Positions 1 through 64,000 of a DNA stretch of 64,000 bases are shown piece after piece. The notes under the pieces were generated by a model. That model saw nothing but the letters and a program-made list of their open reading frames with translations, had not been told where the DNA came from and did no database searches. This stretch comes from Ehretia macrophylla (taxonomy: Eukaryota > Streptophyta > Magnoliopsida > Boraginales > Ehretiaceae): the NCBI GenBank assembly GCA_037974665.1, contig CM075783.1:46957318-47021317 (forward strand). Reading direction: 5' to 3'. Position numbers and translations under genes: made by a program. Each line of letters opens with the position of its first letter. Positions within the stretch are counted from its first letter, which is position 1.

Positions 1-569
1 TAGATATCATGACTGTTATTGACACGTGATTCGAATGTAAATAGTTTATTGATGTTATCCCACTTGTATTGCCTCGCATCATGGTTTTCGAAAGTCCCAA
101 ACGTGTTTTTAAAACTCTCCTATTCCATTCTCACTGAGCTTTCAAAGAGCTCACCCTATTTCCTTTCCCCTCTTGTAGGTGAAGTTTAGCTTGAAATGGG
201 AGTTGTTATTGTGTGTCAAAGTTGATTGATTACGTGTTCGAAGTTCTTTGCCTGCCATGTTCTGATAAATGATCTAGGTTATAAACCATGTTATGATAAA
301 TGATCCAAGTTGTAAAGGCTAGAAGTATTCTCAGGTAAAAGGGTAGATGTGGGTAAAACCCTAATTGTATAGCAGCAGGGTAGCTTTTGTGACTCCGGTG
401 GTGATATAACACCCATTGCACCTAAACTACTGTATAAAAGCTTGTTATTGAATAGTTTTCGGTATCTTCTTCCTCTTAATGTTACCGTAAATTATTTACA
501 TAAGACTGCAGCAACAGTTAACACAGACTTTGACCTAGTCTTAAGAAGGGTCGAGTTGGGGTCATTACA
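1..569 (+). mobile_element. LTR R, 3' part of a plus-strand Ty3/gypsy LTR
   Basis: The segment ends in a TCGAGTTGGGGTCATTACA-type terminus, the counterpart of the TCGAGTTGGGGCGTGACA end of the complete LTRs farther right. At 135-153 it has the CACTGAGCT...AGCTCA hairpin, followed by a pyrimidine-rich tract and TAG|GTGAAG at 177-180, in the same order as in the other LTRs. The start of the LTR lies left of the window. No primer-binding site follows, so it is either a solo LTR or the 3' LTR of an element. The frame after the acceptor-like site stops almost at once, so this copy does not carry the acidic micro-ORF. Confidence 0.7.
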
Positions 570-1450
570 CATTTCTTCCATTGTTTGTCTAGCTAAGGAA
601 GGATCTATCATCATAATCACATACATGCACTAAAATTTCAGAAATCACAAGTTTTGCATAAACCCTCACCTTAAATTTCTTTGATAAAAACCTAGAAAAC
701 CTTGTTTGAATGCTTGGAGATTGTTGGCAATGCTTGGTAATGATTAGGTCTAGCTTTGTTCTTCACAATGTTTTGCAAGAAAAGCCTTGAAATTCCCTTC
801 TTCTCTTCCCTTGGGCCGTCGGGTAGCATAGGGCAAAATAAGATGAAAACATGTTCTATTTATAATGCTTCTTATAGGTTAAGTTTAGTTTTGGGTTAAT
901 TGTAGTTTGGCCCTTTTAATATTTCTATCGTACTTTAGCTCTATTTGCCTCCTAGCCTTGGCCGAGGGACTCATTAGTAATTAGGTAACTTAGGTCTAGT
1001 TTTAATTGTCATCTTGGTGCCCAAGGTTGTCTTTTGGGTATTTGCAATTTAGCCCATAACGTTTGCAAGTTCTTACTAATTGACCTTAAGTGTTTTCTAG
1101 CTTGTAATTCTTTCCTTTTTCTTGTCTTTCTATGACCTTGTGTTATAAGGGTAGTTTATAATCCAATCCTAGTCCTACATAATTTAATTAGTGTCTAAAG
1201 TAAAGTTTGAATAATTACCTTTTCAGTCCTTAAGTTTCTAATATTCACAAAGTTACCCCATAAGCTATTCTATCTTATTCTCTTGTTTCTAGCTTAGTTT
1301 CTAACTAGTTCTAGGTTATTCTTGCCTTATTTATATTGTATCTAGTTAGCAATTAGCGTATACAAGCATATAAATATATAAAACATTAATTTACACTTAA
1401 CTACACTTAATAGAATATATTAGCATATTCATTTGGAACTGGGCCTTATA
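570..1450 (-). mobile_element. LTR Q, partial minus-strand LTR inside element N
   Basis: Read on the minus strand, an LTR-like start (TATAAGGCCCAGTTCC, compare TGTAAGGCCCAGTACG at 9226) begins at 1450 and cuts the protease start of element N. It contains a donor-like AAG|GTGAGG at about 672-667, in the position seen in other LTRs. It stops where LTR R ends at 569, so R probably inserted into Q. The rest is AT-rich with no gene. Family assignment is tentative. Confidence 0.5.
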
Positions 1451-2656
1451 GGTATTTCTTCACCTTCCAACGCATACACACGAGCTTGGACATGTTGATT
1501 AGGCGCATTGCTTGCCATCCTAGTCTGACCTTGGCCTGTGGGTTGACTCTGAACATTCTAGAACCTAGGGCAATCTCTTGCCCAATGCTGATAACTCCCA
1601 CGGCCAGTACATTTCCCAGACTTCTTCCAACAGGTATTCTCAGCATGCCCATTTCAGTTACAGAAGAAGCACATCTGAGTTGAACCTTTTCGAATTACCT
1701 CTAGAGGATCCTTGCGTTGAAACCACACCCGAGCCACTTTGTTGAGTTCTAGCCACAATCGGTCTGGTCTGACTCTGACTTTCACCTAGAGACTGGAATG
1801 AGCTTTGTTGGCTTTGTCCTTGAAAAGGTCTATGTTGGCCCTGTCGTTGATAAGGCTTCTTGAACTGTTGACTCGACACTAGGACATATTCCCTCTTCCT
1901 CTTCTCTACTTTGAAGGCTGCCTCAAAGACCTTGACGAAACTAGCGAACTCGAGCAGGGCTAAATTGTCTTGAATCTCGGGCTTCAACCCCCAAACAAAC
2001 TTTTGAATCCTCCTCTCCGCAGTATCCACGATCTTAGGTGCATATTGAGACAACTTATTGAATCTGGCCTGATAATGTGCAACAGAAATACCACCTTGTA
2101 TGAGGTTTGCAAGCTCATCTTCTTTCCTTTCTCGGGCAAGTGCAGAAACAAAGTTATCTTTAAAGGCCCTCACAAAATTCTCCCACATGGAAGGAGTGTG
2201 TTGGTTCTCCCATTGAGCGCTGGTAATCCTCTACCATTTCTTGGCATCACCTTCAAGCAAAAACATAGCAAAGGCAATCTTCTACTCCTCTGTGTAGTCT
2301 GATGCATCATTTATGCTCTATACCCGATCCAACCAGTTTTCAGCTACTTCAATATCCGGCTCTCCAACAAACCTTGGCGGCCCGTAATGGAGAAACCCTC
2401 TCAACGAATTATCAGCACCTCTGACATAACCAGCCTGATCACCAGCGTTGCCACCTTGACCTCTGTTACCCCTATTACCACCTTGATAATTGATGTGTTG
2501 AGGATGGTTGTACCGATCTTCTCGTTCGGCTTTCCTTTCTAGCACAATTGCAAATCTATTCATCGACTTAGCCATCTGCCCCAACACATGATGCCCAATC
2601 AAAACTCACTCAGGCTCTTGCTCATGCTCTTTGCAAGGTCTAACTCTCGGCGGCAT
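1451..2656 (-). pseudogene. gag (and first residues of protease) of element N
   Basis: On the minus strand, an ATG at 2656 opens MPPRVRP and reaches a stop after about 16 codons. Gag-like sequence follows: a capsid core with QGGISVAHYQARFNKLSQYAP and GLKPEIQDNLALLEF (about 2188-1900), then a Q/S-rich linker. A degenerate pair of zinc knuckles follows at about 1680-1560 (CFFC...HAENTC, then CTGRGSYQHWARDC, the second with a Cys replaced by Arg). The last recognisable piece is QARVYALEGEEIP, the start of the protease region, cut by LTR Q at 1450. Several stops and at least two frame changes make it a pseudogene. It belongs to the same broad chromovirus group as D, E and B. Confidence 0.85.
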
Positions 2657-2938
2657 CTTAGGGCAAGAAAGGATTATGAACAATGATAACATATACGAAC
2701 AGTTTATTTCAAATAAGAGTTCGTAGATATTAGTATATAAATAACACATCATATATCACTCAATTCGTCTCATTCTCATCACACACATATTTGAGCACAT
2801 TCTTATGCATATAAGCACCTAAAACACACGTAAACACATGATCATGTCATGACACATCATGTTGGATCACATAACACACATACCAAAGCTCCTATCCTGA
2901 CTTACGCTTAGACAAGCTAAAGCACTGATACCACAAAA
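2657..2938 (-). other. Untranslated leader of element N with primer-binding site
   Basis: Minus-strand leader between LTR and gag. The primer-binding site TGGTATCAGTGC lies at 2922-2933 (complement), a near match to initiator tRNA-Met, a few bases inside the LTR end at 2939. The rest is AT-rich leader without a gene. Confidence 0.75.
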
Positions 2939-4083
2939 TGTCACGCCCAAACCTGGCCCCTTAGAAGCACCAAGGAAACCAAGCTCGGACTCGGCGGGAC
3001 ACGAACACAAAAACGTTGAAAGTAGGAACAATTACAAGACAAACATATGCACAACATGCAACCTAGAACTCGCATCAACATATAATTAACATTCACGAGC
3101 GGAAACACTAAAGTTTCATTCATAACTCTTGGCAATACTTGGCAATACATACAACATAAGCATGCTCGGATAAAACCTAACAAAAGGAGTCTAGTTAGAT
3201 GTGATCACGATCCACTTGACCAACCATATATACAACAAAACACTAGATTTTAAAGTAGTAATAAGTACCAAGCATACAAATACATAGGCTTCAAGAGTCA
3301 AGTATTCAAAAGATCAAAAGTTAACATCATGTTCTTTACATCAAAGCACGTCAATCATGTTGCATGTTCTCTAACTCATTAACAGCATTCTCATGCACAA
3401 AATCTGCATCAAGAACACTTGTAGCATGCAAGGAAGTGGGTGAGCTAACTGGCTCAGTGAGGAACGACTCGAAATTTTGGGAAACTTTAACCTAAAACTC
3501 TTTGACAAGTTAGTAACAACACAATATGAAAGAAGCAGGTAACCACATTCGCTTAAATAACACATATTCAAGGATACACATAGGAACAATTGTTGATGAC
3601 GTCGCTTAGATCCCTTTCACGAACATGATTCATAACCAACCTTATCTCTCCCGCGTGTGTACTCATGATGCACACAAATATACGACCACTCTCGAAAGGT
3701 ATACACGAACCATACAAGAGGGACTAGCACATGATAGTCAAGTTAGCACCAGCAAGCCCTAAGCTGCCTAGTGTTCCAAGACACTATCATCGCAGACTCG
3801 AGTTGCAAACCTACACTTCACGAACACTTAACATGCACACGTAGCACATCTCATACAATCATATCGCCATATACTCACGCTTCTCGTAAATACACACAAA
3901 CATAGTGAGATCAACGAAGTAGGTTGATTTACTACAACATAACAGTTAACAATACATCTAAAATATCATCATCAGAAAGCACAAAAGACCATTCGTTCAA
4001 GTCATCCGGTCAAGTGCCTCGACTGGGTGTCTCACCCGGATGAAGACCCGTAGCCATCCAATCAAGTAATCAGGTGGAGTAAT
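2939..4083 (-). mobile_element. 5' LTR of element N (3' portion only)
   Basis: The minus-strand LTR ends at 2939 (complement GGGCGTGACA) next to the primer-binding site. It has the TGAGC...GCTCA hairpin at 3441-3456 and an acceptor-like ACAAG. The far part holds CATCCGG-type motifs at about 3995-4060. At 4084 it is interrupted by LTR O, and the LTR start is not found, so about half of it is missing. No gene is present: short frames here are chance. Confidence 0.65.
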
Positions 4084-5322
4084 TGCCACGACCCAACATG
4101 ACCCCTCTTATGATCAGTTAGGACACAGTGGAATTTTGGTATTATAATGTCTGTGATATGGACAACAGAACCCAAAACCGGTTCTTTCCAAACACTTCAC
4201 AACCAACTATAACTCCAACAATAACTTTAACAACAAACAACACATTCCACAACTTTCATAAACCAACCATCCAACATTTGACAACAAATTACAGTGCCCC
4301 CTTTTCAACAACATACATCAACCATACTGTACATATGCAAAATAGATAATAAACTAGTCTAGCAAACTATTCATATCTAGCAGAAAGATTACTAAACTAG
4401 CATTATACAATCCATTATCTTCAAGTTAAGTTATACAATACAAACTTGAAACTTATACATTACAACATGTTACAAATTCAAGACAACACATGAAGCACTC
4501 CAGCTACGACTCATGGATAAAACTCTGGCACATATGACTCGTCAACAAAAGGCTCATTCTCAACTTTTTGAGGAACGTGCCCAGGGTCCTTCTCAATTAC
4601 ACTTGAAAGGTCAGCAAAGAAGGTGAGCTTATATATAACAAAGCTCAGCGAGGGTTCAATAGGAAGTTTTGGAAACACTTTCATTTCGAAAACACCCAAG
4701 GAGAAATGAACACTATAAGCATTAACAACAACACAATTAAAGCAACACAAGTAACCAAGCATTAATGAAAAGATACACTAGTTGATGTATCTCCATACGC
4801 CATCATGATCTCAACTAACTTCTTATAACGCCCACTGATACATTCTAGAAGTACCTCATCTAGATCCACACTCCATGATCATTCTCTGACCACACGAGAT
4901 AGGACATAACACATGATAGTCGTGCCAATGCAACCCGACAAGTCTGATACTGCTCGAGAGGTGACACACACAATTATGACTTGCAACAGTTAACACTTAA
5001 CACTTAATATTCCGAGAGAACAACAAAGTAGGTTATCTCTCAGCACTTCAACAATCAACAACCAATTCAACAACACTACAATCAACTCAACATTAATTAA
5101 ACAACTAAGACACCCAAGTTAGATGACAAAGTAGGCCACTTAACTCAACACACACTTCAACATACATTCAAACTCGAGCCTACTCAACACCAACCCAAGT
5201 ATCAACCATACAAACAACTCGAAACAATAAAGGACAATACTTAGCCAATTCAAAGAAAGACTACCCAAACTTCTAAACAACATAACTTACAATCTAGCAA
5301 TCAAACAACCCTCGAACCTTCT
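4084..5322 (-). mobile_element. LTR O, minus-strand partial LTR of the A/C/M family
   Basis: Begins with TGCCACGACCCAACATGACCCC, a decayed complement of the family end GGGGTCGAGTTGGGGCGTGACA. It contains, in reversed order, the features of the C LTR: the acidic micro-ORF (4511-4588), the TGAGCTT...AAGCTCA hairpin (4624-4647), a decayed GC-rich box, and the GATGGCCTACTTTGTCATCTAAC-like block near 5110-5135. The first half of the LTR is missing beyond about 5322. Confidence 0.75.
4511..4588 (-). CDS. Acidic micro-ORF in LTR O
   Basis: The minus-strand frame reads DPGHVPQKVENEPFVDESYVPEFYP and then a stop. It aligns with the micro-ORFs of LTRs A, C, L and M. In the core VPFVDESYVPE-like stretch this diverged copy differs from A at several third positions (TTC/TTT, GTG/GTT, GAT/GAC, GTC/GTG, CCT/CCA) with almost no amino-acid change. 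Whether it is translated is unknown. The frame is open farther upstream to about 4762, but only this part is conserved. Confidence 0.45.
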   Translation of the reverse strand, partial: DPGHVPQKVENEPFVDESYVPEFYP

Positions 5323-5540
5323 TGTAATACCCGAGCCCGACCATGCATTTACAAGTATTTATTTATATTTATGTCTTTCGTTATTTTTGAAAAATGTGCC
5401 TTTGTGATTATTTACCTACATTTAATCTATAGTTAATTATCTTTCTATTTAAAAATCAATTGGTATTACGATTAATAGTAACCTATTATTAGGTGTTCTT
5501 ATAGTATGAATTAACATTAAGTTTAGGGTTGTTACAGGAA
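5323..5540 (+). mobile_element. Short LTR-start-like fragment (TGTAATACCCGAGCC)
   Basis: The first 15 bases match the minus-strand start of the LTR of element F (TGTAATACCCGAGCC at 54629). The match is lost within about 20 bases and the fragment gives way at 5541 to another LTR start. It is AT-rich with no coding sequence. It could be a truncated LTR of the B/F group or an independent short insertion; no target duplication was found. Confidence 0.35.
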
Positions 5541-6766
5541 TATAAAGCTCCATATCATGACCAAGTAAAACTTTTCAGCTGCTTATAAGAGTATGGATAA
5601 TTTCTTTTAACTTTTTGGGCCATTTCGGCTATTTTTTCGATTTTAGGGGTTTTTGATCTGAAAAAGGGGTTTCACTTCGGGGCCAATTATAAGAAAATCA
5701 GGATCCCGCTGTGAAAAGGGGCATACACCATTGGGTTTCCTTTAACTTGTACAACTTAAAGGCGAAGTTTGGCAAAATTGTATCCCGGCCCGAAAATACA
5801 AAAATCAGAACACCTGCACGCGAAACAGGTGAAAAAACATAACGTTGATGTCACTCTCGAGGAGTGACACGTGTCTCGAGACACGTGTCACACATGCGTG
5901 GACGTGCCATGCATGCGTGACACGTGTCAAACATGCCTGGATGTGCCACGCATGCGAGACACGTGGGGGACACGTGTTCCCCCTATGTCGGCCTTGAGGG
6001 CCTATATAAAAGGCTCACTTGACCCCCTGAAATCAAACTGGCAGTCAAGTTTTCTCTGGCTCGGTTCCACTAAATTATATCGATCCAGTTTAGTTAACGT
6101 TCCAAAAGTTTTAAAATCGGTCCGAGTCTTCTCCAATTTTTGACATTTTAAGGTGATAAGATTTTACTAAAAACATCATCTTATATGTTTATATGATTAT
6201 TATATACCTATAACATGATTTGTTAGTTTAATATTCTAGCCTGAGATAAATATCATGCTTGTTAATATTCTTTATTTATTTGAATTAGAGTTGACTTTGA
6301 TAATGTATTAGCTAAGAATTAATTGTTAATGTAGAGTTTATCACTTTAAGTGACAACAATGAGTGATTGTAAATACGATCTTCTAACTGCTTGTAACTCT
6401 TGAATACTGAACTGGAGGATGTTATTAACCTGAAGGAATTTGAAAGCTATCTATGATTAACTTGAATTATCTTGAGCTTCTGATTGTTAAAAGTATATAT
6501 TTGGGGACAACTTGTTTTGTTGCTTTCCACCTACGTGTTTATCGAATTGCGTATCAGTTGTGTGTTATGTGGCAACTTATGCATGCTTGTGCGCTACTTG
6601 ATTAGGGGTTGCAACCTCAGGCACGATAGTTGGTACAAATGCCGGGCAGCATAGGGCTTGCCGGTGTTCCTGTACCTATCATGGTCTTATTCCCTCTCCA
6701 GCTTGGCGATCTCCATCCTTGGGGAGTTGGGCAATAGATTTTGGACACAATCCAGAGTATCCTCTT
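5541..6766 (+). mobile_element. LTR P, a distinct LTR family with a G-box-rich promoter
   Basis: Starts TATAAAGCTCCATATCATGACC, matching the fragment at 49940 (TGTAAAGCCCCTTATCGTGACC) for about 180 bases. It holds a cluster of CACGTG motifs and a TATATAAA box (see 5864-6010). At about 6620-6740 it has a GC-rich block like that of the B LTR (GCAGCATAGGGCTTGCCGGTG). It ends where LTR I begins at 6767. The 90-codon frame at 5871-6143 crosses the promoter palindromes and is taken as chance. Confidence 0.6.
5864..6010 (+). promoter_or_regulatory. G-box cluster and TATA box in LTR P
   Basis: A perfect 28-bp palindrome spans 5864-5891 and contains two CACGTG cores (5868, 5882). Three more CACGTG cores lie at 5921, 5960 and 5971. 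TATATAAA sits at 6003-6010, 27 bases after the last core. In plants, CACGTG (G-box/ABRE core) is bound by bZIP and bHLH factors; use of these sites here is inferred. Confidence 0.6.
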
Positions 6767-9225
6767 TGTGAGACCCCGTACTGAGCCCATGAGTATTTTA
6801 TAGCATTTCATATATTTTTGCATCATTTAATATGCATTTATATCAATTAATGTATATTTACATCATTTAACGTGTATTTGTATCGATTTACATGCATTTC
6901 ATTGGTTAAGGTACATTTGGGTAATTAATATAGCGTAGCTAGTAATTATAACCTATCTAGTTCAATAGCTAGTTAGAGTAACTAAACTAGAACTAAAACA
7001 ATTAGAATTAATACTAGGATGACAAACTAGTAAAACACAATCTAGTTGGAGAGCAATCTCGTTATTAGAAAAATTAGATATTATCTATCAACACACACTA
7101 TACCACTTACACACACTAAAATACTACAACATACACAAACACACACCAATCCCCACTCACCTACTCAACACACATTACACCACATACACATATAAAAACA
7201 CTACACATACTTAGATTTTATACCATAGAAAGAAGGAAAAAAAAGAGAGAGAAAGGAAGGAGAAGGAATAAGGAAGTCATCTTCAAGCTTCCTAGCACCA
7301 TTTCTTGCATTCAATCATAAAGCTAAGGTGAGAGAGTTTTCATTCAATGTTTTAAAGCACATCCAAGATTACATGACATAAATGTATTGATTAATCTTGC
7401 TTATATGTTCGTAAGGTGTTTATGGTGATGATTGAGTGTATTTGGTGTTCTTGCATTCAATCATAAAGCTAAGGTGAGAGAGTTTTCATTCAATGTTTTA
7501 AAGCACATCCAAGATTGCATGACATAAATGTATTGATTAATCTTGCTTATATGTTTGTAAGGTGTTTATGGTGATGATTGAGTGTATTTGGTGTTCTTGC
7601 ATTCAATCATAAAGCTAAGGTGAGAGAGTTTTCATTCAATGTTTTAAAGCACATCCAAGATTGCATGACATAAATGTATTGATTAATCTTGCTTATATGT
7701 TCGTAAGGTGTTTATGGTGATGATTGAGTGTATTTGGTGTTATAGATCTAAGAACTTGTTTAACTTGTATGGGAGAGTTGGAGGAGTTGAATGAGGGGAT
7801 AGTTGTGGTTCTTATTTATGATAGGTTGCATTTAGCTAGAATTTGATGTTGAAATTCAAAGACAAGCCTATTGGGTTTAGTAAGTGTTCTAGGTGTTCTT
7901 GGTGTTCTTGAAGGTTGATTTTGAGAATTGTGTACTACGTTGATTTCTTGGTGAGTTGGTAATTGATTGTTGATGTGTGGTGGTTTTGATTGAATTTGAA
8001 CCCTTATATGATGCCCATAAACTATATTGAATATGTTTGATTGATGGTAGGAGGTGGTGTGGATTGTAAGATTGATTTTTGTAAAAATTGTGTCTTTCCC
8101 GTGCAGCTATCCGGGCATTACAGCCCCTATCCAGTCACCTGGAGAGAGGCCACAACGCCTTGTAGAAAGCTCCGATCCGGGTATTACCTGCTTCATCCGG
8201 GCGACTGGATTAAGGCTACAACACCCGGATGTTTGACAGATTTGCGCAATGATTTTTCGAAGGCCATATATCATTCGTTTCAACTCTGAATTGCATTCCG
8301 TTTGATTATAGAACTATTTATTTCGATAAGCTTCGATTCTAGGCCAAAATCAGATTAATTGGAGTTTGGTAAAGTAGGTAAATTTATCTCCTAAGTTGGG
8401 CTAATGCAAAAGAGTTGGGGATATTTCATAGTTTCGTTCATGCTTGCATTTTATTGTCGTTTTGAGTTGTTTTAAGGTATCTTTACACCCTCCTTTAGTA
8501 TATGACCATGTTGAGTTCTTCTACATGGTATTGGTATGGTCAAGCAAGGTGGGTATTGGTTTTATGATTATCTAAACTATGCACATATCACTACATGTCC
8601 ATATGACTACAAGACAATTGATCGGCAAGTTTACATGATGCGAAATATAGAATATAGTCGAATGAACTAAATGATTGGCTAAACTTACTTGTTTATGTAA
8701 ATGCATTTGAATTGTTAAAGCGTGTCGATTGCAACCATTAATGAATGTGATAGCAACGAGACCTCCGGGCAGCAACGAGCTCGCTGGTATATCTCGCTTA
8801 CCGAGGGAGAAACGAGACCTCCAGTCAGAGGTAAGGCTTGCTGGTATATCTCGCCTACCAAATGTTATCACCTCTTCTCTTTCAAGACTCATTGGTCCTC
8901 CTACGGGTCGAGACTCAATGATATCTAGGAAGAGCTAGGTTGTTAAAGACTCATTGATCCTCCTACTGGTCGGGACCCAATGATATCTTAGAAAAGTTAG
9001 ATTGTTAAATATTACTAAAGCTTGATTGCATATCTTGTATTCTCATCCGAATATCCTTCCGTGCATGTCATGTTTTATCAAACTGATTTCAAAAAGATAA
9101 AACCTTTGTGAAAACCTTCCTTGTTTTCCTCATCACTGAGCTATACGCGTGGATCTAGCTCACTCCTCTTTCTAACAATTTCAGGTGACTATTTGCTTGA
9201 GCAAACTCCCATGTGGATTGCAAGC
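6767..9225 (+). mobile_element. LTR I, plus-strand LTR of the D-like group, 3' end missing
   Basis: Starts TGTGAGACCCCGTACTGAGCCC. It shows the shared LTR plan: CACATATAAAAACAC TATA-like box near 7190, GA-rich leader at 7230-7270, donor-like TAAG|GTGAGAG at 7328 (repeated at 7474 and 7620), GC-rich box at about 8760-8860, hairpin TGAGCTA...TAGCTCA at 9137-9162, and CTAACAATTTCAG|GTGACT ending at 9184. It is broken at 9225 by another LTR start, so its terminal TGACA is absent. No credible protein gene is present. Confidence 0.7.
7304..7741 (+). repeat. 146-bp tandem repeat, three copies, in LTR I
   Basis: The landmark GCATTCAATCATAAAGCTAAGG recurs at 7307, 7453 and 7599, giving an exact 146-bp period. 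The copies look almost identical (for example ATTACATGAC versus ATTGCATGAC, and TTCGTAAGG versus TTTGTAAGG). Each copy carries the donor-like AAG|GTGAGAG, so this site is triplicated. Near-identity implies a recent local expansion. Confidence 0.95.
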
Positions 9226-9489
9226 TGTAAGGCCCAGTACGAGACCTCACGTGCATATATGTCATATCATACATAAATAAATCATTTTATGTGCATTTAC
9301 CTTGTTTTACATGCTTTTATATGGATTAATATGTGATTATCTCGATTTACGTGCATTTCATTATTTAACATGCCATTACTTGTTTTAAATATCGTAGGAG
9401 GATAATTAAATATTATTGAACTAAACCTAACAACTAACTAGTCAATATACAACTAGAATGGCATGGAATAAATAGCATTAAGTTGCAAG
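9226..9489 (+). mobile_element. LTR I', first 264 bases of a second D-like LTR
   Basis: TGTAAGGCCCAGTACGAGACC starts a new LTR whose first part resembles the D LTR read on the minus strand (GCATATA..TCATATC, TTTACATG, ATCTCGATTTAC). It is cut at 9490 by LTR H. No coding sequence. Confidence 0.6.
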
Positions 9490-10781
9490 TATGAAACCCC
9501 AAATTTTACCTTTGCATAATTGCGTGTTTTGACCTGTTTATGTGTTATATGAGTTAGAATGCGCTAATTCTGTGATTTATATTCCTATTACGTGCTAAGT
9601 GTGCATTCATGAAATTTTCATCAAAATCGGCATCAGAAGTTTTATCGACGGTTTTTGTGAATAGTATTTTGAACTCACGTCCGCTAAAATTTTTACACGG
9701 GTATTTTAAACATTTTAAAACCTAGTCCTTTGTTATTAATAGACCCATGTTTGATAAAAATTGATTCTAAAACTGAATAGGAATTTAAATAGACTTTTCG
9801 GGTGAAAAGTAGCATTTTTGAGCTAAATAGTGATTTCTGCTAAACCCGATTCTTGCGTTGATTTTTGTTGACCTAGTATATATTATTAATGATATATATC
9901 TGAATTTATATGTGATATTAAGTGATTATATATTGATTGTGTATTTAAAACACATTTGCAAAACAAATAATGTGATTTTTCAACTTCTTTTGCAAAATTG
10001 AGTTTTATACCCCAGTTGTATGTATATGTATGCATATATTATATGTTGTCAACTAGAAATATACTACTAAATATAATATATATGTTGGTTATATTTATAT
10101 GAAAGCAAAATAGGCTAAAACTAACTAAAACTCAAATGTTGTCAACTTTGACAAAAGTTTAAATGTTTGACCTTGCATTATATTAGCATATAGAAAAACA
10201 TAACTCATAAAAATAGCTCACACCATACTCAAAACTCACACACATAACTGAAAATGCCAAAGGAAGCAAAGAGAAGGCATTTTTCTAAGGTTTTCAAATG
10301 ATTTTCTCATAGAGTTTGCAATTTAAGTCCAAATCACTTCATTCAAAGCTTGATTTTGCTTGTTGGGCATCCATTCTACCTATTTCTAACCTTAGTTTAC
10401 ATCAAAGGTGAGAGAAAAATTCTAGATCTCAAAATGCTATTTTATGTCATTTTCATATAATTGCATTTTTATCCGATGAAATATTAAATTGTTGTTAGAT
10501 TGTTGCTCAGTGGATGCTAAGGATTATTTATATGTGTTTATATAAAATTTGAATGGTAGTAGCATGCATTTTTAATTTTCGGGTATTAAAATTGGATTTT
10601 GAGTTCAATGTTGAATAATTGTTGTTGTTGTGGTTGGAATTGATTGCTTGTTGTTTCTAAAAGTTTGTTAATTGGGGGGTAGTAATGTTGTAATGCCGAA
10701 TTTTTTTATTGTGATGTCATGGCAAAAGTCTGAAAAATTCAGCCAAGTGCATTGCCAAAATTAGGGTTGTTGGGCTTGTTT
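9490..10781 (+). mobile_element. LTR H, 5' half of an A/C-family LTR
   Basis: Starts TATGAAACCCCAAATTTTACC (first G of TGTGAAACCCC changed). It follows the C and M LTRs closely through the TTTATCG(A/C)CGGTTTTTG..GAATAGTATTTTTGAA block, the CACACA-rich leader, the donor-like AAAG|GTGAGAG at 10408 and GGGTTGTTGGGCTTG. Similarity stops at about 10781, where minus-strand LTR G begins, so the second half is deleted. Confidence 0.75.
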
Positions 10782-10785
10782 TGTA

Positions 10786-12494
10786 CATCATACCCCAACA
10801 CATCTACCAATCAAGTCTCCCAGGGCGGCATCCCTAGAGAGAATGGGAATAGGACACAAAGCTAAAGAAACACAACCCTGGCATCCCGAGACTGCCCAGA
10901 GAGGCTCATCACACACGCGCTTGACACTATGCAATGCAATACGAGATACAAACAATAAACGGGCGATAGCACGAAAGTGCGGATTAGTAGCAACAATTGG
11001 GATTTCAACCATTCATATTCCATAATAACAATAAGAAAAATAGCCAAACAAGCAATACTAGTTCAACACACAAAATCCACAAGAAATACTATTCAAGCTC
11101 TAACTTCCCAAGGCAATTACAAAAAAATGAGTTATGGGATTGGGAAACCGACTTCACTACCCTCACTTAGGCATACTAAGGCACGTTTCTATGCTATGAA
11201 ACCTCGTTTTCCCAACCGGACCCCGAAAGTCCACCTAGTACGTTTGAACTACAACCATGCTAACCGGAGACCCAATTAACGTCACAACAACGACAAAAGT
11301 GCTTCCTTCCACTCACAAGCCAAACCCCAACTCAAAACGAGCACAATCAACACTTGGTCAAATGGCCCCATTATATTTCAATGCTAATTTCTCAATTTTA
11401 TCAAAGTGGAACCTATTTTTATTGCACATTTAATCTTCGTAACATTAATAGCACCTAACAAAATCAAGAAAATGCAATTCGAATCCAAAATCCAAAAATT
11501 CAAGGGTTTACTATTCAAATTCACTATTCATGTTCTTCCCCAAATTAAATTTGTGTTTCTAGCCGTAAAAATCTCTAAATAACTATCAAACAATGCACTA
11601 CGTTCATCATAGAGGCTAATTCAAGCAATCATAAGCATTTAGACACAATATATTGCACATCTAAAAATTTGAAACATAAATCAAGATTTATAAAAAATGC
11701 ATAAAAGGCATGAAATCCCTCACAAGACAAGGTGTAGAAGCAAGAAAAATACTCATGGATGGCTCAAACATCTCCTAGTACCAGCTCAAGGATCAAATTT
11801 TGAAGATTGTTGAAGAAACTTTTCTCTCTTTTTCCTTGTTCTTGCTCACGGCAAAGGGGGAGGACTTGGGGGGAATTTGGAAATTTGTTTTGTTCTTTGT
11901 TTGCCTTGTTTAGCCTTTTAAAAAGATGACAAAGGGCACAATGGTCAAAAGGCAAGGTCAAAGCTCAATTAAAATGATCAATGTCCAAGTATTTGGTCTT
12001 TTTAGTTGGAAAATGCATCAAACAATTTGGATAACAATCAAAACATAAACTAAATACTAAAAATAGTCCTGAAAATACTATTCACTAAGGACTCAAAACA
12101 ATTCGATAACTCTCGTTTCCAATATGCAACGAACGAACGGTCGATGAACGATTGCTATAAAAATAATAAGTAATGATAGAAAAATATAATTTTTGAAAAG
12201 TAAAATAGTTTAAAATTCACTCCGGGCTCGGAGCCACTTTTCCATGTAGTTGAAAACCGAGTAATTAAGTGCAACAAAATGAAACCGAGTAATAAAAATA
12301 ATCAAAACAGTTAATATTCATTTAAAATAATTAATTCAGATATCATTTGAATAGTTTTTGAAGAAATATAAAATTAATACTATTAATGAATGTTTAACTA
12401 AAAATAAACACGAAATTCAATGCTACTATTTAAGATGACACTTAATTAAATGAAATTAGATGCTATTAATATATGTCGGGTTTGGGGTACCACA
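10786..12494 (-). mobile_element. LTR G, partial minus-strand LTR related to that of element F
   Basis: On the minus strand the LTR starts TGTGGTACCCCAAACCC at 12494. It parallels the F LTR, including the block GGGAATAGGACACA..CCTGGCA.CCCGAG.CT..CCAGAGAGGCTCATCA (10840-10912 here, 53200-53270 in F). About 800 bases of the LTR's 3' side are missing at the H junction near 10785. Short frames in this stretch are not genes. Confidence 0.7.
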
Positions 12495-14583
12495 CAAGGT
12501 CTATTCAAAGTTTGACTTAAGGCAGGGCTATTATCAACTCTGTATCAAGTAGGAGGATGTGCGTAAGTCAGCCTTTAGAACGAGGTACGAGCATTATGAG
12601 TTTGTTGTGATGTCATTTAGACTAACCAATGCCCCTGCCGCTTTTATGGACTTGATTCACAAGGTGTTTCAACCGTATTTGGACCAGTTTGTAGTGATCT
12701 TCATAGGTGATATCTTGGTGTATTCGATGACCGAGGAAGAACATGAGAGGCATTTGCATTTGGTGTTGTAGAAGCTGAAGGAACATCAGTTGTTTGTCAA
12801 GTTCAGCAAATGTGAGTTATGGCTCAAACAAGTGGTGTTCTTGGGTCATATAATATCTCAAGAAGGAATTGCAGTGGACCTATCCAAGATTGATGTTGTG
12901 CAATCGTGGAAGAAGCTGGAGAATGTCACTGAAGTGTGTAGTTTTCTCAGTTTGGCAGGTTACTACCGAAGGTTTGTCAAGGATTTTTCAAAGCTTGCAG
13001 GGCTACTCAAAAAGCTCACACGGAGGAAGATTAAATTTTAGTGGAATGATAAATGTGAAGACAACTTCCAGGAGTTGAAGAGGAGATTGACGACTGCCCC
13101 TTTGTTGGTATTGCCCGAGGGAAGTTAAGGGTTTGTTATCTATCGTGATGCCTCGAAGGAAGGATTGGTATGTGTTTTGATGCAAAACAATAAGATCATA
13201 GCCTATGCATCACGGAAGCTGAAGCCTTATGAGGTGAATTATCCTACGCATGATTTGGAGTTGGTAGCTATTGTGTTTGCCTTGAAGAAATGGAGGCATT
13301 ACTTGTACGGAAGTAAGTTTGAGATATTCACCGATCATAAGAGTTTGAGATATCTCTTCTCTCAAAAGGAGTTGAACATGCGGCAAATGAGGTGAATGGA
13401 ACTTTTGGATGACTACAATTGTACCATAAATTAGGTGCCTGGAAAGGCAAATGTTGTGGTTGATGCATTGAGTCGGAATGCAAGTTTGGCAAGGTTGGAG
13501 ATCAAAGAACTTACCTTGTTGTCTCAGATCCGGGAGTATCAAAAGCAAGATCCTCAACTTCTAAAGATAAAGGACGGTAATCCGGATTTCAAGTTGCATG
13601 AAGATGGATTGTGGAGGTTCAATAACCGGATTTGTGTGCCAAATAATCCGGAGTTGAGAAAGAAGGTACTTGGGGAAGCTCATCATTCTAGGTACACCAT
13701 TCACCCGGGAGGTACAAAGATGTATCGAGACTTAAAGAAACACTATTAGTGGAACAACACGAAATGAGAGATTGCGGAGTCTGTGTCTCAGTGCTTAACA
13801 TGTCAATGGGTGAAGGCAGAACATCAAAGACCTGTAGGGCTTCAACAGCCTTTGGAGATTCCGCAATGGAAATAGGAGTATGTGATCATGGACTTTGTTA
13901 TGGAGTTACTGAGGTCTCCTCAGAGGAATGATGCAATTTGGGTCGTTGTGGATAGATTGACGAAGATAGCTCATGTCATTGCGACGAACAAGATAGATAA
14001 CCACAAGAAATTAGCAGAAATGTATGTGGCTAACATTGTGAAGTTACATGGGGTGCCAGCTAGAATCATGTCTGATAGAGATCCAAGGTTCACATCTCAA
14101 TTTTGGCAGAAGTTGTAGGAAGCCTTGGGAATGAAATTGAAATTTAGTACAGCGTACCACCCTCAGACTGATGGGCAATCGGAGAGAACCATCCAGATTT
14201 TGGAAGACATGTTGAGGGCGTGTGTATTGGATTTTAGAGATTCATGGGAAAATCATTTACCTTTGGCTGAATTTTCTTATAATAACAGTTTTCAAGCAAC
14301 AATTGGCATGGCACTGTACGAGGCTCTTAATGGGCGAAAGTATAGGTCACCCTTGATTGGGACGAGGTCAGTGAGACGAAGACGGATGACCCTACATTAT
14401 TGCTAGAGTTGATAGAGAAGATTGAAAAGGTTTAATTGATTAGGAAGAGAATGCTAATGGCACAAAGTAGACGAAAGAGCTATGCCGATAAGCGGAGGTG
14501 AGACTTAGAATTTGTGGTTGATGATCGAGTGTTCTTGAAGTTGTCACCCCAAAGAGGATTGATCATACATGGGAAAGGAGGGA
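12495..14583 (+). pseudogene. pol remnant E: RT, RNase H and integrase
   Basis: Opens in mid-RT at a counterpart of [15 protein letters not shown] (12499 on). It continues with [23 protein letters not shown], an active-site motif changed from FIDD to FIGD (about 12700-12712), RNase H with [19 protein letters not shown] and [10 protein letters not shown] (13200-13370), the integrase zinc-binding region ([18 protein letters not shown], 13680-13740) and the catalytic core with [12 protein letters not shown] and [14 protein letters not shown] (14070-14190). It ends at HGKGG where D's LTR inserts at 14584. Stops and frame changes occur throughout. It is close to element D in protein sequence. The gag and protease are missing. 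Confidence 0.9.
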
Positions 14584-14969
14584 TGTCATGCCCCGGCCCC
14601 GTTCCATCGCTAGGCTAAGGCCAGAATGCGACGTTCGTAACCAATAAACCTGTAAACCAATAATCTAACAACTTATACACCCATTCATGATCCATAAAAG
14701 TTCAAAAGTCTATCAATTACATCGGCCTTACGGGTTAACCACAATCTGTTACACATATATAAGACCTCGATCCACATGTTCAATCATAAAGACTAGCCAA
14801 ATATATACAAGACTTCGATTCACCAGTTCAATCATAAAGACTAGCCAACTATCAAGTATCTAGGTCTCAAAAGAATAGAAATAAAAAACTTAGTTACATA
14901 TAGTTGTCCAAAAGAATATTACATATATAATGTTGTCCTAATAGTTTTTGAATTCAATTAACAAGCAAG

Positions 14970-15053
14970 CTAATCATAATAAGCAGAAATCATTCTCGTC
15001 AACCAAGGTTCTCCATCATCAACTTGAGGGGCATGTTCGGGCACTACCTCACC
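14970..15053 (-). CDS. Acidic micro-ORF in LTR D
   Basis: Directly after an acceptor-like ATACAG|G the minus-strand frame reads GEVVPEHAPQVDDGEPWL and a short tail to a stop (28 codons). It is not clearly homologous to the VDESY type of LTRs A/C, but has the same position, small size and acidic, proline-containing composition. Translation is unproven. Confidence 0.3.
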   Translation of the reverse strand, partial: GEVVPEHAPQVDDGEPWLTRMISAYYD

Positions 15054-15826
15054 TGTATTTGATCAAAAGAGGGGTAAGCTAATCATGCATATAGCTCAAT
15101 GAGGATGGAATAGGAAGGGTTTTCACAAGGTTTCATATTTTCAAAATCAGTTGATGAAACATGCAATGCACATATGAATATACAAGCAAGAAACAAGTTA
15201 CACATTCGAGATTCGATAACAGTTAAATACCCTAACTCTTCCAAGATATCACTAGATCCCGAGCCGAATGAGGATCAGTGGGTCCTAGCAAGAGCAGGAA
15301 ACAATACTTTGAGGGTCGAGATATACCGGCAAACCCGTCACTGCCCAGAGGTCCCGTCACTTCCCCAATCAATGATGGTTATAACCGCCGCGCACAAGCA
15401 ATTCAAATTCATTTGCAATTAAAGTATAAAAGGAGGAGTTACTCCTCTAACAACACGTGTCAATTGTTACTGCTCAACCACATGTTAACACTGAACTAAA
15501 GACTAAAGGTTAAACAACCATGGCTTAACAACATGATAGTTAACTTAATAACATGATAGACAACAGTAGATGGCAAATAAATAAGGTAGATAGCACTAGA
15601 TATCATAATTATCAACAGATAGAATAGATAGAAGCAATAGCAAACCTATTAAGGCAACAGACAAGTTAAGACATGATAACTAAAGCAATTCATGAGTCAA
15701 AGGCCGAAAGAGGCTTAACATAAACAAGCAGAGGGGTTCGGATGAGGATAACTGGATAAGGCCTCATTCGGGTCCTTCATCCGGCCCACAGCTTCACAAC
15801 CAGATGAGGCCTCATCTGATCCTCAT

Positions 15827-15849
15827 CCGGTGCCAAAATGTGGCACCGG
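15827..15849. other. Perfect 8-bp stem-loop in LTR D within a CATCCGG-rich block
   Basis: CCGGTGCC and GGCACCGG are separated by 7 bases. The surrounding 15730-15930 is unusually GC-rich for this LTR and carries many CTCATCCG/GGATGAGG copies in both directions, absent from the A/B/C LTRs. Confidence 0.7.
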
Positions 15850-16694
15850 ACAAGGGTGACCGGGTGAGGTTCCATCCGATTCCTCATCCTGTCCCCATGG
15901 GTGCCATTGGATGAGGCTAAGCCTCGTCCGATGGTTTTGACATTCTGAACTTTGCATACAAACTTGCAAACCTTTTTACTATTCAATCTTCTATTCAAGA
16001 GATTTTGTTAGACCTTGTTAGACAGCTCTGTTACATTTATTCAACATATATACCAAGCAATTTCTTAGAAACCCTTCAGAATAAACTCAACTCAACTTAA
16101 CTCCTATCAACTCAACAAGCACATAAACACTTGATTCACAGCGTATGATCTTTTTAAAACTTTTAGAAAACATCCCTCGCCTTAGTATAAGAAATGAGAA
16201 ATCCTAGTAGAAGAAAGATGACCCTGCAGCTAGGAAATGCGAGAATGAAAATGTCTAAATCTCTGTTCTCCTTCTTCTTCCTTTATTCTTTTCTATCTTA
16301 TCTCTTCTAGCTCAGCTACGTAAATGAGTATAAAGTATATATGATCGTGTGTTGTGTGTCTAGGCTTTGTTATATAAGATATTTTGCTAAATTGTCCAAA
16401 TGACTAGAGTGCCCCCAACTAAAAGCCTATTTTTTTGCCTGCCATGTTGTCCTATTCTCAGTGCTCTAGTTCTAATTTAATTATTGTAGTTATCTAGTAT
16501 TTGTATCAGAGTCTAATTATACACGCATCCTCTAGAGTACTCAAATGCACATTAAACAATAAAATACATGTAAATCGAGATAAACTCACATAGACCAATA
16601 TAAAAGCATATAAAAAAAAGTAAATGCAAGTAAAATGATCTTATTATGCAAGATATGAGTTATATGCACATGTGGTCTCGGGCCGGGCTTCACA

Positions 16695-18145
16695 TCCTCC
16701 CCTCCTTAAAGAATTGTGTCCTCGTAATCTCCTTTTTAACTTGCAAACAAAAACGGATACCATTACTTCATCTGATCACGTCGTATCCTCAACCCTATGG
16801 TGATCCCAAATTACTTTCACCATCAGAATACTCTTGTTGCGCAACTCCTGATCTTGCTCATCTAGAATCCGCACAGGGCTCTCCTTATAGGACAAATTCT
16901 CCTAAAGTTCTAGCGGTTCCAGTTCCAGTACATGAGAGGGGTCAGGATGATATTTCCTCAACATTGACACATGGAATACATTGTGAATATTGGAGAGATT
17001 TGGTGGTAGATCCAGCCGATATGCCAACTTGTCGATTAGATCCACAACTTCAAATGGCCCTACATACCTCGGGCTTAGCTTTCCTCCTTTTCCATGCCTG
17101 ATCAATCCTCTTCGGGGAGACAACTTCAAGAACACTCGATCACCAACCGCAAATTCTAAGTCTCGCCTCCTTTTATCAGCATAACTTTTTTGTCTACTTT
17201 GGGCTGTGAGCATTCTCTTCCTAATCAATTGGACCTTCTAAATCTTCTCTATTAACTCCGGCAATAAGGTAGGATCAATTGTCTTCATCTCACCGACTTC
17301 ATCCCAATACAATGACGACCTATACTTTTGTCCATATAGAGCCTCGTATGGTGCCATGCCAATTGTTGCCTGATAACTATTGTTATAAACAATTTTTTCC
17401 AAAGACAAATATTTCTCCCACGTACCTCCAAAATCCAATACACATGCCCTCAACATGTCATCCAAAATTTCGATGGTCCTTTTCGATTGCCCATAAATCT
17501 GTGGGTGATATGCTGTACTGAGTTTCAACTTCGTCCCCAAGCTTCCTGCAATTTTTACTAGAACTGAGATGTAAATCTTGGATCTCTATCAGACACAATG
17601 CTAGTTGGCACTCCATGTAACTTGACAATATTAGCCACATACAATTCGGCTAATTTCTTTACACTATCTGTCTTGTTCATTGCAATGAATTGAGTGGTCT
17701 TCGTTAGTCTATCCACAATGACCCAAACTGCATCATTTCCCTGAGGAGACCTCGGTAACACCATGATGAAATCCATGGTCACATGCTCCTATTTCCATTG
17801 CAGTATCTCCAAAGGCTGTAGGAGTCCTGCAAGTCTTTGATATTCTGCCTTCACCTGTTGACATGTTAGGCATTGAGACACAAACTCTTCAATTTCCCGC
17901 TTCATGTTGTTCTACCGATAGTATTGCTTTAGGTCTCGATACATCTCGGTACCTCCTGGGTGAATAGTGTACCTAGAATGGTGAGCTTCTTCAAGTATCT
18001 CCTTTCTCAACTCTAGATCATTTCGTACACAAATCCGATTCTTGAACTTCCACAACCCATCTTCATGCAACTTGAAATCCGGATGACCAAATTTTATCTT
18101 AGTTGAGGATCTTGCTATTGAAAATCCTAGATCTGAGACAACAAG
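16695..18145 (-). pseudogene. Element D integrase and chromovirus C-terminal region, second part
   Basis: The minus strand continues the D pol frame interrupted by element C. It shows LLSQI followed by a decayed linker, an integrase zinc-binding region (18000-17860), core motifs MDFIMVLPRSPQGNDAVW (17782 on), [11 protein letters not shown] (17600-17560) and YHPQIYGQSKRTIEIL (17520 on), then [15 protein letters not shown] and the GPY/F-type KLSPRYVGPFEVVDL (17080-17030), ending near DPSHVLELEPLEL (16902). The chromodomain is not readable in one frame before the purine tract at 16695-16710. Stops are frequent, including Glu to Lys in the SER triad position. Not functional. Confidence 0.85.
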
Positions 18146-18914
18146 TGTGAAACCCTACTTTTCTATCTTATCTCGATTTGCGTGCGTTACTTCGTTTTGC
18201 ATGAATTGACCTGTTTATGTGCTATATGACTTAGAATATGTTAAATATGTGATTAATACTCCTAATACATGCTAAGTGTGCATTCATGAAAGTTTAATAA
18301 AAAACGGAATCAGAAATTTTATTGCTGTTTTGGTGAATAGTATTTTTGAATACCTGTCGGCTAAAATTTTTACAGGGGTGTTTTAAACGCTTTAAAACCT
18401 AGTCCTCGGGTATTAATAGACCCGTGTTTGATTAAAATGGATTTGGAATGGGCTTTGGAATTTTAAAGATTTTTACACTTTCTTTTGCAAGAAAACGAGT
18501 TTTAAGCCAATTCGGGTGAAACTATTTTAATGTAACACTCTTTGTCACCTAAAATATAAAGTCTAGAATTAATTTAGGTGTTAATTTAATAGTTGAGCAA
18601 GAAATAGTCAATAAAATGAATTAAAAGACTAGAAAATAGAATTAAATGACTAATAAAACTAACATTGACCATTTTTAATATGTTTGACCTTTACTTATAT
18701 GCATCAACACACAATTGAAAAAACACAAAACACACTCAAAACACACACAAGGTGGCCGAAACTCCATGGCTTGTTTGTGAGCTTTTACAACATTTTTTTC
18801 AAGCAAATTTTTCATTAAAAGTTGCAATTCAAGGCCAATTTCCATCAACCAAGGCTTGATTCCACCTCTTGAGCATCCATTGAGCATCTTTGTAGCTTCA
18901 AAACACATCAAAGG

Positions 18915-20073
18915 TGAGAGAAAAATTCTAGATCTCAAAAGTCATTTTTTTATGTTTTTGCATATAATTGATTATTGAATCGTTAGAATGTTAATTTGAA
19001 GTTATATTAATGCTCAATGCATGCTAAGGATCGATTATATGTATTCTTGTAAGATTTGAACCGTTGTAGCATAAAATTTTATTTTCGCGTATTTAAAGTT
19101 AATAGATTGGCCATTTGTTGATTATTTTGAGTTGTAGTGGTTGGAATCGATTGCTGTCGATTTCTAAAAATTTGTTAATTACGTGGTAGCGCCGTTATAA
19201 TGCCGAATCTTCGATTGCGATGTTGGTGTGAAAATCCAGAAATTTCAGCCTAGATGCATTGAGGTTTTAGGGTTGTTGGGCTTGATTTTGATGTGTCTTG
19301 GTTGGTTTCCGAGAGTGCTAATGTAGTTGATTGAATGGGTGAGTGATAGAAACTGATTTGGAGTTGTTTGGATTAGTAGAATGTAGGATATGATTATTTG
19401 AAGGTTAAGTGGCTTTTCTTTAAAATATTGAGTTATGCCTTTAGATGATTGGGTGGTGTTTGAGTGATTGAATTATGAGTTGTTAATTGTTAGATTAGGG
19501 TTTGATTGTGTGTTTAATGCATGTTAAGTTGGATCGCCTACTTTGTCATCTAACTTAGTTGTTTTGTGGTTTAATTGATTATTTGATATTATATTGATGA
19601 AAAGATGATTATTGATTGATTATTGATGAACCGGGAGATAGTCAACGGAAAAGGTTGTCTTCCTGTGATGTGATGTTTATTATTATTGCTGAGTCTTGGT
19701 ATGTGTGTGCCACTTCTCGGGCAGCGTCGGGCTGTCGGGTTGATAACGACATGACTACCAGAGGCTACCCCCAGCTCGCATGATGGAGGTGTCATGGAGG
19801 GAGGGGCTAGTGAGGTACCTCAGGTGCGTGAGTAATGGGGAGTTATAAGAGGAACGGTTGAGATCGTGATGGCATTTGGAGTTACACCAACTAGAGTATC
19901 CTTTATTGATTGGTCATTATAGTTATATGTTTATATTGTTATTGATGTTTTATTGTGTGTTTACTGCTCAAAGGATCATTTCCAAAGAGTATAGTAAATA
20001 CTGTTAGAGATCTATTGGATCCTCACTGAGCTTGTTTTATATAAGCTCACTCTCTATTATTGCATGCATGCAG
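18915..20073 (+). other. Putative leader intron in the C 5' LTR
   Basis: AAAG|GTGAGAG at the left edge and GCATGCAG|GTGTTAC at the right edge enclose 1,159 bases. The equivalents are 1,150 bases in the C 3' LTR (46203-47352), 1,164 in each A LTR and about 1,128 in D. The donor context is conserved across families. No RNA evidence is available. Confidence 0.4.
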
Positions 20074-20165
20074 GTGTTACTGATTCTGATTACGGGTACG
20101 TGCCTCTTGAAGGGGAAAATGTGCCTTTCGTGGATGAGTCTTATGCACAGGAGTCATTGCCATGA
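20064..20165 (+). CDS. Acidic micro-ORF in the C 5' LTR
   Basis: 33 codons plus stop, starting ATG CAT GCA, with GVTDSDYGYVPLEGENVP and FVDESY in order and ending SLP-stop. The 3' LTR copy (47343-47435) ends early with a TGA two codons after YVQ. Core residues are shared with LTRs A, L, M and O. The ATG lies only 26 bases after TATATAAG, so if that box drives transcription the ATG may precede the RNA start. Alternatively the frame begins in a spliced exon. Confidence 0.45.
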   Translation: MHAGVTDSDYGYVPLEGENVPFVDESYAQESLP

Positions 20166-20541
20166 GATTGTTTGTAGTTGAAGTATTATGATGTATTATA
20201 AACCTACTTTAACTTAAAGACTTATGTATAATGGTTTAGTAGTCTTCTTTTGATCATATTTAGATTGCTAGTTGGTTTATAATCTATTTTGATATGTATG
20301 TATAGTTTATGTATTATGTTGGAACGAAGGCATATAACTAAGAATGATTATTGTATAATATGGTTATGCTGTATGGTGTTAACTTAATTGAGGAGTTAAT
20401 TGTTGAATGGTTGAGGGGTTTGGTTGTATGATATTCTGAGAGGTTGGTTTAGAGCCTCGGTGTCTTAATTACTATCGTTATACTGCCAAAATTCCGTTGC
20501 GTCCTGACTGATTGTAGGTGGGGTCGAGTTGGGGCGTGACA

Positions 20542-20833
20542 TTTAAGTGGTATTAGAGCACATGTTAGCTGTCAGCCGGGGTATTCTCGGAATGTGGGTA
20601 ATGGTCTTAACATGAAAGTATGTATGAAACGAAAGAAAAGTAAACCATGTGTTAATATGATTAAATGATTAAGTGATTATGTGATTTAGTGCTTATGTGA
20701 TTATGTGATCAATTTGTTTATGTGATTGATACTTAAGTGATTTATGTGTTTATGTGAATTGTTGTTTATTTGCTAATAATTGTCGATAGCATGTTTACGT
20801 GCTATAACCTGTGCTAACTCTTTGATTAGTAGA
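20542..20833 (+). other. Leader of element C: primer-binding site and TTATGTG-rich stretch
   Basis: Primer-binding site TGGTATTAGAGC at 20548-20559, followed by the conserved GTCAGCCGGGGTATTCTCGGAATGTGGGTAATGG-like block and a run rich in TTATGTG and TAAGTGAT units (20660-20790). No gene. Confidence 0.8.
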
Positions 20834-22023
20834 ATGACTGGTAGACCGAGAACGAGAGGTAGGCCCGAAGCAGTTGACGAGGTTCCGGGAAATGTGGTAC
20901 CAGGCTGAAAAGGGGACAATGATTGTTTCGGTGCAGCTATGGATAGGATAGCTGAGGTTATGGCCGGTCAGGCACAGTTGCTAGCAGGGCAGGCTGCCCA
21001 AGCTCAGACTTTGGCACAGTTACCGAACGTACAGGGTGGATACCACGGGCGTGCTACACTGAAGTAGTTCTTAGGGTACTATCCACCGAGGTTTCAGGGG
21101 GAACTAGATGATCGGAAAGCCGAGGCATGGATTAGTAAAGTGGAGAAAATATTTGACCCTATGGATTATACTGATGAAAGAAAGGTCACCTTTGCCGTTT
21201 ATTTGTTTGATGATGAGGCAGAGGAGTGGTGGCACACGGTGAAATCTAGTTGGGTGACCCAGGGTATTCCGTATGTCTGGGATACCTTTCTGGGAGCTTT
21301 CCAGGCGAAGTATGTCCCGAGGATTGCACGGGAGAGGAGAGAGGCCGAGTTTCGATCCTTAGTTCAGGCAGATGCTTTAGCGGCACAGTATGAGGCTACT
21401 TTTACTAGGTTGTCCCGGTATGCACCGGAGTTTGTGGCTGATGAGGAGCATAAGACTCGTAGGTTTGTGTTGGGTTTGAGGCCCGAGATTCAGGATGTGA
21501 TGGCCCTGAATCAGTATAATATACTTACTGAGGCCTTTAATGCAGCTTCTAGGTTAGAGAAGAGAAAGGGGGAACAGATTGTGTCTAGTCAGCCTAGAAA
21601 AAGGCCCTTTCAGCCGCAGGGTCAACAGGGCATGTATAGGCCTCCAGTACATCAGGGTATGTACAGGCCGCTAGCTCAGCAGGGTTCTTTCAGGCCACAG
21701 GGTCAGTAGAGTTATTATCGGCCACAGTTTCAGTAGGGGTCATATCAGGTTCAGTCTCAGTTTAGGCCGGCCTAGTCTCAGGGTCATTATAGGCCTAGTG
21801 TTGTGAGACTTCAGCAGCAGGCTGGTACAACTGCTTCTTCAGCTTTTGGTTCTTCTAGGGGCAGTGTTAGTGCATTATCACCGCAGTGTACTTACTGCAA
21901 GCGCCAGGGCCATGTGGAGGCCGACTGCAGGGTGAAGACATGGGCGTGTTTGGGTTGTAGTAGCAATCAGCATAGGGCGAGGGATTGCCCTAGATATCAG
22001 AGGACTGAGGGTTGGGCAGCGAC
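20834..22023 (+). pseudogene. gag of element C, up to the B insertion
   Basis: ATG at 20834 ([12 protein letters not shown]), then in-frame stops at 20906 and 21065. The capsid core is open at 21140-21709 ([43 protein letters not shown]), followed by a repeated YRP/Q-rich linker with three more stops. Two CCHC knuckles follow at about 21890-21990 (CTYCKRQGHVEADC and CLGCSSNQHRARDC). The frame is interrupted by element B after GWAAT. Protein similarity to A is high, so A and C are sister families. Non-functional because of the stops. Confidence 0.9.
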
Positions 22024-22596
22024 TGTGACGCCCGAGATTTAGCCATGCATTTAATTATTGTTGCATCCCTTGTTTGCGCATTTACTTCTATGCCTTACTA
22101 ACTGACTTTTGTGACTACTATTCACTCCATTTTTAAACTGCTTTCTATTAGTTAATTAGCATTTTTATTAAATCATATTAATTGTAAAAGTAGTGGGAAA
22201 AATGTGCATTTGAGCTAAAGGCGTTAGGAGAGCTCGTTTAGAAAATGACTTTTGTAGTTGAATGAATAGTGTTACGTAACTAACTTAGGTAATTAACTAG
22301 CTAGCATATATTTTACTATCTAAGCTCGTTTTAAGCTCAATAAGCGCATTATATTAGATCACTTAAGCACCCAAGCTTGACCCCACCCAACTAAAAACCT
22401 TAAATAGCAACTAAGGCTCACAAAACACAAAACAAAAGAAAAAAAAAGTGGGCAGAAACACTGTAGCTGGGCCGAGAGCAAGGAGAAGAGAAAAAAAAAA
22501 GATTTTGCTCATCAACTCTCCAAATCAAGCCACTCCAAGCCTTGAGCAACTAGTGTAGGGTGTTTGCAAGGTTCCTAGGTGCTCCTACGCGTATTG

Positions 22597-23931
22597 GTGA
22601 GGGGTTTCACGGCTTGTTTTTGCATTTTTAAATAGTTGCTCATTTCTTGATTTGTTGAAAATATGATTAAATGCCATTGTAATTGTTATCTATGCTAATA
22701 TACCATCTATATGAATGCTAGAGAACACATTTGAGCCGTTGTTTCGCTTTTTAAACGGTTAGAATCGTTAATTTGAAATTTTGGGTGAATAGTGACGTTT
22801 TTCTAGGGTTTTGCGTAATTGCTCGAATTAGCTTGATTTAATGCTTCTAATAGATGCCTTAGGTGTTAGTGAAGGTAACCTAATAGCCCCGTGTACTTGC
22901 ATTGTCTATAAATCGCCTAAAATGGAAAATAGCCGACTTTAACTTAGGGCTTTTGGGGTTAATGCGAATCCGGGTGGATTCGGGCTTCAATTCTAGTATC
23001 CTTAGGCTACCTAGGTGCTATAGATGCCTTGATATCCCTTGTTTGAAGCCCGGACAATGTACGCGTAGTTTAAAGCCATAAGAGGAAATTTGGGGCTTTC
23101 GGGGTAATCGCGGGCATTTGAATGAGTTAGAGGGTTGAGAGGGTACCTTGAGGGTTAGTTATAAGGTTGGGAGAGTTTTCTTTGAAAATGAAATCATTAG
23201 CTTTGGTTTGGAAGAGAAATAGTTCGAAAAACAAAGGGGTTTAGGTGCTATTTAGGTTGTCTCGCACTTCTAAACCCATGTCATGACTTCTTGAGTGTTT
23301 ATAAGTGATTTTAAGTTGATTTGGAGCTTTTGGTATGATTCTAAACTTATCTTGCTAATGTCTCTTTGTAAAACTGCATATTTGCTTATATAATTGTTCT
23401 ATTCTAATTGCATCGAGGTCAACCTACTTTGTTGATCCTCATGTGTGTTAATGCTTATATTATTGCTATTAACTTGCCATCGTTAAGTGCATTGCATAGT
23501 GGTTGCGCAACCATAGTGTCAGGGGCGGATGTGTTGAATATCGGCTGGGCGGCAGAGGGCTTGCCGGTGGATATTCAAACTCCGTGCCCTATTCCCTCAT
23601 TCGCCTGGTCCGGAGATTGCCAGGGGATGTTGGGTCGTAGGATTCGGGGTACATCTGGGGTACACCCACTGGAGTGTTTGGGGATTATGCCGGCTTATCG
23701 TGATCGTGCTCGTGGTTCGTGGATCGTGAATGAAGACCAGTGAAGATTGGTGTATAAGGGATTGTGTGAAATGTATCCTTTTTTAATGTGTGGATTACTT
23801 AAGTCATCATTGTTTCTTAAATTGTCTAAGTGAAATTGCTGTATAACTGTATTATCTGTTGCATTGCACGCCCCGGGACTATATCCCTCACTGGGAAACA
23901 GTGGTTGCTCATACCTCGATATCTGTTTCAG
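22597..23931 (+). other. Putative leader intron in the B 5' LTR
   Basis: Donor-like TTG|GTGAGG and acceptor-like CTGTTTCAG|GAGACG enclose 1,335 bases. The donor is weaker than in the C/A LTRs (TTG instead of AAG). The same pair exists in the 3' LTR with its acceptor at 41339. Confidence 0.3.
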
Positions 23932-24005
23932 GAGACGCTGAGGGTGATCCCCAGCTTGTTGATTTAGTTGAGGAAGAAGAAGTTCAGATCGAGCCTTTAC
24001 CTTAG
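23931..24005 (+). CDS. Acidic micro-ORF in the B 5' LTR
   Basis: After TTTCAG the frame reads GDAEGDPQLVDLVEEEEVQ and ends IEPLP-stop. The 3' LTR copy (41339-41413) has one substitution, Gln to Pro. The position directly after an acceptor-like site, acidity and a Leu/Tyr/Phe-Pro-stop end match the micro-ORFs of LTRs C, A, L and F, although the sequences are not otherwise alignable. Confidence 0.35.
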   Translation, partial: GDAEGDPQLVDLVEEEEVQIEPLP

Positions 24006-24518
24006 TTGTTGTGTCTGATAGCTTGAGGTGGTTAATGAATTGCTGCTATGTGGAAGATTCATCTTATTTCCTTATGTACTATTTTGTAGCCCAAGGGCTA
24101 TGTATATGCTTGTTATATAAGTTGAAGACTAGTTGGTTGTGTTGTAGTTTTGAAAGCCTATGAACTGTAATAACTTATAATCTACTTCTATTCGCTTTGC
24201 TTGCTTGGGAGTGAATGACTTAAAGTAGAAATGTTTGGTCTTCCAATTATATTTAATTTATTTCCTAGAATGTCATGATTATAAAACTATGTTGATAATA
24301 AGTTCTCGCATGCTTGTGTGTTTTGGAACTATTGTGTACCATAAGGCTCGGATGGCCTTAGAACTTTGTTGTTTATTTAAGAAAAGCTTGTATTGTATTG
24401 TTGGGACTTTGTTTAAGTGTTTACAGATTTTTAGAATGTCCACGGTACAGGGGAGACTCTATCCGTGTGTCGGGTCCGGACTTAACCTTTAGCTTGGGGG
24501 TTGGGTCGGGGCGTGACA

Positions 24519-24872
24519 TTTAAGTGGTATCAGAGCTATAGATTGCATGAAGCCGGGTTAAATTTCTCGGTCTGTGGGTAGAGATTTGTTATGTGACTTT
24601 GTGAATACATGAGTCTTTGATTTTGATTTGCCTAAGTGAAATTTGAATAAGGAATGAACATGCTAGCATGGAAATAGAATATCAAGAGTCTAGAATGTCA
24701 AGTATGATCTAGTGATTTATGTTTACTTCAAGAATGTGGAATATTTATTTGAACTTCTATGTACTTGACTTTATGTGAATCTAATTGGACTTTTCTTTAT
24801 GTGTTTACTTATAAATTGCATATATACATATATATATACATGTCATAACACTTTGCATTCTAGCTATTCAAG
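24519..24872 (+). other. Leader of element B with primer-binding site
   Basis: Primer-binding site TGGTATCAGAGC at 24525-24536, 6 bases after the LTR. It is followed by AT-rich leader with an (AT)n-like CATATATACATATATATATA run at 24817-24840. No gene before the gag ATG at 24873. Confidence 0.9.
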
Positions 24873-26770
24873 ATGGGGCCTCGCCGTCGTGCTGATAATC
24901 CGAATGTTGGTGGAGAACCCGAGGGGGTTCATGGGCAAGAAGCTGAGGTGGCCGAAAATGCACCGCAGGTTCAAGAACCGAGCACTGCACAGATCTTGGC
25001 CACGATGGCCACAGCTATGAACACTATCGCCCAGTTTGTTACACAACAGGGTCAGCCAGGGGTCGTTGGAGGTAATCAGGCTGCGAGAGCCGGAGGTAGT
25101 GGCCCTACCGGAGGGAATCTGTATGATCGGTTTATACATCATGGGGCCTATACTTTCTTTGGGGAGCCGGACGATATGAAAGCTGAGATGTGGCTAAGGA
25201 AGTTCGAGGGAGTGGCAGCGATACTGGAGTGCCATGATGACAGGAAGATTACTTATGCTACTTTCCTTCTCGAGGGTGATGCTGAAGATTGGTGGAATAC
25301 CATCAGTGAGAAATGGGGAGCTGAGGGAGTTCATCATACGTGGGCCGACTTTGTCCGAGAATTTCGAGACAAGTATATATCGGTAGTTGCCCGCGAGAGG
25401 CGACAAACTGAGTTCATAAACTTGAAGCAGGGAAGTATGACGGTAGATCAATACGAGGCTACTTTTACCCAGCTTTCCTGTTATGCACCAGCTTTAATTC
25501 AGCTGGAGGACATGAAGATTCAGAGGTTCATCCTGGGTTTGAGGAGAGATATTATGCTGAACTTGTCTTCAAATGATTTTCCCAACTATGCTGCAGTAGT
25601 CCGAGCTGCCTCGAGATATGAGAAACGGAAGGCCGATGTGTTAGCCGAGACCAGTCAGTCGAGTAAACGGTTTCAGTCTCAGAGTCAAGGGTACCAGGGG
25701 CAGGCTGTATCAGTTGGGCAGAGTTCACAGCCGAGGCAGACTCAGAGTTACACAGGGCCTACTCAGACTCAGGCACGACCAGTCCAGAGTCAGACTCAGA
25801 GTCAGTTCCGTCCAGCAGTTTCCCGTTCGCAGCAGGGTAGTTCAGCTACCTCTACTTACAGAGCTCCTTCGGGAGGCACTGTTGCAAGACGTCACCAGCA
25901 GTGCAGCTTCTGTCAGCGCCAGGGCCATACTGAGGATGTTTGTTGGAAGAAACATAACAAGTGTACAGGTTGCGGCAGTGATCAGCACAGGGTTAAAGAC
26001 TGTCAGAAATTTAAGAACCCTAGAGGTCAGACATCAGCTCAGAATTCTCAGACCAGGGCACCAGCTGCAGCACCACCACCACGAGGCCAGGCCCGTGTAT
26101 TTGCTTTGGATGCTGAGGAGCTTCCGGATACTACCGCTGTGGTAGAAGGTATTTTTCTTCTTAATGATCAATCAGTTAAGGTTTTAATTGATTCCGGGGC
26201 TTCGCATTCTTTTATTACTCCTACTTGTGCACAAAATGCTAAATTGAAACATGATAAACTGTTGCATGAGATTGTGGTTTATACTCCTATGGGTCCGAAG
26301 TTTGTTACTAGATCTATTTGCAGAGCATGTAGTATATTTATTGAGGGTCGTGTTTTTCCTGCTGATTTGATTATCCTACCCTTCAATGACTTTGAAATTA
26401 TATTGGGGATGGACTGGTTAAGTAAATATTATGCCCAGCTTGATTGTAGAAAGAAGATTGTGTATCTAGAAATGCCTGACCAGCCTATACTTAAAATAGT
26501 TGGTAGTAGAAAATCTACGGGAACTCCTATTATTTCTTCTATTAGGGCATCTAAATTATTGAGCAAGGGTTGTGAGGCTTATCTTGCATATTTGATTAAT
26601 CAACCTGGGGATCAATTGAAATTGAATGATGTACCTATCGTGAGAGAGTTTCCGGGGGTCTTTCCTGAGGAATTACCTGGGTCACCGCCTGATAGAGTGA
26701 TAGAGTTCATGATTGATTTATTGCCGGAGACTTCACCTATCTCTAGGACTCCGTACAGAATGGCTCCACC
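24873..26770 (+). CDS. Element B gag-pol, first part: gag, CCHC knuckles, protease
   Basis: ATG at 24873 opens a basic N-terminus (MGPRRRADN). The capsid core follows at about residues 90-270 (FFGEPDDMKAEMWL, FLLEGDAEDWW, GSMTVDQYEATFTQLSCYAP, FILGLRRDI), then a Q/S/T-rich linker. CCHC knuckles start at residue 344 (CSFCQRQGHTEDVC) and about residue 364 (CTGCGSDQHRVKDC). The aspartic protease has VLIDSGASHSF (Asp at residue 440) and [16 protein letters not shown]. The part ends at YRMAP where A is inserted; the apparent continuation to 26834 reads into A's LTR. Function: capsid formation, RNA binding and polyprotein cleavage in cytoplasmic virus-like particles. No stop or frameshift. Confidence 0.95.
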
Positions 26771-27538
26771 TGTGAAACCCCACTTTCTTGCTTATCTCGT
26801 TTTACGTGCTTTACCTCGTTTTGCGTGCATATGATCTGTTTATGTGCTATAGGACCTAGAAAGTTATAATTTTGATGTCAATACTTCTAATACGTGCTAA
26901 ATGTGCATTCATGAAATTTTCATAAAAAACGGAGTCAGAAATTTTATCGTCGATTTTCAGTGAATAGTGTTTTCGAAACACGTCCGCTATAATTTTGAAA
27001 CTGGTCTTTTTAACCCTTCTAGACCTAGTCCACGGACTTTAATAGACCTGTGTTTGATGAAAACGGTTTTAAAATCGGCTTAAGAATTTATTAGGGTTTT
27101 TACACCGACTTTTGCGAAAATCGAGTTTTAAGCCGACTCGGGTGAAATTGTTGAATTGTAAAACTTCTTGTCACCTAAAAATAATCCACTTGAGATATCT
27201 TGGGGGTTGCATAATTATTTTTAACTTGGTGAGCACTAAAATGCAATTAAAGTCATTAAAAACACAAAAATACCTATTAAAATTAACTTTGACTTTAATT
27301 AATTATTTGACCTTATAAGCTAATGTCCGCAACACACACTCACACAACACAAAAACACCATCACACACACACACAAGGCCAAGAGAAAAGAGGGAGAAAA
27401 GAGAAGAGAAAAACTCAAGCTTTCAATCCAATTTTTTCAAAGAAAAACCTAGTTTTTGTCCGTAGAACTTCGCACCGACTTGGATTCTGCTTGTTGGGCA
27501 CGCATAGCATGCATTCCTAGGCTTATATCGCATCTAAG

Positions 27539-28702
27539 GTGAGAGAAAAATTCTAGATCTCAAAATGTCATTTTTGTGTTTTTGCGTATAAATGAAGATT
27601 GAACCGTTAGAATTGAAATCTGATGTTAGATTATTGCTCCTTGCATGCTAGGGATCATTATATACTAATACTACGAGTTTCTGTCAGATATAGCATAATT
27701 TTTATTTTTCGGGTATTTAATTTTGATTAAAATGTTCAAAGTTGAATTAAATGAGTTGTGTTGATCGAAATCGATTGCCGTCGATTTCTAAATACTTGAT
27801 AATTACGTGTTAGCGCTGTTGTAATGCCGAATTTTCGATTACATTGTTTGTGTGAAAATCCGAAAAATCCAGCCATGACATCTTAGGATTTTAGGGTTAT
27901 CGGGCATGATTTGGAGGTGTTATGGTGGATTTCCGAGAGGGCTAATGTAGTAGGTTGAATGGGTGAGTGATAGGAACTGATTTGGCAATGTTTGGATTAG
28001 TAGATTGTAAGTTATGAATTTTAGAAGTTTAGGTTGTCATTCTTTAATTTCTTGAACGATGCCTTAGATGGTTGGGTAGTGTTCGAGTGATGAATGGTGA
28101 GTTGTTGATGAGTAATTTAAAGTTTAATTAAGTATATTATGCATGTCCGGTTAGATGGCCTACTTTGTCATCTAACTACGTTGTTTGTTGTTTAATTTAA
28201 TATTGATGTTATATTGATGTTATTGATTGATTATTATTGAATGCGGGAATCGGGCACTCTTGTTGCTGATCTCCCAATTGATTGATTGATGATTGATTGA
28301 TGATTGATGATTATGGAGTCTTGGTATGTGTGTGCCACCTCTCGGGCAGCGTCGGGCTGTCGGGTTGATAACGGCATGACTGCCATAGGCTACCCCCAGC
28401 TCGCATGACGGAGGTGTCATGGAGGGAGGGGCTAGTGAGGTACCTCGGGTGCGTGAGTAATGGGGAGTTATAAGAAGAACGGTTGAGATCGTGATGGCGT
28501 TTGGAGCTACACCAAATAGAGTATCCTTATTGATTGGTTATATAGTTATGTGATGATAGCATTATTTGTGTTATTATTGTTGTTGTGTGTTTACTTGCTC
28601 AAAGGACTAAATCCAAGGAGCGTAGTGAATACTGTCGAGATCTATCGGATCCTCACTGGGCTTATGTATATAAGCTCACTCTCTATTATTGCATGTTTTC
28701 AG
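27539..28702 (+). other. Putative leader intron in the A 5' LTR
   Basis: 1,164 bases between TAAG|GTGAGAG and TGTTTTCAG|GTGTGC. The 3' LTR has the same pair at 34966-36129. The acceptor has a better pyrimidine tract than in C. It is proposed from conservation across families, not from RNA data. Confidence 0.4.
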
Positions 28703-28803
28703 GTGTGCTTTCACAAGATTACGGGTACGTGCCTCCTGAAGAGGAGAATGTGGAAAACGTGCCTTTCGTGGATGAGTCATATGTCCCTGAGTCTTATCCA
28801 TGA
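28693..28803 (+). CDS. Acidic micro-ORF in the A 5' LTR
   Basis: 36 codons plus stop from ATG TTT TCA. The frame runs SQDYGYVPPEEENV, a three-residue insertion relative to C, then VPFVDESYVPESYP-stop. The same frame is open upstream from 28585, but only the part after the acceptor-like site is conserved between families. The identical copy in the 3' LTR is at 36120-36230. About one third of the residues in the second half are acidic. No known domain is recognised. Confidence 0.5.
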   Translation: MFSGVLSQDYGYVPPEEENVENVPFVDESYVPESYP

Positions 28804-29203
28804 TTCTATGTTGTTAAACGTTATGTATATTAGCTTAATGGACTTTTATATGCTTTACGGTTCTAGGTGTAATAGTTGTTGAAAAGATAATGATCTAAAT
28901 GATGTTAATTTAGTGGCTTTCTTTTGCCTATGGTCAAGTTGTAGTTGTGTCTCAACTTACTTTTGAAATGTATGATAAAGTTGAGGTATTGTATGTCATG
29001 TTGGAACGGAGGCGTATAACGAGGATGTTTTATTGTATAATATGGTTGTGTTGTATGTTGTTGTTTGTATTGAGGAATTACGGGATGTATGATGTTTTTT
29101 TGAGGTTGGTTTAGAACCTCGGAAATCTGTTTACTGTCGTTATGCCGCCGAAATTCCGTTGCGTCCTGACTGATTATAGGTGGGGTCGAGTTGGGGCGTG
29201 ACA

Positions 29204-29473
29204 GTTTAAGTGGTATCAGAGCTCATGTTAGTTGTCAGCCGGGGTATTCTCGGAATGTGGGTAATGGTCTTAGCTTGGAATATGTATGAAAGGAAAGAAA
29301 AATGAAATATGTATTGGTATGATTAATTGATTAAGTGATTATGTGATTTAAGTGCTTATGTGATTATGTGATCAATTTGTTTATGTGTTTTATATGAGTT
29401 TGTTATTTATGTGTTAATAGTTGTGTATAACCTGTCTACGTGCTATAACTGTGCTAACTCTTTGATTAGTAGA
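29204..29473 (+). other. Leader of element A: primer-binding site and TTATGTG-rich stretch
   Basis: Primer-binding site at 29211-29222, the conserved AGCCGGGGTATTCTCGGAAT block at 29237-29256, then repeated TTATGTG units (29330-29420). No gene. Confidence 0.85.
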
Positions 29474-32400
29474 ATGGCCGGTCGACCGAGAACCAGAGGT
29501 AGGCCTGAGATGGCTGATGAGACTCCGAGTAACGTGGCACCGGGCCGTGACGGGGGTGATGACCGATTAGGAGCAGCTATGGAGCGGATTGCAGAGTTAG
29601 TGGCTAGTCAGGCACAGTTGTTAGCAGGGCAGGCTGCCCAGAATCAGGCTATGCAGGCTCAGCTTCTGAATATTCAGGGTGGTAACCACGGGCGTGGTAC
29701 CCTGAAGGAGTTTTTAGGATATCACCCACCGAGATTTCAGGGGGAGCCGGATGATAGGAAGGCGGAGGTATGGATTAGCAAGTTGGAGAAGATTTATGAT
29801 CCACTTGGCTATACTGATGAGCAGAAAGTCTCTTTTGCCGTGTATTTGTTAGATGACGAGGCAGAGGAGTGGTGGCGCACGGTAAGGACTAGCTGGGCGG
29901 CGCAGGGTATTCCTTATGTTTGGGGTACCTTTCTGATGGCTTTCCGAGCAAAGTATGTCCCGAGGATTTGCAGGGAACGGAGAGAGGCCGAGTTTCTAGC
30001 TTTGGTCCAGGGAGATGCTACAGTGGCTCAATATGAGGCCACATTTACTCGATTGTCCCGGTATGCACCGGAGTATGTGGCAGACGAGGAGCGGAGGACT
30101 CGCAGGTTTATGTTGGGGTTACGGCCCGAGATTCAGGATGTTATGGCTCTGAATCGATATGATATTTTCACTGAGGCTTTTGAGGCAGGTTCTAGGTTAG
30201 AGAAGAAGAAAGGGGATCAGATTGTCTCGAGACAGCCTAGTTAGAGGCCCTATCAGCACCAGGGCCAGCAGGTTATATATAGGCCTCCAGTACAGCAGGT
30301 TGTCTACAGGCCACCAGCCCCGCAGGGTTCTTATAGGCCACAGGGTCAGCAGAGTTACTATCGGCCTCAGTTTCAGCAGAGGCCATATCAGGTTCAGACT
30401 CAGTATAGGCCAGCCCAGTCTCAGGGTCAGTATAGGCCTAGTGTGGTGAGACCTCAGCAGCAGGCTGTATCAGCTGCTTCTTCAGCTTCTGGTTATTCTA
30501 GGGGCAGTGTTAGTGCCACATCATCGCAGTGTAATTACTGCAAGCGCCCAGGGCATGTAGAGTCCGACTGCAGGGTAAAGGCAGGGACATGTTTGGGTTG
30601 TGGTAGCAGCGAGCATAGGGCGAAGGATTGCCCTAAATATGCGAGGACTGAGGGTCGGGCAGCGACTCAGGGTTACCAGGGTAGGCCTACGGGCAGTGTA
30701 CCACAGCAGCAGCGGGTTCAGGCTCGGGCTTATGCAGTTGACTTAGAGGAGATGCCTGAGGAGACTGCAGTTGTGGAAGGTAACTTCCTTATACTTGATC
30801 AACTTGTTAAAGTGTTGATTGATTCTGGTGCTACGCATTCTTTCATTACTCCTGCTTGTGTGCAACGTGTTAAAATGCAACCTGAAAGATTGCCTTATGT
30901 GGTTGAAATTAGTACCTCTTTGACTGATAAGTATGTTACTGGCTTAGTATGTAAGGATTGTATAATACATGTTAAGGGGCATAATTTTCCTTCGGACCTT
31001 ATTTTATTTCCTATCCGGGGGTATGATGTTATTCTGGGTATGGATTGGCTTTCTAAGTATGATGCCCAGTTGAACTGTAGAACCAAGGTAGTACAGTTTC
31101 GCTTGCCGGATCAGCCAGTAGTAGAGGTAGCGGGTAACCGGGGTGCTAAGACGAGTTTTGTTATCTCAGCAACTAGAGCCGTTAAGTTGGTGAGTAAGGG
31201 GTGTTCGGGTTATCTAGCTTATTTGATCAACAAGCCATCTGATAAGCTACAGCTAGAGGAAGTCCCTATTATCCGGGAATATCCTAATGTATTTCCCGAG
31301 GAGTTGCCAGGGTTGCCGCCTGAGAGGGATATAGAGTTTGTGATTAATCTTGTTCCCGGTACTCAACCTATTTCTAAATCGGCGTACCGGATGGCACCAG
31401 CTGAGTTGAAAGAGTTGAAGACTCAGTTACAGGAGTTGTTGGAGAAAGGATTTATTCAGCAGAGTTCTTCACCTTGGGGAGCTCCTGTTTTGTTTGTGAA
31501 GAAGAAGGATGGTACTTTGAGGTTATGTATAGATTATCGTGGGTTGAATCAGGTGACTATCAAGAATAAATATCCTTTGCCACTGATTGATGAGTTGTTT
31601 GATCAACTTCAGGGAGCCAAAGTCTATTCTAAATTTGATTTGAGGCAGGGGTATTATCAGCTTCGGATTCGTACGGAGGATGTTCCGAAGTCTGCCTTCA
31701 GAACTCAGTACGGGCATTATGAGTTTGTTGTTATGCCCTTTGGATTGACTAATGCACCGGCAGCTTTCATGGATCTTATGCATCGAGTCTTTCAGCCGTA
31801 CTTGGACCAGTTCGTGGTGATTTTTATTGATGATATCTTGGTCTATTCTAAATCTGAATTGGAGCACGAGCAACATCTACGGCTTGTATTAGAGAAGTTG
31901 CAGGAGCATCAGTTGTTTGCCAAGTTCAGCAAATGTGAATTTTGGCTGCAACGGATTTCTTTTCTTGGCCATGTTATTACACAGAGCGGTATTTCTGTAG
32001 ATCCCACTAAGATTGAATCGGTGATGTCTTGGAAGCGGCCAGAGAGTGTTACTGATGTCCGTAGTTTTCTTGGCTTGGCGGGTTATTACCGTAGGTTTGT
32101 CAAGGACTTCTCAAAGATTGCGGGGCCACTATCTAAGTTGACTCAGAAACGGACTATCTTTAATTGGGACGAGAAGTGTGAGAGTGGATTTCAGGAGTTG
32201 AAAAAGAGGTTAACTACCGCTCCAGTACTTGCTCTACCAGAGGGGACCGATAATATGGTCATTTACAGTGATGCATCCAAGGAGGGCTTGGGATGTGTTC
32301 TTATGCAGGATGGCCGAGTTATTGCCTATGCTTCCAGGAAGTTGAAGCCTTATGAGGTGAATTATCCGACTCATGATCTTGAGTTGGCAGCAGTTGTCTT

Positions 32401-34297
32401 CGCACTGAAAAAGTGGCGTCATTATCTGTGGGGCAGTAAGTTCGAGATTTTCACTGATCATAAGAGTCTAAAGTATTTATTCTCACAGAAAGAGTTGAAT
32501 ATGCGCCAGCGGAGGTGGATGGAGCTTCTTGGAGATTATAATTGTTCTATCAATTATCTGCCTGGAAAGGCAAATGTTGTAGCAGATGCTCTCAGCCGGA
32601 AGGCTAGTATTTCTTGTTTGGCTGTCAAGAAGTGGGAGGTTCTTGAGGAGTTTAGTTATTGGAGACCAGAGTTGACTCAGGTTGGGGTGATGTGTTCACA
32701 TCTCCGTATTCAACCTTTATTATTGTCTCAGATCAGGGAAGCTCAGCAACTTGATGTTAAACTTCAGAAGATCAAGGATCAGATCACTGATGATCAGTCT
32801 GACTTCAAACTGCATGAGGACGGTATTCTTCGGTTTCGGAACAGGGTTTGTGTTCCCGATGAACCGAGCTTGAGACGAGGTATTCTGGAGGAAGCTCATA
32901 ATTCTAAATATACTATTCATCCCGGTGGAACCAAGATGTATCGGGATTTGAAGCAACATTACTGGTGGAACAACATGAAGAGGGAGGTTGCTCAGTTTGT
33001 GTCTAGATGTTTGACTTGTCAGAGAGTGAAAGCCGAGCATCAACGACCAGCAGGTTTGCTTCAGCCGTTGGCTATACCAGAGTGGAAATGGGAGCATATT
33101 ACGATGGACTTCGTCACTGGTTTGCCTAGATCACCGAGGGGTAATGATGCAGTTTGGGTTGTCGTGGATCGTTTGACGAAGACAGCTCATTTTATTGCCA
33201 TGAGGTTGGGAGATGAGGTTACAAAGCTGACGGATCTCTATCTGGATCAGATTGTTAGACTTCACGGTATTCCATCTAGTATTGTCTCTGATCGAGATCC
33301 TCGATTTACTTCTCGTTTGTGGGAGAAACTTCAGGAGACCTTAGGTACTCAGTTGAACTTCAGTACCGCGTATCATCCACAGACCGACGGTCAGTCTGAG
33401 CGGACTATTCAGATTCTGGAAGATATGCTTAGGGCTTGTGTTCTGGACTTCGGGAAGAACTGGGAGAAACATCTACCACTTGCCGAGTTTGCCTATAACA
33501 ATAGTTATCAAGCTACTATTGGGATGGCACCTTTCGCAGCTCTTTACGGTCGTAAGTGCCGTTCACCTTTATATTGGGACGAGGTAGGAGAGATGAAGAC
33601 TATTGATCCGACTATTATGCCAGAACTTCTTGAGAAGATCGAGAATGTTCAGTTGATCAGGCAGAGAATGCTTACGGCGCAGAGTAGATTCAAGAGTTAT
33701 GCTGATAAACGTCGTCGAGACTTGGAGTTTGCAGTTGGAGATCGGGTTTTCTTGAGATTGTCTCCTCGAAAGGGGTTTGTTCGTTATGGTAAAGGTGGTA
33801 AGCTGAGTCCGAGATTTGTTGGGCCGTTTGAGATTACTGGCAGGGTTGGTAAGTTGGCATATCGGTTGGCTTTACCGGAGAACTTCTCTAATGTCCACGA
33901 TGTGTTTCACGTGTCTAATTTGCGAAAATATAATCCGGATCCTTCTCATATTCTTGAGCCAGAGCCGTTACAGCTTCGAGAGAATTTGACTTATGACGAG
34001 CGTCCGATTCGTATTCTAGATCAGATGGACCGAGAGTTGAGGTCGAAGAGGATTCCGATGGTTAAGGTGTTGTGGAAGCATCACGGCATTGAGGAAGCTA
34101 CGTGGGAGAGACGAGATCAGATGCAGCAACAATACCCAGATCTTTTCCGTACATCAAGTAAGAATTTCGAGGACGAAATTTCTATAAGGGGGGGAGAATG
34201 TGAAACCCCACTTTCTTGCTTATCTCGTTTTACGTGCTTTACCTCGTTTTGCGTGCATATGATCTGTTTATGTGCTATAGGACCTAGAAAGTTATAA
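29474..34297 (+). CDS. Element A gag-pol polyprotein with one in-frame TAG
   Basis: ATG at 29474 ([12 protein letters not shown], as in C). Domains: capsid core about residues 75-250; in-frame TAG at 30242-30244 (codon 257); linker with repeated YRP; CCHC knuckles from residues 353 and 373 ([28 protein letters not shown]); protease DSG at 450; RT with FIDD at 784-787; RNase H with YSDASKEG (Asp 933) and [10 protein letters not shown]; integrase with MDF (Asp 1212), SDRDPRF (Asp 1273) and QSERT (Glu 1309), giving the D,35,E spacing; GPY/F-type [12 protein letters not shown]; chromodomain about 1510-1558 ([20 protein letters not shown]). The frame passes through the purine tract and about 33 codons of the 3' LTR. 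Apart from the TAG all catalytic motifs are intact. The TAG may be a disabling mutation or be read through. Confidence 0.93.
34163..34198 (+). promoter_or_regulatory. Element A pre-PPT hairpin and polypurine tract
   Basis: AATTTCG-AGGA-CGAAATT forms a perfect 7-bp stem at 34163-34180. AAGGGGGGGAGAA follows at 34186-34198 and abuts the LTR. The purine tract primes plus-strand DNA synthesis in LTR elements; the role of the hairpin is unknown. Confidence 0.8.
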
Positions 34298-36630
34298 TTT
34301 TGATGTCAATACTTCTAATACGTGCTAAATGTGCATTCATGAAATTTTCATCAAAAACGGAGTCAGAAATTTTATCGTCGATTTTCAGTGAATAGTGTTT
34401 TCGAAACACGTCCGCTATAATTTTGAAACTGGTCTTTTTAACCCTTCTAGACCTAGTCCACGGACTTTAATAGACCTGTGTTTGATGAAAACGGTTTTAA
34501 AATCGGCTTAAGAATTTATTAGGGTTTTTACACCGACTTTTGCGAAAATCGAGTTTTAAGCCGACTCGGGTGAAATTGTTGAATTGTAAAACTTCTTGTC
34601 ACCTAAAAATAATCCACTTGAGATATCTTGGGGGTTGCATAATTATTTTTAACTTGGTGAGCACTAAAATGCAATTAAAGTCATTAAAAACACAAAAATA
34701 CCTATTAAAATTAACTTTGACTTTAATTAATTATTTGACCTTATAAGCTAATGTCCTCAACACACACTCACACAACACAAAAACACCATCACACACACAC
34801 ACAAGGCCGAGAGAAAAGAGGGAGAAAAGAGAAGAGAAAAACTCAAGCTTTCAATCCAATTTTTCAAAGAAAAACCTAGTTTTTGTCCGTAGAACTTCGC
34901 ACCGACTTGGATTCTGCTTGTTGGGCACGCATAGCACGCATTCCTAGGCTTATATCGCATCTAAGGTGAGAGAAAAATTCTAGATCTCAAAATGTCATTT
35001 TTGTGTTTTTGCGTATAAATGAAGATTGAACCGTTAGAATTGAAATCTGATGTTAGATTATTGCTCCTTGCATGCTAGGGATCATTATATACTATTACTA
35101 CGAGTTTCTGTCAGATATAGCATAATTTTTATTTTTCGGGTATTTAATTTTGATTAAAATGTTCAAAGTTGAATTAAATGAGTTGTGTTGATCGAAATCG
35201 ATTGCCGTCGATTTCTAAATACTTGATAATTACGTGTTAGCGCTGTTGTAATGCCGAATTTTCGATTACATTGTTTGTGTGAAAATCCAGAAAATCCAGC
35301 CATGACATCTTAGGATTTTAGGGTTATCGGGCATGATTTGGAGGTGTTATGGTGGATTTCCGAGAGGGCTAATGTAGTAGGTTGAATGGGTGAGTGATAG
35401 GAACTGATTTGGCAATGTTTGGATTAGTAGATTGTAAGTTATGAATTTTAGAAGTTTAGGTTGTCATTCTTTAATTTCTTGAACGATGCCTTAGATGGTT
35501 GGGTAGTGTTCGAGTGATGAATGGTGAGTTGTTGATGAGTAATTTAAAGTTTAATTAAGTATATTATGCATGTCCGGTTAGATGGCTTACTTTGTCATCT
35601 AACTACGTTGTTTGTTGTTTAATTTAATATTGATGTTATATTGATGTTATTGATTGATTATTATTGAATGCGGGAATCGGGCACTCTTGTTGCTGATCTC
35701 CTAATTGATTGATTGATGATTGATTGATGATTGATGATTATGGAGTCTTGGTATGTGTGTGCCACCTCTCGGGCAGCGTCGGGCTGTCGGGTTGATAACG
35801 GCATGACTGCCATAGGCTACCCCCAGCTCGCATGACGGAGGTGTCATGGAGGGAGGGGCTAGTGAGGTACCTCGGGTGCGTGAGTAATGGGGAGTTATAA
35901 GAAGAACGGTTGAGATCGTGATGGCGTTTGGAGCTACACCAAATAGAGTATCCTTATTGATTGGTTATATAGTTATGTGATGATAGCATTATTTGTGTTA
36001 TTATTGTTGTTGTGTGTTTACTTGCTCAAAGGACTAAATCCAAGGAGCGTAGTGAATACTGTCGAGATCTATCGGATCCTCACTGGGCTTATGTATATAA
36101 GCTCACTCTCTATTATTGCATGTTTTCAGGTGTGCTTTCACAAGATTACGGGTACGTGCCTCCTGAAGAGGAGAATGTGGAAAACGTGCCTTTCGTGGAT
36201 GAGTCATATGTCCCTGAGTCTTATCCATGATTCTATGTTGTTAAACGTTATGTATATTAGCTTAATGGACTTTTATATGCTTTACGGTTCTAGGTGTAAT
36301 AGTTGTTGAAAAGATAATGATCTAAATGATGTTAATTTAGTGGCTTTCTTTTGCCTATGGTCAAGTTGTAGTTGTGTCTCAACTTACTTTTGAAATGTAT
36401 GATAAAGTTGAGGTATTGTATGTCATGTTGGAACGGAGGCGTATAACGAGGATGTTTTATTGTATAATATGGTTGTGTTGTATGTTGTTGTTTGTATTGA
36501 GGAATTACGGGATGTATGATGTTTTTTTGAGGTTGGTTTAGAACCTCGGAAATCTGTTTACTGTCGTTATGCCGCCGAAATTCCGTTGCGTCCTGACTGA
36601 TTATAGGTGGGGTCGAGTTGGGGCGTGACA
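34199..36630 (+). mobile_element. 3' LTR of element A
   Basis: 2,432 bp, nearly identical to 26771-29203. By-eye differences include CATCAAAAAC/CATAAAAAAC, GTCCTCAAC/GTCCGCAAC, GGCCGAG/GGCCAAG, one T fewer in the poly-T near 34860, AGCACGC/AGCATGC, CTATTAC/CTAATAC, GGCTTAC/GGCCTAC and CTCCTAA/CTCCCAA. TATATAAG is at 36094-36101 and the micro-ORF at 36120-36230. Confidence 0.95.
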
Positions 36631-36635
36631 CCCCC

Positions 36636-39510
36636 TGAGTTGCAGGAATTGAAAGTTCAATTACAGGGCTTGCTTGAGAAGGGATTCATTCAGCCGAGTT
36701 CTTCACCGTGGGGTGCGCCAGTTCTATTCGTTAAAAAGAAAGACGGGTCTCTTCGCCTGTGCATTGATTATCGGGGTCTTAATCAGGTAACCATCAAAAA
36801 TAAATATCATTTGCCTTTAATCGAAGAGTTATTTGATCAGTTGCAAGGCGCCAGAGTATTCTCTAAATTTGATCTGAGGCAGGGCTATTATCAACTGAGG
36901 ATTAAGAAAGATGATGTTCCTAAAACTGCTTTCAGAACTCGATATGGCCATTATGAGTTTGTTGTTTTGCCGTTTGGTCTTACTAATGCTCCCACCGCAT
37001 TCATGGATTTAATGCAGAGGGTATTCCGTCCTTATCTGGACCAATTTGTGGTCATATTCATTGATGATATTCTTGTCTATTCTAAATCTAAAGCAGAGCA
37101 TGAACAGCATCTCAGAATTGTGTTGCAGACTCTTCAGGAGCATCAGTTATTTGCAAAGTTTAGTAAATGTGAATTCTGGCTTAAGCAAGTTGCTTTTCTG
37201 GGCCATATTATCTCGCAGGATGGTATTTCTGTTGATCCAGCGAAGATTGAAGTTGTGTTATCTTGGAAACGACCTGAAACCGTCACAGAAATTCGTCGCT
37301 TCCTTGGTTTAGCTGGGTATTATCGAAGATTTGTAAAGGATTTCTCTAAGATTGTAGGGCCTTTAACTCAACTTACTCAGAAGAAAACCGTATTTGACTG
37401 GGATGATAAATGCGAGGCTAGCTTCCAGGAATTGAAGAAGAGATTGACTACAACTCCTATTCTTGCTTTACCTGAGGGTTATGATAATCTGGTGATCTAT
37501 AGTGATGCTTCGAAGGAAGGTCTGGGTTGTGTATTGATGCAGAATGGCCGGGTTATTGCTTATGCTTCCAGGAAACTGAAGCCTTATGAACTCAACTATC
37601 CGACTCATGATCTTGAGCTTGCAGCTATCATTCTTGCATTAAAGAAATGGCGTCATTATCTCTGGGGCAACAAGTTTGAAATCTTTACAGATCATAAGAG
37701 CTTGAAATATCTGTTTTCACAGAAAGAGTTGAACATGAGGCAGAGGCATTGGCTGGAATTACTTGAGGACTATAACTGCACTATTAACTATCTTCCGGGC
37801 AAGGCCAATATTGTTGCTGATGCTTTGAGCCGAAAGGCTACTGTTGCTAGCTTGATTATCAAGAATTGGGAATTCATGGAAGAATTATGCTTATGGAAGC
37901 CTAGTACTTCAAATTCTGGTATTCAATTCGCAAGTTTGCAGATTCAATCTCTGTTATTATCCAGGATTCGAGAAGCTCAACAGGCTGATCTTCAATTATT
38001 GAAAGTCTTAGAGAATTCTAAAGGGGGAGAGTCGGATTTCAAACTGCACGACGATGGTATTCTCAAATTCAAAGGTAGAATCTGTATTTCGAATGATCCA
38101 ACTCTGAAGAAGGATATTCTTGCTGAGGCACACAGTTCCAGATATACTATCCATCCAGGCAGTACTAAAATGTATAGAGATTTGAAGCAGAACTTTTGGT
38201 GGAATAATATGAAGAGAGAAATTGCTGACTATGTTGCCCGATGTCTTACTTGTCAGAAAGTTAAAGCAGAACATCAGAGACCTGCAGGGTTGTTGCAGCC
38301 TTTGGCTATTCCTGTTTGGAAATGGGATCATATTACTATGGATTTCGTATCAGATTTACCGAGGTCTTCGAGGGGTAATGACTCAGTCTGGGTTATTGTG
38401 GATAGACTGACCAAGACTTCTCATTTTATTGCTAAAAAGAAGTCTGATTCTCTTGATAAACTGGCAGAGTTGTATATTGAGAATGTTGTCCGACTTCATG
38501 GGATTCCAAAGAGTATCGTGTCAGATAGAGATCCCCGATTCACATCTCAGTTCTGGCAGAAGATTCAGAAAGCTTTGGGTACGAATTTGAATTTCAGTAC
38601 AGCTTATCATCCTCAAACAGATGGTCAATCCGAGAGAACTATCTTAATCCTTGAGGATATGTTACGGGCTTGCATTCTGGACTTCGGTAAGAGTTGGGAG
38701 AAGTATTTGCCACTAGCAGAGTTCGCCTACAACAATAGTTATCAAGCTACTATTGGTATGGCACCTTATGAGGCACTTTATGGGCGTAAATGCCGGTCTC
38801 CTCTCTACTGGGATGATGTTGGTGAGATGAAGACTATCGACCCTACTCTCTTACCTGAAATGAACAAAATGATTGATCATGTGCAGCTTATCAGAAAAAG
38901 AATGCTTACAGCACAGAGCCGGCAAAAGAGTTATGCAGATAGACGCCGTCGTGATCTGAATTTTACTGTAGGGGATCGAGTATTTCTAAAAATTTCTCCT
39001 CGCAAGGGTTTGATTCGGCATGGTAAAGGAGGTAAACTCAGTCCTCAATATGTGGGACCATTTGAGATAACTGAAACTGTTGGTGATTTGGCTTACCATT
39101 TGGCTTTACCTCCCAGTCTGGGCAGAATTCATGACGTATTCCATGTTTCCATGCTTCGGAAGTATCAGCCAGATCCCTCTCACATACTTGAGCCGGAACC
39201 GCTAGAGATCAGTGAAACTTTGACCTACACAGAGAAACCTCTTCGAATTGTTGATCAGAAAGTTCAAGAGCTGAGGACTAAAAGCATTCCGATGGTTAAA
39301 GTTCTGTGGGATCATCACGGAGTAGATGATGCGACATGGGAAAGAGAGGATCAAATGCAGGAACGGTATCCAGAGTTATTCGCCGAATCATGTAAGAATT
39401 GCGTGGACGCAATTAGTTTAAGGGGGAGAGGAAGTGACGCCCGAGATTTAGCCATGCATTTAATTATTGTTGCATCCCTTGTTTGCGCATTTACTTCTGT
39501 GCCTTACTAA
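36636..39510 (+). CDS. Element B gag-pol, second part: RT, RNase H, integrase, chromodomain
   Basis: Resumes in the same frame right after A's target duplication ([20 protein letters not shown]). [26 protein letters not shown], active site FIDD at 37057-37068. RNase [26 protein letters not shown]. Integrase: HH-CC region about 38130-38270 ([36 protein letters not shown]), Asp at 38341 (MDF), Asp at 38524 (SDRDPRF) and Glu at 38632 (QSERT), 36 residues apart. GPY/F-type [12 protein letters not shown] and chromodomain [20 protein letters not shown] at about 39280-39345. Together the two parts give about 1,590 codons with no stop or frameshift, including the tail that runs through the purine tract into the LTR. 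Confidence 0.95.
39397..39432 (+). promoter_or_regulatory. Element B pre-PPT hairpin and polypurine tract
   Basis: AATTGCG-TGGA-CGCAATT, a perfect 7-bp stem (39397-39414), then AGTTTAAGGGGGAGAGGAA. Relative to A one base pair in the stem has changed on both sides (T-A to G-C). Confidence 0.8.
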
Positions 39511-41926
39511 CTTACTTTTGTGACTACTATTCACTCCGTTTTTAAACTGATTTCTATTAGTTAATTAGCATTTTTATTAAATCATATTAATTGTAAAAGT
39601 AGTGGGAAAATGTGCATTTGAGCTAAAGGCATTAGGAGAGCTCATTTAGAAAATGACTTTTGTAGTTGAATGAATAGTGTTACGTAACTAACTTAGGTAA
39701 TTAACTAGCTAGCATATATTTTACTATCTAAGCTCGTTTTAAGCTCAATAAGCGCATTATATTAGATCACTTAAGCACCCAAGCTTGACCCCACCCAACT
39801 AAAAACCTTAAATAGCAACTAAGGCTCACAAAACACAAAACAAAAGAAAAAAAAAGTGGGCAGAAACACTGTAGCTGGGCCGAGAGCAAGGAGAAGAGAA
39901 AAAAAAAAGATTTTGCTCATCAACTCTCCAAATCAAGCCACTCCAAGCCTTGAGCAACTAGTGTAGGGTGTTTGCAAGGTTCCTAGGTGCTCCTACGCGT
40001 ATTGGTGAGGGGTTTCACGGCTTGTTTTTGCATTTTTAAATAGTTGCTCATTTCTTGATTTGTTGAAAATATGATTAAATGCCATTGTAATTGTTATCTA
40101 TGCTAATATACCATCTATATGAATGCTAGAGAACACATTTGAGCCGTTGTTTCGCTTTTTAAACGGTTAGAATCGTTAATTTGAAATTTTGGGTGAATAG
40201 TGACGTTTTTCTAGGGTTTTGCGTAATTGCTCGAATTAGCTTGATTTAATGCTTCTAATAGACGCCTTAGGTGTTAGTGAAGGTAACCTAAAAGCCCCGT
40301 GTACTTGCATTGTCTATAAATCGCCTAAAATGGAAAATAGCCGACTTTAACTTGGGGCTTTTGGGGTTAATGCGAATCCGGGTGGATTCGGGCTTCAATT
40401 CTAGTATCCTTAGGCTACCTAGGTGCTATAGATGCCTTGATATCCCTTGTTTGAAGCCCGGACAATGTACGCGTAGTTTAAAGCCATAAGAGGAAATTTG
40501 GGGCTTTCGGGGTAATCGCGGGTATTTGAATGAGTTAGAGGGTTGAGAGGGTACCTTGAGGGTTAGTTAGAAGGTTGGGAGAGTTCTCTTTGAAAATGAA
40601 ATCATTAACTTTGGTTTGGAAAAGAAATAGTTCGAAAAACAAAGGGGTTTAGGTGCTATTTAGGTTGTCTCGCACTTCTAAACCCATGTCATGACTTCTT
40701 GAGTGTTTATAAGTGATTTTAAGTTGATTTGGAGCTTTTGGTATGATTCTAAACTTATCTTGCTAATGTCTCTTTGTAAAACTGCATATTTGCTTATATA
40801 ATTGTTCTATTCTAATTGCATCGAGGTCAACCTACTTTGTTGATCCTCATGTGTGTTAATGCTTATATTATTGCTATTAACTTGCCATCGTTAAGTGCAT
40901 TGCATAGTGGTTGCGCAACCATAGTGTCAGGGGCGGATGTGTTGAATATCGGCTGGGCGGCAGAGGGCTTGCCGGTGGATATTCAAACTCCGTGCCCTAT
41001 TCCCTCATTCGCCTGGTCCGGAGATTGCCAGGGGATGTTGGGTCGTAGGATTCAGGGTACATCCGGAGTACACCCACTGGAGTGTTTGGGGATTATACCG
41101 GCTTATCGTGATCGTGCTCGTGGTTCGTGGATCGTGAATGAAGACCAGTAAAGATTGGTGTATAGGGGATTGTGTGAAATGTATCCTTTTTTAATGTGTG
41201 GATTACTTAAGTCATCATTGTTTCTTAAATTGTCTAAGTGAAATTGCTGTATAACTGTATTATCTGTTGCATTGCACGCCCCGGGACTATATCCCTCACT
41301 GGGCAACAGTGGTTGCTCATACCTCGATATCTGTTTCAGGAGACGCTGAGGGTGATCCCCAGCTTGTTGATTTAGTTGAGGAAGAAGAAGTTCCGATCGA
41401 GCCTTTACCTTAGTTGCTGTGTTTGATAGCTTGAGGTGGTTAATGAATTGCTGGTATGTGGAAGATTCATCTGATTACCTTATGTACTATTTTGTAGCCC
41501 AAGGGCTATGTATATGCTTGTTATATAAGTTGAAGACTAGTTGGTTGTGTTGTAGCTTTGAAAGCCTATGAACTGTAATAACTTATAATCTACTTCTATT
41601 CGCTTTGCTTGCTTGGGAGTGAATGACTTAAAGTAGAAATGTTTGGTCTTCCAATTATGTTTAATTGATTTCCTAGAATGTCATGATTATAAAACTATGT
41701 TGATAATAAGTTCTCGCATGCTTGTGTGTTTTGGAACTATTGTGTACCATAAGGCTCGGATGGCCTTAGAACTTTGTTGTTTATTTAAGAAAAGCTTGTA
41801 TTGTATTGTTGGGACTTTGTTTAAGTGTTTACAGATTTTTAGAATGTCCACGGTACAGGGGAGACTCTGTCCGTGTGTCGGGTCCGGACTTAACCTTTAG
41901 CTTGGGGGTTGGGTCGGGGCGTGACA
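39433..41926 (+). mobile_element. 3' LTR of element B
   Basis: 2,494 bp. The first base is A instead of T (AGTGACGCCCGAG versus TGTGACGCCCGAG at 22024). About 35 differences from the 5' LTR by eye, mostly transitions. The micro-ORF copy is at 41339-41413. The apparent 111-codon frame at 40816-41151 is the GC-rich block again. Confidence 0.95.
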
Positions 41927-41931
41927 GCGAC

Positions 41932-44900
41932 TCAGGGTTATCAGGGTCGACCAACTGGTGGTGCACCTCAGCAGCAGAGGGTTCAGGCTCGGGCCTACGC
42001 AGTTGACTTGGAGGAGATGCCTGAGGAGACTGCAGTTGTGGAAGGTAACTTCATTATACTTGATCAACTTGTTAAAGTGTTGATTGATTCTGGTGTTATG
42101 TATTCTTTCATTACTCCTGCTTGTGTGCAACGTGTTAATGTGCAGCCTAAAAGATTGCCTTATGTGGTTGAGATTAGTACCTCTTTGACTGATAAGTATG
42201 TCACTGGCCTAGTTTGTAAGGATTGTAAAATACATGTTAAGGGGTATATTTTTCCTTCAGACCTTATCTTATTTCCTATCCGGGGGTACGATGTTATCTT
42301 GGGTATGGATTGGCTTTCTAAGTATGATGCCCAGTTGAACTGTAGAACGAAGGTAGTACAGTTTCATTTGCCAGATCAGCCAGTAGTTGAAGTAGTAGCG
42401 AACCGGGGTGCTAAGACGAGTTTTGTTATCTCAGCAACTAAAGCTGTTAAGTTGGTGAGTAAGGGGTGTTTGGGTTATCTAGCTTATTTGATCAACAAGC
42501 CATCTGATAAGCTACAGCTGGAAGAAGTTCCTATTATTCGGGAATATCCCAATGTATTTCCCGAGGAATTGACAGGGTTACCGCCAGAGAGAGATGTGGA
42601 GTTTGTGATCAATCTTATTCCCGATACTCAACCTATTTCAAAATCAGCGTACCGGATGGCACCAGCTGAGTTGAAAGAGCTGAAAACTCAGTTGCAGGAG
42701 TTAATAGAGAAGGGTTTCATTCAGTAGAGTTCTTCACCGTGGAGAGCACCTGTTTTATTTGTGAAGAAGAAAGATGGTACCTTGAGATTATGCATTGACT
42801 ATCGTGGTTTGAATGAAGTGACCATCAAGAACAAATATCCTTTGCCATTGATTGACGAGTTGTTTGATCAACTTCAGGGAGCCAAAGTCTACTCTAAGTT
42901 TGACTTGAGGCAGGGGTATTATCAGCTTCGGATTCACAAGGAGGATGTTCCAAAGTCTGCCTTCAGGACTCGGTACGGGCATTATGAGTTTGTAGTTATG
43001 CCCTTTGGATTAACTAATGCACCGACAGCACTTATGGATCTTATGCATCGGATTTTTCAGCCATACTTAGACCAGTTCGTGGTGATCTTTATTGATGATA
43101 TCTTGGTTTACTCTAATTCTGAATCGGAGCACGAGTAACATCTACGGCTTGTCTTACAAAAGTTACAAGAGCATCAGTTGTTTGCGAAATTCAGCAAATG
43201 TGAATTTTGGCTGCAACGTATATCTTTTCTTGGCCATGTTATCACACAAAGCCGTATTCTGTAGATCCCACTAAGATTGAATCGGTGATGTCTTGGAAAT
43301 GTCCGGAGAATGGTTTGGAGGTTCGTAGTTTTCTTGGCTTGGCGGGTTATTACCGTAGGTTTGACAAGGACTTTTCTAAGATTGCCGGGCCACTTTCTAA
43401 GTTAACTTAGAAACATACTAGCTTTGTTTGGGATAAGAAATGTGGGAGTGGGTTTCAGGAGTTGAAAAAGAGATTGACTACCGCTCCAGTACTTGCTCTA
43501 CTAGAGGGGACCGATAATATGGTTATCTACAGTAATGCATCCAAGGAGGGCTTGGGATGTGTACTTATGCAGAATGGTCGGGTTATTGCCTATGCTTCTA
43601 GAAAGCTGAAGCCTTATGAGGTAAATTATCCGACTCATGATCTTGAGTTGACAACTGTTGTTTTCTCACTGAAAAAGTGGCTTCATTATTTGTGGGGCAG
43701 TAAGTTCGAGATTTTCACTAATCATAAAAGTCTTAAGTATTTATTCTCATAGAAGGAGTTGAATATGCGTCAGCAGAGGTGGATAGAACTTCTTGGGGAT
43801 TATAATTATTCTATCAGCTATCTGCCTGGGAAGGCAAATGTTGTGGCAGACGCTCTTAACCGTAAGGCGAGTGTTTCTTGTTTGGCTGTCAAGAAGTGGG
43901 AGGTTCTTGAGGAATTCACTTATTGGAGACTGGAGTTGACTCAGGTTGGGGTGATGTGTTCACATCTCCGTATTCAGTCTTTATTGCTGCCTCAGATCAG
44001 AGAAGCTCATCAACTTGATGTTAAACTTCAGAAGATCAAGGATCATATCACGGATGATCAGACTGACTTCAAAGTGCACAAGTATGGTATTCTTCGGTTT
44101 CGGAATAGGGTTTGTGTTCCCAATGAACTGGGTTTGAGGTGAAGTATACTATTCATCCTGGTGGAACCAAGATGTATCGGGACTTGAAGCAACATTGCTG
44201 GTGGAATAATATGAAAAGGGAGGTTGCTCAGTTTGTATCTAGATGTTTGACTTGTCAGTGAGTGAAAGCCGAGCATCAACGACCTGCAGGTTTGCTTCAA
44301 CCGTTGGCTATACCACAGTGGAAATGGGAGCATATTACGATGGACTTCGTCACTGGTTTGCCTAGAACACCGAGAGGTAATGATGCAGTTTGGGTTGTCG
44401 TGGATCGTTTGACGAAGACAGCTCACTTTATTTCGATACGGATAGGAGATGAAGTTGCAAAGTTAACGGATCTTTATTTGGATTAGATTGTCAGACTTCA
44501 CGAGATTCCATCTAGTATTGTCTCAGATCGAGATCCTCAATTTACTTCTCGCTTGTGGGAGAAACTTCAGGAGACTTTGGGTACTCAGTTGAATTTCAGT
44601 ACCGCGTATCATCCACAGACCGACGGTCAGTCTGAGAGCACTATTCAGATTCTGGAAGATATGCTCAGGGCTTGTGTTCTGGACTTCGGGAAGAACTGGG
44701 AGAAACATTTACCACTTGTCGAGTTTGCCTATAACAATAGTTATCAAGCTACTATTGGGATGACACCTTTTGCAGCTCTTTACTGTCGTAAGTGCCGTTC
44801 ACCTTTGTATTGGGATGAAGTAGGGGAGATGAAGACTATTGATCCGACTATTATGCCAAAACTTCTAGAGAAGATTGAGAATGTTCAGTTGATCAGGCAG

Positions 44901-45400
44901 AGAATGCTTACCGCGCAGAGTAGATTCAAGAGTTATGTTGATAAGCGTCGCTGGGACTTGGAGTTTGCAGTCGGGGATCAGGTTTTCTTGAAATTGTCTT
45001 CTCGTAAGGGGTTTGCTCGTTATAGTAAAGGTGGTAAGCTGAGTCTGAGGTTTGTTGGGCCATTTGAGATTACTGGCAGAGTTGGTAAGTTAGGATATCG
45101 GTTGGCTTTATCGGAGAATTTCTCTAATGTCCACGATGTATTTCACGTGTCTAATTTGCGAAAATATAATCAGGATCCTTCTCATATTCTCGAGCCAGAA
45201 CCGTTACAGCTTCGTGAGAATCTGACTTATGACGAGCGGCCGATTCGTATTCTTGATCAGATGGAACGAGAGTTGAGGTCGAAGAAGATTCCGATGGTTA
45301 AGGTGTTGTGGAAGCATGACGGTATTGATGAGGCTACTTGGGAGAGGTAAAATCAGATGCAGCAGCAGTATCCAGATCTATTATGTACATCAAGTAAGAA
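41932..45400 (+). pseudogene. Element C pol: protease, RT, RNase H, integrase, chromodomain remnants
   Basis: Continues C after B. The protease keeps VLIDSG (then VMYSF instead of ATHSF) in an open stretch to a TAG at 42725. RT has FIDDILVY (about 43087-43110), then a TAA at 43137 and a small deletion near 43250 that shifts the frame. RNase H has YSNASKEG, the catalytic Asp changed to Asn. A stop at 43750 interrupts TDH-type (here [10 protein letters not shown]) and later sequence. A deletion of about 30 bases near 44140 removes the start of the integrase zinc region. Core motifs SDRDPQF and [10 protein letters not shown] (Arg changed to Ser) follow, then the chromodomain at about 45240-45350. 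Its similarity to A is very high. Clearly dead. Confidence 0.92.
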
Positions 45401-45433
45401 TTTCAAGGATGAAATTTCTTTAAGGGGGGAGAA
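45399..45433 (+). promoter_or_regulatory. Element C pre-PPT hairpin and polypurine tract
   Basis: AATTTCA-AGGA-TGAAATT perfect stem (45399-45416) then CTTTAAGGGGGGAGAA. The closing base pair is A-T here against G-C in A and B. Confidence 0.8.
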
Positions 45434-47820
45434 TGTGAAACCCCACTTTTCTATCTTATCTCGATTTGTGTGCTTTACCTCGTTTTGCGTGAATTGACCT
45501 GTTTATGTGCTATATGACTTAAAATGTGTTAAATATGTGATTAATACTCCTAATACATGCTAAGTGTGCATTCATAAAATTTTCATAAAAAACGAAATCA
45601 GAAATTTTATCGCCGGTTTTGGTGAATAGTATTTTTGAACACCTGTCCGCTAAAATTTTTACAGGGGTGTTTTAAACGCTTTAAAACCTAGTCCTCGGGT
45701 ATTAATAGACCCGTGTTTGATTAAAATGGATTTGGAATCGATTTTGAAATTTTAAAGATTTTTACACTTTCTTTTGCAAGAAAACGAGTTTTAAGCCGAC
45801 TCGGGTGAAACTATTTTAATGTAACACTCTTTGTCACCTAAAATATAAAGTCTAGAATTAATTTAGGTGTTAATTTAATAGTTGAGCAAGAAATAGTCAA
45901 TAAAATGAATTAAAAGACTAGAAAATAGAATTAAAAGACTAATAAAACTAACATTGACCATTTTTAATATGTTTGACCTTTACTTATATGCATCAACACA
46001 CAATTGAAACAACACAAAACACACTCCAAACACACACAAGGTGGCTGAAACTCCATGGCTTGTTTGTGAGCTTTTTCAACATCCTTTTCAAGCAAATTTT
46101 TCATTAAAAGTTGCAATTCAAGGCCAATTTCCATCAACCAAGACTTGATTCCACCTCTTGAGCATCCATTGAGCATCTTTGTAGCTTCAAAACACATCAA
46201 AGGTGAGAGAAAAATTCTATATCTCAAAAGTCATTTTTTATGTTTTTGCATATAATTGATTATTGAACCGTTAGAATGTTAATTTGAAGTTATATTAATG
46301 CTCAGTGCATGCTAAGGATCGATTATATGTATTCTTGTAAGATTTGAACCGTTGTAGCATAAATTTTTATTTTCGGGTATTTAAAGTTGATAGATTGGCC
46401 ATTTGTTGATTATTTTGAGTTGTAGTGGTTGAAATCGATTGTCATTGATTTCTAAAAGTTTGTTAATTACGTGGTAGCGCCATTATAATGCCGAATTTTC
46501 AATTGTGATGTTGCTGTGAAAATCCAAAAATTTCAGCCTAGGTGCATTGAGGTTTTAGGGTTGTTGGGCTTGATTTTGATGTGTCTTGGTTGGTTTCCGA
46601 GAGAGCTAATGTGGTTGATTGAAAGGGTGAGTGATAGAAACTGATTTGGAGTTGTTTGGATTAGTAGAATGTAAGATATGATTATTTGAAGTTTAGGTTG
46701 TCTTTCTTTAAAATGTTGAGTTATGCCTTTAGATGATTGGGTGGTGTTTGAATGATTGAATTGTGAGTTGTTAATGGTTAGATTAAGGTTTCATTGTGTG
46801 TTTAATGCATGTTAAGTTGGATGGCCTACTTTGTCATCTAACTTAGTTGTTTGTGGTTTAATTGATTATTTGATGTTATATTGATGAAAAGATGATTATT
46901 GATTGATTATTGATGAACCGGGAGATAGTCAACGAAAAAGGTTGTCTTCCTGTGATGTGATGTTTATTATTATTGCTGAGTCTTGGTATGTGTGTGCCAC
47001 CTCTCGGGCAGCGTCGGGCTGATAACGGCATGACTACCAGAGGCTACCCCCAGCTTGCATGACGGAGGTGTCATGGAGAGAGGGGATAGAGAGGTACCTC
47101 GGGTGCGTGAGTAATGGGGAGTTATAAGAAGAACGGTTGAGATCGTGATGGCGTTTGGAGCTACACCAACTAGAGTATCCTTTATTGATTGGTCATTATA
47201 GTTATATGTTTATATTGTTATTAATGTTTTATTGTGTGTTTACTGCTCAAAGGATCATTTCCAAGGAGTATAGTAAATACTGTTAGAGATCTATCGGATC
47301 CTCACTGAACTTGTTTTATATAAGCTCACTCTCTATTATTGCATGCATGTAGGTGTTACTGATTCCGATTACGGGTACGTTCCTCTTGAAGGGGAAAATG
47401 TGCCTTTCGTGGATGAGTCTTATGTGCAGGAGTGATTGCCATGAGATTGTTTGTAGTTGAAGTATTATGATGTATTATAAACCTACTTTAACTTAAAGAC
47501 TTATGTATAATGGTGTAGTAGTCTTCTTTTTATCATGTTTAGATTACTAGTTGGTTTATAATCTATTTTGATATGTATGTATAGATTATGTATTATGTTG
47601 GAACGGAGGCGTATAACTAAGAATGATTATTGTATAATATGGTTATGTTGTATATTGTTAACTTAATTGAGGAGTTAATTGTTGAATGGTTGAGGAGTTT
47701 GGTTGTATGATGTTCTGAGAGGTTGGTTTAGAGCCTCGGTGTCTTAATTACTATCGTTATATTGCCGAAATTCCGTTGCGTCCTGACTGATTGTAGGTGG
47801 AGTTGAGTTGGGGCGTGACA
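45434..47820 (+). mobile_element. 3' LTR of element C
   Basis: 2,387 bp, same order of landmarks as the 5' LTR: donor-like site at 46203, GC-rich box about 46985-47105 (a short deletion removes GTCGGGTT), hairpin at 47306-47328 with one mismatch (TGAACTT), TATATAAG at 47317-47324, acceptor GTAG ending at 47352, and a micro-ORF truncated by TGA at 47433. Confidence 0.95.
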
Positions 47821-47825
47821 ACAAG

Positions 47826-49939
47826 GTAGGTTCCTTGATCTCCACCCTTGCCAAACTTGTCTTCCGGCTCAATGCATCTGCCACCACGTTTGCCTTCCCG
47901 GGCACATAATTTATAGTGAATTGTAGTCATCCAAGAACTCCTTCAATCGTCTATGTGTCATGTTCAACTCCTTTTGAGAAAAAAGAGGTATCTCAAACTT
48001 ACTATCCCACAAATAATGCCTCCACTTATTCAACACAAATACAATGGCTGCAAGTTCCAAGTCATGTGTAGGGTAGATCATCTCATAAGGCTTTAGTTTC
48101 CGTGATGCATAAGCTATGACCTGATTGTTTTGCATCAATACACAACCTAACTCTTCCCTTGAAGCATCACTATAAATAACAAACCTTTGACTCCCTTCGG
48201 GCAATACTAACACAGGAGCAGTTGTCAATCTCTTCTTTATCTCCTCGAAACTGTTTTCACATTTTTTATCCCACACGAAACTGACCTTCTTTTGTGTGAG
48301 CTTCGTGAGTGGCCCCGCAAGCTTGGAGAAATCCTTCACAAACCTCCTATAGTACCCTACCAAACTGAGAAAACTATGCACCTCGTTGACATTCTCCGGC
48401 TTCTTCCATGATTGCACAACATCAATCTTTGACGGATCCACCGTAATCCCTTCTTGAGAAATTACATGTCCCAAGAATGCCACTTGCTTGAGCAAGAACC
48501 CACATTTGCTGAACTTGGCAAATAATTGATGCTTTCTCAGCCTTTGCAACACAAAATGAAAATGCCTCTCATGTTCCTCCTCGATCTTTGAATATACAGG
48601 ATATGATCTATAAAGATCACTACAAACTACTCCAGATACGGTTAAAACACCCTGTGCATCAAGTCCATAAAAGCAGCATGAGCATTTGTCAATTCAAATG
48701 ACATTAGAACAAACTCATAATGCTCGTACCTTATTCTGAAAGTAGACTTAGGCACATCCTCCTGTTTGATACGAAGTTGATAATAGCCTTGCCTTAAGTC
48801 AAATTTCGAATAGATCTTGGCTACTTGGAGTTGGTCAAACAATTCATCGATCAATGACAACGGTTACTTGTTCTTTATAATCACCTGGTTCAACCCCCAG
48901 TAATCAATACAGAGCCTCAACGTCCCATCCTTCTTCTTCACAAATAGGACTAGAGAGCCTCATAGAGACAAGCTAGATTGAATGAAACCCTTCTCTAACA
49001 AACCTTGTAGTTGAACCTTTAACTCTTGCAATTCAGCTGGACCTACACGGTACGGAGCTTTAGAGATCGGCTGTGTACCTAGCAACTCCTCCGGGAATAC
49101 ATCAACATACTCTCTAACAACTGGCACTTCTGTCAACTTGACTTGATATGTTGGCTTGTTAATTAAATAACCCAAATAGCCACTGCAACCTTTCCTCATA
49201 TACTTCATAGCTTTGATCGAGGATATCACGGCCTTCCCTAATAAATCACGTTTTCCCTTCACCTTGAGCACAGGTTGTCCCGGTACCAGGAACTCTATAA
49301 TCTTCGACCGACAATCTAGTTGCGCATGATGCCGTGGCAACCAATCCATCCCTAAAATAACTTCATAATCCCAAAAAATAAGCACTATAAGAACGACCAA
49401 AACTCTCGATCTCCAACCCGAATCTTACATTCTTTACATGCCAACCTAGTAGCACATTTGGATCCCATTAGAGTACTAACCTCTACATGATATGACAAGT
49501 TTTCCACCGACAACTTAATGCGAAATGCATATTTGGGAGTTATGAATAAATGCATGGCTCCAATATCAATAAGCACCTTAACACATTGATTTTGAATCAG
49601 GAAAGTACCTTCAACAATAGCTGTATCATCTAGAATCTCTGTTTGATCCATAGCATAGGCTCGAGCTTGAATTATTTGGCCTGGGGCATTTCTTGAAGGT
49701 TGATTCTGCATACCTTTGTCTGCCACCTCGGGCAATCCCTAGCTTGGTATTTATCACTTCCGTACCCCAAACACGTGCCAAGTTTCTTCCAACATTGGGC
49801 TTCCACATGCCCCTCTTACTGCAATAGTTGTACAAGGTACCCTGAGTAGTAGTAATAGGACTAGTTTTACCACGAGCTGGTTGATTGGCTGGGGCATTCG
49901 GCTGTGGTCTAGGAGCAACTGGTCTCACTTGGCCTTGGT
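47826..49939 (-). pseudogene. Element D gag C-terminus, protease, RT and RNase H, first part
   Basis: Minus strand from 49939: QVRPVAPRPQ linker, a decayed CCHC pair (LYNYCSKRGMW, then TKLGIAR) at 49850-49730, protease with DIG instead of DSG (LIDIGAMHLFITP, about 49590) and LGMDWLPRHHAQLDC, RT from about 49030 ([30 protein letters not shown]) with the active site changed to FIDH near 48620, then RNase H ([25 protein letters not shown]) to 47911. It stops at KEPTLL where C inserted; SQI follows on the other side at 18145. The 5' LTR and most of gag are missing, cut at 49940. Confidence 0.9.
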
Positions 49940-50122
49940 TGTAAAGCCCCTTATCGTGACCAAATAAAACTTTTCAGCTGCTTACAAGAGTATGGTTGAT
50001 TTCCTTTAACTTTCGGGCCATTTCGGCTATTTTCCCAGTAGGGGTTTTCGGTTCTGAAAAGGGGTTTCACTTCGGGGACAATTATAGGAAAATCGGGACC
50101 CCGCTGCGAAGAACGAACATAC
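49940..50122 (+). mobile_element. P-family LTR start fragment at a rearranged junction
   Basis: TGTAAAGCCCCTTATCGTGACC and the next about 180 bases match the start of LTR P (5541-5720: AACTTTTCAGCTGCTTA.AAGAGTATGG, GGGCCATTTCGGCTATTTT, AAAAGGGGTTTCACTTCGGGG.CAATTATA). It ends abruptly at the first copy of a 20-bp repeat. Confidence 0.7.
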
Positions 50123-50197
50123 GCCATTCTATAAGGAGTTCTGAAGCTGAATTTTCAATTCCTGAAGTTTGACCGGTGCCATTCTATAAGGAGTTCT
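50123..50197. repeat. 20-bp direct repeat bracketing the rearranged junction
   Basis: GCCATTCTATAAGGAGTTCT occurs at 50123-50142 and 50178-50197. The second copy is the natural minus-strand coding for RTPYRMA at the protease-RT border of element F. The 35 bases between the copies continue F coding (APVKLQELKIQ on the minus strand). Confidence 0.9.
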
Positions 50198-52005
50198 AGA
50201 AATGATGTAATGCTCGGCATTAGGTCAATCACAATCTCCCTATCTGGTGGTAAACCCGGTAATTCATCGGGAAAAACACCAGGGAAGTCCTTTACAATTA
50301 GAACCTCGTTCAAATTCAACTTATCAGTAGGTTGATTGATTAGATAAGCTAGGTAAGCTTCACAATCCTTATTCAACAACATGGAAGCCTTGATTGATGA
50401 TAAAAGGGGCGTTCTAGTTGCCCTGCGGTTCCCAACAATCTCAAGCACTGGTTGGTCAAGAATCTGAAGATAAACAATTTTTGTTCTACAGTCCAACAGT
50501 GCATAGTATTTCCCTAACCAATCCATTCCCAATATGATTTCAAAGTCACAAAAGGGCAGTATGATTAAATCAGCAGGAAAATTACGGTCCTCAATGCATA
50601 TATCACAAGATTTACAAATAGACTCAGTAACAAATTTTGCGCCTAAAGGTGTACTAACTTCAACTTTATGTGGCAGTTTATCAATACTAACACTCACAGA
50701 TTGTGCACATGTAGGAGTTATAAAGGAATGCATAGCCCTGGGATCAATCAAAACTTTAACTGGCTGAGTATTGAGAAGAAAGGTACCTTACACTATAGCT
50801 ATAGATCGGGTAACTCATCCACATCTAGAAAACAAAGGCCCTAGCCTATATCCTCTGTCCCAGGCCTGTACCTGCAACCCTGTTCTGTACACCCTGGCCT
50901 CCAGTACGGCCGTGAACATTCTTAAACTTAGGGCAATCTTTCACCCTATGTTGATCGCTCCTACAGCTAGTGCACTTACCACTCTTCCTCTAGCAGTTAA
51001 CTTCAATGTGCCCCGATCGATTACAAAAGTTACACTGTTGATTTTGTCGTACAACAGTGCCTCACATAGGTGCGGGGGCTTTGACAGTGGTAGTAGCTAT
51101 ACCTCTCTGCTGAGGTCTAGTCACAGCTGGTCTCACCTGAATCTGATACTGAGGCTGATACGGGCACTGCTGAGGAACCTGAACAAAAGTGTGATACTGC
51201 CTTGCTGACTTTGGCTGCTCTGGTCCAAGTATTGTTTCTTACTCGGCTGGCTACTCTCAACTATCATCTCTGCCTTCCGTTTCTCAAATTTTGAGGCTGC
51301 TTAGAATGCCTTGGAATAAGTAGCATAATGTTGCCCAGTCAAATGCAATTGTATATCCATTCTCAACCAACGAACAAACCTGTTAATCATCCTCCTAGCT
51401 GGCTATACCAGCTCAGGCATATACCTTGACAATCTGACAAATCTAGCCTCATACTGTGTGACAGTCATGTTTCCCTGCCTCAGGCTCACAAATTCCTCTA
51501 CCCGCTTTTCCCTAGCCATCTCAGGAATATACTTGTCCCGAAACTCACTCACGAAGTCATCCCACAAATGCGGAATATCCTCACTGTCCCACCTCAACCT
51601 GACAGTGTTCCACCACTATTTTGCGTCGCCGTCAAACAGGAATACTGCATATGCTATTTTTCTCTCTTCAGTGTATCCCAAGGCAACATAAATCTTCTCA
51701 ACATGGTTAAGCCATTTCTCGGCTGCCTCGTCATCCGGCTCTCCGAATAACTTACCCGGCTCATGCCTAAGGAATTTCTCTAACTAATTGTTCTCAACCC
51801 TATGGCCCTGTCCACTAGGATTAACTTGATTTCCTAGGGGATTATTATTCCGCTCCTGCCTCTATTCATGCAGTACCTGAGTAATCCGGTCAACTGCAGT
51901 GGTCATAGTAGCCATAAAATGTTCAGGCATCGGTTGCTGACCCTGTTCTGCTGCCTCTTGCTCTGCCTCTGCCTCTTGACCCCGAGTACGACAACGTGGT
52001 GCAAT
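50143..52005 (-). pseudogene. Element F gag, CCHC and protease (minus strand)
   Basis: The start is lost: ATT in place of ATG at about 52005, followed by APRCRTRGQEAEAEQ, like the N-terminus of B. Capsid core about 51780-51300 (LFGEPDDEAAEKWL, FLFDGDAK then a stop, RWDSEDIPHLWDDFVSEFRDKYIPEM, GNMTVTQYEARFVRLSRYMPELV). A decayed linker and zinc region follow at about 51060-50930. Protease 50751-50200 has DPR in place of DSG (MIDPRAMHSFITPTC) but keeps LGMDWLGKYYALLDC. It ends in the first RT codons. Several stops and frame breaks. F is closest to B by gag, protease and LTR start. Confidence 0.85.
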
Positions 52006-52316
52006 AGTAACAACTTACAGTAGCTGTGGCAACATATAAAAGCAGTTTATAGACAGAAATATAATACATAAGATTAGATGACACTCAAGTTAATAACAAT
52101 CGAGATATCCTATCACACAATTCACATAGCACACAATTTGACATGTCATACTAGTTCACTTAAACACATAAGCATTCCAAGTTCACATGATCATGTTATA
52201 ACACCTTTCACTTAACAATCACGCAATAACACTTAATCATTTTAGACCTTTACCCCACAAACCGACAAACATATCCCGGCTCATGCAATACTAACATGAT
52301 CTGATACCACCTAAGA
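52006..52316 (-). other. Leader of element F with primer-binding site
   Basis: Minus-strand primer-binding site TGGTATCAGATC (52298-52309), two bases different at the end from TGGTATCAGAGC, 7 bases inside the LTR end. The remaining leader is AT-rich without a gene. Confidence 0.8.
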
Positions 52317-54629
52317 TGTCACGCCCCGACCCGACCCCACAAAAGGCCATGTCCGGACCCGACATGCGGATGGATTCTCCTCTGTACCGTAGACAATCTT
52401 AAATCCCTACATTCAATAGAATACATGAGGAAACTACAATATTCATTTGAAACAAGACAACTTCCTTTGAAAACACACATTCTTTCATTAACCAACTTGA
52501 TAAGAACCCAAAATGTCATGCATACTACACATGTACTTATGCCACTAAGCAGTTAAAGCCATTAGCATGCAATGCGTTCCCTAGTCATTCGAGTACAGTC
52601 TTTTCAACTTTACAAACTTTTACCTTATACAGTACAAGACCATAAAGGCCTCAAAATAGAAACTACATACAAGGCTACAAGCCTCAAAATAAAGTGACAA
52701 CCAAGAAGCATGTACATCAAGCATGGCCCACCACAAAAGTTTGGCAACCAACCACCAGTTAAGCAAAGAAAGTGCAATCAAGGAAACACCTCCACTTGCT
52801 CCTTCTCCTCGTCGACCATCTCAATAGGAACAACCTCAACTACTCTTGTGAACTATGGTATAGAAAGGGATGAGCAAAAACTATTGCTTAGCGAGGGTTA
52901 AATAGTCTCACAGGACAGAGGTGAGAGAAGAGTGCAATGCAAATAGCCAAGCAGGTCAATCAATTAAACATTTAAGAAGAACAAGACCAAACCAATCAAA
53001 TAAGTCAAGACAAGCATTATAAGCACTAAGGCTATAACTATTCAATTAAAGGATACAATTTACTTTCCACGAGCAACTTCAATCACGATTTCGATGACGA
53101 CGCGCCTGCCCAACCACCTTATAACTTCAGTTTGGAATACCCCAGAAGTACCCAATCAATACTACGACCTAAATCTTCCTAGGCGGTACCCCAAACAAGA
53201 AAGGGAATAGGACACAGAGCTAGAACAACCAACCCTGGCAACCCGAGGCTACCAAGAGAGGCTCATCATACCTGCCCCTAACTCTATGGATGCAATACAA
53301 TATATAATATAACAATCGAGTGATAGAGCCATACGTGGGAGAATAACAAAGTAGGTTACCCTCGCATGCAATAGCAACAATTGATATACATTTCAATCCT
53401 TAATAAGTATAACAAGCATAATAAACAACAACTAGCATTTTAAAAGCAAAGCACTATAAAAACCAACCCAATCACACAACGACCCCAACTTTTAAAATGC
53501 TACTACTTCCAAACCAGCCACGAGTTTTGGAAACTGACTTCACTACTCATCCTAAGACCGCATAAGGCACGACTAGAAGCCACAAAACCCTACTTTAATC
53601 TAGAATTCCCACAAAGCCCTGATTTACCCCTTTGCTCATTTGAACTATAGCTACCCTAACCAAACACCCAACCAATTCCATAACCACATCAAAAGTGCTT
53701 CCATGGCCTCCCGAGACAATACCACCACGCAAAACAAGAAAATGCCAAACTCGACCGAAGTAACCCCAACATGAACCAAAGCATTTTTCTCTGTTTTTCC
53801 ATTGCACAACCTATATAAACCACACATTTAAGCATTCTAGCATATCTAGCACCTTTCCACATCAACAGAATGCAATACAAAACAAAATTTAAAAATGAGG
53901 GTTTTAATATTTATAATTTACTATTCCATTGTCATTTTAAATTGCAATAGTCGAATTCAACTGTAGAAAATGGTAAAAACTCATAAATACATGTTCCACA
54001 ATCATCAAGGAACATTCTTCAAGCAACAAAATGATCAAAATAACATTCTACACATAAATCCCAAAAATTAAAGTTTATACATGTATTCAAATGCGCAAAT
54101 AACGATGCATCCCTCACCTTAGCTGCTATTAGATGCTAGGAAAACAACGTTGGAAACCCCGTGAACAATCCTAAGCAAGCCCATGCGAAGATGTGAAGAT
54201 TTGAAGTTGAAAGGTTTTTTTTTTTTCTTTTTCCCTTGAAGTTTCGGCCCTAGCCATTTTTTTAGCTTTTGCTTTGTTTTTTGCTTGTATTATGCATATA
54301 AAAGATGACAACTCAAGGTCAAAGGCCAAGGTCTTGGTCAACCTAATTAAAATTGGTCTAGCTAAGTTATTTTTTTGACAAATTAAACTTAAAACAAGAC
54401 AACAATTGCAATTCTAATTAAAACTAACTAAACTATAAACACTAAAACTCTAAAAATACTAAAACACTATTTGTTGAAGACTAGAAAACCCTCTCTAGCT
54501 AACATTCTCGAAATGTGATGCACTTTACGACAATGAACCAAAAACATATAAACAACATAGAATTTTATAAAAACACAAATTCCAGAAAAAGAAACAAAAA
54601 AATTTCATGTTCTAGGCTCGGGTATTACA
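52317..54629 (-). mobile_element. 5' LTR of element F (minus strand)
   Basis: 2,313 bp. Minus strand TGTAATACCCGAGCC at 54629 to GGGTCGGGGCGTGACA at 52317. It has TATA-like TTTTATATGC near 54300, donor-like TAAG|GTGAGGG at 54117, GC-rich box 53270-53170, hairpin TGAGCAA/TTGCTTA at 52890-52871, and CACAAG near 52845 followed by the acidic frame. The F 3' LTR is not in the window. Confidence 0.85.
52778..52849 (-). CDS. Acidic micro-ORF in LTR F
   Basis: The minus-strand frame TRVVEVVPIEMVDEEKEQVE then VFP-stop follows the hairpin and a CACAAG acceptor-like site. It shares the acidic character, VP and VDEE elements and the Pro-stop end with other LTR micro-ORFs. Homology is uncertain. Confidence 0.3.
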   Translation of the reverse strand, partial: TRVVEVVPIEMVDEEKEQVEVFP

Positions 54630-56859
54630 GAGCTTGGAACAACTTCTGAATTGGTTCCCACCTTCCTTCAATGGTGAGCTCGATGACGAGAAGGCAGAAA
54701 ATTGGTTGCAATTAATGGAAAAAGATATTTGAAGGATTACAATGCTCTAAGGAAGAAAAAGTGACCTTTGCAGTTTACCAGCTCGAAGGAGACGTAGAGG
54801 TTTGGTAGGACCGTACCCGAAAGATGTAGGACGAGCGGCAGACGGCTATAGTTTGAAGGAACTTTGTTAAGGTATTTCGAAGAGTTATATTATGGAGTTA
54901 GCTAGGGAAATGCATGAAGAATAATTTATTCACTTGACTCAAGGGGATATAACAGTGGCTAAGTATGAAGCTAAGTTCACGCACGTGGCTCGATTTGTAC
55001 CATACATGGTGCGCACCACGAAAAGGATAATCAGGAAATTTTTACAGGGACTGCGTCTAGATATTCAGCTTGCTTTGGCATTGTGAGATTATGCTATGTA
55101 CAACCACGCAGTTCAGGCTGCAATGAGAATTGAGAAACGAAAGGCGAAGGTTAGGGAAGTTCAGAACGCCAAACGGTCAAACAATGTATCAACTTCTCAA
55201 GGACCAGCTAAGGCCGCACGTGCTAACATGCCTATACTTGGTTCCTAGAATCAATACTTGGTGTAAGCAGGTCCAAACCTGCCTAGGCTGAGAAATAACT
55301 AACCTCCTTAGAAGGTGACTTGCGACTTCTGTAGGAAACGAGGTCACATTGGTGACCAGTGTTGGAATAAGAGTGGGAAGTGTTTGATATGTGGTAGTGA
55401 TCAGCACCGGGTGGTGGATTGCCCTAAGGGTAAGAATCGTGTGCCACCTGCGGGGCCTGTTGAGAACACTGCTTCGCGAGCATAAGCCAGGGTCTTTGCG
55501 GTCGAGCAGGAACAAATTTTGAAAGAAGCCGCTGTTATCGAAGGTAACTTATTGATCTCTAGCTACCCTGTTAAAGTGTTAATTGACTTAGGAGCAACTC
55601 CTTCGTTTATTACTCCTGAATGTGTACAACATGTAGACTAGAACCTATTCCTACTCTGTGTGAATTGGAAGTTAGAACCCCTATGGGCGCAAAAACTATA
55701 ACTGATCTAGTTTGTAAAGATTGCCTGATTGAAATAAACGACAGGTTACTAGAAGCTAACCTGGTAGTGCTACCCTTTAGAGAATATGAAGTTATCTTGT
55801 GAATGGACTGGTTGGCTAAGTACTATGTTCAGTTGGATTGTCGCACGAAGATTGTTAGGTTTTGCATGCCAGGCCAGCCAGTGGAAGAAGTGCAGGGACA
55901 TGGGAAAAGACCGGGGAAGTCATTGATTTCAGCAACGAAAGCTATTAAACTGGTTTGGAAGAGTTGTAAGGGATGTTTGACTTACCTGATTAATAAACCA
56001 ACAGACAAACTCAAACTAGAGGATGTGTCGGTAGTAAACCAGTACCCAAAAATATTTCCTGAGGAATTACCAGGGCTACCCCCTGAAAGAGAAATAGAGT
56101 TTACCATAGAATTGATCATCGGGGCACAACCTGTGGCAATAGCACCCTATAGGATGGCTACAACCGAGTTGCAGGAGTTAAACAAACAGCTACAGGAGCT
56201 AATGGTTAAAGGTTTTGTCTAGCCTAGTACCTCACCTTGGGGAACACCTGTTCTATTTGTTAAAAAGAAGGATCGAACCATGAGAATATGCATCGACTAT
56301 CGATGGCTGAATCAGCTAACTATCAAGAATAAGTACCTTTTACCATTGATAGATGAACTATTTGATCAATTAAGTGAGGCCAAGGTGTTCTCTAAGTTTG
56401 ATCTATGACATGGATACTACGAATTGAAGATTAAAGCAGAAGACATACCAAAAACCACCTTCTGAACTCGATACAGACATTATGAGTTCATAGTAATGCC
56501 CTTTGGGTTAACAAATGCACTGGCAAAATTTATGGATTTGATGCATCGGGTGTTCTGACCTTATTTGGATCAGTTTGTGGGTATCTTTAAAGATTATATT
56601 TTGGTATACTCAAGGTCTAAGGACGAACAGAACAACACTTACATATGTTATTACAAAAGTTGCATGAGCATCAGTTGTGCGTAAAATTTAGAAAGTGCGA
56701 ATTCTGGTTATCTCAAGTGGCATTCTTGGGACACATAGTTACCCATAAGGGAATAGCAGTAGATCCAGCAAAGATTCAGGAAGTTATGTACTGGAAGAAG
56801 CCAGAGACAGTTCAAAAAATTCAGATTTTTCTAGGATTGGCTGCATATTATAGGAGTTT
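54630..56859 (+). pseudogene. Element K remnant: gag, CCHC, protease, RT
   Basis: Opens in the capsid core (NWFPPSFNGELDDEKAENWL, EEKVTFAVYQLEGDVEVW). CCHC knuckles are well preserved at 55321-55422 (CDFCRKRGHIGDQC, CLICGSDQHRVVDC). The protease has DLG in place of DSG (VLIDLGATPSFITPECVQ, about 55580), with a TGA before MDWLAKYYVQLDC (55803). RT follows from 56150 (TELQELNKQLQELMVKGFV) with the active site decayed to FKDY near 56590. RNase H is absent: element M inserts at 56860 after LGLAAYYRSF. At least six stops. The gag N-terminus and LTR are missing, cut by LTR F at 54629. Confidence 0.88.
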
Positions 56860-59259
56860 TGTGAGACCCCATATTTTGCCTTTACCTCGATTTGCGTATT
56901 TTATCTCGTTTTGCATGCTTTGACCTATTTATGTGTTATATGAGTTAGAATATGCTAAATATGTGAATTATATTCCTAATACATGCTATGTGTGCATTCA
57001 TGAAATTTACATCAAAAAATGGAATCATAAATTTTATCGCCGGTTTTAGTGAATAGTATTTTTGAACACATGTTCGCTAAAATTTTTACAGGGGTGTTTT
57101 AAATGTTTTAAAACCTAGTCCTCGGGTATTAATGGACCTGTGTTTGATTAAAACGGATTTGGAATCGGTTTTGAAAATTTAAAGGTTTTTACACTTTCTT
57201 TTGCAAGAAATCGAGTTTTAAGCCGACTCGGGTAAAAATATTTAAATGTAAAACTATTTGTCACCTAAAATATATTGTCTAGAATTAATTTAGGTGTCAA
57301 TTTAATAGTTGAGCAAGAAATAGTCAATAAATGAATTAAAAGACTAGAAATAATTAAAAGACTAAATAAAACTAACTTTGACTTTGCATTATTTTGTTTG
57401 ACCTCAGCTTATATGCATCAACACACAATAGAAAGCACACAAAACACACTCACACATACACACATTGCCGTGAGCTCCATAGGAGAAAAGAGAAGGTTTT
57501 TCTTCAAGTTTTCAAAGGCAATTTTGCATTAGAAGTTGTAATTCAAGGCCAATTTTCATCAACCAAAGCTTGATTCCACCTCTTGAGCATCCATTGAGCA
57601 TCTTTCTAGCTTCATAACACATCAAAGGTGAGAGAAAAATTCTAGATCTCAATTCTCATCTTTTATGTTTTTGCATATAATTGAATTTTGAACCGTTAGA
57701 AAGTTGAATTGATGTTATATTATTGCTCAGTGCATGCTAAGGATCATTTATATGCGTTTATATAAAATTTGAACCGTTGTAGCATGAATTTTTATTTTCG
57801 GGTATTAAAAGTTGAGTTGTTGGCTATTTGTTGAATATTTTGAGTTGTAGTGGTTTTAATCGATTGCCGTCGATTTGTAAAAGTTTGTTAAATACGGGGT
57901 AGTATCGTTGTAATGCCAAAATTTTGATTGTGATGTTGGTGTGAAAGTCAGGAAATTTCAGCCTAGGTGCAATTAGGTTTTAGGGTTGTTGGGCCTAATT
58001 TGGATGTATTTTGGTTGGTTTCTGAGGGGGCTAATGTAGTTGATTGAGTGAGTGAGTGATAGGAACTGGTTTGGAGTTGTTTGGATGAGTAGAATATAAG
58101 TTATGATTATGAGAAATTTAGGTTGTCTTTCTTTAAAATATTGATATATGCCTTTAGATTATACGGTGGTGTTTGAGTGATTGAATTGTGAGTTGTTGAT
58201 GGTTAGATTAGGGTTTGGTTGTGTGTCTAATGCATGTTAAGTTGGGTGGCCTACTTTGTCATCTAACTTAGTTGTTTAGTTGTTAATTGATTAATTGATG
58301 TTATGTTGTTGAAATGTTAATAATTGATTGATGATTAATTGATTATTGATTATTGATGAACTGAGAGATAGTCAACGGAAAAGGTTGTCCTCTTGTGATT
58401 GAATGTTTATTTTTATTGTTGAGTCTTGATATACGTGTGCCACATCTCAAGCGGTATCGGGCCGTCGGGTTGAAAATGACATGGCTATCAGAGGCTACCC
58501 TCATCTCGCATGGGCGGAGATGCCATGGAGGGTAGGGCTAGTGAGGTACCTCGGGTGTGTGTGTCATGGTGGTGATAAGAAGTTGGTTGAGATCGTGATG
58601 GTGTTTTGAGCTACACCAACTAGAGTATCCTTTATTTATTGGTCATTATAGTTTATGTGTTTATATTATTATTGATGCTTATTGTGTGTTTACTGCTCAA
58701 AGGATGATTTCCAAGGAGTATAGTAAATACTGTTAGAAATCTATCGAATCCTCACTGGGCTTGTTTTATATAAGCTCACTCTCAATTATTGCATGCATAC
58801 ATGTGTTACCGATCCAAATTACGGGTATATGCCTCCAGAAGAGGATTATGTGCCATATGTGGACGAGTCCTACGTGCCAGAGTCTTGTCCCTTATTTATG
58901 ATGTCGTATTCTTTTGTTATATTGTATATTAAACTTAGTAGTCTTTCTTTTGATTATGATTAGGTTGCTAAGTTGGTTTCAATCTGTTTTGCAATTTATA
59001 TTAAAGTTAATGTATTATGTTGGAACGGAGGCGTATACCTAAGAATGGATTGTTGAAAGAATGGTTATTGTATAATATGGTTGTATTGTATGATGTTAAC
59101 TTAATTGAGGAGTTGATTGTTGAATTGTTTGTGGAGTTTGGTTGTATGAGTTCTGAAGAGTTTGGTTTAGAGCCTCGGTGTCTTAATTACTATCGTTATA
59201 CTACCAAAATTCCGTTGCGTCCTGACTGATCGTAGGAGGGGTCGAGTTAGGGCGTGACA
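56860..59259 (+). mobile_element. 5' LTR of element M
   Basis: 2,400 bp, TGTGAGACCCC...TTAGGGCGTGACA, same family as C and H. Donor-like AAAG|GTGAGAG at 57628; GC-rich box 58430-58560; TATATAAG 58767-58774. The acceptor is changed from CAG to CAT (GCATACATGTGTTACC, 58793-58808). The 3' LTR lies beyond the window, so the target duplication cannot be checked (left flank agttt). Confidence 0.9.
58793..58963 (+). CDS. Acidic micro-ORF in LTR M, extended
   Basis: ATG CAT ACA then CVTDPNYGYMPPEEDYVP and YVDESYVPESCP. The usual Pro-stop is lost and the frame runs on to a TAG at 58961. Against LTR A, the core VP(F/Y)VDESYVPES has one amino-acid change but six synonymous third-base changes (CCT/CCA, GAT/GAC, TCA/TCC, TAT/TAC, GTC/GTG, CCT/CCA). 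Confidence 0.45.
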   Translation: MHTCVTDPNYGYMPPEEDYVPYVDESYVPESCPLFMMSYSFVILYIKLSSLSFDYD

Positions 59260-59554
59260 TTAAGTGGTATCAGAGCACATGTTAGTTGTCAGCCGGGGTA
59301 TTCTTGGAATGTGGGTAATGGTCTTAGCATGAAAGTATGTATGAACTGAAAGAAAAGTGAACTATGTGTTAATATGATTAAATGATTAATTTACTTATGT
59401 GTCTAACTTTGTATGTGATCAATATGCTTTATGTGTTAAGTGAACTAACGTGGTCAATATGTTTTATGTGATAACGTGTCTTACGTACTCAATGTGTTGT
59501 AGTTAATATGCATTTTGTGATTGATGTGTATTATGTGACCAATGTGTTTCATGT
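59260..59554 (+). other. Leader of element M, first part, with primer-binding site
   Basis: TGGTATCAGAGC at 59265-59276, then the conserved AGCCGGGGTATTCTTGGAAT block and TTATGTG-like units. Interrupted by solo LTR L at 59555. No gene. Confidence 0.85.
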
Positions 59555-61004
59555 TGTGAAACCCCAAATTTTTGACCTTATCTCGCTTTGCGTGTTTTAT
59601 TCTCGTTTTGCATGAATTGACCTGCCTATGTGCTACATGACTTACAATGTGATAATTTTGATATCAATACTCTTAGAACATGCTAAATGTGCATTCATGA
59701 AATTTTCATTAAAAACGGAGTCAGAAATTTTATCGTCGATTTTCAATGAATAGTGTTTTCGAAACACGTCCGCTAAAATTTTGAAGCTGGTATTTTTAAC
59801 CCTTCTAGACCTAGTCCATGGACTTTAATAGACCTGTGTTTGATGAAAACGATTTTAAAATCGGCTTAAGAATTTATTAGGGTTTTTACACCGACTTTTG
59901 CGAAAATTGAGTTTTAAGCCGACTCGGGTGAAATTGTTTGATTGTAAAACTTCTTGTCACCTAAAAATAACCTACTTGAGCTAGCTTGGGTGTTGCATAA
60001 TTGTTTTGAACTTTGGTGATCAAGAAAATGCATTTAAAGACAAGAAAACACTAAAAATAATTAGTTTCCACTTTGACTTTCTTTTATTTATTTGACCTTT
60101 GCTTAATATATGATCAACACACATTAAAAACAAAGCAAAACACCACCAAAAACACACACAAAACCGTGGCTCCTTGGAGGAGAAAGATGAAGGCATTTTC
60201 AAAGTATTTTTCTCATAGATTTTGCATTTCAAAGCCGAATTGAGTGATTCAAAGCTTGAAATTGATTGTTTGGCATCCATTCTACACATTTCTTGCATCA
60301 AAACACATCAAAGGTGAGAGAAAAATTCTAGATCTCAAAATGTCATTTTTATGTTTTTGCATATAAATGAAGATTGAACCGTTAGAATTGTAATCTGATG
60401 TTAGATTATTGCTCCTTGCATGCTAGGGATCGTTTAGTGGTAATACTACGAGTTTCTGTCGGATGTAGCATAATTTTTATTTTTTGAGTATTAAATTTTG
60501 ATTAAATTGTTCAATGTTGAATTAATTGAGTTGCGTTGATCGAAATCGATTGCCGTCGATTTCTAAATACTTGATAATTACGTGGTAGCGCCGTTGTAAT
60601 GCCGAATTTTCGATTGTGATGTCCGTGCCAAAATCTGGAAATTTCAGCCATGATACACTAGGGTTTTAGGGTTATTGGGCATGATTTGGATGTGTTTTGG
60701 TTTGTTTCCGAGGGGGCTAATGTAGTTGATTGAATGGGTGAGTGTTTGAAACTGATTTGGAGTTGTTTGGATTAGTAAAATGTAAGATATGATTATTTGA
60801 AGTTTAGGTTGTCTTTCTTTAAATTGTTGAATTGAGCCTTTAGATGATTGGGTGGTATTTGAGTGATTGAATTGTGAGTTGTTAATGGTTAGACTAGGGT
60901 TAGATTACGTGTTTCATGCATGTTAAGTTGGATGGCCTACTTTGTCATCTAAGTTAGTTGTTTGTTGTTTAATTAAATATTGATGTTATATTGATGTTAT
61001 ATTG

Positions 61005-61453
61005 ATTATTATTGAGTATGGGAATCGGGCATTTTTGTTGCTGATCTCCCAGTTTATTTATTGATTATTGATTACGGGAATCGGGCACTTTTGTTGCTGA
61101 TCTCCCTGTTTATTTATTTATTATTGAGTATGGGAATCGGGCACTTTTGTTGCTGATCTCCCAGTTTATTTATTGATTATTGATTACGGGAATCGGGCAC
61201 TTTTGTTGCTGATCTCCCTGTTTATTTATTTATTATTGAGTATGGGAATCGGGCACTTTTGTTGCTGATCTCCCAGTTTATTTATTGATTATTGATTACG
61301 GGAATCAGACACTTTTGTTGCTGATCTCCCTGTTTATTTATTTATTATTGAGTACGGGAATCGGGCACTTTTGTTGCTGATCTCCCAGTTTATTTATTGA
61401 TTATTGATTACGGGAATCGGGCACTTTTGTTGCTGATCTCTCGGTTTATTTAT
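61005..61453 (+). repeat. 56-bp tandem array, eight copies with alternating variants, in solo LTR L
   Basis: GGGAATCGGGCAC(T)TTTTGTTGCTGATCTCCC-type units start at 61020, 61076, 61132, 61188, 61244, 61300, 61356 and 61412, an exact 56-bp period. Odd units are mostly preceded by GAGTATG and end CCCAGTTT; even units are preceded by GATTACG and end CCCTGTTT, so the real repeat is a 112-bp dimer. Element A's LTR has one unit. Confidence 0.95.
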
Positions 61454-61843
61454 GTTGAGTCTCATTGTTGTGAGCTTTGATAATGTTGGGTCACCTCGGG
61501 AGGCATCCTGGGCTGCGGGCACAGTTATCATGGCTAATCCCTATCTCGCATGGGCGAAGAGGCCATGGGGTGTGGGTCTAGGTCAAGGTACCTCAGGAAT
61601 TGTGTCATTGAGTTTGGAGGAGTTGTTGAGCATGGAATTGGTGTATGGGGCTTCATCAGCAAATGTATCGTATCCTTATTGTGTGTTTACAGTTATTACT
61701 ATTGTTGCATTTATAATGATTATTGATGTTCATTGTGTGTTTACTGACTCAAAGGATTATTCCAAAGAGTTTAGTAAACCTTGTTCGAGATCTATCATAT
61801 CCTCGCTGGGCTTATTTTATATAAGCTCACTCTCTATTATTGC

Positions 61844-61954
61844 ATGCATACAGGTGTACTATCGCAGGATTACGGGTACGTGCCTCCTGAAGAGGAGAAT
61901 GTGGAAAATGTGCCTTACGTGGATGAGTCATATGTCCCTGAGTCTTATCCATGA
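61844..61954 (+). CDS. Acidic micro-ORF in solo LTR L
   Basis: ATG CAT ACA, then GVLSQDYGYVPPEEENV, three residues, VPYVDESYVPESYP-stop (36 codons plus stop). It differs from the A copy in very few residues (F to Y in the core). Intact despite being in a solo LTR. Confidence 0.45.
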   Translation: MHTGVLSQDYGYVPPEEENVENVPYVDESYVPESYP

Positions 61955-62375
61955 TTCTATGTTGTTTAATGTCATGTACATTAGCTTAATAGACTTTTAT
62001 ATGCTTTATGGTTCTTATTGTAATAGATGTTGAAAAGATGATGATCCAAATGATGTTAACTTAGTGGCTTTCTTTTGTCTATGGTTAAGTTGTTAGATGG
62101 GTCTCAACTTATTTTTGAAATGTATGATCAGGTTGAGGTATTGTATGTTATGTTGGAACGAAGGCAGATAATGAAGACTAATTATTGTATATTACGGTTA
62201 TGTTATGTGTTGTTATGCTGTTGAGGAGTTGTTGTTTGTATGGTTATGGAATTGGATGTTTAATGTTATTAATGAGGTTGGTTTAGAACCTCGGTATTCT
62301 ATTTACTGTCGTTATACTGCCGAAATCCCGTTGTGTCCTGACTGATTGTAGGTAGGGTCGAGTTGGGGCGTGACA

Positions 62376-62726
62376 CATGTGATTGAAGTGTCTGTGTGAA
62401 GTTAGTTGTTTATGTGGTTTCAATTGTTTATAACTAGCTTATGTGAAACAACGTGCTTTAGGTGCTCAATGTACTTTAAGTGACCAATGTGGGTTACGTG
62501 ACCAACTTGTCTTATGTGAAATTTGTTGCTTATGTGACTTTAATTGTTTATAACTTACTTCTGTGATATAACCTGTTTATGTGATGTTGGCTTCTTATAT
62601 GCTAATTGTGTGTTATGTGATAATGTTGTAATATATGATAATCATGTAATATGTTGGTACTTGTTTTCATTAGATATAATTGTATATATGCTATAACTGT
62701 GGGTGATTCTTTTGGGTGAGGTGAGG
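62376..62726 (+). other. Leader of element M, second part
   Basis: Continues the leader after LTR L with many TTATGTGA/TAACTTGCTT-like units (62390-62640). No gene before the ATG at 62727. Confidence 0.7.
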
Positions 62727-62765
62727 ATGACTGCAAGAGTTTTCGGAAATAGAGGTAGGCCATGA
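62727..62765 (+). pseudogene. gag start remnant of element M (12 codons)
   Basis: ATG ACT GCA opens MTARVFGNRGRP and then a TGA. It aligns with the gag starts of C ([11 protein letters not shown]) and A ([11 protein letters not shown]) at the expected distance from the primer-binding site. The similarity ends at AGAGGTAGGCC; what follows is unrelated AT-rich sequence. Confidence 0.7.
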
Positions 62766-64000
62766 TTTTAAATTATTATTATTCTAGTAGTTTATCAGTG
62801 AGATTTTAATTGTTATGTTTATGGATTTTAGTCTCAATTTAATGGATCTGTTCTTGATGTTCCTTTAGCAAGAATGAAGTTGTTCGAGGAAATAGCCTGT
62901 ATCTTGATGATTATAATTACTTTTGTTGCCATGTTTAACTTGTTATTACTTGGAGATGGATCATAAGTTGAAATTTCCGTGAGGTTGTGATTAGACACTT
63001 TTGGAGTCTCAACTCATATTATACTTTCTTGAGGTTATTCTAGAATGAATTTATTTGAGAAATTAGTGATGTATATTTGTGAATAGAATGAAGTGTAGTA
63101 TAACATGTATATATTTCTACTACTTGGGATTGCTATCTTATTAAAGGATATTTTGGAGTTTTGATCTTTAAACCTTGGAGCCAATTAGAGTGATTCCTGA
63201 CTAAAGTTACTTTAATCGAAGATGTAATTGTTGGGAGATAGAATTATTTGAGGAAATAAGAATGCATTTTGGTTACTGAACATTTACTTGCCTACATCGA
63301 GCTTTTGAGTTCTAGGTGGTATGACTTTTTAAATTGTTGATTGAGGATTCACTTGTGTTATAAAGGGTTAATATGAATATGTATTGTGTTATCAGATTTT
63401 GGAGTCTTCATTAGTGAATCTTGTTGGGTAATCAGTGATTTATCTTGTTTAGTGATTGGTCTAGTACGGAATGTAAATTTTGGTGTGATTTATCTTGTTT
63501 GGTGATTGGTATGACTCCTTAGGTTCTCTAGATCTCCTTAATGTCTTGTTTTGGAGAGAGATAGATTGTAGGATTTGACTTGTTGGTGTTTAAGTGTGTA
63601 GATGGGTCACCCTTCTTGTGCTTCATAATTCTATCGATCTTATTATTCTTTTCTACTCTATTCTCACTTATTTGAGAGAGGGTTACACTTTTTTAACCTA
63701 TCAATTGTTTCTTGAAAGTTTGCTTATTGGATTAATGGATCCTATACTCATTTGACATTATTTCTATTCTTAACATTCATATTTGTTTCTTATAGCAATG
63801 TCACTTATTGAATTTAAGGTTTGAGACTTCTATATATTTCATTCTATATCTCCAGCCATTGATTTCAATATTTCATTTCATCCTATTACTATTCATTTGA
63901 AAGTAATCTCTCCTTTGGCATACCATTTTACTTATTCGAATCTCACATGCTTGATGTACTCCTTGCCTAAGTACATCATTGTCATTCTTGTTGATCCTTA
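62766..64000. other. Unassigned AT-rich sequence after the M gag start
   Basis: No coding frame of note and no gag-pol motif on either strand, and no LTR landmarks. Repeated short phrases occur (GTGATTTATCTTGTTT at about 63429 and 63488; TTATTTGAG(A/G)AAAT(T/A)AG at 63051 and 63247). It could be the non-coding interior of a non-autonomous relative of C, or a different insertion. Confidence 0.4.

Follow-up and report, generated by a model that had tools for sequence, protein, structure and literature searches.

A conserved acidic frame inside Ty3/gypsy LTRs as a candidate coding terminal exon of a spliced gag message

We propose that a short acidic reading frame, conserved inside the long terminal repeats (LTRs) of several types of Ty3/gypsy element, serves as the last, coding exon of a subgenomic gag mRNA made by splicing, a reading that we hold at a probability of roughly 0.54 and that draws on sequence comparison. 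Ty3/gypsy elements make up a large share of many genomes, and how those with a single gag-pol frame yield more Gag than Pol is, to our knowledge, an open question in plants. If real, the splice would provide a direct and testable answer to it. The same reading would explain part of the conservation of these LTRs, would supply, with the gag donor and the LTR exon, two short tags for existing RNA and peptide data, and would mean that such LTRs are not usable as neutral, non-coding clocks over their full length.

The window, that is, the whole 64-kb stretch analyzed (C20:46957318-47021317, in a genome of 1.58 Gb and 20 contigs), holds LTR retrotransposons nested in one another. The LTRs that carry the acidic frame are about 2.4 kb long and belong to Ty3/gypsy elements, of which element A is the reference used here. 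Its LTRs end in TG...CA, and a primer-binding site, TGGTATCAGAGC, is found at 29211. Five pieces of its internal region were compared with Pfam and matched Retrotrans_gag, RVP_2, RVT_1, RNase H, rve and SH3_Tf2-1, so that gag, PR, RT-RH and IN stand in Ty3/gypsy order; Chromo was matched with 20.1 bits (E 6e-4), under the Pfam cut-off of 25.1. Based on these matches, element A is classed as Ty3/gypsy and is probably a chromovirus; from sequence habit, LTR length and primer-binding site its clade may be Tekay/Del. The window copy of A has its gag interrupted by an in-frame stop at 30242, and the frame of element B is open from 24864 beyond the donor at 26148, with A inserted further along. A comparison of the RT with viral_contigs found zero relatives. 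All copies compared come from one genome.

An earlier note had described the frame as a micro-ORF shared by several LTR types, and the copies that it listed are present: A (28693-28803 and 36120-36230), C (20064-20165 and 47343-47435), L (61844-61954), M (58793-58963) and O (4511-4588, minus). The same is true of the different acidic frames that it had noticed in other LTR types: B (23932-24005 and 41340-41413), D (15052-14970, minus) and F (about 52845-52778, minus). The micro-ORF proved to be the wrong unit for the conserved stretch, however, as start codons vary in place or are absent among types. In each of the types A, C, L, M, O, B, D and F, the conserved unit begins, in phase 1, at an acceptor-like AG^GT or AG^GA (the caret marks a predicted splice position). 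Common to the types are the AG, the following GT or GA, two nucleotides before the first full codon, and an open, usually acidic frame; since the exon begins with GT or GA in every type read, a G contributed by the upstream exon would yield glycine throughout. The B relatives L122-L124 also have an acceptor-like AG with the exon frame in phase 1, and the exception is formed by two B-like copies (L125 and L126), which begin with GT but have a non-acidic phase-1 frame. The coordinates of the exons and of the other features are collected in Table 1.

Table 1. Positions, within the window, of the predicted exons, splice-site-like motifs, inverted repeats and element A LTRs. A caret marks the predicted splice position; (G) is the glycine of the predicted junction codon.
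Feature	Positions	Strand	Remarks
LTR terminal exon, element A 5' LTR	28703..28803	+	(G)VLSQDYGYVPPEEENVENVPFVDESYVPESYP, then stop; dN/dS
LTR exon, element A 3' LTR	36130..36230	+	copy that would serve as last exon
LTR exon, element C 5' LTR	20074..20165	+	
LTR exon, element C 3' LTR	47353..47435	+	early stop in this copy
LTR exon, LTR L	61854..61954	+	
LTR exon, LTR M	58803..58963	+	acceptor AG and frame end changed in this copy
LTR exon, LTR O	4511..4602	-	acceptor CAA^G in this copy
LTR exon, element B 5' LTR	23932..24005	+	
LTR exon, element B 3' LTR	41340..41413	+	(G)DAEGDPQLVDLVEEEEVPIEPLP, then stop
LTR exon, D-type 3' LTR	14970..15052	-	(G)EVVPEHAPQVDDGEPWLTRMISAYYD, then stop
LTR exon, F-type LTR	52778..52845	-	VVEVVPIEMVDEEKEQVEVFP, then stop; acceptor base changed in this copy; ends set by hand
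D-type hairpin and acceptor, truncated LTR	9132..9185	+	exon shortened by other sequence
Hairpin GGGCTT...AAGCTC directly upstream of the 3' splice site, A 5' LTR	28658..28677	+	covariation; ends set by hand
Predicted 5' splice site, element A, gag/protease boundary	30779..30780	+	GTG GAA G^GTAACTTC, phase 1
Predicted 5' splice site, element B	26148..26149	+	GTA GAA G^GTATTTTT, phase 1
Predicted 5' splice site, element C	42044..42045	+	GTG GAA G^GTAACTTC, phase 1
Predicted 5' splice site, further element	55543..55544	+	ATC GAA G^GTAACTTA, phase 1
Predicted 5' splice site, minus-strand element	49608..49609	-	GTT GAA G^GTACTTTC, phase 1; D type inferred
Alternative 5' splice-site-like motif, pol end	34157..34158	+	TCA A^GTAAGAAT; in frame with the LTR exon only in A, C and O
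Second covarying inverted repeat, between pol-end motif and polypurine tract	34163..34180	+	AATTTCG AGGA CGAAATT
5' LTR, element A	26771..29203	+	
3' LTR, element A	34199..36630	+	99.6% identity to 5' LTR

For the analysis of further copies, 68 genome loci were collected (8 with the A query, 30 with M and 30 with O), to which the window copies were added; assigned by best match, the loci comprise 9 A, 30 M and 29 O copies. Two of them, L009 and L039, correspond to the M and O copies of the window and may count twice in the within-family and dN/dS tallies. The acceptor AG is present in 9/9 A, 26/30 M and 23/29 O copies, and the phase-1 frame is open for 24-36 codons in 9/9, 27/30 and 21/29, respectively. 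The nine tails listed measure 21-32 residues, with 6-9 acidic and 0-1 basic residues each. By eye, the tails of O and D are similar: PQEAENEPFVDES in several O copies and PQVDHGEPWFDEN in the D copy L153, with a core such as PQ(x)3(N/G)EP(F/W)xDE.

We analyzed selection on the frame in 13 between-type pairs, which are non-independent and span up to 28 codons. In eight of them dN/dS lies between 0.05 and 0.23 (P 0.001 to 0.024): A-L, 0.05 (5.1 synonymous against 1.0 nonsynonymous changes, P 0.003); A-O, 0.08; A-M, 0.14; C-M, 0.19; C-O, 0.20; L-O, 0.21; M-O, 0.23; and B against its diverged relative L123 (B-B123), 0.17. The other five are weak or non-significant: A-C, 0.50 (P 0.14); B123-B124, 0.26 (P 0.09); B-B122, 0.38 (P 0.09); B122-B123, 0.38 (P 0.12); and B122-B124, 0.70 (P 0.40). 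When the same 13 pairs were read in both shifted frames, no synonymous excess appeared (lowest P 0.22). The excess is thus restricted to the real frame, and it occurs in two separate LTR groups (A/L/C/M/O and B/B123). Within the exon, length differences between types are multiples of three.

Two further comparisons qualify the earlier claim that the frame is kept by selection on the protein while the rest of the LTR drifts. In sliding scans of the whole LTR, the frame is the top window in 2/6 pairs (C-M and L-M) and the second in 2/6 (A-L and A-M), but falls outside the top five in the remaining two (A-C and L-C). The LTR segment 1846-1926 is best in the A-M scan only. Within families, the expected third-position excess is absent: the values for first, second and third positions are.046/.027/.046 in M (n=31), counted over a frame stretched to 53 codons by the changed end of the window copy, and.096/.061/.096 in O (n=30). 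That third positions do not exceed first positions within families we ascribe to the decay of dead copies. Protein-level selection is upheld by the between-type dN/dS, in the real frame only, and failed, within families, the third-position test that the earlier note had set; overall we regard selection of the LTR frame as protein as supported by these alignments.

The same data bear on the possibility that the frame is a relic or is held by a non-coding constraint, in which part of the LTR acts as an RNA or DNA element and the apparent coding signal stems from few informative sites. The exon is small (23-32 codons), and both the five non-significant pairs and the two scans with the frame outside the top five would suit this explanation. 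Two separate LTR groups show the synonymous excess in the real frame alone, and exon lengths differ between types by multiples of three; both points argue against it, and we consider it improbable.

The acceptor-like site is preceded by a hairpin, the arms of which differ between types: GGGCTT/AAGCTC in A, GAGCTT/AAGCTC in C, GGGCAA/TTGCTC in B, GAGCTA/TAGCTC in D and GAGCAA/TTGCTC in F. Covariation was evaluated on 14 distinct rows, with arms set by hand, loops left out and shuffles that ignore relatedness. Under these settings 97.6% of cells are paired, and covariation is 0.462 as compared with 0.223 after shuffling (0/500 as high); sliding the partner by one column lowers it to 0.13 or 0.11. 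Two pairs are changed in both partners and five pair types occur, counts that do not exceed those in shuffles (388/500 as high). The 3' arm continues into CTCAC or CTCAT, which suits the plant branch point motif.

The hairpin, together with the start codons, also bears on whether the frame is a stand-alone LTR peptide or upstream ORF translated from an ATG in the LTR. Most copies of A, M and O do have an in-frame ATG, so that within the A/M/O group such an ORF may exist, and a TATATAA stands about 25 nt ahead of the A-type ATG. An in-frame ATG adjoins the acceptor site in 33/39 A and M copies, located three codons upstream of the exon in 8/9 A and 24/30 M copies (one more M copy has two), and in 0/29 O copies; the O type has an in-frame ATG 27 codons upstream in 20/29, a position that differs from that in A and M. 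In-frame ATGs were found in 0/6 D copies, and in 6/6 of these a stop precedes the exon by three codons; they are also lacking in 5/6 F copies and 4/7 B-group copies. No in-frame start codon of the kind expected for an upstream ORF or micropeptide is thus conserved across types, and since start codons differ or are absent among them, a stand-alone ORF cannot be general; in the D type, the sequences read already exclude it. A TATA box with an upstream ORF was tried as a general reading and rejected on the same grounds. As the hairpin covaries and TATATAA is missing from B, D and F, we favor reading the A-group TATATAA as hairpin loop and arm over reading it as a general TATA box. We judge a stand-alone peptide or upstream ORF to be very improbable.

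If the frame is instead a terminal exon, it would require a donor that is open into it in phase 1. A motif at the end of pol was favored first, since its phase matches in A, C and O. Joined to it, the LTR exon would encode an acidic tail of Pol after the chromodomain. In A and C the motif reads TCA A^GTAAGAAT, in phase 1 and open into the exon, and the O copies L104 and L105 behave in the same way (GCA GCA A^GTAAGAAT and GCA ACA A^GTAAGAAT). As a general answer, the Pol tail was demoted on B, D and F: in B the junction forms TGA; in F (L127 and L138) the site is in phase 0, with a stop at the second codon past the junction; and in D (L151 and L152) it is in phase 2, with a stop directly after the junction codon, whereas the LTR exon stays in phase 1 in all three types. 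Moreover, the GT is lost in the O copy L107, and L079 reads GG there. The motif also flanks a covarying inverted repeat by the polypurine tract, which offers another possible cause of its conservation. We consider a Pol tail quite unlikely; in A, C and O, the gag donor described below and the pol-end donor could both serve.

The pol-end readings derive from the following samples. For O, 34 regions were fetched (16 + 18), of which three were readable (L104, L105 and L107), besides L079; a few more contain integrase, and the remainder is other sequence. For F, 2/12 fetched regions could be used (L138 and L140), and L127 and L173 added two. The M elements are uninformative on the donor because the pol end is missing, by eye, in the four copies fetched. 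A donor within integrase at 33798 (GKG^GKLSP), in phase 1 in A, B and C, was rejected, as the minus-strand element at 17093 reads GGAGGAAAG there and lacks the GT. With respect to a hidden first exon in the LTR, no other stretch is prominent in all LTR scans, although a very short exon would escape them.

Because the pol-end donor failed in B, D and F, internal regions were scanned without a preset position. We aligned those of A, B and C, of which A and C are close kin, with a minus-strand F/D stretch, and scored donors with an approximate matrix. Among 66 GTs common to the four aligned elements, the best donor is at 30780, in phase 1, with scores of 8.3, 7.9, 8.3 and 6.5; the next best shared GT has a lowest score of 5.0 and is in phase 2, and the next phase-1 site reaches 2.9. 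The site, GAA G^GTA, sits between VVEG and the protease, with the DSG motif 13 residues further on; the Pfam protease match begins about 20 residues upstream of it. Thus, in the sequences compared, a candidate donor that is kept across families is located downstream of gag but ahead of the protease active site, and all eight LTR types (A, C, L, M, O, B, D and F) have a candidate acceptor with an in-frame stop that would yield Gag only.

The donor motif GAAG^GTA is exact in 5/5 window copies, found by their protein motif, and a sixth, decayed window copy reads TAAG^GTA. Of 20 regions fetched from the genome, three do not contain the site, and it is exact in 14 of the 17 that do (D-like, 11/13; F, 1/2; B-like, 1/1; O, 1/1). 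Only 27/184 conserved residues use one codon in all four families; the GAA and GGT of the donor are among these, yet E and G are also conserved residues at this position, so that the resemblance to a donor is partly confounded with protein constraint. Of the eight conserved glycine codons, the donor GGT is the only one unchanged in all four families, and neighboring codons vary. The suggestion of the earlier note that the frame could be the last exon of a spliced product gains support in this way from (i) the position and phase of the acceptor in eight types, (ii) the D, F and B copies without ATG and (iii) the phase-matched gag donor.

We envisage the following arrangement. Transcription would start in the 5' LTR and run through into the 3' LTR, and the 5' splice site at the gag/protease boundary would be joined in phase 1 to the 3' splice site of the 3' LTR. 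Exon 1 would comprise the leader, gag and the zinc knuckle, up to VVEG, and exon 2 would lie in the 3' LTR. The junction codon would be glycine (GGT or GGA), after which the frame would continue for 21-32 mostly acidic residues to the stop. For element A, the predicted intron, obtained by subtraction, is 30780-36129 (5350 nt); together with pol, its removal would eliminate the polypurine tract and the greater part of U3. The predicted product is a Gag with zinc knuckle and an LTR-encoded acidic tail, ending before DSG and thus without active protease, RT, RNase H or integrase. Since the intron holds the polypurine tract and most of U3, the spliced RNA would be a message and not a complete template, and the unspliced RNA would remain both genome and Gag-Pol message. 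The hairpin by the branch-point region may hold splicing to a partial level. The sequences themselves show constraint on the tail, a common position and phase of the acceptor, a common donor motif and covariation in the hairpin; from these we infer the joining of the two sites, the production of the protein, its role in Gag excess and any function of the tail.

Genomic copies that cross the predicted junctions were sought with junction probes. None was seen among the 40 scored of 2066 candidates for the A gag-exon junction, the 40 scored of 1643 for the B gag-exon junction or the 40 scored of 2627 for the A pol-end junction, which is weak evidence because 40 candidates were scored in each case and an RNA without polypurine tract would be a poor template.

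More broadly, the use of its own LTR as a coding last exon may be how the element, and perhaps its whole clade, solves the Gag:Pol problem: one splice would split message from genome, the LTR would be selected as protein as well as promoter, and the tail would give Gag a role in assembly or in export of unspliced RNA. This wider proposal is tentative, and we give it somewhat less than an even chance.

Spliced gag mRNA as such is a known strategy. In copia, BARE1 and EVD, which have one gag-pol frame, a spliced RNA encodes Gag without Pol and is thought to give Gag excess, and in EVD the spliced gag RNA undergoes early polyadenylation, as the available excerpts describe (PMC3735527, PMC12786077, PMC8892269). 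These are Ty1/copia elements; given the Ty3/gypsy domains of element A, it would work like them without being a member of Ty1/copia. In the excerpts on BARE1 and EVD the stop follows soon after the junction by frameshift, whereas the last exon predicted here is coding, conserved and located inside the LTR, and the predicted intron spans everything from pol into U3.

Cer1 of C. elegans is a Ty3/gypsy element with a spliced product, CERV, that is needed for export of its genomic RNA, according to the portion of the report at hand (PMC10309623). CERV joins gag-frame exons to a downstream exon via the acceptor TTTCAG, much as proposed here. Unlike the product predicted here, CERV has, in that account, five exons and parts of Gag only, and it ends in an exon that is an ORF in the position of env rather than an LTR exon. 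The likeness raises the possibility that the same splice yields a Gag-derived regulator, for instance of nuclear export of unspliced RNA, and not bulk Gag. Apart from the precedent of CERV, sequence conservation of the tail in excess of what a bare stop codon would require fits such a role. Nevertheless, the predicted product retains the whole of Gag up to the protease, and the comparable products of copia, BARE1 and EVD act as Gag in the excerpts cited above (PMC3735527, PMC12786077, PMC8892269); we therefore regard a regulator as unlikely and retain a Gag message with an LTR-encoded tail as the preferred interpretation.

Other instances of splicing or of extra coding in plant LTR retrotransposons include Ogre, the spliced env of Bagy2/Athila and aORFs (PMC6317226, PMC7264820, PMC2829016; Bagy2 env also in PMC3735527); in the excerpts available, the Ogre splice links gag-prot to RT-RH-INT, and the env and aORF cases do not lie inside an LTR. 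In the rice chromovirus CRR, transcripts are spliced with removal of rt and creation of two ORFs (PMC3735527, in excerpt). Two sunflower elements have spliced short gag isoforms, and no Tekay is named among the expressed elements in the part of that report available (PMC7730604); Tekay elements are described, likewise in excerpt, as having an additional ORF ahead of gag (PMC11728184). A 2025 review, in its accessible part, describes introns as generally absent from plant LTR elements, with Ogre and EVADE as notable exceptions. Among titles and abstract openings, a scope that leaves out most subscription journals, none described, for a Ty3/gypsy element, the splicing of gag to a coding exon within the LTR, and such a terminal exon seems to be a new variation on a known strategy.

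A plant parallel for protein coding within the 3' LTR is found in chromoviruses of CRM group A, where, in the excerpted account, the integrase C-terminus (the CR motif) is encoded there by a continuous polyprotein frame (PMC3059260). The exon described here differs in that it lies about 1.9 kb inside the LTR and would require splicing, most likely from gag. In element A, the pol frame enters the 3' LTR for 99 nt and stops at 34297, and the exon begins at 36130.

Just 5' of the polypurine tract, the pol end of these LTR retrotransposons carries a short inverted repeat, perfect in the Ty3/gypsy elements A, B and C of the window and in six of the loci fetched genome-wide (see table). Its arms covary across families (AATTTCG/CGAAATT, AATTGCG/CGCAATT, AATTTCA/TGAAATT and AATTGTG/CACAATT), and the encoded residues are altered across the repeat while pairing is kept. 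Several other copies read, among them L105, L131 and L152, have an imperfect version. Immediately 5' of the repeat, most copies read carry a GTAAG motif.

Repeats at the pol ends and within LTR L
Feature	Position	Location
Short perfect inverted repeat	34163-34180	Element A, just 5' of polypurine tract
Equivalent inverted repeat	39.3 kb	Element B, same place
Equivalent inverted repeat	45.4 kb	Element C, same place
Equivalent inverted repeat		L079, L104, L107, L127, L138, L151, same place
Tandem repeats, ~112 bp units	60995-61453	Within LTR L

If the 5' splice-site-like pol-end motif (GTAAG or GTAAT) were joined to the predicted LTR splice acceptor, a stop would follow within two codons in all three of the families B (39.38 kb), F (L127, L138) and D (L151, L152). 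This junction may represent a second, Pol-terminating splice, or it may be due to chance.

The short acidic LTR frame, a predicted terminal exon, extends upstream in O-type LTRs, where 20/29 copies have no stop between the predicted acceptor and an ATG lying 27 codons 5' of it; in O copy L042 the upstream open stretch is MKVFPKLPIEPSLGFVIYKLTLFADLS. M-type elements (for example C18:66871108-66876782) look non-autonomous: on visual inspection, the four copies fetched lack the end of pol, and some M loci are spaced ~5.4 kb apart. Despite this appearance, 27 of the 30 M copies keep an open exon frame. In the B-like LTRs L125 and L126, the exon region is replaced (GTGGCACAGTTGGTGGAGTTGCCTTAG in L125) and open in another phase.
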